Assembly: GCF_016790065.1 (NCBI RefSeq)
Contig: NZ_JAEUPY010000565.1
Coordinates: forward strand, 1 to 50,404
Direction of reading: 5' to 3'
Length of the DNA stretch: 50,404 bases
Source of the DNA: Steroidobacter sp.
GTDB taxonomy: Bacteria; Pseudomonadota; Gammaproteobacteria; Steroidobacterales; Steroidobacteraceae
Shown here piece after piece: positions 1 through 50,404 of this stretch (position 1 is the first letter of the stretch; the number at the start of each line of letters is the position of its first letter). Under the pieces are notes generated by a model, which saw only the letters and a program-made list of their open reading frames with translations, ran no database searches and was not told the origin of the DNA. Both the position numbers and the translations under genes were made by a program.

Positions 1-204
1 GTTCGCGGCGTGGAGCTGCTCGGACCCGCGCCCGCACCGATGGAACGACGCGCCGGGCGTTTCCGCGCTCAGCTGCTGATACGCGCGCCCAGCCACACGC
101 CTTTACAGAGATTTCTAAGCAACTGGCTGCCGGTCCTCGCCATGCTCCCGGAGGCCCGCCGCGTGCGCTGGTCAATCGATGTGGATGCGGCCGAGTTGAG
201 TTGA
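1..204 (+). CDS. priA: Primosomal replication protein N' (PriA helicase), C-terminal fragment
   Basis: This is the last 67 codons of a gene that begins upstream of the window; the reading frame is open from base 1 to the TGA at 202-204. The visible part reads LGPAPAPMERRAGRFRAQLL, then an arginine- and leucine-rich stretch, and ends in RRVRWSIDVDAAEL. That is the typical extreme C-terminal domain of PriA, the superfamily 2 helicase that restarts stalled replication forks. The helicase motifs and zinc-binding cysteines lie outside the window. priA next to argS is a common order in this group of gammaproteobacteria, and argS follows after about 36 bases. The assignment rests on the short conserved tail and on context. 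Confidence 0.85.
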   Translation, partial: VRGVELLGPAPAPMERRAGRFRAQLLIRAPSHTPLQRFLSNWLPVLAMLPEARRVRWSIDVDAAELS

Positions 205-240
205 GTACACTGTCCCGAACCCTTGCTTTCCTTAGCGCTT

Positions 241-1944
241 GTGAAAATCCAGATCGAACGTCTCGTGCAGGCTGCCCTGGCCTGCTTACCGGCCGACATT
301 GTCCCCGGGGATGTGCATCCCTCGGTGGATGTCGAACGCACACGCGACGCCGCGCATGGCGATTTCGCGACCAACATTGCGTTGCAGCTGGCAAAGCCCG
401 CGCGCCGCAATCCGAGGCAATTGGCGCAGGCCATCGTCGATGCGATTCCCGCGAGCGAACTGGTCAGCAAGATCGAGATTGCCGGCCCGGGTTTCATCAA
501 TTTTCATTTGTCGCCACAGGCCTATCAGCAGGAACTGTCGCGTATTTTCGACCTGGGCGTGGCCTATGGTTATAACAAGCGCGGCGCCGGCCAGAACGTC
601 GTGGTCGAGTTTGTCTCGGCGAATCCCACCGGCCCGCTGCATGTCGGCCACGGCCGGCAAGCGGCACTCGGCGATGCGCTCGCGGCGCTGTTGCAGACCC
701 AGGGTTATCCGGTCAGCCGTGAGTTCTACTACAACGATGCCGGCGCGCAGATCAACAATCTGGCGCTCTCGGTGCAGGCGCGGGCTCGCGGTATCGCGCC
801 TGGCGATCCGGACTGGCCGAAAGACGGTTACGCCGGCGAGTACATCAGCGACATCGCCAACGAGTTCATCGCGCGCAAGACCGTGCATGCCTTCGATGGC
901 GAGCCGATTCGCGCCAGCGGCAAGATCGACGATCTAGATGCGATCCGTCGCTTCGCCGTCACTTGTTTGCGACATGAGCAGGACATGGACCTGCAAAAGT
1001 TCGGCGTGCGCTTCGACACCTACTACCTGGAGTCGAGCCTGTACACCGACGGCAAGGTGGACTCGACCGTGCAAGGTCTGGTGGCGAGCGGACACACCTT
1101 CGAGCAAGAGGGCGCGCAGTGGCTGCGGACCACAGACTTCGGCGATGACAAAGATCGAGTCATGCGCAAGTCCGACGGCACGTACACCTACTTCCTGCCC
1201 GACGTGGCTTATCACGTCACCAAGTGGCAGCGTGGTTTCTTCCGCGCCATCAACGTTCAAGGCACCGACCATCACGGCACCATCTCGCGCGTGCGCGCGG
1301 GCCTGCAGGCACTAAACATTGGGATCCCCAAGGGCTACCCCGATTACGTGCTTCACAAGATGGTCAAGGTCATGCGCAGCGGCGAGGAAGTGAAAATTTC
1401 CAAGCGCGCCGGCAACTACGTGACCGTGCGCGATCTGATCGAGTGGGTCGGCCGCGATGCCGTGCGCTTCTTCCTCGTGTCACGCAAGGCTGACTCGGAG
1501 TTCGTGTTCGATATCGACCTGGCGCTGGCCGAGGGCGAAGAGAATCCCGTTTATTACGTGCAGATGGCGCACGCACGCGTTTGTAGCGTGTTCCGTCAGC
1601 TGACCGAGAAAGGCTTCACGCACGATCGGGACATCGGCGAGGCGAATGTGGAGCTGTTGAGCGAGCCGCACGAGAAGGCTCTGATCCGGCGGCTGACCTA
1701 CTATCCCGAACTGCTCGAGAACGCCGCGCGCGATCTCGAACCGCATCAGCTCGCGCACTATCTGCGCGAGTTGGCTGGCGACTTCCATACTTACTACAAC
1801 GCGCACAAGTTCATCATCGATGACGTGAAGATCCGCAATGCGCGCTTGAATCTGGTGGCCGCCACCCGCCAGGTACTCGAGAACGGCCTGAAGCTGCTCG
1901 GCGTGTCCGCACCCGAGAGAATGGAATCTAAGAAAGCGGTCTGA
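241..1944 (+). CDS. argS: Arginyl-tRNA synthetase (class I)
   Basis: The product charges tRNA-Arg with arginine in the cytosol. About 567 residues from the GTG at 241, close to the usual length of bacterial ArgS (about 577). An N-terminal Add1-like domain (about residues 1-85) is followed by the class I signature [13 protein letters not shown] (HIGH motif as HVGH) and by [16 protein letters not shown] in the KMSKS-loop position, where ArgS often departs from the canonical motif. The anticodon-binding DALR domain fills the C-terminus and ends [10 protein letters not shown], typical of the family. The frame is open back to a TTG at 223, but the GTG at 241 gives the expected start [12 protein letters not shown]; no strong Shine-Dalgarno separates them. 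The SPOR gene follows after 9 bases and is probably co-transcribed. Confidence 0.96.
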
Positions 1945-1953
1945 TTCGGCCCC

Positions 1954-2535
1954 ATGGCAAAGGACTACAAACATTCCAAACGCCGCACCGGCGGCGGCTC
2001 CGGACTATCCGGCATGGCCGGCTTCGTCTGCGGCCTGGCCCTCGGCCTGGCGGTCGCGCTCGGCGTTTATTTGTTCGACCGTCGCACTGAGGCGCGGTTG
2101 GCTGCTCAGCAAACTGCGCCCATGACTCGCGATGAGACCCACACGCAGGCCAAGCCCGCGCCTGCCTCTCAGGAAGAGGAGACGCAGCAGTTCGACTTCT
2201 ACGAAATGCTTCCTAAGTATGAAGTCGTCATTCCCGAGCAAGACTCTCGCAGCGGCTCCGCGCCCGCCGTCGTCGCCGGCCCTGGGCCGGTGCAGAAGCC
2301 CGGCGCTTATATTTTGCAGGCCGGCTCGTTTCGGAATAACAAAGACGCAGATCGCGTGCGCGCGATGATCGCCATGCAGGGCGTGGAGTCAAAGATTCAG
2401 AAGGTGACCATCGATAAGGACACCTGGCATCGCGTACGCGTCGGGCCGATTACCAACTTGCAGAAGCTGGAAGACACGCGCAGCAAGTTGCGCCAGGCGC
2501 AGATCGACGCGTTAGTTATTCGCGTCGGCGAGTAA
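1954..2535 (+). CDS. SPOR-domain membrane protein (FtsN-like)
   Basis: A 193-residue bitopic inner-membrane protein. A short basic cytoplasmic start (KDYKHSKRRTGGG) precedes one hydrophobic helix at about residues 18-41. A charged, proline/alanine-rich periplasmic linker follows, and then a SPOR domain at about residues 116-193 beginning GAYILQAGSFRNNKDADRVR. SPOR domains bind septal peptidoglycan stripped of stem peptides, so a role in cell division or envelope maintenance is likely. The overall plan is that of FtsN, and a SPOR gene directly after argS is common in gammaproteobacteria. It is 9 bases from argS, which suggests an operon. I cannot tell from sequence whether it is the functional FtsN or a paralogue. 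Confidence 0.9.
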   Translation: MAKDYKHSKRRTGGGSGLSGMAGFVCGLALGLAVALGVYLFDRRTEARLAAQQTAPMTRDETHTQAKPAPASQEEETQQFDFYEMLPKYEVVIPEQDSRSGSAPAVVAGPGPVQKPGAYILQAGSFRNNKDADRVRAMIAMQGVESKIQKVTIDKDTWHRVRVGPITNLQKLEDTRSKLRQAQIDALVIRVGE

Positions 2536-2572
2536 CCAGAAACTCGGGGCGCATGAGTTAGAGTCACTCGGT

Positions 2573-2621
2573 CTTGAGCAGGAAGGAGAACCAGTAAACC
2601 TTCCTGTATCGGAGACTCAAG
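2573..2621 (+). promoter_or_regulatory. Leader hairpin in front of the ATPase gene, with the ribosome site in a bulge
   Basis: Two nested inverted repeats lie immediately before the TTG start at 2623. The inner stem is CAGGAAGG (2579-2586) with CCTTCCTG (2599-2606). The outer stem is CTTGAG (2573-2578) with CTCAAG (2616-2621). The nine-base bulge between the right arms (2607-2615) holds the likely Shine-Dalgarno GGAG (2611-2614). There is no U-tract, so it is not an intrinsic terminator. A structured leader that could control translation is an inference; the base pairing is seen directly. Confidence 0.5.
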
Positions 2622-2622
2622 G

Positions 2623-3606
2623 TTGGTCAAGACCAAGCCAACGGTGAAGCTTCCAAGGCTGATGCTCGCCGCCGATCTGCCGCGCGTAATGCGATCCATA
2701 ACGGCAATCAACCCCATGGCGGACGACACCGTCATGATCGATGCCGAGGAACTCGAGTTTGCGGAGCCGCTACCGCTATGCCTGCTGGCTGCTCAGCTCT
2801 CCAACCTGCAACGCCTCGGCGGCAAGGCTTCCATCGAGAAATTGCGCCAACCCGTGGCTGATCGCTTGGAGCGGATGAACGTCCTAAGGGGTTGGATCGA
2901 GGCAAGACCCGCTAGCAAATCGCCCGTGCACAACTTCTCGGCTCTGCAGGTCGCGCGAGCGAACTGCATCGATGACGCGAATGACATCGCCAACTCACTG
3001 GCGCAGAAAATTGCGCAGTTTGTGCCACCCGAGTTCTGTCATCACAGCGAGACCATGACTCGTGACGGGGTAGTACATCCGCTGGGTTATATGCTCACGG
3101 AGCTTCTCGAAAACTCGCTCACTCATGGGCGCGGAAAAGGCTTCGCGCATGCCAGTGCGTGGATCGCCGCACAGTACTACTCGAGTGGTGACCTGATTCG
3201 GCTAGCCATCGTCGACAACGGCTGCGGATTTCTAAAATCTCTGCATGACCATTCCGCTGTCGAACCCAAGAGCAACGTGGCCGCCATCCGCGCCGCATTC
3301 ATACCCGGCGTTTCATGCAACCGCAGCGTCGGGCTCGTCAGAGATTCACTGAATGCCGGGCTCGGATTAACGGTGTCCCGAGATATTGCGTTAAGATCGA
3401 ACGGCGCCGTCTGGGCAGGATCCGGAGATGCGTGGATTGAGCAACCAGGGCGAGAGGAAGATTCTGCCAAGCGCATTCAGCCCTGGCAGGGCTCCATGCT
3501 CAACTTCGAGATTCATCGCGCCGGACTCATTAGCTTCAACTTTCGAGATCTGTTCTCGAAGTATCCGCATCCTGGCGAAGTTCCGCCCATATCGTTCACT
3601 GACTGA
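2623..3606 (+). CDS. ATP-binding protein with a Bergerat-fold (HATPase_c) domain
   Basis: A 327-residue soluble protein. The C-terminal half carries all hallmarks of a GHKL ATPase: N-box ELLENSLTHGRGKG with Asn164, G1 box IVDNGCGF with Asp198, and a G2-type GLGL at about residues 246-249 followed by SRDIALRSNG. There is no histidine-phosphoacceptor domain, no receiver and no membrane segment, so it is not a classical sensor kinase. The N-terminal 70 residues (ITAINPMADDTVMIDAEELE) look like a degraded STAS-like fold, which is weaker. The TTG start fits GGAG at 2611-2614; the first residues are uncertain. It is followed 18 bases later by a DUF4325 gene. The pairing resembles an anti-sigma/anti-anti-sigma switch (SpoIIAB/SpoIIAA type), but no sigma factor is near and the target is unknown. 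Confidence 0.8.
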   Translation: MVKTKPTVKLPRLMLAADLPRVMRSITAINPMADDTVMIDAEELEFAEPLPLCLLAAQLSNLQRLGGKASIEKLRQPVADRLERMNVLRGWIEARPASKSPVHNFSALQVARANCIDDANDIANSLAQKIAQFVPPEFCHHSETMTRDGVVHPLGYMLTELLENSLTHGRGKGFAHASAWIAAQYYSSGDLIRLAIVDNGCGFLKSLHDHSAVEPKSNVAAIRAAFIPGVSCNRSVGLVRDSLNAGLGLTVSRDIALRSNGAVWAGSGDAWIEQPGREEDSAKRIQPWQGSMLNFEIHRAGLISFNFRDLFSKYPHPGEVPPISFTD

Positions 3607-3624
3607 TTTCTGAACGAGGCGATC

Positions 3625-3969
3625 ATGAAGCATCTCATCTCGCTCATAGAACTTACCGGTCTGCGGGTTCTGGGCACGCGCCATAGCGCAAAGAAAATTC
3701 GTACCCTGGTGTCAAAAATGCTGGATGACGATGGCGCAGCCATTATCGATTTCAGCTCTGTGACATTGACTCAGTCGTTCGCAGACGAACTGCTTGGCCC
3801 CCTGCTGCTTGCGCAGGGACCTGGGCTATTAAAAAAGCTGTCCTTCAAGTCTTGCTCCGAGGACGCTCGGGCGGTCATCACGTTCGTGGTGGGACAGCGC
3901 TTACGGGACTTCCACGAGCAAAATAATCCGGAGCGATACAAGGCTGACGGAGGTCTATCCATCGCTTGA
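3625..3969 (+). CDS. STAS-like domain protein (DUF4325)
   Basis: A 114-residue protein with the DUF4325 pattern. An N-terminal segment LRVLGTRHSAKKIRTLV is followed by a hydrophobic strand and TLTQSFADELLGPLL, in which SFADEL is the family's characteristic motif, and then by helix FVVGQRLRDFHEQ. Proteins of this family are STAS-like and are often encoded beside GHKL ATPases, as here (18 bases after the preceding gene, same strand). The start is the ATG at 3625, with GAACGAGGCG upstream as a weak ribosome site. It ends tail-to-tail with ntrX, and its last codons lie in a perfect 10-bp hairpin. The function is unknown; a partner or substrate of the neighbouring ATPase is the best inference. Confidence 0.75.
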   Translation: MKHLISLIELTGLRVLGTRHSAKKIRTLVSKMLDDDGAAIIDFSSVTLTQSFADELLGPLLLAQGPGLLKKLSFKSCSEDARAVITFVVGQRLRDFHEQNNPERYKADGGLSIA

Positions 3970-3980
3970 AGGATAGACCT
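3951..3980 (+). other. Perfect 10-bp inverted repeat at the end of the DUF4325 gene
   Basis: AGGTCTATCC (3951-3960) and GGATAGACCT (3971-3980) are exact reverse complements around a 10-base loop containing the stop codon. No T-run follows, so it is not a standard intrinsic terminator. It lies in the gap between convergent genes (DUF4325 and ntrX) and may act as a transcript-end or mRNA-stability element. Confidence 0.5.
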
Positions 3981-4014
3981 AGAGTGGCATCAACCGGAGA
4001 TGGCTCGCCGGCTT

Positions 4015-5376
4015 TTAGTCTTCAGCAAGCTGACGGAAGTCGACGCCGAGCGAGCGAAGCTTGCGGTAGAGGTGAGTGCGCTCCATACCGACGCGCTTGG
4101 CGAGTTGGCCGACTTTGCCGTTGCACAGGATGAGCTGTTGCTGCAAATAAGCTCGTTCGAAATGCTCGCGGGCCTCGCGAAGAGGTAGAGCGAGCAGGTC
4201 CTGCTTAACCAAAGGTTCGTTAGTAGGCGCATGAGCCGCGAGCTCACGCTCGATCTCATCCAAGCGAATCTCTTCCTCGCCACCGAGAATCAGCAAGCGC
4301 TGAACCAGATTCCGCAGTTCGCGAACATTGCCGGGCCACGGATAGTTGCGCAGACGATTCTGCGCGGGGACGCCGAAGCGGCGGAAAGGAAGGTGCTGTT
4401 CGTCGACCAGGCGATCGACGTAGTGACGCAGCAGGTCAGGAACATCCTGCGAGTAGTCCCGCAGCGGCGGGACGTTCAAAGTAATGACATTCAACCGGGA
4501 CAGCAGCTCGAGCCGCACGCCAGTCCCTTCGGCATTCAAGAATCGCGAGGTCGCGGAGCCGATGATGCGAACGTTGGTATTCACCGGCGTCGCGCCGCCG
4601 ACGCGCGTGAACGTGCGCGTCTCTAGAGCAGCGACCAACAAGCCTTGCGCCTTGGGCGGCAAATCTTCGACGCCATTGATGAACAGCACACCGCCAGCGG
4701 CCTGCTCGAACACACCGGCGTGCACACCGTTGGAATCTTCAGTGCCGAACAACGCCGCGGCAGCGCCTTCATCGCTGACGCCAGTAGCGACCAGCTGCAC
4801 GAACGGCGCGGCGGAACGCGGACTCAAGGAATGAATGTAACGAGCGAAGGCTTCACGCCCGGTGCCTGGCTCACCGACGATCAGCACGGGCGTCTCGTGT
4901 GGCGACACTTGTTGAACTTGCTCGCGGAGCGCGGCCATCGCGCGGCTCTTACCGACAGGAGCAATCAACGGCGGCACCAAAGAGCGGCCGCTCAAACGTT
5001 TGTTACGACCCGAATCGAGCGCGCGCTCCACCGTGCGCAGCAGCTTCGCGAGCGACAAGGGTTTCTCGACGAAGTCGAACGCGCCGAGCCGCGTGGCTTC
5101 GACCGCGGTCTCGACCGTGCCGTGACCGGACATCATGACCACCGGGCACGAGGTGCCATTGGGCTGCACCCATTCACGCAGCAGCGTGATGCCATCGGTA
5201 TCGGGCATCCAGATATCGAGCAGGACCAGGTCAGGGTCGTGCTGGGCGCGAGCGGCGCGCGCCTCCGCGGCATCCGCGGCGACGTCCACCTCGTAACCTT
5301 CGTCCGCCAGGATCTCTTTCAAAAGCCCGCGGATTTCGCTTTCGTCATCGACGACTAGTATGCGTGCTGCACTCAT
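4015..5376 (-). CDS. ntrX: NtrX-type response regulator with a degenerate sigma-54 AAA+ domain
   Basis: A 453-residue cytosolic response regulator, partner of the NtrY kinase encoded just upstream. The receiver domain (about 1-120) has the acidic pair DD at 10-11, phosphoacceptor Asp54 in LLDIWMPD and Lys105 in EKPLS. An AAA+ domain (about 140-370) and a Fis-type helix-turn-helix near the C-terminus (NGKVGQLAKRVGMERTHLY) complete the NtrC-family plan. The AAA+ core is unusual. Walker A is GEPGTGRE, the GAFTGA loop that contacts sigma-54 is absent (GTEDSNGVHAGVFEQA stands there), and Walker B is LFINGVED instead of the usual LFLDEIGD. It probably cannot remodel sigma-54 polymerase and may act as a simple DNA-binding regulator. 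The frame is open upstream to 5457, but the ATG at 5376 has a strong AGGAGGG site and overlaps the ntrY stop (ATGA). Confidence 0.88.
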   Translation of the reverse strand: MSAARILVVDDESEIRGLLKEILADEGYEVDVAADAAEARAARAQHDPDLVLLDIWMPDTDGITLLREWVQPNGTSCPVVMMSGHGTVETAVEATRLGAFDFVEKPLSLAKLLRTVERALDSGRNKRLSGRSLVPPLIAPVGKSRAMAALREQVQQVSPHETPVLIVGEPGTGREAFARYIHSLSPRSAAPFVQLVATGVSDEGAAAALFGTEDSNGVHAGVFEQAAGGVLFINGVEDLPPKAQGLLVAALETRTFTRVGGATPVNTNVRIIGSATSRFLNAEGTGVRLELLSRLNVITLNVPPLRDYSQDVPDLLRHYVDRLVDEQHLPFRRFGVPAQNRLRNYPWPGNVRELRNLVQRLLILGGEEEIRLDEIERELAAHAPTNEPLVKQDLLALPLREAREHFERAYLQQQLILCNGKVGQLAKRVGMERTHLYRKLRSLGVDFRQLAED

Positions 5377-7601
5377 GCCCGCTCCCTCCTCGGTCCGGTG
5401 CGCCGTTCGCGAATCGAACCGCCGCCGCGGACCGCAGTCAACGGCAACTCGATACACACCCGCGCACCTCCTGTGCGCACATTATCCGCATCTATGGTGC
5501 CGCCGTGTTCTTCGACTATTTTTTTCACGATCGCGAGCCCCAGGCCCGTACCTTTCGGTTTGGTGGTTACATAAGGATCGAACACCTGGCCGATTACGTC
5601 CGGCCGGAAGCCCGGTCCATTGTCCTCGACGACGATCTCCGCCGTCCGGCCCGCCGTTGCCCCACTACCCTTGTCGATCAGCCGCGTCACCACGCTGACC
5701 GACGGCTCTGGCGTGCCCTCCAATGCCTCCCAGGCATTGGCCAGCAAATTATGGATGATCTGCCGCAAGCGGCCCCGGTCGGCCTCGATTTCAGGCAGTC
5801 CCGCCTGCAGTTGCAGGGTGGTGCCTGGCCGGCCTGGCGCGCGGTACAGCTCCGCCACTTCGCTGATGAGCTGGTTCAGGTCGAAGCGTGACACATCCAT
5901 CTCCGGCGCGCGCGCGTATTCGCTGAAGGCGTTGACCATTTCCTTCATGGCCTCCACCTGCTGGACGATGGTGTGCGTGGCGCGGTCCAGGACCTGGCCC
6001 TGGGCCTCGTCGATGGACCCGAGCAGCTTGCGCCGGAGCCGTTCCGCGGACAGCTGAATAGGCGTCAGCGGGTTCTTGATCTCGTGCGCCAGGCGCCGTG
6101 CCACCTCGCCCCAGGCGGCATCGCGCTGGGCCTGCAACAGGGCGGTAATGTCGTCGAACACGATGACATAGCCGCCGGGTGTCTGATCCTCGCCGGAGAG
6201 CGTAGTACAGGCGCACATCAGGATGCGACGGGTCGACTCGCCCTGGAGCACCAGCTGTTCGCGCCACTCGCTTTGGCCCGCGGCCAGGTGCGCGTTGCAG
6301 GCGGACTGGAACTGGTCGAACAGCAGGCTTCCAGTACCCGTGGCTAACGGCTTGCCGATCACCGTGTCGACATCCACGCCGAGGATGGAGCACGCGGCTT
6401 CATTGGCCGTGCGAATGGTCCGGTCCGGCTCGAGCGAGATCACACCCGTGGACAGTCTCGCCAGAATGACCGAGAGATTGGCCCGCTCGGCTTCCACCGC
6501 CTGTTGGACACGCCGTGTCTCTTCGCGGGACTTGGCGAGCCGCTTAGTCATGTCGTTGAACGAGTGCACCAGGATGCCCATCTCGTCATGCGAGGTCAGC
6601 GGCAAACGCAAATCGAAATCACCCATCGCGACGGCGCGCGTGCCAGCAACCAAGTCTTGAATCGGCCGCACCAAGCGCCGCGCGGCCCAGAACGCACCGT
6701 ACAGCGCGCCGAACAACGACAGCAGCAGCACCAGTGTCAGCGTCAGCGTGAAGCTGGTCTTCAGTGGTTCGCGCAACCGCGCCTTCTCACCATAGCGCTG
6801 ATAAGAAGCCTCGACCGTGTCTGCCAACTCGCCGAGTCGGCGTTCGATGGGATAGATCGCTTGCAGTACGCGCTGCTCATCGCCCGGCAACACCTGCGGC
6901 ACGCGGACCGCGGTGCGCACGAGATAACCGCCGCCGGCAACGGGATCGAGCGCCACGTAATCGCGCCCCTGCCGAACCTGCATGGTCATTTCATCGCTCA
7001 GCGGCGCGGGCACCATCTCGCCGAGTCGATCGGAGCTGGTGGCGAGAATGCGGCTATTGGAAGCGAGCAGTGTCAGTTCCACCGCATCGCTCTCACGCCG
7101 CATTTCATCGAGCACTTGAAATGCACCGGCACGCACCGGAGCGATGCGAGTAGCGACCGCGCGCGTGCGCTCCAAATATTCACGCATGCGCAGATCGAGT
7201 GCGGCGCGCGACAACGTGAGCGCGTCTTCCAAACCCTGGCGAATCTCGACATGGAACCAGCTGTCGATGCCGCGGTTCAGGAACACGACCGAGAAATAGA
7301 ACACCAGCAACAGCGGCGCCATCGCCAACGTCGCCGACATCCACACCATGCGCGCTTCGAGGCGCGAGCCGACCACGCGCTTGCGCCAGTCGCGCACCAG
7401 TTGCACGAGCCGACCGCCGATCAGAATCGACAGCACCAACAGACCCGCGACGTTCACGCCGACGATAAAGGGATGCAGATCGCTGAAGTGCGCCGACTGC
7501 TGCACGGTCTGCGCCATGATCAACAACGCAGCCACCCATAGCCCCGATCCTATGAGTATCAGGATCGAGACCAGTGTGCGTTTTAGAGTTGCGGGGACCA
7601 T
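5373..7601 (-). CDS. ntrY: NtrY-type membrane sensor histidine kinase
   Basis: About 742 residues. Hydrophobic segments near residues 10-30, 40-60 and 85-110, and another near 290-310 before a HAMP domain (MGDFDLRLPLTSHDEMGILV), give the typical NtrY topology with a periplasmic sensing loop. A PAS domain (about 385-490) follows, then the phosphoacceptor H-box ARRLAHEIKNPLTPIQLSAE with His at about 506. The GHKL ATPase domain has VEDNGPGFRPD and TKPKGTGLGLAIVKK. It should phosphorylate NtrX; NtrYX systems in other proteobacteria are linked to nitrogen, redox or envelope control, and the signal here is unknown. The ATG at 7601 is chosen; a GTG at 7610 is also in frame. Either start overlaps the end of the DUF4390 gene, and the stop overlaps ntrX. 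Confidence 0.92.
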   Translation of the reverse strand: MVPATLKRTLVSILILIGSGLWVAALLIMAQTVQQSAHFSDLHPFIVGVNVAGLLVLSILIGGRLVQLVRDWRKRVVGSRLEARMVWMSATLAMAPLLLVFYFSVVFLNRGIDSWFHVEIRQGLEDALTLSRAALDLRMREYLERTRAVATRIAPVRAGAFQVLDEMRRESDAVELTLLASNSRILATSSDRLGEMVPAPLSDEMTMQVRQGRDYVALDPVAGGGYLVRTAVRVPQVLPGDEQRVLQAIYPIERRLGELADTVEASYQRYGEKARLREPLKTSFTLTLTLVLLLSLFGALYGAFWAARRLVRPIQDLVAGTRAVAMGDFDLRLPLTSHDEMGILVHSFNDMTKRLAKSREETRRVQQAVEAERANLSVILARLSTGVISLEPDRTIRTANEAACSILGVDVDTVIGKPLATGTGSLLFDQFQSACNAHLAAGQSEWREQLVLQGESTRRILMCACTTLSGEDQTPGGYVIVFDDITALLQAQRDAAWGEVARRLAHEIKNPLTPIQLSAERLRRKLLGSIDEAQGQVLDRATHTIVQQVEAMKEMVNAFSEYARAPEMDVSRFDLNQLISEVAELYRAPGRPGTTLQLQAGLPEIEADRGRLRQIIHNLLANAWEALEGTPEPSVSVVTRLIDKGSGATAGRTAEIVVEDNGPGFRPDVIGQVFDPYVTTKPKGTGLGLAIVKKIVEEHGGTIDADNVRTGGARVCIELPLTAVRGGGSIRERRTGPRRERA

Positions 7602-8215
7602 GTGTACCACTCGCTGCGCTGCCGCCAGTCATCCGACCAGAACAGCACGAAGCGCAAGGTATCGGGCATCGTGCGCACATCGAGGCTGGCGCGCACGCTG
7701 ATCTCGTGCCGCCGGTTCTGCTGGACCAATGCCTGATCCAGGATGGGCAGGCGACTGACCACGCGCAGGGCGTCGAGCGCGGCATCCAGCGTCGCATAGG
7801 ACGCTTGTTCGCCGCTATTCAAATTGCGCACCAGATAGCGCTCGCTGAGCGCGCGGTACGCGAGTTCGTAGGATTGTTCGAGGGTGGCGACGGACTCGTC
7901 CAGCCAGTAGTTGCGCTGGCGTTTGACCACGATCTCCAGATGCAGGGTCATCGGCACGCCTTCACGCATCGCGGCCCGCGCGCCCTCGGGCAGGTCGAAA
8001 TTGATCGTGGCGTTCAGCTCGTAAACGCGCTCGGCCGGCTCGACATAGGCGGAGCGCACCTCGATGCGCGTGGGGGCCTGCGCAAACGAATGCGCGGGCA
8101 GCAGGACGCAGCCGAGCACGGCCAACAAGGCAATGAGCCACACCGACGCGCGCCGGACTGGGAAGTCCGGGCTGCCGGGGCAAAGCTCATCGCGCCAGGT
8201 TGGGCTCGCCGCCAC
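7583..8215 (-). CDS. DUF4390 domain protein, exported
   Basis: A 210-residue protein with an N-terminal hydrophobic segment (ASVWLIALLAVLGCVLL) ending in a plausible signal-peptidase site after AHSFAQA, so it is probably periplasmic. The mature part (RIEVRSAYVEPAERVYELNA through to LFWSDDWRQRSEWY) matches the DUF4390 family, which is regularly encoded between rsmB and ntrY-type kinases in Xanthomonas-like bacteria. The function is not established. The co-location and overlap with ntrY suggest a link to signal perception by that kinase; this is inference. The start is a GTG at 8215 with no clear ribosome site; a GTG 24 codons downstream would shorten the signal region. Confidence 0.85.
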   Translation of the reverse strand: MAASPTWRDELCPGSPDFPVRRASVWLIALLAVLGCVLLPAHSFAQAPTRIEVRSAYVEPAERVYELNATINFDLPEGARAAMREGVPMTLHLEIVVKRQRNYWLDESVATLEQSYELAYRALSERYLVRNLNSGEQASYATLDAALDALRVVSRLPILDQALVQQNRRHEISVRASLDVRTMPDTLRFVLFWSDDWRQRSEWYTWSPQL

Positions 8216-8236
8216 TACAAGGATCCTTGACCGAGA

Positions 8237-9616
8237 TTAACTAACGTCGGGCCGCTGGGTCGCCGCGCTTGGGCCGCGCGACTTCTCCAGCAGAGCATAA
8301 TAAAAACCGTCCATCCCGGCGGCGCCCGCTGCGATTCTTAAGCCATGAGCAGGCGCACGCGTTCCCGGAGCCAGCTCCCGGGCCAAGCTCGGCAACGCCG
8401 CCAATCTTTCGCCGGTGGCGTCACGAGCGCTGGGCTCGTCACGCAGAAACTGCGCGATCACGTCGCCGGTCTCTGCTTGTAAGGCCGAGCAACTCGCATA
8501 CAGCAATCGGCCGCCGGGCTGTAGCAGCGACCACGCAGTCCGCAATAGCTGCGACTGACGCTTGGCCAGCGCGCCGATATCGTCGCTCCGTCGCAGCAGC
8601 TTGATATCCGGATGACGACGGATCACACCGGTCGCCGAACAGGGCACATCGAGCAAAATACGGTCGAATGGTTTGCCGTCCCACCAGGTCGCGGGTTCGG
8701 CGGCGTCGGCCGCCAACACCTGCGCGGAGACGCCCAATCGCTGTAAGTTCTGCGTGACGCGCGTCAGCCGCTCGGGAGATACATCGACCGCCGTCAGGGC
8801 GGCAAGTTCTGGTGAGAGCTCGAACAGGTGGCCGGTCTTGCCGCCCGGCGCGGCACACGCATCGAGAATGCGCTCACCTGGTTGCGGATCTAGCAGGTGG
8901 CCGGCGAGCTGCGCGGCGGCGTCCTGCACCGAGACCCAACCCTCGTCAAAGCCCGGTAATTCGCTGACATCCATGGCCCGATCGAGCAGTAACGCAGTGT
9001 CTTGGTACATGCCGGCGGTCACACCGATCTGCTTCGCCTGTAATTGGTCTCGATAGTTCGCAGGCGTCACGCGCAGCCGATTCACACGAATCCAGAACGG
9101 CGGCCGCTGATTGTTGGCGTCGAGGATCTCGTTGGCTTGATCGCCCCAATCCTTGCGCAACTTCTCCACCAGCCAGCGCGGATGCGCGGTGCGCACGGCC
9201 AGATCGCGGTCGATCTTCGCCAGCAACTGCTCGTGCTCACGCTGGCAGCGACGCAAAATCGCATTGACGAAACCGGACGCGCGCGGTTGGTTGAGAAGTC
9301 TGGTAGCGGCGACAGTTTCAGCAACCGCCGCGTGCGCGGGAATATCTGTGTAGATCAGCTGGCACAAGCCAACGATGGTGAGCGCGCGAATCTCCGGCTC
9401 GAGCGTTTGATTCGGTCGACTCAACAAGCGAGCGAGTAGCGCGTCGAGGCGCACATACCAGCGAATACTGTCGTAACACAGCGTTCGCAGCAGCCCCCGC
9501 TCTTGTTTATTCGCGGTGGCTTCGGCGGCGAGCAAAGCGTCGAGCGAACGACCGCGCTCAGCGACCTCCGCGACGATTCTCGCGGCCCTGGCTCTGACTG
9601 CAGCTGATGCGCTCAC
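8237..9616 (-). CDS. rsmB: 16S rRNA (cytosine-967-C5)-methyltransferase
   Basis: A 459-residue enzyme that methylates C967 of 16S rRNA using S-adenosylmethionine. An NusB-like N-terminal RNA-binding domain (about 1-140) is followed by a Rossmann methyltransferase domain. The domain has the SAM-binding motif LDACAAPGGKTGHLFEL, the motif IV cysteine in LLDVPCSATGVIRRHPDIK and the motif VI catalytic cysteine in LLYASCSALQAETG. The length matches the family. The start codon overlaps the fmt stop (ATGA), and the DUF4390 gene follows after 21 bases, so def-fmt-rsmB-DUF4390-ntrY-ntrX reads as one long minus-strand gene run. Confidence 0.95.
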   Translation of the reverse strand: MSASAAVRARAARIVAEVAERGRSLDALLAAEATANKQERGLLRTLCYDSIRWYVRLDALLARLLSRPNQTLEPEIRALTIVGLCQLIYTDIPAHAAVAETVAATRLLNQPRASGFVNAILRRCQREHEQLLAKIDRDLAVRTAHPRWLVEKLRKDWGDQANEILDANNQRPPFWIRVNRLRVTPANYRDQLQAKQIGVTAGMYQDTALLLDRAMDVSELPGFDEGWVSVQDAAAQLAGHLLDPQPGERILDACAAPGGKTGHLFELSPELAALTAVDVSPERLTRVTQNLQRLGVSAQVLAADAAEPATWWDGKPFDRILLDVPCSATGVIRRHPDIKLLRRSDDIGALAKRQSQLLRTAWSLLQPGGRLLYASCSALQAETGDVIAQFLRDEPSARDATGERLAALPSLARELAPGTRAPAHGLRIAAGAAGMDGFYYALLEKSRGPSAATQRPDVS

Positions 9617-10554
9617 GATCCAAGAACCGCGCCTTCAGGGCGATGGGCTCGAAGAAAATCTGCGGCGGCCATGGCTTTGCGCCCTGCTGCCTGCACGCGT
9701 GTGAGTTGCAACGTTCCGTCGCCCGTGGCGACGTCGATGCCATCGTTACTAGTAGCAATCACGGTGCCCGGCGTCGCCGATGATTTCTTGTCCAGCGGCA
9801 CAGCGTCCCAGATGCGCAGTTGCTGCCCGTTCCAACGTGTCTCGGCAATGGGCCACGGATTGAACGCGCGCACCAGTCGATCGATCTCGACTGCGGATCG
9901 AGACCAATCGATCAACGCTTCTTCTTTGCGAATTTTGGCTGCGTACGTCGCGCCTTCTTTCGGCTGATCGCGCGGTGTGGCGGTGCCGGAAGCGATTGCG
10001 TCGATGGCTTCGAGCACCGCTTCGGCGCCGAGCGACGACAGACGATCATGTAGCGATCCACCAGTCTCGCGAGCCGCAATTGGAGTAACGCGTTCGAGCA
10101 GCATCGGTCCCGTGTCCAAACCGACGTCCATCTGCATGATGGTCACGCCGCTTTCTCGATCGCCGGTTTGGAGCGCACGTTGAATCGGCGCAGCGCCCCG
10201 CCACCTCGGCAACAACGATGCATGAATGTTCACGCAGCCCAGCCGAGGCGTGTCCAACACGGACTTCGGCAGCAGCAAACCGTATGCGACCACGACCATC
10301 AGATCGGCGCGGTATTGAGCGAGCTGCGCAACTGCCGCGGGATCTTTCAAAGTCTGCGGTTGCTCGACCGGAATCTCATGCTTGAGCGCGCACTGTTTCA
10401 CCGCACTCATTGCCACCTGCTGGCCACGGCCCGCCGGCCGATCCGGCTGCGTGTACACGGCCACCACGCGATGACGCGAGGCGACCAACGCCTCCAGCGC
10501 CGGCACGGAAAACTCGGGGGTGCCCGCGAAAATGATGGACAACTCAGACGGCAT
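9613..10554 (-). CDS. fmt: Methionyl-tRNA formyltransferase
   Basis: A 313-residue enzyme that formylates Met-tRNA(fMet) for translation initiation. The N-terminal formyltransferase fold begins LSIIFAGTPEFSVPALEAL. The catalytic region contains NIHASLLPRWRGAAPIQRAL (Asn-His pair) and the Asp of QMDVGLDTGPML. The C-terminal OB-fold domain follows from about residue 205. The ATG at 10554 gives the standard Fmt N-terminus; an in-frame ATG nine codons upstream (10581) adds residues not typical of the family. Neither has a strong ribosome site. It lies downstream of def, its usual functional partner, and overlaps rsmB by four bases. Confidence 0.95.
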   Translation of the reverse strand: MPSELSIIFAGTPEFSVPALEALVASRHRVVAVYTQPDRPAGRGQQVAMSAVKQCALKHEIPVEQPQTLKDPAAVAQLAQYRADLMVVVAYGLLLPKSVLDTPRLGCVNIHASLLPRWRGAAPIQRALQTGDRESGVTIMQMDVGLDTGPMLLERVTPIAARETGGSLHDRLSSLGAEAVLEAIDAIASGTATPRDQPKEGATYAAKIRKEEALIDWSRSAVEIDRLVRAFNPWPIAETRWNGQQLRIWDAVPLDKKSSATPGTVIATSNDGIDVATGDGTLQLTRVQAAGRKAMAAADFLRAHRPEGAVLGS

Positions 10555-10656
10555 CAAGCTCAACCAGGTAGTGGCGAACATGGGGTGTTCTTATTCGACA
10601 GCATGCCACTACGTAGCACGACGCACCGGAGGAATCCGTCCTCGGCAGCTTCACCG

Positions 10657-10678
10657 GCGCGAGCCGCACAGCTCGCGC
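10657..10678. other. Hairpin between def and fmt
   Basis: GCGCGAGC (10657-10664) and GCTCGCGC (10671-10678) form a perfect 8-bp stem with a six-base loop in the 138-base gap between def and fmt. There is no T-run in the direction of def/fmt transcription (minus strand). It is more likely a processing or attenuation hairpin than an intrinsic terminator. Confidence 0.35.
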
Positions 10679-10692
10679 TTTAGCGTGTTCGA

Positions 10693-11229
10693 TTAGAGCG
10701 CCTTGCTCCGTCCGCGAGCCGCATCGGCGGCCTTTTCCTTGCGGTCTTTCTCGAGCTTTTTACGAATGCGGGTGCGCTTCAGGTCCGACAGATAGTCGAC
10801 GAACAGCTTGCCTTCGAGATGATCCATCTCATGCTGAATACACACGGCCAGCAGCCCATCGGCGTCGAATTCGATCTGTTTACCGTCGCGGTCCAGCGCA
10901 CGCACCCGAATCTCATCGGCGCGTTTCACCTTTTCATAGATGCCGGGGACGGACAGGCAGCCCTCCTCGGTTTCCTCCATGCCGCTGTGGCTGACGATCT
11001 CGGGATTGATCAGGGTCAGCCGTTCATTGCGCTTTTCGCTGATGTCGATGACCAGCAGCCGTTTGTGAACATTGACCTGGGTAGCCGCCAGGCCAATGCC
11101 GGGGGCGGCATACATGGTCTCGAACATGTCGTCGACCAGTTTTCGCAGGGCGGCATCCACCTGTTCCACCGGCTGCGCTTTGGTGCGCAGGCGTGGGTCC
11201 GGGAATTCGAGAATCGGAAGTAGTGCCAT
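10693..11229 (-). CDS. def: Peptide deformylase
   Basis: A 178-residue metalloenzyme that removes the N-formyl group from nascent proteins. All three family motifs are present: motif 1 GIGLAATQV, motif 2 EGCLSVPG with the metal-binding cysteine, and motif 3 [12 protein letters not shown] with the HExxH metal/catalytic site. The ATG at 11229 gives [18 protein letters not shown], the normal N-terminus; the longer frame to 11265 is not supported. A basic C-terminal tail ([19 protein letters not shown]) is common in this clade. It is divergent from the LysM gene across about 290 bases, in which I see no confident promoter motif. Confidence 0.96.
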
Positions 11230-11519
11230 GTTCGAAAACGTCAGAAGGGGGACACTGGGACCCACCTTGGGGCCACGTCATACCGCCTAGTTTGCAGCTG
11301 AATCGGCCGGATACAAGTCCGGGGCGCCTAAGACTGCCATAGACCGGGGCTGTCGGCAGCAGGAGTGAGAACCACGTCGCGGGCTGGAGCCCGATTTCTG
11401 CACTCCTTGCAATGATGCTGCTAAAGTGCGGCCCCAGTTGAACTTAATGTCGCTGAGCCAGTGGGTTTTTGCGCGTCAGTACAAAGCCTTACGCGCCTAA
11501 TGGGAGCTCGTTGAAACGC

Positions 11520-12677
11520 ATGAAAACTGCGAATCTGGCACTTCGTCCGGCGATCCTGCTGAGCCTGGTCGCCGGCCTGACCGTTACCGTGGGCGTGCTC
11601 GCCCCCGCTAGCATCCTGGCCCAGGACGCCCCGGCACAAACCGTGGGTTCCGGCAGCAATATTCCGCTGACGGCCAATGCCCCCGATGAATACGTGGTCA
11701 AGACCGGCGATACGCTGTGGGACATCTCCAAGGTGTTCCTGCGCGAGCCCTGGTATTGGCCAGAAATCTGGTACGTCAACCCGCAGGTCGCCAATCCGCA
11801 CCTGATCTATCCGGGGGACGTGCTGAAGCTGGTCTATGTGGACGGCCAACCCCGCCTGACCGTGGCCCAGCGCGGCGGCGAGACCGTCGAAAGCGGCCGT
11901 GGCGGCAAGCGCCTATCGCCCGAAGTGCGCCGGGAGTCGTTGAGCCAGGCCATCACCGCGATTCCCTACGACATCGTCGCCAGCTTCATGGGCCGGCCGA
12001 CCTTGTTGAGCAAGGATCAAGTCAAGAGCGCGCCCTATGTGGTCGCGATGCGCGATTCGCACATGATCGGCGCCATCGGCAACGAGGTGTACGCGCGCGG
12101 CATCGGCCAGGCGGCACCGGAAACTCGTTACAGCGTCGTGCACGTCGAAGAAGAGCTGCGCGATCCGGACACCAAAGCGCTGCTCGGTTACTCGGGCATG
12201 TATGTGGGCTCGGGCCCGGTGGCCACGCAAGGCGATCCGGCCAAGCTGGTGATGACCGACTCGACCCGCGAAGTCCTGCAAGGCGACAAGTTGTTTCCTG
12301 AATCGGTGGACGTGAATGTGGACTTCGTGCCGCACGCACCGTCCTCGGACGTGAACGCCAGCATCATCGCTGTGCGCAGTCACACGGTGATGGGTCAGTA
12401 TCAAGTCGTCGCGTTGAATCGCGGCAGCTCCTCGGGCCTGGAGCCGGGACACATTCTCGCCGTGTATCAGCGCGGCGCTAAGGTGCGAGACACTTTCTCC
12501 GAAGGCGGTCTGGCCGCGCGTCGCAGCACCCGTTCCAGCTTCGGCAACAATGTGCAGCTGCCCGATGAGCGCGCCGGCGTGCTCATGGTGTTCAAAGCCT
12601 TCGATAAGCTGAGCTACGCGCTGGTCATGGAAACTACGCACGAAATTCGTCAGGGCGACCGCGCTAAAAATCCATAA
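11520..12677 (+). CDS. LysM peptidoglycan-binding protein, exported
   Basis: About 385 residues. A signal peptide (MKTANLALRPAILLSLVAGL, cleavage likely after SILAQ) precedes a LysM domain at about residues 58-110 (DEYVVKTGDTLWDISKVFL to NPHLIYPGDVLKLVYV). The rest, about 270 residues, is a conserved region of unknown function with strand-rich sequence. Proteins of this architecture sit upstream of dprA in many gammaproteobacteria, divergent from def. It is probably a periplasmic wall-binding protein. Start choice: the ATG at 11520 has GGAG 13 bases away, while an in-frame TTG at 11511 has the same site at four bases and would add three residues; the difference is minor. Confidence 0.88.
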   Translation: MKTANLALRPAILLSLVAGLTVTVGVLAPASILAQDAPAQTVGSGSNIPLTANAPDEYVVKTGDTLWDISKVFLREPWYWPEIWYVNPQVANPHLIYPGDVLKLVYVDGQPRLTVAQRGGETVESGRGGKRLSPEVRRESLSQAITAIPYDIVASFMGRPTLLSKDQVKSAPYVVAMRDSHMIGAIGNEVYARGIGQAAPETRYSVVHVEEELRDPDTKALLGYSGMYVGSGPVATQGDPAKLVMTDSTREVLQGDKLFPESVDVNVDFVPHAPSSDVNASIIAVRSHTVMGQYQVVALNRGSSSGLEPGHILAVYQRGAKVRDTFSEGGLAARRSTRSSFGNNVQLPDERAGVLMVFKAFDKLSYALVMETTHEIRQGDRAKNP

Positions 12678-12710
12678 GCGCGCTGGGGTTCGACGTATGT
12701 TCGTGGGCTC

Positions 12711-13706
12711 ATGGATGAGCTCAAAGCCTGTCTCGCTGGGTCGCGAGTGGCCGGCTATCACGCCGGCTCGCTAGAGCGACTATTGGAACGGCATCTGCGC
12801 TGGCTGGAACAGCCGGCACATCATTTCATTGCTCGTGGCTCGCCACGCTATCCACCGCTGCTCGCCCAGCTACCGGACGCGCCGCCAGGCTTGTTCGTGT
12901 GTGGCAATCCCGAGGTCTTGAGCCTGCCGCAGCTGGCCATGGTGGGCTCGCGCAATCCCACCAAGGCCGGCGCCGAGAATGCTCATGAATTCGCGTCGCA
13001 TCTGGCCCGATCCGGGCTTGCGGTCACCAGCGGCTTGGCAATTGGGATCGACGCGGCCGCGCATCGGGGCGCACTCGACGCAGGCGGTCTGACGATTGCA
13101 GTCTGCGGTACCGGCCTTGATATCGACTATCCGCGGGCCAATGCTGGGTTGGCGAAGCAAATTGCATCCGCCGGCGCGCTGCTCAGCGAATTTCCTTTGG
13201 GAACTCCGGCGTCGCGGAGCAACTTTCCGAGGCGCAATCGCATTATCAGTGGATTGTCACTAGGCACGTTGGTGGTGGAGGCTGCAGTGCAGAGCGGCTC
13301 GTTGATCACGGCGCGACTGGCTGCCGAGCAGGGCCGAGAGGTGTTTGCGATTCCCGGCTCGATCCACAACGCGCTGGCGCGTGGCTGTCACCGGTTGCTT
13401 CGTGACGGCGCCAAGTTAGTGGAAACCGCGGACGATATATTCGCCGAGCTGCGGATCCCCGAAACCGGACGCAACAGTACTGAAACTGCAGTAGTTTTAG
13501 CCCCGACATTGGACAAAGAGTATGAAATCCTGTTAGATGCGCTCGGCTTCGAGGCCGCCAGTGTCGATGTTTTGATCGCACGCACCGGTCTCAAGGCCGA
13601 CGAGGTAGCGTCCATGCTGCTGATCCTCGAATTGGAGGCGCGCATCGACGCCTGCCCAGGCGGGCTTTATGTCCGACGCGCCCCAAAGTCTCCGGTAGCG
13701 AAATGA
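12711..13706 (+). CDS. dprA: DNA-processing protein DprA (Smf)
   Basis: A 331-residue cytosolic protein that loads RecA on incoming single-stranded DNA during natural transformation. The Rossmann-like core contains the family signature region MVGSRNPTKAGAENA, SGLAIGIDAAAHRGAL, AVCGTGLDIDYP, SEFPLGTPASRSNFPRRNRI and EAAVQSGSLITARLAAEQGREV. A winged-helix-like C-terminal domain (about 265-325) follows. The N-terminal SAM-like domain is shortened: the ATG at 12711 is the first possible start after the LysM stop in the same frame, so about 40 residues usual in other DprA proteins are missing. It overlaps smg by four bases. Confidence 0.94.
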   Translation: MDELKACLAGSRVAGYHAGSLERLLERHLRWLEQPAHHFIARGSPRYPPLLAQLPDAPPGLFVCGNPEVLSLPQLAMVGSRNPTKAGAENAHEFASHLARSGLAVTSGLAIGIDAAAHRGALDAGGLTIAVCGTGLDIDYPRANAGLAKQIASAGALLSEFPLGTPASRSNFPRRNRIISGLSLGTLVVEAAVQSGSLITARLAAEQGREVFAIPGSIHNALARGCHRLLRDGAKLVETADDIFAELRIPETGRNSTETAVVLAPTLDKEYEILLDALGFEAASVDVLIARTGLKADEVASMLLILELEARIDACPGGLYVRRAPKSPVAK

Positions 13707-14182
13707 AGGAAAGCGTTCTCGATATCCTGATCTATCTCTTCGAGAATTATTTCGACGCCGATCTGGACTGCGCCCCCGAACCCGACCGCGACACTCTCCG
13801 GGACGAACTGGAGCGGGCTGGATTTTCCGAAAGAGAAGTGGGCCGCGCGCTGGAATGGCTGGAGCAGCTGTCGGCGGATCCGAATCGAGCTGGCGCCATT
13901 CCGGGATCGCGAGCGATTCGCATCTTCGACGAACGCGAGCAGGCGCGACTCGACACCGAGTGCCGGGGCTACATCCTGTACCTCGAGAACATCGGCATCG
14001 TGAGTCCGGCGCAGCGTGAACTGGTGATCGACCGCCTGCTGGCGCTCGACGTGCAACAGATCGACATTGAACAGGTGAAGTGGGTGGTGCTCATGGTGCT
14101 GTTCAGCCAACCCGGCCAGCAAAGCGCTTACCTGCGGATGGAGGACTTGGTATTCGACAACCGTCTGCAAGTGGTGCACTGA
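13703..14182 (+). CDS. smg: Smg protein (DUF494)
   Basis: A 159-residue protein of the Smg/DUF494 family, recognised by the start ESVLDILIYLFENYFD, the acidic middle (RDELERAGFSEREVGRALEW) and the end VLFSQPGQQSAYLRMEDL. The family is encoded between dprA and topA across gammaproteobacteria. Its function is not established. The ATG lies inside the dprA stop (ATGA), so translation is probably coupled. The 60 bases after the gene carry a terminator directly in front of topA. Confidence 0.93.
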   Translation: MKESVLDILIYLFENYFDADLDCAPEPDRDTLRDELERAGFSEREVGRALEWLEQLSADPNRAGAIPGSRAIRIFDEREQARLDTECRGYILYLENIGIVSPAQRELVIDRLLALDVQQIDIEQVKWVVLMVLFSQPGQQSAYLRMEDLVFDNRLQVVH

Positions 14183-14215
14183 GAACGCGGTTGAAACACC
14201 GCCGCTTTCAGTAGC

Positions 14216-14242
14216 ACCGCGGCCACCGCGGTTTCTTTTTTT
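14216..14242 (+). terminator. Intrinsic terminator-like hairpin abutting the topA start codon
   Basis: ACCGCGG (14216-14222), a three-base loop and CCGCGGT (14226-14232) form a perfect 7-bp GC-rich stem, followed by TTCTTTTTTT up to base 14242. The topA ATG is at 14243. It would end the dprA-smg transcript. GCGGT at 14187-14191 can pair with ACCGC at 14198-14202 or with the left arm of the terminator (14216-14220), so an attenuator-like alternative fold is possible. Confidence 0.72.
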
Positions 14243-16747
14243 ATGGAGCAGAAGAATCTAGTCATCGTGGAATCGCCTGCAAAGGCGAAGACCATCAAGA
14301 AGTACCTCGGCAAAAACTTCGAGGTGCTGGCGTCGTACGGTCACGTCCGCGATTTGGTGCCGAAGGAAGGTGCGGTCGATCCGAAGCGCAAGTTCGCGAT
14401 GCGCTATCAGATCCTGGACAAGAACGAGAAACACGTTCAAGCCATCGCCAAGGCGCTGAAAAAATCCGACGCGCTCTATCTGGCCACCGACCCTGACCGC
14501 GAGGGCGAAGCCATTTCCTGGCATCTCACCGAGCTGCTCAAGGAACAAGGCATTCTGGACGGCAAGGACGTGCATCGCGTGGTGTTCTACGAGATCACCA
14601 AGAACGCCATTCGCGAAGCCATCAGCCAGCCACGCGACATTTCTCAGGACTTGGTGAACGCTCAGCAGGCGCGTCGCGCGCTCGACTACCTGGTCGGTTT
14701 CAATCTGTCGCCGTTGCTGTGGAAGAAAGCAGGTTTGCCTGGCGCTTCCGCCGGCCGCGTGCAGAGCCCGGCACTGCGCATGATCTGCGAGCGTGAGGAA
14801 GAGATCCTCGCCTTCAAGCCGCGCGAGTATTGGACCGTCGATGCGGATGCCGAGAAGTCCAAGCAAACATTCCCGGCGCGACTCATCGAGTTCCGCGGCG
14901 AGAAGGTCGAACAGTTCACGGTGACCAACGAGGCGCAGGCCACCGATGTGCGTAATGCCATCGAAGGCGCCGCCGGCGGCAAGCTCAGCGTCGCCAACAT
15001 CGACAAGAAACAGCGCAAGCGCAATCCGTCGCCGCCGTTCACTACTTCGACGTTGCAACAGGAAGCCGCTCGTAAGCTCGGCTTCGGCGCTCAGCGCACC
15101 ATGCGCCTGGCGCAGCAGTTGTACGAAGGCGTGGACTTCGGCGAAGGCGCAGTCGGTCTGATCACTTATATGCGTACCGACTCGCTGAATCTGGCCAACG
15201 AAGCCATCGCCGAGATTCGTCAGGTCATCGCCAAAGAATACGGCGCCGATTCGGTGCCCGAGTCGCCACGCACTTACAAGACGAAGTCGAAGAATGCGCA
15301 AGAGGCGCACGAAGCGATTCGTCCGACGTCCGCTGCCGTCACGCCCGATGTGCTGGCAGGCAAGATCGACGCCGATCAGTTCAAGCTCTACAGCCTGATC
15401 TGGAAACGTGCGGTGTCCAGCCAAATGGAGCCGGCGGTGTATGACACCGTCGCCATCGATCTGGTGCCGGGCACGAACGCCAAGCGTGAAGGCTCCACAG
15501 CGGTGCTGCGTGCCAATGGTTCCACGCTGGTCAAGCCGGGCTACATCGCCGTCTATAAGGAAGGTCAGGACGACGCGGTGGAGGACGACAACGATCGCAT
15601 CCTGCCGGCCATGGAAGTGGGCGATCAGGTGAATCTGGTCGGGCTGCGTCCCGAACAGCATTTCACCGAGCCACCGCCGCGCTTCTCTGAAGCGAGCTTG
15701 GTCAAAGCGCTCGAAGAACACGGCATCGGCCGGCCTTCGACCTACGCCAGCATCATCTCGACCCTGGTCAACAAGAAGTACACGGAGCTGCTGAATCGCC
15801 GCTTCACGCCGACCGACTTGGGCAAGATCGTCAACAAGTTCCTGACCCGCAATTTCCATCACTACGTCGAGTACGGCTTCACCGCCAAGATGGAAGACGA
15901 CCTCGACGAAATCGCCGACGGTCGCGAGGCCTGGGTGCCGGTGCTGGAGCGCTTCTGGAAAGACTTCAAAGAGCGCGTCGACATCGTCGACGACACCGTG
16001 ACCCGTGAAGATGTGTCCGAGGCTCGCGAGATCGGCGCCGATCCGGTGACCGGTAAACCGATTTCGGTTCGCTACGGCAAGTACGGGCCGTTCGTGCAGA
16101 TGGGCACCAAGGACGATGAAGAGAAGCCCAAGTTCGCCAGTCTCAAGGCGACGCAGCGCATGGACACCATCACGCTGCCGGAAGCGCTGGAGTTGTTCAC
16201 GCTGCCGCGAACCATCGGCGCTGCTGCCGACGGTCATTCGATTCGCGTCGCCATCGGGCGCTTCGGGCCGTACGTTCAATATGGCGCGAAGAAGTTCGTG
16301 TCCATCAAAGACGACGATCCGTACACCATCGAGCTGCCTCGCGCTTTGGAACTGATCAAGGCCAAGGAAGAGCTGGATGCGAATCGGACCATTCTGAATT
16401 TCGAGGCCGCCGGTATTCAGGTGTTGAATGGTCGCTTCGGGCCGTACATCACCGATAAGGTGAAGAACGCCAAGATTCCCAAGGACCGCGATCCCAAGAC
16501 GCTGACCTTGGAGGAATGCGTGGAGCTGATCAAGGCCGCGCCCGAACGCGGTAAAGGTCGGTTCGGTCGCTTCGCGAAGAAGGCTCCTGCCAAGACGGCT
16601 GCTCACGAGGCCGCTGAGAAGCCGGTGAAGGCTGCCGCCAAGAGCAAGACCACGCCGGCCAAGACGGCGAAGGCTCCGACTTCGGCCACCGCCAAAGCGC
16701 CTGCGAAAAAAGCAGCCGCGAAAAAGTCGCCGGCCAAACCGAAGTAG
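14243..16747 (+). CDS. topA: DNA topoisomerase I (type IA)
   Basis: An 834-residue enzyme that relaxes negative supercoils. The TOPRIM domain is at the N-terminus (LVIVESPAKAKTIKKYLG; acidic triad in LATDPDREGEAISWHL). The catalytic tyrosine is Tyr309 in LITYMRTDSLNLA, and the central domain contains GIGRPSTYASIISTLVNKKY. After about residue 590 there are no zinc-ribbon cysteine clusters. Instead three Topo_C_Rpt-like repeats occur near residues 609, 668 and 730 (RYGKYGPFVQ, AIGRFGPYVQ, LNGRFGPYI), followed by a roughly 60-residue lysine/alanine-rich tail. The start fits family alignment, but a T-run precedes the ATG directly, leaving no Shine-Dalgarno. A long open frame on the opposite strand is a codon-bias shadow. 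Confidence 0.96.
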   Translation: MEQKNLVIVESPAKAKTIKKYLGKNFEVLASYGHVRDLVPKEGAVDPKRKFAMRYQILDKNEKHVQAIAKALKKSDALYLATDPDREGEAISWHLTELLKEQGILDGKDVHRVVFYEITKNAIREAISQPRDISQDLVNAQQARRALDYLVGFNLSPLLWKKAGLPGASAGRVQSPALRMICEREEEILAFKPREYWTVDADAEKSKQTFPARLIEFRGEKVEQFTVTNEAQATDVRNAIEGAAGGKLSVANIDKKQRKRNPSPPFTTSTLQQEAARKLGFGAQRTMRLAQQLYEGVDFGEGAVGLITYMRTDSLNLANEAIAEIRQVIAKEYGADSVPESPRTYKTKSKNAQEAHEAIRPTSAAVTPDVLAGKIDADQFKLYSLIWKRAVSSQMEPAVYDTVAIDLVPGTNAKREGSTAVLRANGSTLVKPGYIAVYKEGQDDAVEDDNDRILPAMEVGDQVNLVGLRPEQHFTEPPPRFSEASLVKALEEHGIGRPSTYASIISTLVNKKYTELLNRRFTPTDLGKIVNKFLTRNFHHYVEYGFTAKMEDDLDEIADGREAWVPVLERFWKDFKERVDIVDDTVTREDVSEAREIGADPVTGKPISVRYGKYGPFVQMGTKDDEEKPKFASLKATQRMDTITLPEALELFTLPRTIGAAADGHSIRVAIGRFGPYVQYGAKKFVSIKDDDPYTIELPRALELIKAKEELDANRTILNFEAAGIQVLNGRFGPYITDKVKNAKIPKDRDPKTLTLEECVELIKAAPERGKGRFGRFAKKAPAKTAAHEAAEKPVKAAAKSKTTPAKTAKAPTSATAKAPAKKAAAKKSPAKPK

Positions 16748-16807
16748 ACTTCCCTAGTATTGCGACCCGGCCGCATCATGGCCGGCGTCGCCTGATTGGA
16801 GATGACG

Positions 16808-17728
16808 ATGGCCGTCGACGCCGATGCCGTTCTCGCCTACCTGCGTGGACTGCAGGATCGTATTTGCACGGCTATCGAGCAGGCCGACGGCGGCGCGAAG
16901 TTCACCAGCGACACTTGGCAGCGGGCCGAGGGTGGCGGCGGCGACAGTCGCGTGCTCCGTAACGGCGCGGTCTTCGAACAGGCTGGAGTGAATTTTTCAC
17001 ACGTGATGGGCTCTCGCCTGCCGCCGAGCGCCACCGCTCAGCGACCCGAGCTCGCCGACGCGGAGTGGATGGCAACCGGCGTCTCGCTGGTGTTTCATCC
17101 TAGAAATCCTTACATCCCCACCACGCACGCCAACGTGCGCTTCTTCAACGCCATTCCCAAAGATGGCTCAACCGGCGCCTGGTGGTTCGGTGGCGGCTTC
17201 GATCTCACGCCCTACTATCCGTTCGAAGAAGACGTCCTGCACTGGCACCGAACCGCGCAACAAGCCTGCGAACCGTTCGGCGACGACGTTTATAAAAAAC
17301 ACAAAGAATGGTGCGACCGATATTTCTTTCTGAAACATCGTAATGAAACCCGTGGCGTCGGCGGCCTGTTCTTCGATGACTTGAACGAATGGGGCTTCGA
17401 GCGCTCGTTCGCCTATCAGCGCAGTGTCGGCGATCGTTTCCTGGAGGCCTACCTGCCCATCGTCGCACGCCGCAAAGATCTCCCGCACGGCGAACATGAA
17501 CGCCAGTTCCAACTGTATCGCCGCGGCCGGTACGTCGAATTCAACCTGGTCTATGACCGCGGCACCCATTTCGGCCTGCAATCCGGCGGCCGCACCGAAT
17601 CCATTCTGATGTCATTGCCGCCGCTGGTGCGTTGGGAATACAACTGGACGCCCGAGCCCTGCACCCCCGAAGCCCGCCTCTATTCAGACTTCCTCCGGCC
17701 GCGCGATTGGCTGCGCGAGCTGCCATAG
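16808..17728 (+). CDS. hemF: Oxygen-dependent coproporphyrinogen III oxidase
   Basis: A 306-residue enzyme that decarboxylates two propionates of coproporphyrinogen III to vinyl groups in haem synthesis. Diagnostic stretches are [69 protein letters not shown] and [13 protein letters not shown], all typical of HemF. The length matches E. coli HemF (299). The frame is open from a TTG at 16796, and ATG codons lie at 16802 and 16808; GGAG at 16798-16801 is correctly spaced only for the ATG at 16808. A 6-bp hairpin without a U-tract (CCGGCC/GGCCGG, 16767-16785) lies between topA and hemF. The haem gene hemB is elsewhere in the window. Confidence 0.96.
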
Positions 17729-18086
17729 AACTCTCACAAAACTTTCATGTTGAGTGGCGCCCGCATGTGAGGGTGTCGGACTCATTGACAGCTCTGTATA
17801 CATTTCTAACGTTTGTTAGTAACGCGTTGCGCGCCAGCGCGCGCTGGCACGTTTTGCACAATTGAATTAGCCGCGTCGCAGGAGTAGCGTCGGTCGCAGC
17901 GATTGCGCATGCGACTCAACCGTCTGGCCACGGAACTGCAACTCAAGCCTGCTTGATGGCGACCGTCGTGGAATCGCACCTCTTTATCTTTTGCTCGTTG
18001 TGATGTTCGCAGCACGCTCGCACGCGTGGTGCCGGGTTGGCCGTTGGCCCGCCATTCGTCGCGAGATTTAGAACTAGGGGATCATC
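17729..18086. other. 358-base intergenic region with two palindromes, upstream of the subtilase
   Basis: No gene is supported here. CTAAC-GTTT-GTTAG (17806-17819) is a short dyad, and GCCAGCGC-GCGCTGGC (17833-17848) is a perfect 16-base palindrome. TTGACA occurs at 17785-17790, but no TATAAT-like box stands at 16-18 bases, so a sigma-70 promoter is not assigned. The region is more AT-rich than its neighbours around 17780-17825 and probably holds the promoter of the S8 peptidase gene. The palindromes are candidate operator sites. Confidence 0.4.
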
Positions 18087-21000
18087 ATGAAAAATATTCG
18101 CAGGAGGGCGGCAGTCGGTTCACTGTCGCTAATCGTCACTACCGTGCTCACGGTGGTGGCCGCCGATGCCAGCGCAGCTCAGCGCGCTACGGCAGTCAGC
18201 TCCAAACGACTGGAGTCACGGCTACCGGCACCGGCACGCGCACAAATCAATGACGTTACTCAGTTGCTTCGTGGCGCAGGGTCGCAGCAACGGGTCCAAG
18301 TCGCCGTTTCGTTGAACACCGCCGCGGTCGGCGACGACAAAGGCACTTCCAAAGCGGACGTGCTGATCGAGCAAACAGCGTTCATCGGTCGTATCTCACA
18401 AAGTGCCCCCAGCGCCACGGTCATCGGATCGGTGCAGTTGGTTGCTAACACGGTGTTCCTGGAGATCGACGCCAACGAAGTGAAAGCGCTATCGAACGAT
18501 CGCGCCGTCACTCGTGTTGCGCCTGCCGGCAACTACAAGCGCAATCTCACCGAGACCGTGCCCTACATCGGCGCCGAAACGCTGCAAGGTTTGGGTGTCA
18601 CAGGCAAAGGTGTACGGGTTGCAGTGATCGACAGCGGCATCGATTACACGCACGCAGCGTTGGGTGGCGCCGGCACGGCGGCTGCTTACGCAGCTGCGTG
18701 GGGCACATCAGCCGCCGATCCGCGCAACACCACGACCGACGGCTTGTTCCCTACCAAGAAAGTCATCGGTGGTTACGACTTCGTCGGTGAAGCTTGGACC
18801 GGCGCCGCCGGTGGCCCGCCGCTGACGCCAGACGCAGATCCCATCGCCGCGCCCGATCAAAGCACCTTCGGCGGTCACGGCACGCATGTCGCCGACATCA
18901 TCGGTGGCAAGAACGGCGTCGCGCCGGATGCGAAGTTGTACGCGATCAAGGCGTGCGCAGTGCCAACGTCTGCGTGTAGCGGCATCGCGCTGTTACAAGG
19001 CATGGAGTTCGCGGTCGATCCGAACGGCGACGGCGATACCAAAGATCACGCCGACATCATCAACATGTCGCTCGGCTCCGATTACGGCCAACCGTTCGAC
19101 GACGATCTGTCTGCTGCCGTCGATCGCGCCACCAAGCTCGGCGCATTCACCGTTGCCTCGGCAGGTAACGGCTCCGACAAGCCGTTCATCACCGGCTCGC
19201 CGGCCGCTGCGGTAACGGCATTGTCAGTCGCACAGACCAATGTGCCTTCGGCAGTGGTCGACTTGTTGACCATCGTTACGCCCGTGGTCACTCCAGCGCA
19301 GCGTGGCGCGATTCATCAGGACTGGTCCGCTCCGCTGACGACAGCGATCACCGCGCCAGTGCAGTACACGCCGAGTAATGCGCTCGGTTGCACACCGTTC
19401 GCTGCCGGCACATTGACCGGACGCATCGCGCTGGTGAATCGTGGCAGCTGCACGTTCGCCGATAAGATTCGTAACATTCAAGCGGGTGGTGCCTTGATCG
19501 GTGTCATCGGCCTGGTCGACGGCAGCGCGCCGTTCACCGGTGCGTATGCGGATGGCGTGCCCATCACCATTCCGGGCTACATGATCAGCCTCGCCGACGC
19601 CAACGCGATTCGCTCGGGCGCGACGGTGACGTTCGATCCTGCCAACACCTTCCCGTTGATCAGCTCGGTCACGTCGACGTCATCGCGCGGTCCGATGTTC
19701 GAAGACTTCCGCATCAAGCCTGAAATTGGCGCGCCGGGCGCGTCGGTGTCGGCGATGTCGGGCAGCGGCAATCAATCCGATGCCTTCGGCGGTACTTCGG
19801 GCGCGGCACCGATGGTGTCGGGCGCAGCGGCACTGCTGAAACAACTGTATCCGACGGTGGCTCCGCAGCGCCTGAAACAGTTGCTGATCAACAATGCTGA
19901 AACCGACATCACTCAACCGGGCGCGCCCAACGGAGTGATTCCGGATTCGCTGGCACCGATCTCACGGATTGGTGGCGGTGAAGTGCGCGTCGACCTGGCA
20001 GCGAAAGCAACTGCGGGTGCTTATGGCTTCGACTTGGTGAAGAAAGGCACTCGCGGCGGTGGCGTGAGCTTCGGCTTCGTCGATGTGGCAGACAAAGCAG
20101 TTCTGATTCGTCAACGCGTGCGCGTCTTCAATCGCGCCAAGCAGCCGGCCATCTTCAAGGTGAAGCCGACCTATCGCTTCGCCAACGATGTCAGCAACGG
20201 CGCAGTGAAGATTCATGCGTTGCCATTGGTCGCGGTGCCTGGCAAGGGTGATCGCACCATCGATGTGTTCATGACCATCGAAGGCAGCAAGCTGCGTAAC
20301 AACTTGATGAACGCGGGCCCGGACGGCCCGAATCCAGTGCCGCTGACCTTGCAGGAATACGACGGCTATCTGGTGTTCGAAAAGGTCGCGCTGTTCGGCG
20401 GCAAGTCGGAAACGTTCACGCTGCCGTGGCACGTGTTGCCGCGCAAATCGGCCAACACTCAAGTGTCCAGCGGCAAGAACTGGAAGGCTGGCAGCGCCGG
20501 CACCGGCACCATCAACTTGAAGAATCGCGGCGTCGGCGCAGCGCAGTTGAACACCTATTCGCTGATCGGAACCAGCCCGAATACTCCGCCGGGCGGCCGT
20601 GGCGAGAATGCGCCGCGTCCCGATCTGCGTGCGGTGGGTGTGACGACCTTCCCGGTACCGGTCGATGTTTGCTCGTCGGGTTACCTGTGGTCGTTCGCGG
20701 TCAACATGTGGGAACGCGAGACACTGCCGGTCGCTGTCGATCATCGCATCGCGCTGGATCTCAACAACGATGGCGAAGATGACTACTGGCTGTTGAATCG
20801 CGACGTGTCGTTGAACGAGCTGAGCGACGGCCGGCAGTTGGCCTGGTCGGTGAACCTGGCCACCGGCGATGCCGACGCGTTCTGGTTCGTCGAGCATCCG
20901 ACCAACTCGACCACCACGGTGCTGAACGCCTGTCTGGAGCAGTTCGGTCTGACCTCTGCCGATGTGGATGCGCGCAAGGTGATCGGGGTCTCCGTGTTCG

Positions 21001-21284
21001 CCGACGACTTCTACTTCGGCGGTCCCGGCGATGCCATCGAAGGCTTGAAGATCGTGCCGTTCGGCGAGCGTTACTTCGCAGCGCCCGATGGCGATCTGGC
21101 AGCCGGCGCGAGCGGCAACGTCACGGTGTACGACTTCGGCGCGGTCCCAGGAACTACCAAGGAACTGGGTGTGCTGATCCAAACCGACGGCGATCGTTGC
21201 GCCTCCGCGAATAACTGCGGTGGTGCTACCAACAGCACCGAGGCGCTGTTCGTCGCGCCGCCGGGAGGAAAGATCACGTTCTAA
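18087..21284 (+). CDS. Secreted S8 (subtilisin-like) serine peptidase with PA domain
   Basis: A 1065-residue exported peptidase. A signal peptide (basic start MKNIRRRAAV, hydrophobic core, cleavage near ASAAQ) precedes an inhibitor I9-like propeptide region (about 60-150). The catalytic triad is Asp182 in AVIDSGIDYTHA, His264 in GGHGTHVADIIGG and Ser571 in GTSGAAPMVSGAAALL. A PA domain (about 410-505, with LVNRGSCTFADKI) is inserted between His and Ser, as in lactocepin/cucumisin-type subtilases. About 420 residues of strand-rich C-terminal sequence follow, with no recognised sorting signal (no PEP-CTERM, no LPXTG), so secretion into the medium or periplasm is likely. The gene stands alone and is followed by an intrinsic terminator. 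Likely role: extracellular protein degradation. Confidence 0.93.
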   Translation: MKNIRRRAAVGSLSLIVTTVLTVVAADASAAQRATAVSSKRLESRLPAPARAQINDVTQLLRGAGSQQRVQVAVSLNTAAVGDDKGTSKADVLIEQTAFIGRISQSAPSATVIGSVQLVANTVFLEIDANEVKALSNDRAVTRVAPAGNYKRNLTETVPYIGAETLQGLGVTGKGVRVAVIDSGIDYTHAALGGAGTAAAYAAAWGTSAADPRNTTTDGLFPTKKVIGGYDFVGEAWTGAAGGPPLTPDADPIAAPDQSTFGGHGTHVADIIGGKNGVAPDAKLYAIKACAVPTSACSGIALLQGMEFAVDPNGDGDTKDHADIINMSLGSDYGQPFDDDLSAAVDRATKLGAFTVASAGNGSDKPFITGSPAAAVTALSVAQTNVPSAVVDLLTIVTPVVTPAQRGAIHQDWSAPLTTAITAPVQYTPSNALGCTPFAAGTLTGRIALVNRGSCTFADKIRNIQAGGALIGVIGLVDGSAPFTGAYADGVPITIPGYMISLADANAIRSGATVTFDPANTFPLISSVTSTSSRGPMFEDFRIKPEIGAPGASVSAMSGSGNQSDAFGGTSGAAPMVSGAAALLKQLYPTVAPQRLKQLLINNAETDITQPGAPNGVIPDSLAPISRIGGGEVRVDLAAKATAGAYGFDLVKKGTRGGGVSFGFVDVADKAVLIRQRVRVFNRAKQPAIFKVKPTYRFANDVSNGAVKIHALPLVAVPGKGDRTIDVFMTIEGSKLRNNLMNAGPDGPNPVPLTLQEYDGYLVFEKVALFGGKSETFTLPWHVLPRKSANTQVSSGKNWKAGSAGTGTINLKNRGVGAAQLNTYSLIGTSPNTPPGGRGENAPRPDLRAVGVTTFPVPVDVCSSGYLWSFAVNMWERETLPVAVDHRIALDLNNDGEDDYWLLNRDVSLNELSDGRQLAWSVNLATGDADAFWFVEHPTNSTTTVLNACLEQFGLTSADVDARKVIGVSVFADDFYFGGPGDAIEGLKIVPFGERYFAAPDGDLAAGASGNVTVYDFGAVPGTTKELGVLIQTDGDRCASANNCGGATNSTEALFVAPPGGKITF

Positions 21285-21308
21285 GCAGCGTAGAGCTGCG
21301 GCTCTCAC

Positions 21309-21341
21309 AAGGCCTCGGGTAGCAATACCCGGGGCCTTTTC
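21309..21341 (+). terminator. Intrinsic terminator after the subtilase gene
   Basis: AAGGCCTCGGGT (21309-21320) and ACCCGGGGCCTT (21327-21338) pair around AGCAAT with one small mismatch and are followed by TTCTT. It lies 25 bases after the peptidase stop and directly at the end of the convergent lipoprotein-like gene, so it may serve both. Confidence 0.8.
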
Positions 21342-21839
21342 TTATTCGGCAGGAGGCTTACCTTTCACCTGCTTCTTCGCCGGCTGAAACGCCTGACCGT
21401 TGGCGCACACGATGAAGTTGCCGCGCCGATCCGAGTGATAAGCGTACTTCTCGTCGTTGGCTTTCAGGACCACTCGATAACCCGGCACCAGCGACTGCGT
21501 GTACATCATCCCGGGCTCGGGGCAGCCCATCGCGCCATCCGACCACTCTTGCTCGGTCGCGCTCACCACAGTAATGGCCTCGTGCTTCACCAGCGCGCGA
21601 CGCGCCAGGTCGTCCTGAAATATCGCCAGCAACTGCGGCGGCACCTCACCGGTAGTTTCGGCAGCAGCCTCGGGAGCGCGTTGTGGCGCAGTCGGCTTGG
21701 CCTCTTTTTCCACGATCGCCCTCCTGCTTTCCACCGAAGCCGGCTCAGCTCGCGAGCCACCACTGCAGGCCGCACTCAACGTCGACAGCGCCAACAGCAA
21801 CAGCACGGAGCCGGGCGCTCGAGAATTCAGTACGATCAT
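21342..21839 (-). CDS. Putative lipoprotein, unknown function
   Basis: 165 residues from the ATG at 21839. The N-terminus has a hydrophobic stretch (SVLLLLALSTLSAAC) ending in a cysteine that could be a lipobox, although the -3 residue (S) is not ideal. A charged, proline/alanine-rich linker leads to a C-terminal module containing MGCPEPGMMYTQSLVPGYRV and YAYHSDRRGNFIVC. I have seen this module in uncharacterised bacterial proteins but know no function for it. The two cysteines in the module may form a disulfide. It is divergent from rlmJ with 37 bases between starts, and converges on the subtilase terminator. Confidence 0.7.
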   Translation of the reverse strand: MIVLNSRAPGSVLLLLALSTLSAACSGGSRAEPASVESRRAIVEKEAKPTAPQRAPEAAAETTGEVPPQLLAIFQDDLARRALVKHEAITVVSATEQEWSDGAMGCPEPGMMYTQSLVPGYRVVLKANDEKYAYHSDRRGNFIVCANGQAFQPAKKQVKGKPPAE

Positions 21840-21876
21840 GGCTGTCTCCCGAACAAAGTTCTGTCTGAATCGCACC

Positions 21877-22722
21877 GTGAATTATCGTCATGTGTTCCAC
21901 GCCGGCAACTTCGCCGATGTCCACAAGCACATTGTGCTGCTGGCCCTGCTCGAACGACTCAAGCGCAAGCCCAAGCCGTTGTTCTATCTCGATACTCACG
22001 CCGGCCGAGGCTGGTACGACCTGTTGTCCCACGATGCATTACGCGGCAAGGAATGGCAGGACGGCGTGGGCCGCGCGTTACGCATCACTCGCAGCTCTCC
22101 AGATCTTCGGCGCTATCTGGACGCGGTTAGTTCCCCGGAAGAGATCACAGCCATCTCGACTCAGCGCTATCCGGGCTCGCCAGTCCTGGCGGCCCGCGAG
22201 CTGCGGACCGGCGATCGCATCGTGCTGGTCGAGAAACAAATCGCCGAAGCGCAGGCGCTGGAGCAGGCAACGCGCGGCCGCCGAGGTGTGTCGGTAGTCT
22301 GCGGCGATGGTTATGCCGCACTGAAGACGTATCTACCGCCGCGTGAGAATCGCGGCCTGGTGCTGATCGATCCGCCGTACGAATCGGATAACGAGTTCAC
22401 TCAAGTCGAAAAGGCCCTGCTGCTGGGTCTGAGCCGCTGGCCCAACGGCATATTCGCGCTGTGGTATCCCATCAAGGTGGGCCGGGAAACCCAGCGATTG
22501 CAGCTGTCGCTACAGAATTCCGGGCTCAGAAAATTATTGTTGCTGGAACTGAGCGTACGACCGGCGGATTCGCCGCTCGGCCTGAACGGCTCCGGCCTGA
22601 TCATCGCCAATCCCCCCTGGCAGTTCGACGAAGAGATCGCGCCGGCATTGCGCGAAGCTCATGCCGCCTTGGCCGAGGATGGCGCTGGCGGCGTGAACAT
22701 CAGCTGGCTAGTACCGGAGTGA
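21877..22722 (+). CDS. rlmJ: 23S rRNA (adenine-2030-N6)-methyltransferase
   Basis: 281 residues from the GTG at 21877, matching E. coli RlmJ (280). The start NYRHVFHAGNFADVHKH is the family signature, DTHAGRGWYDL is a SAM-binding region, and the catalytic motif IV is LVLIDPPYE (DPPY type). It methylates A2030 of 23S rRNA; older annotation calls the family ComJ/YhiR. The frame is open to 21697 and includes an ATG at 21838, but those residues are not conserved in the family. It is convergent with tag, with one base between the stops. Confidence 0.94.
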   Translation: MNYRHVFHAGNFADVHKHIVLLALLERLKRKPKPLFYLDTHAGRGWYDLLSHDALRGKEWQDGVGRALRITRSSPDLRRYLDAVSSPEEITAISTQRYPGSPVLAARELRTGDRIVLVEKQIAEAQALEQATRGRRGVSVVCGDGYAALKTYLPPRENRGLVLIDPPYESDNEFTQVEKALLLGLSRWPNGIFALWYPIKVGRETQRLQLSLQNSGLRKLLLLELSVRPADSPLGLNGSGLIIANPPWQFDEEIAPALREAHAALAEDGAGGVNISWLVPE

Positions 22723-22723
22723 G

Positions 22724-24397
<1,674 letters not shown>

Positions 24398-24401
24398 CGC
24401 C

Positions 24402-25232
24402 ATGAATGACTCCGTGATCGATCGCTACGCAGTGGTGGGTTATCCCATCCAGCACAGTTGGTCGCCGTTCATTCACGGCTTGTTCGCCAAACAGACCGGC
24501 CAGGCCATGAGCTACACGCGCATGGCGGTGACGCCGGAGAATTTTGAGCGAGACATCGGTGCGTTCTTCGCCACCGGCGGCAAAGGCTTGAACATCACCG
24601 TGCCTCACAAGCAGGCAGCGACCATCGTGACCAAGTACCGCACGCCGCGAGCTGAGATCGCACGTGCTGTGAATACGCTGGTGTGGAAAGGCGATGGTTT
24701 GCTCGGCGACAACACGGACGGCGCCGGCCTGGTCATCGATCTCACTCGCAATCTCGGCTTCAGCCTCGGCGGCACACGCATCCTGTTGCTCGGCGCCGGC
24801 GGCGCAGCTCGCGGTGTGATGGGCCCGTTGTTAGCCGCTGCACCGGAGTGCATCGAGATCGCGAATCGCACCAAGCAGCGTGCGGTTGAATTGGCTGAAG
24901 AGTTCGAATTGCTCGGCACCGTGCGTGGCTGCACGTTCGAAGACATCAGCGATGGTGTGTTCGACCTGGTGCTGAATGCCACGTCTGCGAGCTTGCAGGA
25001 TGACATTCCGCCCATTCCTCGCAGCGCCATCGGCCCAGCAACGCTGTGCTACGACATGGCGTACGGCAAGGGCGATACTGCTTTCACGCGCTGGGCCAAG
25101 AGCACTGGCGCCGGTCGAGCAGAAACCGGCTGGGGCATGTTGGTGGAGCAAGCGGCGGAAGCGTTCTTGCTATGGCGAGGCATGAAGCCGGATACCAAGC
25201 CGGTGCTGGAAGCCATCAAAGCGCAGTCTTGA
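24402..25232 (+). CDS. aroE: Shikimate dehydrogenase (NADP)
   Basis: A 276-residue enzyme reducing 3-dehydroshikimate in aromatic amino acid synthesis. The substrate-binding start is YAVVGYPIQHSWSPFIHGLF. The catalytic Lys and Asn/Asp lie in GLNITVPHKQAA and GDNTDGAGLV, the nucleotide site is LLLGAGGAARGVMGPLL, and C-terminal ETGWGMLVEQAAEAF completes the family pattern. The dinucleotide loop NRTKQRA fits NADP preference. It is four bases after hemB and is followed by a 10-bp hairpin before the convergent gamma-carbonic-anhydrase gene. Confidence 0.95.
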   Translation: MNDSVIDRYAVVGYPIQHSWSPFIHGLFAKQTGQAMSYTRMAVTPENFERDIGAFFATGGKGLNITVPHKQAATIVTKYRTPRAEIARAVNTLVWKGDGLLGDNTDGAGLVIDLTRNLGFSLGGTRILLLGAGGAARGVMGPLLAAAPECIEIANRTKQRAVELAEEFELLGTVRGCTFEDISDGVFDLVLNATSASLQDDIPPIPRSAIGPATLCYDMAYGKGDTAFTRWAKSTGAGRAETGWGMLVEQAAEAFLLWRGMKPDTKPVLEAIKAQS

Positions 25233-25242
25233 TGGCTAGCTA

Positions 25243-25267
25243 CGACGCCAGTTACGGACTGGCGTCG
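25243..25267. terminator. 10-bp hairpin between convergent aroE and gamma-CA genes
   Basis: CGACGCCAGT (25243-25252) and ACTGGCGTCG (25258-25267) are perfect reverse complements around a five-base loop. It lies between convergent genes and overlaps the stop of the minus-strand gene. No T-run is present in either direction, so if it terminates transcription it does so weakly or with Rho. Confidence 0.45.
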
Positions 25268-25794
25268 CGCCTCAAATACTCATCTTTGACTTTCACATAG
25301 TGCGCGGCTGAGTAGGTCAGGAATTCGATTTCCTTCTGCGTCAGATCTCGCGCTCGGCGTGCCGGGCTGCCCACATACAACCCGCCTGTCTGCAAGACCT
25401 TGCCCGGCGGCACCAGACTGCCCGCGCCGACCATCACGAAATCTTCAGTCACTACGTTGTCGAGCAGGATCGCGCCCATGCCGATGAGGCACGCATTGCC
25501 GATGGTGCATGCGTGCAGAGTTGCGCGATGCCCGACTGTGACATCCGATCCGATGATCAACGCTCGACCACCCGGTGCGAATGGACCGTCATGCGTGACG
25601 TGCAGTACGGCGCCATCTTGAACGCTGGTGCGCGCACCGATCTCAATCGAATGCACATCGCCACGGATGACTGCCGTCGGCCACACCGACGAGTCATCGC
25701 CAATCGTCACCTTGCCGATGACGACTGCCGAGCCGTCGATGAAAACCCGCGAGCCTAACGTCGGCGCAATGCCCCGATAAGTTTGTATCGTCAC
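25252..25794 (-). CDS. Gamma-carbonic anhydrase family protein (left-handed beta-helix)
   Basis: A 180-residue hexapeptide-repeat protein. Imperfect hexapeptides run through most of it (for example VIGKVTIGDDSSVWPTAVIR, DNVVTEDFVMVGAGSLVPPG). The metal-binding histidines of the gamma-CA family are present in AVLHVTHDG, TVGHRATLHAC. These fit the YrdA/PaaY/CaiE branch, whose carbonic anhydrase or thioesterase activity varies, so the reaction is not certain. It is co-directional with and overlaps the oligopeptidase gene by four bases, a pairing found in related genomes. Confidence 0.88.
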   Translation of the reverse strand: MTIQTYRGIAPTLGSRVFIDGSAVVIGKVTIGDDSSVWPTAVIRGDVHSIEIGARTSVQDGAVLHVTHDGPFAPGGRALIIGSDVTVGHRATLHACTIGNACLIGMGAILLDNVVTEDFVMVGAGSLVPPGKVLQTGGLYVGSPARRARDLTQKEIEFLTYSAAHYVKVKDEYLRRDASP

Positions 25795-27800
25795 GCAGCC
25801 AAACCCAATTGTTTCAGCAGCGGCTCGATGATCGGCTTGCGCCCGCGAAAATCCACGAACGCATCCATCGCATCCTTACTGCCGCCCTGTTCCAGGATCG
25901 CCGACAAGAACTTACCCGACACCGCCGGATTGAAGATGCCGCCTTCCTCGAACGCACTGAACGCATCGGCCGCGAGCACTTCCGCCCACTTGTAGCTGTA
26001 GTAGCCGGCCGCGTAACCGCCCGAGAAAATATGCTGGAAGCTGTGCGGAAACCTGTTGAACTCAGGCGGCTTCACCACTGCCACCTGCGCGCGCACTTCC
26101 GCCAGCGTCTGCAGGATCTTGCTCGAACCGCCCGCCGCGAACTCACTGTGAATGCGCAGATCGAACAGCGCGAACTCAAGTTGCCGTACCGTCTGCATGC
26201 CCGCTTGGAACGTGCGCGTTCCGAGCAACCGCTTCAGCTCCGCATCCGGCAGCGGCTCACCTGTGTCCACGTGCGCTGAAATCATCGGCAGCACTTCCGC
26301 GCGCCAAGCGAAGTTCTCCATGAACTGACTCGGCAACTCGACCGCATCCCACGCAACGCCGTTGATACCGGCAATGCTCGGATAATCGACTCGGGTCAGC
26401 ATGTGATGCAGACCGTGACCGAACTCGTGGAACATGGTCACAACGTCGGAATGAGTCAGCAGCGAGGGCTGCGTGCCCACCGGCGGCATGAAGTTACAAA
26501 CCAAGTAAGCAACCGGCAACGACGTCGCACCACCGCCCAGCTGCTTGCGACCGACACATTCGTCCATCCACGCGCCGCCACGCTTCTTACCGCGAGCGTA
26601 CAAATCAACGAAGAAGCTGCCGCGACGTGAGCCGTCAGCATTCAGGATGTCGTAGAAGTGCACGTCGGGATGATAAATATCGACGCCGTTGCGCTCGGCG
26701 ATCCGCACGCCGTACAGTTTCTCGGCCACGGCAAACATGCCAGACAGCACGCGCGGCAATGGGAAATACGGCCGCAACGCCTCTTCGGACAGATCGAAAC
26801 GTTCGCGCTTGAGCTTCTCGGCGTAGTAAGCAACGTCCCAAGCATTCAGCTCGCGGCCTGCAAACTTGCTGAGCTCATCGAATTCCTGCTGCGCCACCGG
26901 GCGGCTCTTGGTCGCGAGCTGCTCCAGAAAACCGCGCACTTCCGGCACCGACGTCGCCATCTTCGTGGCCAGCGAGTACTCGGCGTAGTTCGGATAGCCG
27001 ACCAGGTTCGCCACTTGATTGCGAACAGCGAGAATCTGATCCATCAGCGCGGTGTTGTCCCAGCGACCGGCATTGCCGTCCTGATCCGACGCGCGCGTGG
27101 TCCAGCCATGATAGAAATCACGACGCAGCGGCTCGTGCGCACCGTGCATCAACACTGCTTGATAGTTGGGCGCATCGAGCGTGAACAACCAACCAGTCAG
27201 CTGTTTCGCTTCGGCAGCGGCCAGAGCGCGGTCCACGATGGGCGTGGGCAGTCCTTCGATCTGCTTGGCATCGGTGAGATGGCGAGACCAGGCGTTGGTC
27301 GCGTCCAGCACGTTCTCGTCGAACTTGGATTGCAGCGTGGCCAGCTGCTCAACCAACGTTTTGTATTCTTGTTTCTTGTCGGGCGGCAACGCCACGCCTG
27401 CCAAACGAAAGTCGCGCAGCGCGTTCTCGACCAGCTTGCGCTGACCCGGCGTGAGTTGCGCGCCTTCGGTTCGCAACACAGTTTCGTAGCCCTGGTACAG
27501 ACGCTCGTTCTGAGCCAGATCGGTGTTCCAAGCGGTGAGCAACGGCAAGCAGGCGTTGTAGGCGGCGCGCAGCTCATCGCTGTTCACCACGCCGTTCATG
27601 TGACCCACCGGCGACCAGGTCCGCGACAACCGGTGCTGCATTTCCTCGAGCGGCTCGACCACGGACTTCCAACTCGGCGGAACGGACAGCAAGCGCTCCA
27701 GCTCGGCCCGATTGGCGTCCAGCAAGACGCGCACCTTGGCCTCCACTTCGGCAGGCTTGATGGCGGAAAATACCGGCAGATCGCTACTCGCAGCAGTCAT
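25791..27800 (-). CDS. prlC: Oligopeptidase A (M3 metallopeptidase)
   Basis: A 669-residue cytosolic zinc peptidase that degrades short peptides, including cleaved signal peptides. The zinc site is HEFGHGLHHML (HExxH) with the downstream Glu region GVAWDAVELPSQFMENFAW. Other M3A hallmarks are NAWDVAYYAEKLKRERFDLSEE and SGGYAAGYYSYKWAEVLAAD. The length matches E. coli OpdA (680). The start at 27800 follows a 120-base gap from the TauE/SafE gene end in which nothing else is visible. It overlaps the gamma-CA gene. Confidence 0.95.
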   Translation of the reverse strand: MTAASSDLPVFSAIKPAEVEAKVRVLLDANRAELERLLSVPPSWKSVVEPLEEMQHRLSRTWSPVGHMNGVVNSDELRAAYNACLPLLTAWNTDLAQNERLYQGYETVLRTEGAQLTPGQRKLVENALRDFRLAGVALPPDKKQEYKTLVEQLATLQSKFDENVLDATNAWSRHLTDAKQIEGLPTPIVDRALAAAEAKQLTGWLFTLDAPNYQAVLMHGAHEPLRRDFYHGWTTRASDQDGNAGRWDNTALMDQILAVRNQVANLVGYPNYAEYSLATKMATSVPEVRGFLEQLATKSRPVAQQEFDELSKFAGRELNAWDVAYYAEKLKRERFDLSEEALRPYFPLPRVLSGMFAVAEKLYGVRIAERNGVDIYHPDVHFYDILNADGSRRGSFFVDLYARGKKRGGAWMDECVGRKQLGGGATSLPVAYLVCNFMPPVGTQPSLLTHSDVVTMFHEFGHGLHHMLTRVDYPSIAGINGVAWDAVELPSQFMENFAWRAEVLPMISAHVDTGEPLPDAELKRLLGTRTFQAGMQTVRQLEFALFDLRIHSEFAAGGSSKILQTLAEVRAQVAVVKPPEFNRFPHSFQHIFSGGYAAGYYSYKWAEVLAADAFSAFEEGGIFNPAVSGKFLSAILEQGGSKDAMDAFVDFRGRKPIIEPLLKQLGLAA

Positions 27801-27919
27801 AAAGACCCCGGATCCAGATGAGGGGACAGTGGACTGCCAATTCTAAAGAGCTTGGCAAGCCAATGACACCCGCGCCGATTCGTACAGCGGCCGCGGGCTG
27901 ACTGGGAGTCTGGGGGCGA

Positions 27920-28687
27920 CTAGGAGGATTTCACCCAGTACGCGATGGCAATCGCGATACCTGCGACTACGACGGTCCAGCGCAGGACGGCCGGCGGCAT
28001 CTTGCCGGCCAGCTTGCCGCCGATTGCACCACCGATCAGCGCGCCGACTGCCATGACCACGGCTGCCGACCAAACCACCTGGTCGGAGAACAGGAAGAAC
28101 ACGGCCGCGGCGATGTTGACGCTGAACGCCAGCACTTGCTTGAGCGCGTTCAGGCGGGTGAGCGAATCGTCCACCGTCAACCCGAGCACGGCCAGCAACA
28201 GCACACTCATGCCGGCGCTGAAGAAGCCGCCGTAGATGGCAGCCGCTGCGATGGGCAACGCCGACAGCAGCACGGTGTGGTGCTGGTGCGAAGTATTCGA
28301 CAAGCGTTTGGTGACGAATTTTTTAACTGGCTCCTGCACCGCTAATAGCAGTGACGCCGCCAGGATCATCCAAGGCACCAACGCAGTGAACGTGCGCTCA
28401 CCGGTGCGCACTAGAATCATGCCGCCGGCGAGACCGCCGAGCACAGCAATGGGCACCAGCAACAGCAGTTGCGCGCGCTGACCTTTGAGATTGGGCAATT
28501 GCGCGAGCGTCGCGCCGAAGTAGCCCGGGCACAACGCGACGGCGTTAGTGATATTGGCCGCGACCGGCGGCACACCGACCGCGACCAGCACTGGAAAGCT
28601 GATCAACGTGCCGCCGCCCGCCAATGCATTGATGGCACCGGCTCCGACCGCCGCCAACGCGGCGATCAACAAATCCCAGGAAGTCAT
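27920..28687 (-). CDS. TauE/SafE (TSUP) family anion exporter
   Basis: A 255-residue integral membrane protein with about eight hydrophobic segments. It has the duplicated TSUP pattern: AAVGAGAINALAGGGTLISFPVL near the N-terminus and a matching AIYGGFFSAGMSVLLLAVLG in the second half. Family members move sulfite, sulfoacetate or other organic anions. It lies 55 bases downstream of the extradiol dioxygenase large-subunit gene on the same strand, so it may be the last gene of the car-like operon. That would suit export of a sulfur-containing or acidic pathway product, but the substrate cannot be read from the sequence. Confidence 0.87.
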   Translation of the reverse strand: MTSWDLLIAALAAVGAGAINALAGGGTLISFPVLVAVGVPPVAANITNAVALCPGYFGATLAQLPNLKGQRAQLLLLVPIAVLGGLAGGMILVRTGERTFTALVPWMILAASLLLAVQEPVKKFVTKRLSNTSHQHHTVLLSALPIAAAAIYGGFFSAGMSVLLLAVLGLTVDDSLTRLNALKQVLAFSVNIAAAVFFLFSDQVVWSAAVVMAVGALIGGAIGGKLAGKMPPAVLRWTVVVAGIAIAIAYWVKSS

Positions 28688-28742
28688 CGCTTACCGCTGC
28701 CGCCCATATAGAAAAACATCGTGCGGCGACGTTACAAAACGG

Positions 28743-29555
28743 TCAACGGACCTGAAACGCCATGCCGGCCATGCCACTCGCCCAGGCCGGAATGGCTTCA
28801 TAGAACAAACATTCGCCGGTCGCACCGGGAATCGTGCCCGCCAGAGTAATCCAGGCGTTCACTTCGAGGCCACCATTACCGGCATCGAGCAGGATCTGAT
28901 CGTTGCTGAGCTGCGCGAGTTCCGCGCCCTGCCCGGTGCCGAGCTTGTCGATGAACCAGCGATCCCACGCTTCATTGACGCGGCCTTCTTCCGGCACGCC
29001 CAGCCAATGCGAAAGGCCACCGCCCGCGAGCAACGCCACTCGTTCATCGGCCTTGCAGTGTTCAGCGATGTACTCACGCAGCAGCTCCCCCAGCCGCCAA
29101 CTCTCTTGCGGCGTCGGCGCCGGCGTGTACACCGTATTCACGTACAACAGCACGATGGGCAGCTCGCGCTTGGGATCGACGATGCCAAGCGGAATCATCA
29201 CGCCATGATCCGGCCGCAAGCGTGCCGGCTTGGACAGCTTGAAACCACGATCGCTAGCAAACATCGCGAAGCCGGTCGAGAACGCAGCGTCACCGCGAAT
29301 CTGCTCTGTCGGCAACCCCATATCGCCATACGGCGTATAAGCATCCGCGGTGCCAATGGCGAACGGCATGGGCTGATCGAGTTTGAAGTTGTTCAAATGA
29401 TCGCTGGTGACCATCACCAACAACGTCGGCTGAGCTTCACGCAAGCGACGTCCCAGCTCTTTCATGCCGACGAACACACGCTCGGCCTGCTCTTCCAACC
29501 CGACAGGAGAGCCCAGCACGTGTGACATGGCGAATGCGCCAACGATCTCGCCCAC
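28743..29555 (-). CDS. Class III extradiol dioxygenase, catalytic (LigB-type, CarBb-like) subunit
   Basis: 270 residues from a GTG at 29555. This start, two bases after the small-subunit stop, gives GEIVGAFAMSH. The predicted iron ligands are then His12, His53 (VTSDHLNNF) and Glu231 (GGLEVNAW), with acid-base His183 in GGGLSHWLG. His12 is in the same position as in protocatechuate 4,5-dioxygenase LigB. The frame is open to 29627, but the extra residues overlap the small-subunit gene. The neighbours (CarAa-like oxygenase, CarC-like hydrolase) point to the CarBb role, ring cleavage of 2'-aminobiphenyl-2,3-diol or a similar catechol, rather than protocatechuate. The real substrate is unproven. 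Confidence 0.88.
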   Translation of the reverse strand: MGEIVGAFAMSHVLGSPVGLEEQAERVFVGMKELGRRLREAQPTLLVMVTSDHLNNFKLDQPMPFAIGTADAYTPYGDMGLPTEQIRGDAAFSTGFAMFASDRGFKLSKPARLRPDHGVMIPLGIVDPKRELPIVLLYVNTVYTPAPTPQESWRLGELLREYIAEHCKADERVALLAGGGLSHWLGVPEEGRVNEAWDRWFIDKLGTGQGAELAQLSNDQILLDAGNGGLEVNAWITLAGTIPGATGECLFYEAIPAWASGMAGMAFQVR

Positions 29556-29557
29556 GC

Positions 29558-29824
29558 TCAGCGCCTCGCGAAGTAATAGTCGATGGCAAAGAACGGCATG
29601 GTCGGCCGGCCCGACCAGATCAGCCACTTGATCACCAGATTGGGATGAATGCCGAGCCGATGCAAATCGTCACGACTGCCGGTTCGCAAGGTCTGGCGCA
29701 CATCCGCGGGGATGCCGAAACGATCGAACAACGATTCCGGATCGGTGCGAATCAAACCGCGATCCGCTGGTGTCTCGATCAAGTGCTCGATCAGTTCGTG
29801 CACACCCTGCGGCGCGGCTGCCAC
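29558..29824 (-). CDS. Class III extradiol dioxygenase, small (LigA-type, CarBa-like) subunit
   Basis: An 88-residue protein of the LigA superfamily, recognised by the helix-rich plan and the stretch LRTGSRDDLHRLGIHPNLVI followed by KWLIW. Length and position match CarBa of carbazole degraders (about 90 residues), which forms the heteromeric ring-cleavage enzyme with CarBb. It starts one base after the stop of the hydrolase gene and ends two bases before the GTG of the large subunit, so the three are translated from one message. It has no catalytic residues of its own. Confidence 0.82.
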   Translation of the reverse strand: MAAAPQGVHELIEHLIETPADRGLIRTDPESLFDRFGIPADVRQTLRTGSRDDLHRLGIHPNLVIKWLIWSGRPTMPFFAIDYYFARR

Positions 29825-29825
29825 G

Positions 29826-30662
29826 TCAGTTCACCGGCTGGGTCAGAAACCGTTCGACGGCAGCACAGAAGTCGGCGGTGTGCTCGATCATGGCCCAGTG
29901 ACCGCAATGGGGCACGATGTAGCCCCAGCTGTTTTCGAACAACTCCAGAAAACGGTGCGCACGCGCCAACGTGGACACGCCGTCTTCCTTGCCGTTCACG
30001 ATCAACACCGGTTGTTTGATTTGTTGCAAAACATCTTCGGCGTAGTTCAGCGTGCCTTTGCGGGTCTCGGTGTTGACTGCTGCCAACGCAGCTTTCGCGC
30101 CCGGCTCCAGAGTCAGGTTGTAGCGATACTGAACCAGCTCTTCGGGCGGCGAATACTTCGGCGAGGTCAACCCCGCAATCACTCGGCGCATGCCGTCGAC
30201 GGTGAAATCGTAATTCAAGTTGTGCAGTAACTGCGGTGACGGCCTTTCCGGAATCGGTAGACCCGCACTGCCCATCAACACCAGCCGCTCGACACGCTCT
30301 GGACGCTGCAACGTCGCGCCAATACATGTGGCGCCACCCATGGAATTGCCGACCAAGAATGCCCTGTCGATGTTGAGCACATCGAGCAACGTCACTAACT
30401 GACGATTCCGTCCCGGCTGATCGTATGTGTAGACCTCAGGCGCAGGCTTATCGCTACGCCCGAACCCGACCATGTCTGGCGCGATGACCCGAAATTTCTT
30501 GGCGAAGATCGGAATGCACTCTCGCCAGTTGCCGTAAGCATCGGCACCCGCGCCACCGCCGTGCATGAGCACCAACGTCGGACCACTACCGGCTTCCAGG
30601 TAGTGGGTGCGAATGCCGTTGGTGTCGACGAAGTGCGAGGCGAATTCGGTCGTGCTGCTCAT
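29826..30662 (-). CDS. carC: CarC-like meta-cleavage product hydrolase (alpha/beta fold)
   Basis: 278 residues from the ATG at 30662, 11 bases after the Rieske gene stop; the open frame to 30761 overlaps that gene and is not used. The alpha/beta-hydrolase triad is Ser107 in LVGNSMGGAT, Asp227 in NGKEDGVS and His255 in PHCGHWAMIEH. The oxyanion region is LMHGGGAGADAYGNW. From memory of CarC of Pseudomonas resinovorans CA10, long stretches correspond closely (NYDFT..GM, SWGYI.PHCGHWAMIEH), more so than for BphD or MhpC. The expected reaction is hydrolytic C-C cleavage of a 2-hydroxy-6-oxo-6-aryl-hexa-2,4-dienoate to 2-hydroxypenta-2,4-dienoate plus an aromatic acid (anthranilate for carbazole). 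Confidence 0.88.
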   Translation of the reverse strand: MSSTTEFASHFVDTNGIRTHYLEAGSGPTLVLMHGGGAGADAYGNWRECIPIFAKKFRVIAPDMVGFGRSDKPAPEVYTYDQPGRNRQLVTLLDVLNIDRAFLVGNSMGGATCIGATLQRPERVERLVLMGSAGLPIPERPSPQLLHNLNYDFTVDGMRRVIAGLTSPKYSPPEELVQYRYNLTLEPGAKAALAAVNTETRKGTLNYAEDVLQQIKQPVLIVNGKEDGVSTLARAHRFLELFENSWGYIVPHCGHWAMIEHTADFCAAVERFLTQPVN

Positions 30663-30673
30663 GGCTTGGATAA

Positions 30674-31846
30674 TCAGCGCAGGTCTTGAGGAGTCTGAAT
30701 ACCGCGATTGGCCCGGCTCGCCAACCGTCGCCATTCCAGAATGGTCGAATCGGGCTCGCACAACATTTCATCCACCCAACCGAAGTCGTCGGCATAGAAC
30801 GGCTCGGTCACCTCGCGCGCCCAAATGTCGTCGGCGTTGAACCCGTCCAAGCCGTGCGGCTTGTAGATGGATTCGAAATCGTTGGCGAACTGAATCCTAT
30901 CCTCGTCGGTTTGCACCTGAGTGCCGATGGTCTGCACATACAGATGCGTCTTGCCATCCAGCGGCACATACCACTCGAACTGCGTCAGACCCGGCAGCGG
31001 AAACGATTCGACTTTCAACACACCCGGCAGCCAGATCGAAGTCCCAACCGACGCCGACGTGCCTTGCACTTGTTCCGAGCGTGGACCACGCACGACCACG
31101 CGACCGTCGATCACGCCATCCCAAACGGGCTTGTGCTGAGCGAAGTCGTCGATCACACCTTTGGGACCAGCCGCATCTTCCACCACTTGCACGGCACCCG
31201 GCAGCGGCGTGTGGCCGATGGGGAAGTTGAACGTGCGGTAATGACGCAGCGTCGTGTCCTTGTGAATGAAGATGTGCAAGGCGTCGAAGCCGTTCTCGGC
31301 ACCGAGACGCCAATTCGAGTTCACCACGCGATGCTTGCCTAGAATCATCACGTCGTCATCGAGGAAGCCCGGCGGCACGTCCTGACTCAGCGGCGGCACC
31401 GGATCCAGATCGCCGATGAACACAAAGATCAGCCCTTTGGCTTCCTGCACCGGGAAACTCATGATCTTGCGACGACCGATCAAGCGGCTGTCGGGCACGG
31501 CCAGAATGTTCACCAGTTCGCCGGTTTGGAAACGATAGGTGTAGCCGTGATACCAGCAGGTGATGGTGTCCTTGGTGTAACAATCCGGCTTGCGTGACAA
31601 CGGCACGCCACGATGCAAACAACGATCGCGGATCGCGTACACCTTGCCGTCGATGCGCTTCAGCAGCAGCTTTTCGCCGAGCGCCGTCACGGTGATCAGC
31701 TGGCCTTCGACCAGCTCATTGGAGAAGCGCACCGGATACCAGTGATTGCGAAAGCCCAGCTTGGCTTCCACATAGGCGCGCCAATCGCCCACTGCCGCGG
31801 CGACTTCGGGACGGACGCCTTCCGGGGTTTGCGCGTCATCACTCAT
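30674..31846 (-). CDS. carAa: CarAa-like Rieske non-haem iron terminal oxygenase (angular dioxygenase type)
   Basis: A 390-residue oxygenase. The Rieske cluster ligands are Cys76, His78 (DRCLHRG), Cys97 and His100 (ITCWYHGYTY). The mononuclear iron site has His191 and His195 in GFDALHIFIHKDT, the bridging Asp188, and an Asp at 339 or 340 in GFNADDIWARE. Segments GFRNHWYPV, SIWLPGVLKV, TQFEWYVPLD and the end RGIQTPQ correspond closely, from memory, to carbazole 1,9a-dioxygenase CarAa (384 residues), a homotrimer with no beta subunit; no beta-subunit gene is present here either. It should dihydroxylate a bicyclic or tricyclic aromatic using electrons from the ferredoxin and reductase encoded divergently. 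Carbazole, dibenzofuran or another diaryl compound are possible substrates. Confidence 0.9.
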   Translation of the reverse strand: MSDDAQTPEGVRPEVAAAVGDWRAYVEAKLGFRNHWYPVRFSNELVEGQLITVTALGEKLLLKRIDGKVYAIRDRCLHRGVPLSRKPDCYTKDTITCWYHGYTYRFQTGELVNILAVPDSRLIGRRKIMSFPVQEAKGLIFVFIGDLDPVPPLSQDVPPGFLDDDVMILGKHRVVNSNWRLGAENGFDALHIFIHKDTTLRHYRTFNFPIGHTPLPGAVQVVEDAAGPKGVIDDFAQHKPVWDGVIDGRVVVRGPRSEQVQGTSASVGTSIWLPGVLKVESFPLPGLTQFEWYVPLDGKTHLYVQTIGTQVQTDEDRIQFANDFESIYKPHGLDGFNADDIWAREVTEPFYADDFGWVDEMLCEPDSTILEWRRLASRANRGIQTPQDLR

Positions 31847-31888
31847 GATCTACTGCATCCTCGAAACAAAAACTCGATTTGTTGATCG

Positions 31889-32665
31889 TCAAGCGAAGTG
31901 CGCACTCACCGTGCCGATGCCGGCGATGGTCGCGTGGACGACGTCGCCTTCTTTCACCGATGTCATCGGGCCGAGCGCGCCAGTCATCACCAGCTCGCCT
32001 TCTTTGAGCGGCCGACCCAATTCGCGCGAACGTCTCGCCAGCCACACCGCTGCATTAAGCGGGCCGCCGAGACAATCACGACCGTAACCGCTCGACACCG
32101 ACTTGCCGTTGAGTGTCATAGTCATCGCGCAATTCACTAGGTCCAGTCCTTCGAGGCGCTGCGCAGGCCCGCCGAGCACCAGCACGCCCGACGAAGCGTT
32201 GTCGGCGATGGTGTCGACGATGTCGATGTTCCAACCGGCGATACGACTGCCGACGACTTCGAGCGCTGGCAACACACAACCAACCGAGGCGATGACATCT
32301 GCCACTGTTGCGTGCGCCATATCCAAGTCACGCGACAAGATCAGTGCAATCTCGGCTTCGACACGTGGCTGCTGAAGTCGCGACACCGGGATGGTCTCGC
32401 CCGTGCCGTACACCATGTCCGCAAATAGTTGGCCGAAATCCGGCTCGGCCACGCCGAGCTGCTTCTGCACCGCCGGCGAGGTCAGCCCAATCTTGCGACC
32501 CACGGGCCGGCGGCCGCTCTCGATCCAATGCGAAATCTGAGCCTGCTGAACGGCATAGGCCGTCCGGGTGTCGCCCGCGTCGAAACGAGTGCGGATTGGA
32601 GGCAGCGGCGCGCCGCCATACGCATCCAACAAAGCTCGCGCGGTTTCGCCGACTCTCGAATCCAT
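31889..32665 (-). CDS. 2-oxopent-4-enoate (2-hydroxypenta-2,4-dienoate) hydratase
   Basis: A 258-residue enzyme of the MhpD/XylJ/CarD family (fumarylacetoacetase-like fold). Metal-binding acidic residues lie in RVEAEIALILSRDL. Other conserved stretches are GRKIGLTSPAVQKQLGV, DNASSGVLVLGG, GRDCLGGPLNAAVWLAR and ELVMTGALGPMTSVKEGD. It converts the dienol product of the C-C hydrolase to 4-hydroxy-2-oxovalerate, the substrate of the aldolase at 40.8-41.8 kb. It is the first gene of the minus-strand operon hydratase-carAa-carC-small subunit-large subunit. A candidate operator lies 35 bases upstream of its start. Confidence 0.93.
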   Translation of the reverse strand: MDSRVGETARALLDAYGGAPLPPIRTRFDAGDTRTAYAVQQAQISHWIESGRRPVGRKIGLTSPAVQKQLGVAEPDFGQLFADMVYGTGETIPVSRLQQPRVEAEIALILSRDLDMAHATVADVIASVGCVLPALEVVGSRIAGWNIDIVDTIADNASSGVLVLGGPAQRLEGLDLVNCAMTMTLNGKSVSSGYGRDCLGGPLNAAVWLARRSRELGRPLKEGELVMTGALGPMTSVKEGDVVHATIAGIGTVSAHFA

Positions 32666-32699
32666 TGCCCACCCCTCTCGCTGGAGCCACGTTATATGA

Positions 32700-32718
32700 T
32701 TGTATGATAATCATGCAA
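32700..32718. promoter_or_regulatory. Candidate GntR operator, site A (hydratase / reductase divergent promoter)
   Basis: TTGTATGAT (32700-32708), one base, and ATCATGCAA (32710-32718) form a 19-base dyad with one mismatch. It sits in the 84-base gap between the divergent hydratase and reductase genes. It shares TTGTATGAY with four other intergenic sites in this island. Binding by the GntR protein encoded at 38.2-38.9 kb is inferred. Confidence 0.65.
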
Positions 32719-32749
32719 TATGGCGTTGAACGGATAGGCGGTTACCTTA

Positions 32750-33748
32750 ATGCAGCGGGCGCGGTTGATTTTTCAGGACGGGGCCGAGCTGACCGTTGCG
32801 GTTGCGCCCGGCCAGACGCTGCTGGAAGGCGCGCTCGCCGCCGATGCACCGGTGCGTTATGACTGCTGTTCCGGCAGTTGCGGCAGCTGTGTCGTCCAAT
32901 GCCTGGCCGGGGAATCCGTGGTCGATGTGACCGGGAAAATGCCCGTGAATGCTGACGAGCTGGCCGAGGGGTTGCGGCCCGCGTGCCTTACGCGGATCAA
33001 GACCGACGCCACCTTCGAGCTGCCCTACTCGCTGCATGACGCGCCATCTTTGCCGTCGAAACATTCGGCGCAGATCGTCGAGTTGCGTCGGGGCGCGCCG
33101 TCGGTTGCCTTACTCAAGTTGCAGCTGGATCGCGCCGAGGATTTTGTTTTTCAGCCTGGTCAGTATGTCCGCCTCGCCGCGCCTGGCGTCGGTGAAGCGC
33201 GGGCCTACTCGATTGCCAGCACCGCCACCGATCTGCCGCTGCTCGAGCTCATGATTCGGCTGGTGCCGAATGGAACGATGTCGCGCTGGCTGCAGGAGAC
33301 TGCGAAGGTCGGCGATCGCGTGAAATTGCAGGCGCCGCTGGGATCTTTCGGGCTCGACGATCGCGCGACTCGTCATGTGTTTGTCGCTGGCGGGACGGGA
33401 CTCGCGCCGGTGTTGTCGATGGTCCGCTCACTGCGCGGTCGCGGTCAGCCGGCACTGCTATGTTTCGGCTGCACGCGTCGACAGGAATTGTTTTACGAAC
33501 AAGAGCTGGCCGCGCTCGCCGCGTCCATGCCCGAACTCGAAGTGCGCATCGCCGTCATGGAAGGCGCAGACATCGATTTACACAGTGGCACCGCGGTCTC
33601 GTTACTTCGACGCGAAGACTTCGATGCCGCCACCGTTTGCTACCTCTGCGGCCCGCCACTCATGGTCGACGCCGCCCGCAAAGCCTTGAGCGCACACGGC
33701 GTCGCCACCAAGGCCATCCGCGCCGAACGCTTTCAGCCTGGCGGCTGA
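32750..33748 (+). CDS. Ferredoxin reductase with plant-type 2Fe-2S, FAD and NAD domains (CarAd role)
   Basis: A 332-residue electron-transfer protein. The N-terminal plant-type ferredoxin domain has Cys39, Cys44, Cys47 (CCSGSCGSC) and Cys79. The FAD-binding domain follows with ARAYSIAST (the RxYS motif), then a NAD-binding domain with VFVAGGTGLAPVLSMVRSL and CYLCGPPLMVDAARKAL. The fused plan is that of CarAd, BenC and phenol hydroxylase reductases. It passes electrons from NADH to the Rieske ferredoxin encoded next, and so to the CarAa-like oxygenase. It is transcribed divergently from the oxygenase operon; candidate operator A lies between. Confidence 0.92.
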   Translation: MQRARLIFQDGAELTVAVAPGQTLLEGALAADAPVRYDCCSGSCGSCVVQCLAGESVVDVTGKMPVNADELAEGLRPACLTRIKTDATFELPYSLHDAPSLPSKHSAQIVELRRGAPSVALLKLQLDRAEDFVFQPGQYVRLAAPGVGEARAYSIASTATDLPLLELMIRLVPNGTMSRWLQETAKVGDRVKLQAPLGSFGLDDRATRHVFVAGGTGLAPVLSMVRSLRGRGQPALLCFGCTRRQELFYEQELAALAASMPELEVRIAVMEGADIDLHSGTAVSLLRREDFDAATVCYLCGPPLMVDAARKALSAHGVATKAIRAERFQPGG

Positions 33749-33809
33749 CCTCGCGCTCGCCGCTCAATCAGTTCGCGCCTCGGGCAATTCCCGGTTGACC
33801 GCGCGAACT

Positions 33810-33820
33810 TTGTATGACAA
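33810..33820. promoter_or_regulatory. Candidate GntR operator, site B (upstream of Rieske ferredoxin)
   Basis: TTGTATGACAA matches the general GntR-family half-dyad form TNGTNNNACNA exactly and is identical to the core of site C. It lies in the 125-base gap between the reductase and ferredoxin genes, 53 bases before the ferredoxin ATG. TTGACC at 33795-33800 just upstream may be a -35 element, but the matching -10 is poor. Confidence 0.55.
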
Positions 33821-33873
33821 TACTACAGAAACTGGATTCTGGACCCCGTGCAGTGAGCTGCGAACGAGCCGCC

Positions 33874-34191
33874 ATGACCTTTGCCGATCGACGCCTGTTG
33901 TGTGCGGCGGATGACGTTGCGCCCGGCGCCATGCTGCGCGTTCAGCCCGAGGGACTGGACCCGATCCTGGTGTGCAATGTCGACGGCAAGCTCTATGCGG
34001 TCGATGACGAATGCACGCACGCCATCGCGTCGCTGTCCGAAGGGCGACTGCAAGGAAACATCGTGTTCTGTCCCATGCACGGCGGCAGCTTCGATGTTTG
34101 CTCCGGCAAGGCCAAGAGCCTGCCGTGTAAGCAGTCGCTGCGCACCTGGCCGATCGAAGTGAGTGACGGCAAGGTTTATTTGGTCAGATGA
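33874..34191 (+). CDS. carAc: Rieske-type 2Fe-2S ferredoxin (CarAc-like)
   Basis: A 105-residue soluble ferredoxin. Rieske ligands are Cys47 and His49 in DECTHAIASLSEG, and Cys66 and His69 in FCPMHGGSFDVCSG. From memory this segment is close to CarAc of Pseudomonas resinovorans (TCTHGIASLSEG, CPFHGGAFNVCTG). It carries electrons from the reductase to the terminal oxygenase. The ATG at 33874 gives the expected length; the frame is open to an ATG at 33814, but that codon lies inside candidate operator B. The stop is 15 bases from the end of the convergent gamma-glutamyltransferase gene. Confidence 0.9.
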   Translation: MTFADRRLLCAADDVAPGAMLRVQPEGLDPILVCNVDGKLYAVDDECTHAIASLSEGRLQGNIVFCPMHGGSFDVCSGKAKSLPCKQSLRTWPIEVSDGKVYLVR

Positions 34192-34206
34192 CCTTTGGAA
34201 TGTTTC

Positions 34207-35997
34207 TTAGCGGCCGACTGCGTACGCCTGCATCAGCCTTGGCGTAGCCGCCGCTCGCAATATTCCATCCGTTCCGCGCGACGCTGCTGTGAGTCTTCCG
34301 GCCGACCAAGCCGGCGCGACCTTCACGTCATGACCTCGGCGTCTCAGCTCAGCGATCACCTTCTCTCCGTAGCTCTCTTCGATCACAGCCGCGCCTAACA
34401 TCGCCTCGCGCGGATAGAACGACGCCGGAAAGTGCACGCTATGAAACAGCGGCGCATCGATGGCCTGCTGCAAATCCAAGCCATGATGAAGATGTCTGAG
34501 CAGGAAAATCAGTTGCCACTGATCCTGTTGATCGCCACCCGGCGTACCACAAATCATCGACGTACCATCGTCACGCGTCGCCAGCGTCGGCGTAAGCGTC
34601 GTACGCGGCCGTTTACCGGGCGCGAGGCTGCCCGGCAGCCCAGGCTCCAACCAGAACATCTGCGCTCTGGTATTGAGCGCGAATCCCAGCTCAGGAATGG
34701 TCGGTGACGATTGCGGCCAACCCCCTGAAGGCGTCGCCGACACCAGGTTGCCGAAACGATCGATCACATCGAAGTGCACTGTGTCGCCGGGCTTCAAGGT
34801 CGGCTTCAAATGCATCATGGTCGGCTCACCAACCCCGAGCCCGCCGCTCTCGCCGGTGGCAATGCGCACCATGCTCAAGCTCTTCGCGACCTGCGCCTCG
34901 AAGCCAGGCAACACCCCGGGCCGCAGTTCGTGCGAGGCACTATCGCCGATTAACTTGCGACGCTCAGCCGCATAGCTCTCGCTCAGCAATGCCTCGACGG
35001 GAACCGGCATGAAGTTCGGATCGCCGTAATAAGCTTCGCGATCCGCGAACGCTAGCTTCAGCGCCTCAAGCACGATGTGAACAAACTCGGGCTCGGACGC
35101 CGGCAACGTCGAGAAGTCATAACCAGCGAGCAGCGACAACGCTTGCAGCAGCACCGGCCCTTGGCCCCAAGGCCCGGTCTTACAGAACATCCAATCGCGA
35201 TAACGAAACGTCTGCGGCGCTTCGTAACTGGCCTGCCACTTCGCCATGTCATCGCCGGTCAGCAGACCTTTGTGGCGCTGACCGCTCGCATCCATCAATT
35301 CTTGCGTACGACAGAAGCGATCGATGGCTTCAGCAACAAACCCACTCGACCAAGCCGCACGGGCGCGCTCGATCTGTTGTTCGCGACTGCCCTCGCCCGT
35401 CGCGCTGAGAATTTTTCGCCAGGTCGCAGCTAGGGCCGGATTACGGAATAACTGATTCGGCGCCGGCACTTCATTGTTGGGCAACCAAACCGGCGCCGAC
35501 ATCGGCCACTCTTTTCGAAACGCCTCCGCGACATCGCCAATCGCTCGCGACGCTCCAGGCAACAGCGGATGGCCAGCCTCCGCGTAATGAATCGCAGGCT
35601 CCAATACATCCGCCAGCCGCATGCTGCCGTGATCGCGCAGGAGCGTCATCCACGCATCGAACGATCCCGGCACGGTGGCCGCAAGCAACCCCGAGCCCGG
35701 CACCATGTCGAGGTTCATCGAACGCATCCGCTCAATGGTTGCAGCCGCCGGCGTGACACCTTGACCACAAAGCACGGTGGGCGCGTTATCGCGCGCTGAT
35801 TTGAAAACGATCGGCACTTCGCCAGCTGGCCCGCACAAATGCGGCTCGACGACTTGTAGCGTGAAGCCGATGGCGACCGCAGCGTCAAACGCGTTACCGC
35901 CACGCTCGAGCATGGCCATGCCGACGCCCGACGCGATCCAGTGCGTCGATGCAACGACGCCGAAAGTGCCGCGAATCTCCGGCCGCGTAGTGAACAT
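34207..35997 (-). CDS. Gamma-glutamyltransferase family protein, apparently cytosolic
   Basis: A 596-residue N-terminal-nucleophile hydrolase of the gamma-glutamyltranspeptidase family. The start VVASTHWIASGVGMAMLERGGNAFDAAV is typical. The predicted autocleavage and nucleophile residue is Thr406 in GDTVHFDVID, which separates large and small subunits, and the later glycine-rich segment ICGTPGGDQQDQWQ matches family patterns. No signal peptide is present, unlike periplasmic Ggt, so it may act in the cytosol on a pathway intermediate. Relatives cleave gamma-glutamyl amides or acyl amides (GGT, cephalosporin acylase-like). Its start overlaps the cupin stop (TGATG), placing it last in the monooxygenase-cupin-GGT operon. 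Confidence 0.86.
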   Translation of the reverse strand: MFTTRPEIRGTFGVVASTHWIASGVGMAMLERGGNAFDAAVAIGFTLQVVEPHLCGPAGEVPIVFKSARDNAPTVLCGQGVTPAAATIERMRSMNLDMVPGSGLLAATVPGSFDAWMTLLRDHGSMRLADVLEPAIHYAEAGHPLLPGASRAIGDVAEAFRKEWPMSAPVWLPNNEVPAPNQLFRNPALAATWRKILSATGEGSREQQIERARAAWSSGFVAEAIDRFCRTQELMDASGQRHKGLLTGDDMAKWQASYEAPQTFRYRDWMFCKTGPWGQGPVLLQALSLLAGYDFSTLPASEPEFVHIVLEALKLAFADREAYYGDPNFMPVPVEALLSESYAAERRKLIGDSASHELRPGVLPGFEAQVAKSLSMVRIATGESGGLGVGEPTMMHLKPTLKPGDTVHFDVIDRFGNLVSATPSGGWPQSSPTIPELGFALNTRAQMFWLEPGLPGSLAPGKRPRTTLTPTLATRDDGTSMICGTPGGDQQDQWQLIFLLRHLHHGLDLQQAIDAPLFHSVHFPASFYPREAMLGAAVIEESYGEKVIAELRRRGHDVKVAPAWSAGRLTAASRGTDGILRAAATPRLMQAYAVGR

Positions 35998-36527
35998 CAG
36001 GTGCGCGTCAGATGCGCGTCACGATTCTCGAACAACTTCTGATCGACGAAACCCGCCGTCTCAGGCCGGCCACGACCCAACATGACCTGTAAATACACCG
36101 GCTCGTTGGTTTCATTCACATAGCCATGAATCACGCCCGGCGGACAGGAAATCATTTCCCACTGCTGCAGCTCTTTGCTCAACCGCCGGCCCTCTTCATC
36201 TTCGATGAACACCACGCACCGGCCTTGCAGGACAAAGAATATTTCCTCGACCTCATGCGTATGCGGCGCGTTGCCCTGCCCCGGCGGCACCAACATGATG
36301 GACAGCGTGAAATTACCCGCCGGCACGATCTTGGCGTCATCGTGCTTACCCGACGCACCCGCGCCGACGAAGCGATGTTGCGCGCGACGATAGCCGTCGA
36401 TATTCGCATCGGAAAACGCGTTCCAATCCGGCGTCCGGTCGGCGAAGCGTGCGACGTAACGATCCATGATTTGCTCGAGCGAAACCCCGACCAACTCAGG
36501 CGGGCGAGGATGGCGGGCAATGGACAT
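35997..36527 (-). CDS. Cupin-domain protein
   Basis: A 176-residue protein with one cupin core. The metal-type motif 1 is PPGQGNAPHTHEVEEIFFVLQG (His, His, Glu ligands) and motif 2 is PPGVIHGYVN with the fourth ligand His. The N-terminal 60 residues (VGVSLEQIMDRYVARFADR) are extra. A metal-dependent dioxygenase, isomerase or decarboxylase role is possible, or a sensor. It is encoded nine bases after the FAD monooxygenase and overlaps the GGT-like gene, so it is probably part of the same catabolic step sequence. The specific reaction is not recognisable. Confidence 0.82.
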   Translation of the reverse strand: MSIARHPRPPELVGVSLEQIMDRYVARFADRTPDWNAFSDANIDGYRRAQHRFVGAGASGKHDDAKIVPAGNFTLSIMLVPPGQGNAPHTHEVEEIFFVLQGRCVVFIEDEEGRRLSKELQQWEMISCPPGVIHGYVNETNEPVYLQVMLGRGRPETAGFVDQKLFENRDAHLTRT

Positions 36528-36536
36528 GGGCTTTCC

Positions 36537-37769
36537 TCAAAGAGTGGCGTTGGCGTCGCGCAAGCTGTCGATCAAACAGGCGCGACGAATGAAAGCATCG
36601 TGCAACTCGGGATCGGCGGACTGACGGCGAATCCCATCCAGCTTACGTGCACGCTCCACCGGATCCTTCTCGCCCAGCGTCTGTTTGTTCTGAATGCTCT
36701 GCGCCTGCACGTAATCCACCTGCGCCTTGCGCCGCTGCCGCGTGTACTGATCGAATAATGGCTGTGCCTCGGCACCTTCGAACCAGATGGCTTGTAACTT
36801 GTCGGCGAGATTGATTGCGTCATGAATGCCGCCGTTCATACCCATGCCGCCCACAGGATTGTTCACGTGCGCCGAATCGCCGGCCAACAACACGCGGCCG
36901 TGATTGAACGTAGCCGCGACACGCTGATGCACTTTGTAGAGCGCGATGGTCGCGATTTCATAGCGGCCAGGCTTGGGACAAAACTTCTGCAATCGCGCTT
37001 CCACAGCTTCGGGCGAGAGCAGTTCCTCATCGGTTTGCTCCGGCAACGTCGGACTCACCGCACGCCACATCCCTTCACCGCTCGCGCCGCGCGCCTTGAA
37101 CAGATTCAACCATTCCTCGGGATCGGAGAAATAATTGCGATTGCTGAGCTCGGGTCGCAATCCGAAGAAGTCGAAGCGTGTATCGATTTTTAGGAAGCGC
37201 TCCGGCCAGGTGAAGCCTTCGAACTCGATGTCCACCAGCTTACGAATGGTGCTTCGGCCACCATCGCAGCCGACCAGATAGCGACCGGAAATGATTTCGC
37301 TGCCGCCATCGGGCGTGGTCACGGTGACGTCAACTTTGTCCGCGTCCTGCTCGACAGCGACGACGCGCGTCGACATGCGAATGTCTGCATCAGAATCGCT
37401 GGCCAAGCGATTGATCACGGAGCCGACGATCTTGTACTGCTCCCACTGCAATACATACGGATGCGCCGGCCGCTCCCGCATGGCTTCGATGTCGAAGCGC
37501 CCGATCAATTCGCCGGTGACGCGATCCAGATAATTGAATACAGGAGAGACGAGTCCCTGATCGAGGCCGTCTTCGAGCAGACCCAGCTCCTCGATCATGG
37601 CCACCGTAGGCGGATGACACGAAGCCGCGCGACAGTCGATCTCAGGCGCAGCCAGCGCCTCGATCAGAACGACCGGAATATTTCGCCGCCGAAGTGCGTA
37701 CGCCAGGATGGCGCCAATCGGCCCCGCACCGGCAATGATGACCCGATCTATAGCCCGAGCTGTGCCCAT
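36537..37769 (-). CDS. FAD-dependent aromatic monooxygenase (PHBH/MhpA class)
   Basis: 410 residues from the ATG at 37769 (a TTG at 37790 is also in frame). The flavin site starts VIIAGAGPIGAILAYALRR (GxGxxG). The DG motif is GRYLVGCDGGRSTIRK, and the GD motif is RVLLAGDSAHVNNPVGGMGMNGGIHDA. This is the class A flavoprotein hydroxylase plan, single-component and NAD(P)H-dependent. It may hydroxylate the aromatic acid released by the C-C hydrolase (anthranilate- or salicylate-like), which would explain the lack of anthranilate dioxygenase genes nearby; that is inference. It is the first gene of its operon, with candidate operator C about 48 bases upstream. Confidence 0.88.
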   Translation of the reverse strand: MGTARAIDRVIIAGAGPIGAILAYALRRRNIPVVLIEALAAPEIDCRAASCHPPTVAMIEELGLLEDGLDQGLVSPVFNYLDRVTGELIGRFDIEAMRERPAHPYVLQWEQYKIVGSVINRLASDSDADIRMSTRVVAVEQDADKVDVTVTTPDGGSEIISGRYLVGCDGGRSTIRKLVDIEFEGFTWPERFLKIDTRFDFFGLRPELSNRNYFSDPEEWLNLFKARGASGEGMWRAVSPTLPEQTDEELLSPEAVEARLQKFCPKPGRYEIATIALYKVHQRVAATFNHGRVLLAGDSAHVNNPVGGMGMNGGIHDAINLADKLQAIWFEGAEAQPLFDQYTRQRRKAQVDYVQAQSIQNKQTLGEKDPVERARKLDGIRRQSADPELHDAFIRRACLIDSLRDANATL

Positions 37770-37816
37770 GAACCGAACTTCCGCTGGCAATGAGCGGAGT
37801 GTAGCTCGGGATTGCT

Positions 37817-37843
37817 TTGTATGACAAACATAGAGTCATACAG
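37817..37843. promoter_or_regulatory. Candidate GntR operator, site C (upstream of the monooxygenase operon)
   Basis: TTGTATGAC (37817-37825) and GTCATACAG (37835-37843) form a 9-base inverted repeat with one mismatch, separated by nine bases. The left arm extends to TTGTATGACAA, identical to site B. It is correctly placed to control the monooxygenase-cupin-GGT operon. Confidence 0.65.
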
Positions 37844-37967
37844 TGATACTGCCGCTGCCTACAGCTTAGTGGTAGTAGCTTAGGTCCAAATTAGGATGGG
37901 ACGTAGATGCTCGCGCAGAGCGTGACGACAGGAGCCTCTGAGTGCTCGAACACACCTCAGTGTTTAG

Positions 37968-38119
37968 GCAGCGCCAGGGCGGGGGTCTCTCCCCCCGGCA
38001 GCTTCGACGTACAGGGACGTGCTAGTCGCAGCAGCGCTCAGCAGGGATGTGCGGCAAGCAGCGCAACGCGCTGCGGCCGTGCGCGGTGCCGGGAGGAGAG
38101 ATCCCCGCCCTGGCGCTGC
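37968..38119. repeat. Long inverted repeat: 33-bp arms around about 86 bp
   Basis: The left arm (37968-38000) begins GCAGCGCCAGGGCGGGG. The right arm (38087-38119) ends CCCCGCCCTGGCGCTGC and is its reverse complement over 33 bases with two mismatches. The enclosed segment holds a further perfect 7-bp hairpin, GCAGCGC-AAC-GCGCTGC (38058-38074). It lies in the 386-base gap between the monooxygenase start and the gntR stop, where no gene is supported. No clear target-site duplication flanks it. It may be a miniature inverted-repeat element, a structured RNA or a strong transcript-end structure. Confidence 0.7.
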
Positions 38120-38155
38120 AAGCCACCGACGCCTCTTCTCTGAATTCCGATTCTC

Positions 38156-38887
38156 TTACCCAGACCGCCGAACCCCAGCCGCACGAACAGGCACAGCCGT
38201 CGCCGCGGCCTGCTCTTCTTCCGCCTGCAACTTAGCGACGATAGCCCGACGCGCATTCGCTAGGTGATCGCCCATCGCCTTCGCAGCAGCATTCGCATTC
38301 CGCTCGACGATGGCTTCGATCAAGCGATCCCACTCATGGATGCCATCTTCCAACCGATGCGGCTCCGCCATCGATCGCATGCGCAGATAGTTCACTCGCG
38401 TCAGCAACTGCCGCGCCATGTCGGCAATCACCTTGCTGCCCGAGTTATTCAAAATGGTTTCGTAGAACTCGCCAGCCATGATGGCCAGCTCGCGCACGTC
38501 ACCCTTGTTGAGCACCTTGCGCAAATCCTTGTGAATGCGCACCAGCTTCTTGATCGCATTCTCGTCAGCCAGCGCGACGAAACGCTTCACCGCCAGCGTC
38601 TCGAGCATCTCTCGCATCAGATAAATATCTTCAGCATCTTTCGAAGAAACAATCGCCACCGTGATGTTGCGACGCTTGCCGACTTCGATCAGATTTTCCG
38701 CCTGCAGTTGTCGCAAGGCTTCGCGCACCGAGGTGCGGCTGACACCCAACGCCTCACACAGCTCACGTTCCACCAAGCGCATGCCAGGTGGATACAAGCC
38801 ACGGCTGATGGCGTTGCGGAGTTTGTCCAACGCGTGCTCACGCACCAGCGTGGGATTTTCAACGATGCGTAGATCCTGGTATTCCAA
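38156..38887 (-). CDS. GntR-family transcriptional regulator, FCD (FadR) subfamily
   Basis: A 243-residue regulator. The winged helix-turn-helix (about 15-80) contains GLYPPGMRLVERELCEALGVSRTSVREALRQL. The all-alpha FCD effector domain (about 85-220) has the acidic/His residues of a metal or carboxylate site in EFYETILNNSG and IHEWDRLIEAIVERNANAA. FCD regulators typically repress catabolic operons and release on binding an organic acid. It is encoded 31 bases after the aspartate-dehydrogenase-like gene on the same strand, so operator D may give autoregulation. The best candidate sites for it are the five TTGTATGAY sites in this island. Confidence 0.92.
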   Translation of the reverse strand: MEYQDLRIVENPTLVREHALDKLRNAISRGLYPPGMRLVERELCEALGVSRTSVREALRQLQAENLIEVGKRRNITVAIVSSKDAEDIYLMREMLETLAVKRFVALADENAIKKLVRIHKDLRKVLNKGDVRELAIMAGEFYETILNNSGSKVIADMARQLLTRVNYLRMRSMAEPHRLEDGIHEWDRLIEAIVERNANAAAKAMGDHLANARRAIVAKLQAEEEQAAATAVPVRAAGVRRSG

Positions 38888-38918
38888 GGCCGGTCCTCAA
38901 ACTAGCTTGCCGTTGATA

Positions 38919-39728
38919 TTACGCGAGCGTCGATCGCTGGCAGAGCCCGGAGATGGGGTAAGCGCCGCCGAGGCGGGCACATTGCACGATACTGTACGCC
39001 GTCAGCGCCGAGGTTTTCGGATTATCGGCGGCTGCACGCGCGAAAATATCGAACCGAAAATGTCCGAACGCGCCATGAGCCTCGATCCTGCCGAGCGGGT
39101 CGGTAACGTTGCGTGACGACACCAACCGCACCCGCGTGGCGTCCATTCCCAAGCCCACCAAGGCGATAGCCACACCCACGTTGACGTTCTTGGGATAAGC
39201 CAGCGCCGCGGCACGCGCCGAGCCGGCGAAAAACTCCCGCTCCGGCTCGGAATGATTCAGGTCGAGCACCTGCTCAGCCGCCGTGCCACGCCAGGCATGC
39301 GGTGGTTTGAACGAGGTGTAGGTCACTTCGTCCAAGCCCGCGAGCCGTGCGGCCAATAAACCATCGAGGCCGGCGATCGCGCCCGCCGGCAGCAGCGCTC
39401 TACCGCCGCCCTGTTCAGCATCGAGCAGTTCGTCTCTGAGCTCATCATCGGCGAGCGCGCCGACGGACGACACGATCACATCGATCCCCGCCCGCAGCAA
39501 CGGCACGACGAACTCCCGGACCGCCGAGTGGCCCGCACATTCCAAGACCACGCGCGGCCCCGCCGCGATCAAGGCCTGAACATCGTGAACCGCATGCGGC
39601 GCCTCGCGGCCCGGACGGACCAATACCGCCTGCATCGCGGCCGTCTCGCCCAGCTTCAATAATGCCGTCATGACCTCGCGCCCCATGGCGCCAAAGCCGA
39701 TCATGCCCAGCGGCAGATTACGTCGCAT
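38919..39728 (-). CDS. L-aspartate dehydrogenase-like NAD(P)-dependent oxidoreductase
   Basis: A 269-residue protein of the NadX/aspartate dehydrogenase family. The Rossmann start is LGMIGFGAMGREVMTALL, the middle has VVLECAGHSAVREFV and the C-terminal domain has AYPKNVNVGVAIALVGLG and the conserved His region GRIEAHGAFGHFRF. Family members oxidise L-aspartate to iminoaspartate for NAD synthesis, but no nadA/nadC is nearby and the gene stands in an aromatic-degradation island. A role in amine or imine handling in that pathway, or in cofactor supply, is possible. It is divergent from the acetaldehyde dehydrogenase across operator D, and gntR follows 31 bases downstream. Confidence 0.85.
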   Translation of the reverse strand: MRRNLPLGMIGFGAMGREVMTALLKLGETAAMQAVLVRPGREAPHAVHDVQALIAAGPRVVLECAGHSAVREFVVPLLRAGIDVIVSSVGALADDELRDELLDAEQGGGRALLPAGAIAGLDGLLAARLAGLDEVTYTSFKPPHAWRGTAAEQVLDLNHSEPEREFFAGSARAAALAYPKNVNVGVAIALVGLGMDATRVRLVSSRNVTDPLGRIEAHGAFGHFRFDIFARAAADNPKTSALTAYSIVQCARLGGAYPISGLCQRSTLA

Positions 39729-39771
39729 GGCCCTGCCCCACCGCCCCAGCGGCGGCCTGTATTTGATAATA

Positions 39772-39785
39772 TTGTATGATCATAC
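39772..39785. promoter_or_regulatory. Candidate GntR operator, site D (AspDH-gntR / acetaldehyde dehydrogenase)
   Basis: TTGTATGAT at 39772-39780 continues into a perfect 12-base palindrome, GTATGATCATAC (39774-39785). It is in the 93-base gap between the divergent AspDH-like and acetaldehyde dehydrogenase genes, so it could control both the lower pathway and gntR itself. Confidence 0.68.
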
Positions 39786-39821
39786 TACCTTAGTGACATC
39801 CCTTCACCCCGGACTCCAGCC

Positions 39822-40772
39822 ATGGCCCCGTCAGAGCGCGTCCCGGTAGCGATCATCGGCTCCGGCAACATCGGCACCGATCTGATGATCAAGATCCTGC
39901 GCACCAGCCGCACTTTGCGGATGGCGGCCATGGTCGGCGTGGATCCGCAATCCGAAGGCCTGGCTCGAGCGCAGCGACTTGGGGTCGCGACCACGGCCGC
40001 GGGCATCGACGGCTTTCTAGCCATGCCCGAGTTCAAAGAAGTGCGCTTGGTATTCGATGCCACCTCAGCGGCAGCTCACAAACACCACGACTCGGTACTG
40101 CGCGCACACGGTAAGAAGTTGATCGATCTAACGCCTGCGGCCGTCGGTCCGTTCGTGATTCCACCGGTCAATGGCGAGCAGCATCTCGGCGCCGCCAATC
40201 TAAACATGGTGACTTGCGGCGGCCAGGCAACCATTCCCATCGTCGCAGCGATCGGCAAAGTCGCGCCGGTGTTGTACGCCGAAATCGTCGCCTCCATCGC
40301 CAGCAAATCCGCCGGCCCGGGCACGCGAGCAAACATTGACGAGTTCACTGAGACCACGGCACGAGCCATCGAACAGGTAGGCGGGGCGCGGCACGGTAAG
40401 GCCATTATCGTGCTGAACCCCGCTGAGCCTCCGCTGGTCATGCGCGACACGGTGTACTGTCTCACCGCCCTTGCGGATGAGAGCGCCATCGCAGCCGCGG
40501 TTCAGAAGATGGTGGCCGAGGTACAGAGCTACGTGCCCGGTTATCGTTTGAAACAAAACGTCCAATTCGAGCGCGTCGGCCCCGGCGTGCAATTGCCGTT
40601 CGAAGGCGTGGACGCCTCGTTCGTCGGACTCAAAGTCAGCGTATTCCTGGAAGTGGAAGGCGCCGCACACTACTTGCCTGCATACGCGGGAAATCTGGAT
40701 ATCATGACGTCGGCCGCGCTACGAACTGCCGAGCGCGTGGCACTCAATCTCCGCGAGGAGATCGCTGCATGA
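39822..40772 (+). CDS. mhpF: Acetaldehyde dehydrogenase (acylating, CoA-dependent)
   Basis: A 316-residue enzyme that converts acetaldehyde, NAD and CoA to acetyl-CoA, working in complex with the aldolase through a channel. The NAD site is [19 protein letters not shown]. The catalytic cysteine is in [16 protein letters not shown]. Further MhpF/DmpF hallmarks are [11 protein letters not shown]-like [21 protein letters not shown] and [18 protein letters not shown] near the end. Its stop overlaps the aldolase start (ATGA). Together with the hydratase at 32 kb these genes complete the lower meta-cleavage pathway to pyruvate and acetyl-CoA. Confidence 0.95.
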
Positions 40773-41800
40773 GCCCGACCAGTAAGCTCTACATTCAAGA
40801 TGTGACGTTACGCGATGGCATGCACGCCATCCGTCATCAATACAGCGTCGAACACGTCAAAGCGATTGCCAGAGCGCTGGATGAAGCACGCGTCGACGCC
40901 ATTGAAGTCGCGCATGGCGATGGCCTGGCTGGCTCCTCATTCAACTACGGTTTCGGCAAACACACCGACTGGGAATGGATCGAAGCCGTCGCCAGCGTCA
41001 TCAAACACGCCAAGCTCACGACGTTGCTGTTGCCCGGCATCGGCACCGTTCACGACTTGCGACACGCGTTCGATCTCGGGGTGCGCTCGGTGCGCATCGC
41101 CACACATTGCACTGAAGCCGACGTTTCTCAGCAGCACATCGAATACGCACGCAACCTGGGCATGGATGTGTCTGGCTTCTTGATGATGAGTCACATGAGC
41201 CCGCCTGAGCAGCTCGCCGCGCAAGCGAAGCTGATGGAAAGCTACGGCGCGCATTGTGTGTATGTGACTGACTCGGGTGGCGCGATGACGATGGATGACA
41301 CCGCCGCTCGCTTCCAAGCTTACGATCGCGTGCTCAAGCCCGAGACCGAACGAGGCATTCACGCGCATCACAATCTCAGCTTAGGCGTTGCGAATTCCAT
41401 TCTCGCCGTGAAGAACGGCGCGATCCGCGTGGACGCCAGCCTTGCCGGCATGGGCGCAGGCGCAGGTAATGCGCCGTTGGAAGTGTTCATTGCCGCCGCC
41501 GACGTCTACGGATGGCAGCATGGTTGCGACCTGTTCAAGCTGATGGACGCGGCGGAGGACTTGGTTCGCCCGTTACAAGATCGACCGGTGCGCGTCGATC
41601 GCGAGACGCTGACGCTCGGCTATGCCGGCGTTTATTCCTCGTTCTTACGCCACGCCGAGAAAGCGGCGGCGACTTATGGGCTCGATACCCGCACTATCCT
41701 GGTCGAGCTCGGCCGGCGCCGCATGGTCGGCGGCCAGGAAGACATGATCACCGACGTCGCGCTCGATCTAGTACGCGCACGCGACCAACTTGCTTCGTAA
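40769..41800 (+). CDS. mhpE: 4-hydroxy-2-oxovalerate aldolase
   Basis: A 343-residue class II aldolase of the HMG-CoA lyase-like TIM-barrel family, splitting 4-hydroxy-2-oxovalerate to pyruvate and acetaldehyde. The start [18 protein letters not shown] carries the metal/catalytic Asp and His. Further motifs are [23 protein letters not shown] and the metal-site [29 protein letters not shown] and the C-terminal DmpG-type communication domain complete the match. It overlaps the dehydrogenase gene by four bases, as is usual for this channelling pair. Confidence 0.95.
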
Positions 41801-41831
41801 ATAAATCTGACCCCTTTTTCCGAGATTCCTC

Positions 41832-42683
41832 ATGGCCGCCCATCCGAAGCCCGCCGTTCCGCCCAGCCAGAGCTACCAGACGCTTACCGCCGACCGGCTC
41901 ACGCCGACCATCGGTGCCATCATCTCGGGCATCGATCTGAGCAAGCCACTGAGCACTCAGCAGCTGGCCGACCTGAATCAGGCCATCGCCGATCATCAGG
42001 TGATTTTCTTCCGTAATCAGCAGCTCGATCCGCCGTCGTTAAAGCGCGTCGGTCAGTATTTTGGCGAGCTGCAGATCCACGCGTTGCAGGGCCTGCCGGA
42101 TCATCCCGAAGTGCGCAAGCTACAGGCGGACGCGAATTCCAAACACGTGGCTGGCGAGGAATGGCACACCGACATGTCGTGCGCCACGATTCCTCCGATG
42201 GGCAGCATTCTTTATTTGCACACCCTGCCGACGATGGGCGGCGACACGATATTCGCGAGCATGTACGCCGCGTATGACGCGCTCTCGGATCGGATGAAGG
42301 CTTATCTCGAAGGCCTGACCGCTACTCACGACGGCAAGCTCGCCTTCGGCCGCTTCAATCCGGACGGCAAGTACCCGGTCGCCGTGCATCCGGTGATTCG
42401 CACCCATCCGGCAACGGGCCGCAAAGTGCTGTACGTGAACAAAGGCTTCACCGCCCGCATCAACGAAGTGCCCGAGGCCGAGAGCGCAGCGCTGCTGCAG
42501 TTCCTGTTCCATCACTGCGAGAACGCCTACTTCCAGGTGCGCTTCCGTTGGGAGCCGCACTCGGTCGCGTTCTGGGACAACCGCTGCACTCAGCACCTGG
42601 CCATCTGGGACTACTACCCGCAGTTGCGCTCAGGCTTCCGCGTGCAGATCGCCGACAAGGGCGGGCCGAAAGAGTCGGCGTAG
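41832..42683 (+). CDS. TauD/TfdA-family 2-oxoglutarate-dependent dioxygenase
   Basis: A 283-residue non-haem iron(II) dioxygenase. The iron-binding facial triad is the HxD of EWHTDMSCATIPP and the distal His in RCTQHLAIWDYY. The 2-oxoglutarate-binding Arg follows in LRSGFRVQI. The start GAIISGIDLSKPLS is typical of TauD/TfdA/AtsK enzymes, which oxidise taurine, alkyl sulfates or aryloxyacetates next to a heteroatom. The substrate cannot be told from the sequence. It lies 31 bases after the aldolase and is followed by an intrinsic terminator, so it is the last gene of that operon. Confidence 0.9.
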   Translation: MAAHPKPAVPPSQSYQTLTADRLTPTIGAIISGIDLSKPLSTQQLADLNQAIADHQVIFFRNQQLDPPSLKRVGQYFGELQIHALQGLPDHPEVRKLQADANSKHVAGEEWHTDMSCATIPPMGSILYLHTLPTMGGDTIFASMYAAYDALSDRMKAYLEGLTATHDGKLAFGRFNPDGKYPVAVHPVIRTHPATGRKVLYVNKGFTARINEVPEAESAALLQFLFHHCENAYFQVRFRWEPHSVAFWDNRCTQHLAIWDYYPQLRSGFRVQIADKGGPKESA

Positions 42684-42706
42684 TCGACGCGAGGTAATGT
42701 TTGTTG

Positions 42707-42741
42707 AGGCCCGGGGTCGTTATGACCTCGGGCCTTTTTTT
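42707..42741 (+). terminator. Intrinsic terminator after the TauD/TfdA gene
   Basis: AGGCCCGGGGTC and GACCTCGGGCCT pair around GTTAT with one mismatch and are followed by seven T's. It ends the acetaldehyde dehydrogenase-aldolase-TauD operon, and also lies five bases beyond the stop of the convergent MFS gene. Confidence 0.88.
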
Positions 42742-42745
42742 ATGC

Positions 42746-44029
42746 TCAGGTGACGGAGATGGGGCCGCCGCGAGCGCGCTCGCCGTACGGACGGAGCGCT
42801 AGTACCAACACGATGGCGAGCACGCACAGAGGCACGCCGAGGGCGAGAATGGATTTGTATGAGCCGGTGTAGTCGTACACGGCGCCGAATGCGAGCGGGC
42901 TGAGGCTCATCGCCACCATCACTGCCGAGAACATGGCACCGAAGATCTGCGCGAAGTTCTTCAAGCCGAAGTAGCGGCTGGTGAGATAGGCGAGCATGTC
43001 CACCTCGGCACCTAGGCTCAAGCCGAGCAGGATGGCCGCGACGGTGAACACCCAAATCGGCAGCGGCGCGGACAGCAGCCCCAAGCCGATCGCCGACAGC
43101 GAGAAGAACACGAACGCGATCCGACGCGCGTCGTATCGATCGACCAGGAAGCCGATCAACAGCCGGCCGCCGAATGCAGACCAACCGAACGCCGACGCCA
43201 ACCACGACGCCTGTGCGACCGGCACGCCGCGATCCTGAAGCATGGGCACCATGTGCGGGATCAATCCATACAACACGAACGCCAGGCCGGCGAAGATGGT
43301 GATCAGACTCCAGAAGTCACGCCGTCGCATGGCCTCGGCCAGCGAATCTCCTGTCGCCACCGGATGCGCAGCTGGCTCGTCGGATACCGCGCCGTCCGGA
43401 TGCAAGCCGAGCGACTGCGGCTTCTCGTGCAATAGAAACAAAATCATCGGCAGCGTAAACAGCAACATGATCAAGCCGAGCCCGAAGTAACCGCCGCGCC
43501 AACCGTAGTGCGCCACCAGCCATGACGTGATCAACGGCACATAGCCGAAGCCGAGACCAGTGCCACTGCCGGCAATGCCAATCGCCAAGCCGCGACGGCG
43601 ATCGAACCAAGCGGTGAGCACTCGCATGTAGGGCACGCTGTTGGTGCCGACGGCAATCGTCCCCATCGCCACGTACAGCGCGATGAACTGCCAGTAGTTC
43701 TGGATCATCGACGCCGCCAGAAAACACAGCCCGAAGATGATGACCGAGGGCACCAGCACCTGCTTCACGCCGAAGCGGTCGACGAGCTTGCCCATCAACG
43801 GCAGCGAGATGGCCGTACACAACATCATCACCGACACGGCGGCACTGATGGCCGTGCGACTCCAGCCGAACTCCTCGCCGATCGGACCGCCCAACAGAAA
43901 CAACGAGGACAGTCCGAAAGCCGCCGGCCCGGTGGAGATGCCGAGCAAGCACACCACGACGGTGAGCCAGCCGCGATAAAACACCGGTTCGGAGCGGGCC
44001 GCCTGCATTTGGGATAGGGATTCAGCCAT
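42746..44029 (-). CDS. Major facilitator superfamily transporter
   Basis: 427 residues from the ATG at 44029, with about 12 hydrophobic helices and a central hydrophilic loop (HPDGAVSDEPAAHPVATGDS). The cytoplasmic loop 2-3 signature is present as LPLMGKLVDRFGVKQVL, and a second-half counterpart is GRLLIGFLVDRYDARRI. The pattern (FYRGWLTVVVCLLG at the start) resembles the monocarboxylate/oxalate-formate antiporter branch. It is a likely inner-membrane uptake or export system for a pathway acid. The frame is open to 44074, but that start would lie inside the terminator that follows the TonB receptor gene, which supports the shorter form. Confidence 0.9.
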   Translation of the reverse strand: MAESLSQMQAARSEPVFYRGWLTVVVCLLGISTGPAAFGLSSLFLLGGPIGEEFGWSRTAISAAVSVMMLCTAISLPLMGKLVDRFGVKQVLVPSVIIFGLCFLAASMIQNYWQFIALYVAMGTIAVGTNSVPYMRVLTAWFDRRRGLAIGIAGSGTGLGFGYVPLITSWLVAHYGWRGGYFGLGLIMLLFTLPMILFLLHEKPQSLGLHPDGAVSDEPAAHPVATGDSLAEAMRRRDFWSLITIFAGLAFVLYGLIPHMVPMLQDRGVPVAQASWLASAFGWSAFGGRLLIGFLVDRYDARRIAFVFFSLSAIGLGLLSAPLPIWVFTVAAILLGLSLGAEVDMLAYLTSRYFGLKNFAQIFGAMFSAVMVAMSLSPLAFGAVYDYTGSYKSILALGVPLCVLAIVLVLALRPYGERARGGPISVT

Positions 44030-44050
44030 AGAGATCGCGCATCGAGGGAT

Positions 44051-44087
44051 AAACAAAATGCGGCCGTCCCGCAAGGCAGACGGCCGC
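44051..44087 (-). terminator. Intrinsic terminator after the TonB receptor gene
   Basis: On the minus strand, GCGGCCGTC (44087-44079) and GACGGCCGC (44068-44060) form a perfect 9-bp stem around a 10-base loop, followed by ATTTTGTTT (44059-44051). It lies 17 bases past the receptor stop and separates it from the co-directional MFS gene. Confidence 0.87.
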
Positions 44088-44103
44088 CATCGTCACACGA
44101 CGA

Positions 44104-46335
44104 TCAGAAGCTCTTCGATACGCGAACACCGGCGGTCAGCGGCCGCGTCGTGTAGACGCGGTAACCGTCGCCTGTCACGCGCAAACCGATCTCAGGCGTT
44201 TCATCGGTAACGTTGTCGACGAAGATGCCCGCGTCCCAACCGTCCACCCGCACGCCGGCACGCACGCCGACCAGGAGGTAGGAATCCAGCTCCTGGTAGT
44301 CGTCCGACTGGCTGTTGAAGTTGGTGTACGAGACACCGCGATAGTTGAAGTTGGTGCTGGCATAACCGGTGAGCGACGACGAGAACGGCACTTCGTACGT
44401 CACCTGGCCGGCGAACGACCACTTCGGCGTGTACGGAATGCGATCGCCATCGAAGCCCGAAGTCTGCGCCGTCGACGGCAGATCTTCGGACAAGCGCGAG
44501 TCGGTGTAGGTCGCACCGATATTGAACGACAGCGCATCGGTGGGCTGACCGTTCAACTGAAACTCGACGCCGTTCACGTAGCTCTTACCAGCGTTGGCGA
44601 TGTACACGAACGTACCGCCCGGATCGGTCACCGAGATCTGTTGATCGGACCAGTTGATCCGATACACCGACACTTCGGTGTAGAACATGCGATTGGCGAA
44701 GTAGCTCTTGGCACCGACTTCGAAACTCCACAGCGTGTCCGACTCGTACTTGGCCGGCGCAATCACGCCTTGCTGAGCTGCCGCGTCGGAGTCGTTGGCA
44801 CCGCCGGGACGGAAGCCCGAAGCCACGCGGCTGTACAACGTAGTGTCGTTGGTCAACGCATAGGCCAGCGCGAAGTTGTAGCTCATCTCGTTTTCGCTGG
44901 TGTCTTCATCCAGCGAGAGCACGTCCGCAGTCTGCACCGGTGAGAACACCGGATGCCGCAGCGACTGCGTCGTGATCGTTTGTTGACCGATGTCGGCCGT
45001 GTAGTAACGCACTCCCAGCGTGCCGGTGAACTTGTCGGTGAACTTGTATTCGGTTTCGGAGAAGATCGCGAACTGATCGATGGTCACTTCGCCGGTCGAC
45101 GAGTTGATGTCGTCGCGAGCAAAGCCGGATGCGACGCAGTCCGCATGGAAGTTACAGCGAGCCAAACCGGTGGCCGAATCGGCCACCAGCGCTGCATTTC
45201 GCGCTGTGGATTTCTGCTCGGCGTAGAACGCGCCGGTGACGAACTGCAACGGCCCGTCGAACGTCGAAGCGAAACGGAATTCCGAGGACAGGTTGGAGAT
45301 CTCCTGCGCCTGGTGATACGCGAGATCGACGCCGAGATTGAAGCGATTGGCGGTTGGCGTGCTGTCGCGTGAGAAATTCAGGTCGCGATCCATGTACGAC
45401 ACGGTGCCGGTAAAGGTACCGAAGCCGGCGTCGTAGTCGGCAATCGCGCTGAACAGCTTGATCTCGTCTTCGAACGGTTCCTGGGTCGGCGAAATGTTGC
45501 GATAGGGACCTTCACTGAACTCGAAATACTGCGAGCCGTCGGCATCGCTCTCCTGATACAAACCCATCACCGTGACTTTGAACTGCTCGGTGATCTGCGA
45601 CGCCAACGTCAAGCGCGTGCCCCACACCGATTGATCGTTCACATCATCGTGCTGAGTGCCATTGCGGTTCTGGTCGATGTAGCCACCACCGGAATCGCCC
45701 CATACCACCGCGCGCATGCCCAACTTGTCGTCGATGATGGGCAGGTTGGCGACCGCTTCGCCCTGATAGAAAGGATTGCCGTCCTTCACACTCGCGGCCG
45801 CGCCGGAGAACGAGAACGACTGTTTCTCCAGGTCCGGCGTGTTGGTGATGAAGCGCACCGTGCCGCTCATCGAGCCGGCGCCGAACAACGTGCCCTGCGG
45901 GCCTTTCAGAATTTCGATGCGCTCCATGTCATGGAGCTGAATGTTCGGCTGGTTATCGCTGCCGCCGTCCAGACCGAGACCGGTAATCACCGCTTCGTCG
46001 AAGTACAAACCGACGGTGGGCTTGCCCGACGAGGCAATGCCGCGGACGATGATCTGGTTGTCGCCCACGCCGCGATTGTTCACCTGAACGGACGGATCCA
46101 AACGCGCGAAGCTTTCCAACGAGAACGCCTGGCTTTCGCGGATCGCGTCGCCGCTGATCGCGCCGATGGCCGCAGGCGTGTCTTTCATGGTGGTTTCGCG
46201 CTTGGTGGCGGTGACCACGATTTCCTCGACGACCGTCTCCTGGGCATTGGCGACGCTCACCGTCGCGGTCGCGGCCAACGCGACTGCCTGGCTAATCCGG
46301 GCGGCAAACCGGCCCCGGCGATTGCTGAGTCTCAT
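44104..46335 (-). CDS. TonB-dependent outer-membrane receptor
   Basis: A 743-residue outer-membrane protein. A signal peptide (ISQAVALAATATVSVANAQ) is followed by a TonB box-like EEIVVTATKRE. The plug domain (about 50-165) contains DTPAAIGAISGDAIRES and ERIEILKGPQGTLFGAGSMSG. A 22-strand-type barrel follows, with alternating aromatic strands, and ends in a terminal Phe (RPLTAGVRVSKSF). No CarboxypepD-like N-terminal extension is seen. Receptors of this type in sphingomonads and Steroidobacter-like bacteria often import large or poorly soluble organic substrates as well as siderophores. Its position in the island, with operator E upstream, suggests uptake of the aromatic substrate; that is inference. 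Confidence 0.94.
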   Translation of the reverse strand: MRLSNRRGRFAARISQAVALAATATVSVANAQETVVEEIVVTATKRETTMKDTPAAIGAISGDAIRESQAFSLESFARLDPSVQVNNRGVGDNQIIVRGIASSGKPTVGLYFDEAVITGLGLDGGSDNQPNIQLHDMERIEILKGPQGTLFGAGSMSGTVRFITNTPDLEKQSFSFSGAAASVKDGNPFYQGEAVANLPIIDDKLGMRAVVWGDSGGGYIDQNRNGTQHDDVNDQSVWGTRLTLASQITEQFKVTVMGLYQESDADGSQYFEFSEGPYRNISPTQEPFEDEIKLFSAIADYDAGFGTFTGTVSYMDRDLNFSRDSTPTANRFNLGVDLAYHQAQEISNLSSEFRFASTFDGPLQFVTGAFYAEQKSTARNAALVADSATGLARCNFHADCVASGFARDDINSSTGEVTIDQFAIFSETEYKFTDKFTGTLGVRYYTADIGQQTITTQSLRHPVFSPVQTADVLSLDEDTSENEMSYNFALAYALTNDTTLYSRVASGFRPGGANDSDAAAQQGVIAPAKYESDTLWSFEVGAKSYFANRMFYTEVSVYRINWSDQQISVTDPGGTFVYIANAGKSYVNGVEFQLNGQPTDALSFNIGATYTDSRLSEDLPSTAQTSGFDGDRIPYTPKWSFAGQVTYEVPFSSSLTGYASTNFNYRGVSYTNFNSQSDDYQELDSYLLVGVRAGVRVDGWDAGIFVDNVTDETPEIGLRVTGDGYRVYTTRPLTAGVRVSKSF

Positions 46336-46463
46336 GCAAGCTCCTCAAAAGTTTAGGCAAGGCTCTTTGGGCCTCGCGCATCCCCACAGCCATTCAACTT
46401 CCGATTGCTACGCAACAATGCAACTTGCATACCACCATTCGAACCGATAATACGATGGTATTT

Positions 46464-46486
46464 TTGTATGATGTATGACGATCATA
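46464..46486. promoter_or_regulatory. Candidate GntR operator, site E (TonB receptor / tannase-family divergent promoter)
   Basis: TTGTATGAT (46464-46472) is followed by GTATGACG and ATCATA (46481-46486), which mirrors TATGAT (46467-46472). The site is in the 299-base AT-richer gap between the divergent receptor and esterase genes, where I see no other gene. The left half matches the other four sites; the dyad is looser. Confidence 0.55.
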
Positions 46487-46634
46487 GAGACCTTGGCAGC
46501 GATAATTCAAGTCCGGCGCGCGCGACTGAGGCATGCGAAGTTGGTGCAGGCACGCAAGGCCCCTGCACCGGCATCGCGCTCCAGGCCGCGCGGGCGCAAC
46601 GAATTCTCAACCATGTGACGTGAGAGGAAAGCCC

Positions 46635-48230
46635 GTGCAGTCCACGATGAACGCAGTGAGGGTCATAGCTCATTCCCTGCTTTTAGTAGCGTCACTTGCT
46701 GTGGGCAGTGGCGTTTACGCGGCGGGCGCAGCGCCGCTGGATGCGCCACTGACTGCCTCCATGCAATGCGAACGGTTGGTCGACGAGGATTTTAAGAACA
46801 GTGTCGACGCGCCGCTGTCCGTGCTTTCGGCAAAGCTGATCGCGGCCAAGGACGGCACCGGCGAGTATTGCGCCGTCAACGGCTACATTCAGCCGCAAAT
46901 TCAGTTTGAAGTGCGCTTGCCGAGCAAGAACTGGAACGGCCGCTACTTTCAGGTGGGCTGCGGCGGTTTCTGCGGCGTGATCAACATCAATAACTGCGCT
47001 GATGCACTCGCCGCCAACTTCGTTGTGGCCGCTCACAACATGGGCCACGTGGGATTGGTCGTCAAAGATCCGATTTGGGGTAGCGATCCCTCGCTCCGCG
47101 AGGACTACGCCGGCCGTTCCACGCATTTGATGTCCGTTGCAGGTAAGGAACTGGCCGCACGTTACTACGGCAAGCGGCCGGCGCGCTCATATTTTCGCGG
47201 ATGTTCTACCGGCGGCCGCGAAGGACTCACCGAAGCGCAGCACTATCCTGAAGACTTCGACGGCATCATCGCCGGCGATCCCGCCTTCCCCGGCCGCCTC
47301 GGCGCTATCGCCAACAATTGGGATGCGCAAAAGCTGTTACGCGACGACGGCTCCGAAGTGTTCACACCGGCCAAGCTCGCTGTGCTGAACGCAGGTGTCA
47401 TGAAGTCGTGCGACAAACTCGATGGCTTGGTCGACGGCATCCTCACCGATCCGCGTACGTGTAAATTTGATCCGGCCAAGCTTCAATGCAAGCAAGGTGA
47501 CGGCCCGGATTGTTTGACGGCCGAGCAAGTGTCCGCAGCCAAGGCGTTGTACAGCGGGCCAGTGAACAGCAAGGGCGAGAAGTTGATGCCCGGGGCGACG
47601 CCGTATGGCAGCGAGTTGTCATGGAGTGGCGCTGGTCGTCGCTCATTGGCGGAAGGCTATTTGCGCTATCTCGCGTTCCCGACCAATCCGCCGGCGGACT
47701 ACAACTATCGCACGTTCAATTTCGACACCGACGTCGCCAAGACTGAACAGATGGCCGCTTTGTACGATCCTGTCGCTCCGTTCGAATCACCCGATCTTCG
47801 CGCGTTTGAGCAACGCGGCGGCAAGCTGCTCGTCTATCACGGCTGGGCCGATGCCGGCGTTTCTCCGATGGCGATGCTTGATTACTACGCTCAAGTGACC
47901 TCTCGCCAAGGCGGCGGCGAGAAAGTGCGCGAGTGGTTTCGTGTATTCATGGTTCCCGGAATGTTTCATTGCCGGGGCGGCAACGCACCCAACACTTTCG
48001 AACTGCTGCCCGAGTTGGTGAAGTGGGTCGAACAAGGTGTTGCACCGGATCGCGTCGTCGCCACTCAGAGCGGCGCGCAAGGATTGATTCGCACTCGACC
48101 GCTGTTTCCGTATCCCTCGTATGCGAAGTACACTGGCAAAGGCGATGTGAACGACGCCGCGAATTGGGTGCAGGCTTCGCCAAAGAAAGAGCCGGATGAT
48201 CGGTTGGATTGGCTTCGAGCGCCGAAGTAA
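46635..48230 (+). CDS. Tannase/feruloyl esterase family hydrolase, exported
   Basis: 531 residues from the GTG at 46635, chosen because AGAGGAAA (46624-46631) is well spaced; an ATG at 46647 is also possible. A signal peptide (VIAHSLLLVASLAVGSGVYAAG) directs export. The family CS-D-HC motif is complete: Cys-Ser in RGCSTGGREG (nucleophile Ser), Asp in YHGWADAGVSP, and His-Cys in PGMFHCRGG, where the two cysteines normally form a disulfide next to the triad. The lid and calcium-site region has several further cysteine pairs. Relatives hydrolyse gallate, ferulate or terephthalate esters. It is divergent from the TonB receptor and may release an aromatic acid outside the cytoplasm. Confidence 0.9.
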   Translation: MQSTMNAVRVIAHSLLLVASLAVGSGVYAAGAAPLDAPLTASMQCERLVDEDFKNSVDAPLSVLSAKLIAAKDGTGEYCAVNGYIQPQIQFEVRLPSKNWNGRYFQVGCGGFCGVININNCADALAANFVVAAHNMGHVGLVVKDPIWGSDPSLREDYAGRSTHLMSVAGKELAARYYGKRPARSYFRGCSTGGREGLTEAQHYPEDFDGIIAGDPAFPGRLGAIANNWDAQKLLRDDGSEVFTPAKLAVLNAGVMKSCDKLDGLVDGILTDPRTCKFDPAKLQCKQGDGPDCLTAEQVSAAKALYSGPVNSKGEKLMPGATPYGSELSWSGAGRRSLAEGYLRYLAFPTNPPADYNYRTFNFDTDVAKTEQMAALYDPVAPFESPDLRAFEQRGGKLLVYHGWADAGVSPMAMLDYYAQVTSRQGGGEKVREWFRVFMVPGMFHCRGGNAPNTFELLPELVKWVEQGVAPDRVVATQSGAQGLIRTRPLFPYPSYAKYTGKGDVNDAANWVQASPKKEPDDRLDWLRAPK

Positions 48231-48252
48231 CTAATGCATCGGGCGGCTAGTC

Positions 48253-48702
48253 ATGAGCACGCGACGCGTCATTCCCGGAGTGCTGCATAACTTCCTGGGG
48301 ACGTTGACGAGTCGCTATTCCGACTTTGGGGGTTATTGGCTGTTCGGATTCTTGATCGAGGTTTCGGACAGCCTTCACTTTGATTTGCTCGAGCAGGTTG
48401 AGGAACTCGCCGACTCGACACCGACAGCAGTCGCTCGCCGGTTAGCCGTGCAGAAATTCGAAGATCAGCTTCGTAAGGGTCGTCTTCCCGCGGCGTGGCT
48501 TCGCGAGGCACGGCTCGATATTCGTCGCTCACCCGAGAGCAGAACCGCCGTCGCCGGTGACCGGACTCGTACTGGCTACGACTTGGAATTCGAAGCTCGC
48601 GTTGTAACCGACTTAGGCGGCTCGTACGTCAGCACGGCCTCCGTTTTCGTCTCGCCCCACGATTCAGGTGTCGAGCTGCAAAGCTCACGCGCCAAAGCAT
48701 AG
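48253..48702 (+). CDS. Hypothetical protein, 149 residues
   Basis: I do not recognise this protein. It starts at an ATG 22 bases after the esterase stop, on the same strand. The N-terminal half has a hydrophobic/aromatic stretch (SDFGGYWLFGFLIEVSDSLHF) and then a charged helical region (PTAVARRLAVQKFEDQLRKG). The C-terminal half is strand-rich (YDLEFEARVVTDLGGSYVSTASVFVSP). No signal peptide, cysteine cluster or catalytic motif is evident. Codon use appears similar to its neighbours, so it is probably a real gene. Confidence 0.6.
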   Translation: MSTRRVIPGVLHNFLGTLTSRYSDFGGYWLFGFLIEVSDSLHFDLLEQVEELADSTPTAVARRLAVQKFEDQLRKGRLPAAWLREARLDIRRSPESRTAVAGDRTRTGYDLEFEARVVTDLGGSYVSTASVFVSPHDSGVELQSSRAKA

Positions 48703-48715
48703 AGACGCGCCGCCG

Positions 48716-49252
48716 TTATGTTTCTAGCTCGTTCGGCAGCAACGCCAACAGATCTGTCACACCCACGTCCTTACCGAACTGCGACAACAGAGTCGTGGCT
48801 TGGCCGCGATGATGCGTTTGATGATTGAAGAAGTGCAGCACCAGACTGGGGAACCGCCTGCAAAATCGAACGCCCTTCGAGTTTGCATAGCATATGGCCT
48901 GGTCCATATCCGCCTCGGTGAGGCTACCCACCCATCGCTCGATCACTGCATCGAGCATTCTTCGGTGCTCCGACAGTTCCTTGAAATCGGCGAATAGAAT
49001 CTCGTTCAGCGCTTGCGGCTTCGGCAGCAGACGCACATCCGACAGCGCCTCGTGGCGGGATGGATGCTCCGAGAATCGCTGCAGCCAGATCCGATCTGCA
49101 ACCACCAGGTGATTCAGAATTCCGAGCACTGAGCCGAAGAATGCTCCTTTATTCTCGCTCAGTTCACTCGCGGAAAGTTCGCCGGCTGCCTGGTACAACT
49201 TCGTGTTCATCCACGTGTTGTAGGAAGCCATGATTATAAAATGATCGCGCAT
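48716..49252 (-). CDS. DinB-family protein
   Basis: A 178-residue four-helix-bundle protein of the DinB/YfiT-like putative metalloenzyme superfamily. The start HFIIMASYNTWMNTKLYQAA is typical. The metal-binding histidines are expected in ILNHLVVADRIW and in FFNHQTHHRGQATTLL near the C-terminus. Some family members are thiol-dependent S-transferases; the function here is unknown. An ATG seven codons downstream (49231) is an alternative start, but the longer form fits the family. It converges on the unknown gene at 48.3-48.7 kb with 13 bases between the stops. Confidence 0.85.
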   Translation of the reverse strand: MRDHFIIMASYNTWMNTKLYQAAGELSASELSENKGAFFGSVLGILNHLVVADRIWLQRFSEHPSRHEALSDVRLLPKPQALNEILFADFKELSEHRRMLDAVIERWVGSLTEADMDQAICYANSKGVRFCRRFPSLVLHFFNHQTHHRGQATTLLSQFGKDVGVTDLLALLPNELET

Positions 49253-49319
49253 TTAGTCGGAGTTCTTTCGAAAGGCATGAGCGCCAGGCTTGGAGTGCAT
49301 GCTATTCCCGAATAAGTCG

Positions 49320-49634
49320 TCAGGCCATCCGTTGTAACAACAGCGGCAGCAGACCAAGCGCCACGCGAATGCCCAGAAACGAAGCCGCGACTTTGCCTGC
49401 AACGGCGCGAGAGAGCTTGCACCAAGCCACGAGCAACAGCGCAATCAGTATGGTTGAACCCAGCAGAGCCGCCAGAGCCAAGGCCATCGACACCCCGAGA
49501 TATCGAACGCCCAGCTCAAGGGCAATGACCAAGCCAGCGATGACGAACACTTTCCAACGGATCTCGTCTTCGATCCCGTCGTTGAAACTCGACACCAGCA
49601 CGTACAGAAGCAATGCGCTTAACACGATTCCCAT
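49320..49634 (-). CDS. Small membrane protein, unknown
   Basis: A 104-residue hydrophobic protein with about three transmembrane segments (GIVLSALLLYVLV, KVFVIAGLVIALELGVRYLG, LAALLGSTILIALLLVAW) and a basic C-terminal end. No family is recognised. The 67 bases between it and the DinB-family gene show no other feature. It may be co-transcribed with the DUF4279 gene 39 bases upstream. Confidence 0.6.
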   Translation of the reverse strand: MGIVLSALLLYVLVSSFNDGIEDEIRWKVFVIAGLVIALELGVRYLGVSMALALAALLGSTILIALLLVAWCKLSRAVAGKVAASFLGIRVALGLLPLLLQRMA

Positions 49635-49673
49635 AAATCACCCCTTATGTTTTTCTGCCGCCTATCGCTGCGC

Positions 49674-50114
49674 TCAACCGGCGTTAGCATCCCGTGCGAG
49701 CTCACCATCACCGGCATAGATATCTAACCCTAACTCGATGCCCCTCTCACCCAAGCGAAGCAAAGATTCCGGCGAGATGCATAATCCTTCCATTCCGCCT
49801 TCCATGAACAGGCCACAGAATAAGTCCATCTCGAATCGCGCCGATAACTGCTTCCACACCGAGAGATCATCCGTCAGTTTTTCAAGAATACTGTTTAGCT
49901 GACCATCAATATCGCCGGGTTGCGCCTCAGGTGCTTTAAGCACCCATATACCGAATCTTGCAATTCTCACTTCCCCAGTGCTGCGGCCGATGATCTCCTC
50001 ACCCTTTTTCTGAGACCGTTCCGCAGGATGACCAAGCAGAGTCGATACCTCTTCCGGGTCTAGATCCTCTCCGGAGATGCGCAGTGTCGCAAGGGTTCTA
50101 TTAATTGTAGCCAT
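49674..50114 (-). CDS. DUF4279 domain protein
   Basis: 146 residues from the ATG at 50114. The start RTLATLRISGEDLDPEEVSTLLG and the following PAERSQKKGEEIIG match the DUF4279 pattern, where the first strand and EV..LLG are characteristic. RFGIWVLKAPEA and SARFEMDLFCGLFMEGGMEG continue the match. The function is unknown; DUF4279 proteins are often found among immunity-type or accessory genes. The frame is open upstream to 50375, but that extension has a composition unlike a protein and overlaps another coding frame, so it is not used. Confidence 0.8.
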   Translation of the reverse strand: MATINRTLATLRISGEDLDPEEVSTLLGHPAERSQKKGEEIIGRSTGEVRIARFGIWVLKAPEAQPGDIDGQLNSILEKLTDDLSVWKQLSARFEMDLFCGLFMEGGMEGLCISPESLLRLGERGIELGLDIYAGDGELARDANAG

Positions 50115-50149
50115 CTGAAAACCCAACGAGGATCGTGAGCTCGGCGCTG

Positions 50150-50404
50150 TCAGCCATGCGACGCTCTCGCTAGTTTCTGTTGCAAACGAGAGCCCCAAAC
50201 CGCCAAAGGAATCGGAAGAACAAGAGCCACAATCAACTGGGCAATGACAAGCGGCTGCGACACGAGCGTCAAAGCGCAGGACCATAGAAGAAGCACCGCG
50301 CCCACTGCGAGCGCATGAGGTAGTGAACGCTGTGAACTCAGGGCCGCTGAGATCGCCCCGGCCCAGATGTAACATGCAGCGGAGATCGCAATGTTGATTG
50401 CGAC
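50150..50404 (-). CDS. Membrane protein, C-terminal fragment cut by the window edge
   Basis: On the minus strand a frame is open from the window edge (50404) to a TGA at 50152-50150, giving 84 residues. They are strongly hydrophobic in blocks (VAINIAISAACYIWAGAISA, LAVGAVLLLWSCALTLV, VIAQLIVALVLPIPLAVWG) and end in a basic tail (RLQQKLARASHG), as expected of about three transmembrane helices with an inside C-terminus. No start codon is visible because the gene begins outside the window. The family is not recognised. It lies 35 bases upstream of the DUF4279 gene, probably in the same operon. Confidence 0.5.
   Translation of the reverse strand, partial: VAINIAISAACYIWAGAISAALSSQRSLPHALAVGAVLLLWSCALTLVSQPLVIAQLIVALVLPIPLAVWGSRLQQKLARASHG

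Follow-up and report, generated by a model that had tools for sequence, protein, structure and literature searches.

Gene content of the island

The window, that is, the whole 50,404-nucleotide stretch analyzed here of a contig from the soil bacterium Steroidobacter sp., carries an island of about 18 genes between 28.7 and 48.2 kb. A sequence-only reading had described positions 28743..34191 as a rearranged carbazole-type (car) angular dioxygenase and meta-cleavage cluster, a span that covers only about 28% of the conserved unit. The genes it named are all present as open frames, with strong family matches for all but one (Ba), and it had correctly given the order hydratase-Aa-C-Ba-Bb on one strand, which is the minus strand, with the reductase and Rieske ferredoxin divergent. 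The Steroidobacter-like background that it proposed is borne out by the same neighboring genes in Peristeroidobacter and Steroidobacter loci. A TauE gene adjoining the island was seen in Steroidobacteraceae only.

Bb (28743..29555, minus strand) is the LigB-fold catalytic subunit of an extradiol dioxygenase (PF02900, 119.5 bits), and is 40% identical to CarBb of Pseudomonas resinovorans CA10 versus 24% to MhpB; its likely start is a GTG at 29555, within a longest frame of 28743-29627. Ba (29558..29824, minus), recognized from its translation as a LigA-like small subunit of 88 amino acids with a GTG start, is 25% identical to CA10 CarBa and has homologues in 9 of 10 lineages; it has no Pfam match and is the sole named gene of the reported span without a strong family match. 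C (29826..30662 from its ATG, minus) is an alpha/beta-hydrolase for meta-cleavage products with Ser107, Asp227 and His255, 43% identical to CA10 CarC versus 31% to MhpC, and its best solved relative is 1j1i, a meta-cleavage-compound hydrolase. An arginine of MhpC was also tried as a marker of carboxylated products and was uninformative, as it aligns alike in MhpC, CarC and C.

The 2-hydroxypenta-2,4-dienoate hydratase (31889..32665, minus) is of the MhpD type, with 57% identity to the E. coli protein and a score of 343.9 bits against NF008461, slightly under the cut-off of 350. The acylating acetaldehyde dehydrogenase (39822..40772, plus; 66% to MhpF) and the 4-hydroxy-2-oxovalerate aldolase (40769..41800, plus; 77% to MhpE) start 5.6 kb past the ferredoxin, close to the 6 kb stated earlier. 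The lower pathway is thus nearest the Mhp type, which uses the unsubstituted dienoate, and this supports 2-hydroxypentadienoate as a product of the route. For electron transfer, there are an NADH reductase of the BenC/MmoC type with 2Fe-2S, FAD and NAD domains (32750..33748, plus), which is only 30% identical to CarAd, and a Rieske ferredoxin (33814..34191, plus; PF00355), which is 47% identical to CarAc and has the CarAc structure 1vck as its top PDB match.

The terminal oxygenase

Aa (30674..31846, minus) has a Rieske domain and matches PF11723 with 254.1 bits (cut-off 24.4). It keeps the ligands C76, H78, C97 and H100, D188, and H191, H195 and D340, which we take from the CarAa numbering to be the Rieske Cys/His ligands, the bridging Asp and the 2-His-1-Asp iron site, respectively. 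Oxygenases of the CarAa family are homotrimeric; a scan of window proteins between 18.1 and 49.3 kb gave no match to a beta-subunit family. The closest solved oxygenases are carbazole 1,9a-dioxygenases (446 bits), followed by 2-oxoquinoline 8-monooxygenase (323 bits). The second of these, together with the Mhp-like lower pathway, would fit an Aa that acts as a monooxygenase beside a ring nitrogen and feeds an 8-hydroxycoumarin-like route via a 2,3-dihydroxyphenylpropionate analogue, but Aa is closer to CarAa, the scan of window proteins showed neither a molybdenum hydroxylase nor a coumarin-ring enzyme, and we regard this as very improbable.

In a tree of 84 rows, which includes CA10 and KA1 CarAa and does not include those of strains IC177 and KY5, Aa lies in a 15-row clade (support 100/100) whose sister is an 18-row, mostly burkholderial clade. 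The CarAa proteins of CA10, KA1 and an Acinetobacter plasmid fall in another clade than Aa, the one with CA10 and KA1 comprising 30 rows. Judged by its sequence, Aa is a CarAa-family angular-type oxygenase on its own branch, outside the clade of the CA10 and KA1 enzymes. Of the two groupings on which the sequence-only reading had depended, that of the hydrolase with CarC rather than MhpC stands, and that of Aa with CarAa does not hold for CA10 and KA1 in this tree lacking IC177 and KY5.

The pocket differs as well. F204 and I262 of CarAa, which we assume to be hydrophobic pocket residues, are replaced by His and Thr in 15/15 rows of the window clade, and the changes F204H, S182L and I262 to T, A or H are common to the window and sister clades, both of which are linked to a gene for an aspartate-dehydrogenase-like (AspDH-like) protein. 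The pocket of Aa is more polar than that of CarAa. Residues 202-214 of CarAa are reported to move upon carbazole binding (PMC3423008).

These results bear on a rival reading, a plain carbazole or dibenzofuran pathway in the published Caulobacteridae-type I layout of Erythrobacter sp. KY5. Aa is 53% identical to CA10 CarAa, C is nearer to CarC than to MhpC, and the order D-Aa-C-Ba-Bb is that of the KY5 cluster, carDAaCBaBbFE (PMC6256505); strain IC177 is published as carAaCBaBbAcAd (PMC10992316). The earlier description of a car-type cluster is supported as regards the angular-type oxygenase and the meta-cleavage branch of CarB/CarC type that accompanies it; its claim of a novel layout is not. 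Against a carbazole pathway are the different clade of the CA10, KA1 and Acinetobacter plasmid enzymes (KY5 not being in the tree), the replacement of F204 and I262, and the TonB, GGT-fold and TauD genes of the island. Neither an anthranilate dioxygenase nor a CoA ligase turned up in the scan of window proteins and recurrent families, which also speaks against it; KY5 has an anthranilate-CoA ligase (PMC6256505). We consider this reading quite unlikely; tree, pocket and extra genes together argue that the substrate is not carbazole, as had been suggested from the first inspection of the sequence.

Recurrence of the set and its link to an aspartate-dehydrogenase-like gene

Ten lineages from the Alpha-, Beta- and Gammaproteobacteria share most of the set of about 18 genes; order and strand vary and few lineages are complete. 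The Pusillimonas stretch read is without the flavin hydroxylase, GGT-fold, TonB, reductase and hydratase genes, and in Sphingomonas turrisvirgatae the set is split over two contigs. What is new is the company of the car-type genes, that is, this linked set.

The AspDH-like NAD enzyme (38919..39728, minus) scores 243.6 bits against NF009828 (cut-off 177) and under the cut-off against the remaining AspDH models, and its best fold matches are 1h2h, 1j5p and 2dc1. Its gene was present in 16/16 window-clade genomes and 18/18 sister genomes, and in 0/48 other CarAa-like loci with either query, 22 of these 48 ending early at contig ends; related rows are not independent, and Fisher values for the association therefore overstate its strength. 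The gene had been found in 14/14 window-clade relatives and was then found again in a member identified later through its Aa (83% identity), 5.5 kb from Aa and with 67% identity. Among 100 Steroidobacteraceae, a protein of at least 86% identity occurs in two, the same two that have a close Aa orthologue. In the sister clade, 13 of the genes come from the fetched locus, their products being 49-100% identical to that of Pandoraea, and the other five came from genome search (48-69%); in 8/18 sister loci the gene and Bb share a strand and lie less than 600 bp apart. When whole genomes of the remaining CarAa-like clades were searched, 11 of 44 contained some match to AspDH and six contained a protein related to the sister one at 51-54%, none of these being seen in the fetched stretch.

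The histidine of the NxH motif, presumably catalytic in aspartate dehydrogenases, is replaced by glycine (Gly213) in 11/11 aligned window-clade proteins and is kept in 13/13 sister proteins as well as in the NK8, HR1a and A. baumannii proteins. Because the position held by histidine in solved aspartate dehydrogenases is Gly in the window clade, the substrate there may not be aspartate. Moreover, GGT-fold, cupin and flavin hydroxylase genes were each found in 0/18 sister loci within 10 kb of Aa, so that the window and sister pathways differ. A few sister loci also have an amino-acid permease (3 of the 17 called) or DAO-type oxidoreductases (2 of 17), which favors the preferred reading given below.

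Accessory enzymes

The sequence-only reading had overlooked several linked genes, namely those for the dehydrogenase, the GGT-fold hydrolase, TauD, the flavin hydroxylase, the cupin, the transporter and the receptor. In the window, the AspDH-like gene, a GntR/FCD regulator (38156..38887; in 10/10 lineages), a flavin hydroxylase (36537..37790; PF01494), a single-domain cupin (35997..36527; PF07883; orthologue in 14/14 relatives) and a GGT-fold Ntn hydrolase (34207..35997; PF01019) are consecutive on the minus strand. The closest solved relatives of the flavin hydroxylase are PnpA and HspB. The metal motif of the cupin is complete as judged by eye, its predicted model is poor (mean pLDDT 56), and it matches 3-hydroxyanthranilate dioxygenase models faintly, at 20 bits and far under cut-off.

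The GGT-fold protein keeps the equivalents of T391, G483 and G484, which we take to be the catalytic Thr and the oxyanion Gly-Gly, in 12/12 sequences, and has Q, G, R, M, T and T in 12/12 at R114, N411, Q430, D433, S462 and S463, which we take to bind the gamma-glutamyl group; no signal peptide was recognized by eye. A glutathione or gamma-glutamyl-conjugate substrate was rejected because all gamma-glutamyl residues tested and, by eye, the signal peptide are absent. The TauD/TfdA-family 2-oxoglutarate oxygenase (41832..42683, plus) has the equivalents of H99, D101 and H255, presumably iron ligands, and of R266, presumably the 2-oxoglutarate Arg, in 9/9. Of the residues assumed to bind taurine, Y73 is a gap and N95 is His in 9/9; R270 is kept, and the NCBIfam taurine model is matched with 275.7 bits (cut-off 313). 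A taurine or sulfonate substrate, considered for TauD with the adjoining TauE, is weakened because these two residues are absent and TauE was seen beside the island in Steroidobacteraceae only. The remaining genes encode an MFS transporter (42746..44074, minus), a TonB-dependent receptor (44104..46335, minus; 8/10 lineages) and a tannase/feruloyl-esterase family protein (46533..48230, plus; PF07519; 7/10 lineages). Plasmid searches for relatives of the flavin hydroxylase, cupin, AspDH-like and GGT-fold proteins gave neighborhoods and no named pathway.

The unbroken one-strand run from the AspDH-like to the GGT-fold gene could be explained by a biaryl N-heterocycle, a natural carbazole analogue such as a beta-carboline. 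From it C would free an acid of the aminopyridine or anthranilate type, and the enzymes of the run would degrade this second ring by hydroxylation, cupin ring cleavage, amide hydrolysis and deamination. The carbazole enzymes as closest solved oxygenases, the HspB relative, whose substrate is a pyridine, the faint cupin match and the AspDH-like enzyme without its histidine agree with this. On the other hand, the AspDH-like gene persists in the sister clade although flavin hydroxylase, cupin and GGT-fold genes are missing there within 10 kb of Aa, CarAa has a less polar pocket than Aa, and the cupin matches are far under cut-off; this explanation seems to us rather unlikely.

Proposed pathway and substrate

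Gene identities, conserved residues, co-inheritance, clade and pocket are observed; the reactions, above all the substrate and the aspartate-like step, we infer. The reading that we prefer, and hold at about an even chance, is that the island is a conserved chromosomal catabolic unit for a nitrogen-bearing natural aromatic with an otherwise unsubstituted benzo ring. The compound would be imported by the TonB receptor and MFS carrier, and TauD, the flavin hydroxylase, the cupin and the GGT-fold amidohydrolase, with an asparaginase-family enzyme in 6/10 lineages, may trim it or finish a side product. Reductase, ferredoxin and Aa would dioxygenate the heteroatom-bearing ring carbon and its neighbor (angular attack), and the ring would re-aromatize to a 2,3-dihydroxyphenyl compound. 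Such re-aromatization would make a dihydrodiol dehydrogenase unnecessary, and none was found among the recurrent families scanned. BaBb would then cleave the catechol beside the side chain, and C would hydrolyze the product to 2-hydroxypenta-2,4-dienoate and an acid, R-COOH, the dienoate yielding pyruvate and acetyl-CoA via hydratase, aldolase and acylating dehydrogenase. R-COOH would be an amino-dicarboxylate, aspartate or near it, oxidized by the AspDH-like enzyme. In favor of this reading are the homologies and catalytic residues of the car- and Mhp-type proteins, the recurrence of most of the set despite changing order and strand, the AspDH link and the pocket changes common to the two linked clades. 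Against it count the Gly213 replacement, the AspDH matches elsewhere in genomes of other CarAa-like clades, the loci that end early at contig ends, the three genes missing near Aa in the sister clade and the incomplete sets of several lineages; moreover, no single named substrate accounts for the flavin hydroxylase, cupin, TauD and GGT-fold proteins together.

A wider proposal, offered tentatively and with a low chance of being right, is that the oxygenases of both AspDH-linked clades act on natural compounds of the aromatic amino-acid type, such as an indoline-2-carboxylate or an ortho/meta-substituted phenylalanine, via a 2,3-dihydroxyphenylalanine-type catechol. C would then free aspartate instead of the succinate released by the hydrolase of the mhp pathway, and the known carbazole oxygenases would be an offshoot, adapted to pollutants, of this older family for natural compounds. 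A phenylalanine-to-aspartate route is known in Phenylobacterium; the available portions of two Phenylobacterium papers do not show it. No described pathway combining these parts was found in open-licence PMC texts, and no report of carbazole use by island-bearing organisms was met, Steroidobacter being the only one searched by name. Pollutant degradation is the setting in which CarAa-type oxygenases are known, and a set of about 18 genes largely shared across classes points to a natural substrate of the family. The island thereby offers a testable answer on the origin of car genes, and could assign functions to AspDH-like, GGT-fold and cupin families whose usual names probably mislead.

Comparison with known systems

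The island shares with the CA10 car cluster (plasmid pCAR1) homologues of Aa, Ba, Bb, C, Ac, Ad, D, F and E, the last by annotation only. It differs in gene order, reductase, Aa clade and pocket, and adds AspDH-like, GGT-fold, TauD, flavin hydroxylase, cupin, MFS, TonB and tannase-family genes. The KY5 cluster, compared by published layout and not by sequence, has the same carD-Aa-C-Ba-Bb order, but there FE and a reductase come immediately after it, and an anthranilate-CoA ligase is encoded upstream (PMC6256505). In the island, FE begins 5.6 kb past the ferredoxin, and the recurrent families scanned include no CoA ligase. The E. coli mhp pathway for 3-(3-hydroxyphenyl)propionate likewise has a LigB-type dioxygenase, a C-C hydrolase and the MhpD/F/E lower pathway; unlike it, the island has a Rieske oxygenase entry, a LigA-like subunit, a hydrolase nearer to CarC and an aspartate-type dehydrogenase. 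In lumichrome (vitamin B2) catabolism by the lum cluster, a benzo-fused N-heterocycle is likewise opened by a Rieske dioxygenase, the resulting catechol undergoes extradiol cleavage, and a cupin takes part, but the Rieske enzyme is of the alpha-beta type and the other genes and the product differ (PMC12746152, PMC12752717).

Core genes and other island proteins

All genes of a carbazole-type cluster named by the sequence-only reading were found in the window. Read in the direction of transcription, the minus strand encodes an MhpD-type hydratase (31889-32665), the CarAa-type oxygenase Aa (30674-31846; PF11723, 254 bits), the C-C hydrolase C (29826-30662), the small LigA-like subunit Ba (29558-29824) and Bb, a subunit of the LigB fold (28743 to about 29555). 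The plus strand encodes a reductase of 2Fe-2S/FAD type (32750-33748) and a Rieske ferredoxin (33814-34191). A structure-sequence search with Aa gave carbazole 1,9a-dioxygenase as the top matches (446 bits). Identity to the Pseudomonas resinovorans CA10 proteins was 53% for Aa, 40% for Bb, 43% for C, 25% for Ba, 47% for the ferredoxin, 30% for the reductase, 43% for the hydratase and 66% for the acetaldehyde dehydrogenase, and identity to Escherichia coli was 57% for the hydratase (MhpD), 66% for the acetaldehyde dehydrogenase (MhpF) and 77% for the aldolase (MhpE).

The gamma-glutamyltransferase-fold (GGT-fold) hydrolase keeps the Thr nucleophile and Gly-Gly, its six gamma-glutamyl positions are Q, G, R, M, T and T in 12 of 12, and no signal peptide was seen by eye; judged by these residues, it is probably an amidohydrolase of another kind. 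The 2-oxoglutarate oxygenase (TauD) keeps the iron site and lacks two of the taurine residues, and both metal motifs of the cupin were present by eye. The flavin hydroxylase is nearest to PnpA and HspB, which put OH in place of a ring substituent.

A TauE/SafE-family gene (27920-28687) adjoins Bb in Steroidobacteraceae; in Pseudochrobactrum (locus L116) it adjoins a GGT-fold gene, 63% identical, with hydantoinase-like hydrolases and a peptide-type transporter nearby. Directly 3′ of the tannase-family gene is a 149-aa frame (48253-48702) that matched no Pfam or NCBIfam family. Proteins related to the cupin and to the aspartate-dehydrogenase-like (AspDH-like) protein also occur together in further aromatic clusters, those of Caballeronia NK8 pNK84 (L111), Novosphingobium HR1a (L112) and an A. 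baumannii plasmid (L113), which share a Rieske alpha subunit, SDR, VOC protein, cupin, alpha/beta hydrolase, aspartate dehydrogenase, TPP enzyme and aldehyde dehydrogenase; the records of this cluster name no substrate.

Phylogeny and pocket of Aa

In a midpoint-rooted maximum likelihood tree of 84 rows, which did not include IC177 and KY5, Aa fell within a 15-row clade (support 100/100) that joins an 18-row, mostly Burkholderiales sister clade (100/100) at a junction supported at 96/85. All long-branch rows were outside these two clades. The sequence-only reading had made membership among characterised CarAa proteins one of its tests, and in this tree CA10, KA1 and the Acinetobacter plasmid CarAa form a separate 30-row clade (98/96). 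The metal ligands of Aa are all retained. In the pocket, all 15 rows of the window clade carry His in place of F204 and Thr in place of I262; His204 is found in 18/18 sister rows, where position 262 is Ala (16) or His (2), and in none of the remaining 51.

A distinct CarAa-like clade was seen in Nocardia, Mycolicibacter and Mycolicibacterium (L079-L082, L084, L085). Its loci have a reductase gene and a C-type hydrolase gene close by, to which L082 and L085 add hydratase, acetaldehyde dehydrogenase and aldolase genes.

Recurrence of the gene set

One genome per species was scanned with six 8-residue patterns, which yielded 106 relatives; among the best 80, which were retained, 14 matched Aa at 77-95%. 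Flanks were compared for the window and 13 of these, leaving out L017, a 3.8-kb contig. Across ten lineages (Steroidobacteraceae, Brevundimonas, Caulobacter, Phenylobacterium, Niveispirillum, Sphingomonas, Novosphingobium, Croceicoccus, Pacificimonas and Pusillimonas), and counting with a simple frame caller that makes these numbers lower bounds, Bb, Aa and GntR were present in all ten; the flavin hydroxylase, cupin, C, TauD, aldolase and Ba in nine; the TonB receptor, GGT-fold, AspDH-like, reductase and MFS genes in eight; the hydratase, tannase-family, acetaldehyde dehydrogenase and second GntR genes in seven; the asparaginase-family gene in six; the ferredoxin in five; and an SBF-type transporter, an amidohydrolase, a luciferase-like monooxygenase and a further hydrolase in four each. 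The island of Sphingomonas turrisvirgatae is split over two contigs, so that its members may or may not lie near Aa there; several members were missing within the stretch read in Pusillimonas. By direct search, a cupin orthologue (65-94%) and an AspDH-like gene (56-89% for near-full matches; partial in the uncultured Caulobacteraceae) were each found in 14 of 14 genomes. Single in-frame stops, from decay or sequencing error, occur in the AspDH match of Pusillimonas caeni (G012:C11:583627-584409) and the cupin match of S. turrisvirgatae (G006:C68:151430-151954).

Gene order and strand are shuffled from lineage to lineage, which suggests that shared function keeps these genes linked. Close orthologues of Aa are uncommon: they were found in two of the 100 Steroidobacteraceae genomes sampled, one of them that of the window (one further at 41%, the remainder distant Rieske proteins), in 3 of 397 of a family sample around Croceicoccus (79-83%; five others at 43-56%), and, at E 1e-100, in 1 of 398 of a phylum sample, namely the window itself.

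Linkage to the AspDH-like gene

With the window or Pandoraea protein as query, an AspDH-like gene was found within the fetched loci in 10/14 of the window clade, 13/18 of the sister clade and 0/48 of the others, 22 of these 48 being shorter than 20 kb; Fisher values for this linkage are a guide only, as the rows are not independent of one another. For each of the five sister loci lacking the gene, the genome encodes a protein 48-69% identical to that of Pandoraea; in four of these genomes it lies 0.9-4 kb beyond the fetched stretch, provided that contig numbers correspond. In 8 of the 18 sister loci the gene lies less than 600 bp from Bb on the same strand. In a genome found later by Aa (G170), checked once the pattern had already been stated, it lies 5.5 kb from Aa. 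Genome-wide, the other CarAa-like clades gave some AspDH match in 11 of 44 genomes, with a 51-54% relative in six. Among the 100 Steroidobacteraceae genomes any match occurred in six, and one of at least 86% only in the two with a close Aa orthologue (next, 48%).

Sister-clade clusters occur in Pandoraea, Paraburkholderia and Caballeronia (L024, L028, L039, L040, L043, L049, L051, L071); the L043 cluster, which was scanned, additionally encodes a Rieske oxygenase of LigXa type, another LigB-fold protein and a reductase of HcaD type.

Proposed pathway and comparison with known systems

The best reading of the whole reaction series, drawn from homology, is as follows. Angular dioxygenation would take place at a heteroatom-bearing carbon in an unsubstituted benzo ring, and a catechol would arise without a dihydrodiol dehydrogenase; BaBb would carry out its meta-cleavage, and hydrolysis by C would give 2-hydroxypentadienoate, which would enter the Mhp lower pathway, and a nitrogen-bearing acid, which the AspDH-like enzyme would deaminate. 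C-C hydrolases of this type (MhpC, BphD, CarC) turn the side-chain-bearing ring carbon into a carboxyl group, and in the Mhp route, where the side chain is propionate, the product is succinate. By analogy, a CH2-CH(NH2)-COOH side chain would yield aspartate. In sister clusters, an amino-acid permease was found in 3 of the 17 loci called and DAO-type oxidoreductases in 2. The window protein has the AspDH fold according to a fold search. However, Gly213 occupies, in 11 of 11 aligned window-clade proteins, the position of His in solved enzymes and in 13/13 sister proteins, which counts against aspartate as the window enzyme's substrate; judged from this residue, it may act on a related amino-dicarboxylate.

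An open-licence literature search returned no description of the Aa clade, its pocket, the AspDH association or the wide co-inherited set. The oxygenase family, the meta-cleavage branch and the gene order are of known kinds. The layout, which the sequence-only reading took as reorganised, is a known arrangement, because in Erythrobacter sp. KY5 the order is carDAaCBaBbFE with a reductase gene after it (PMC6256505), and in strain IC177 it is carAaCBaBbAcAd (PMC10992316). The likeness of the window to the KY5 cluster, judged by published gene order alone, is the common order D-Aa-C-Ba-Bb.
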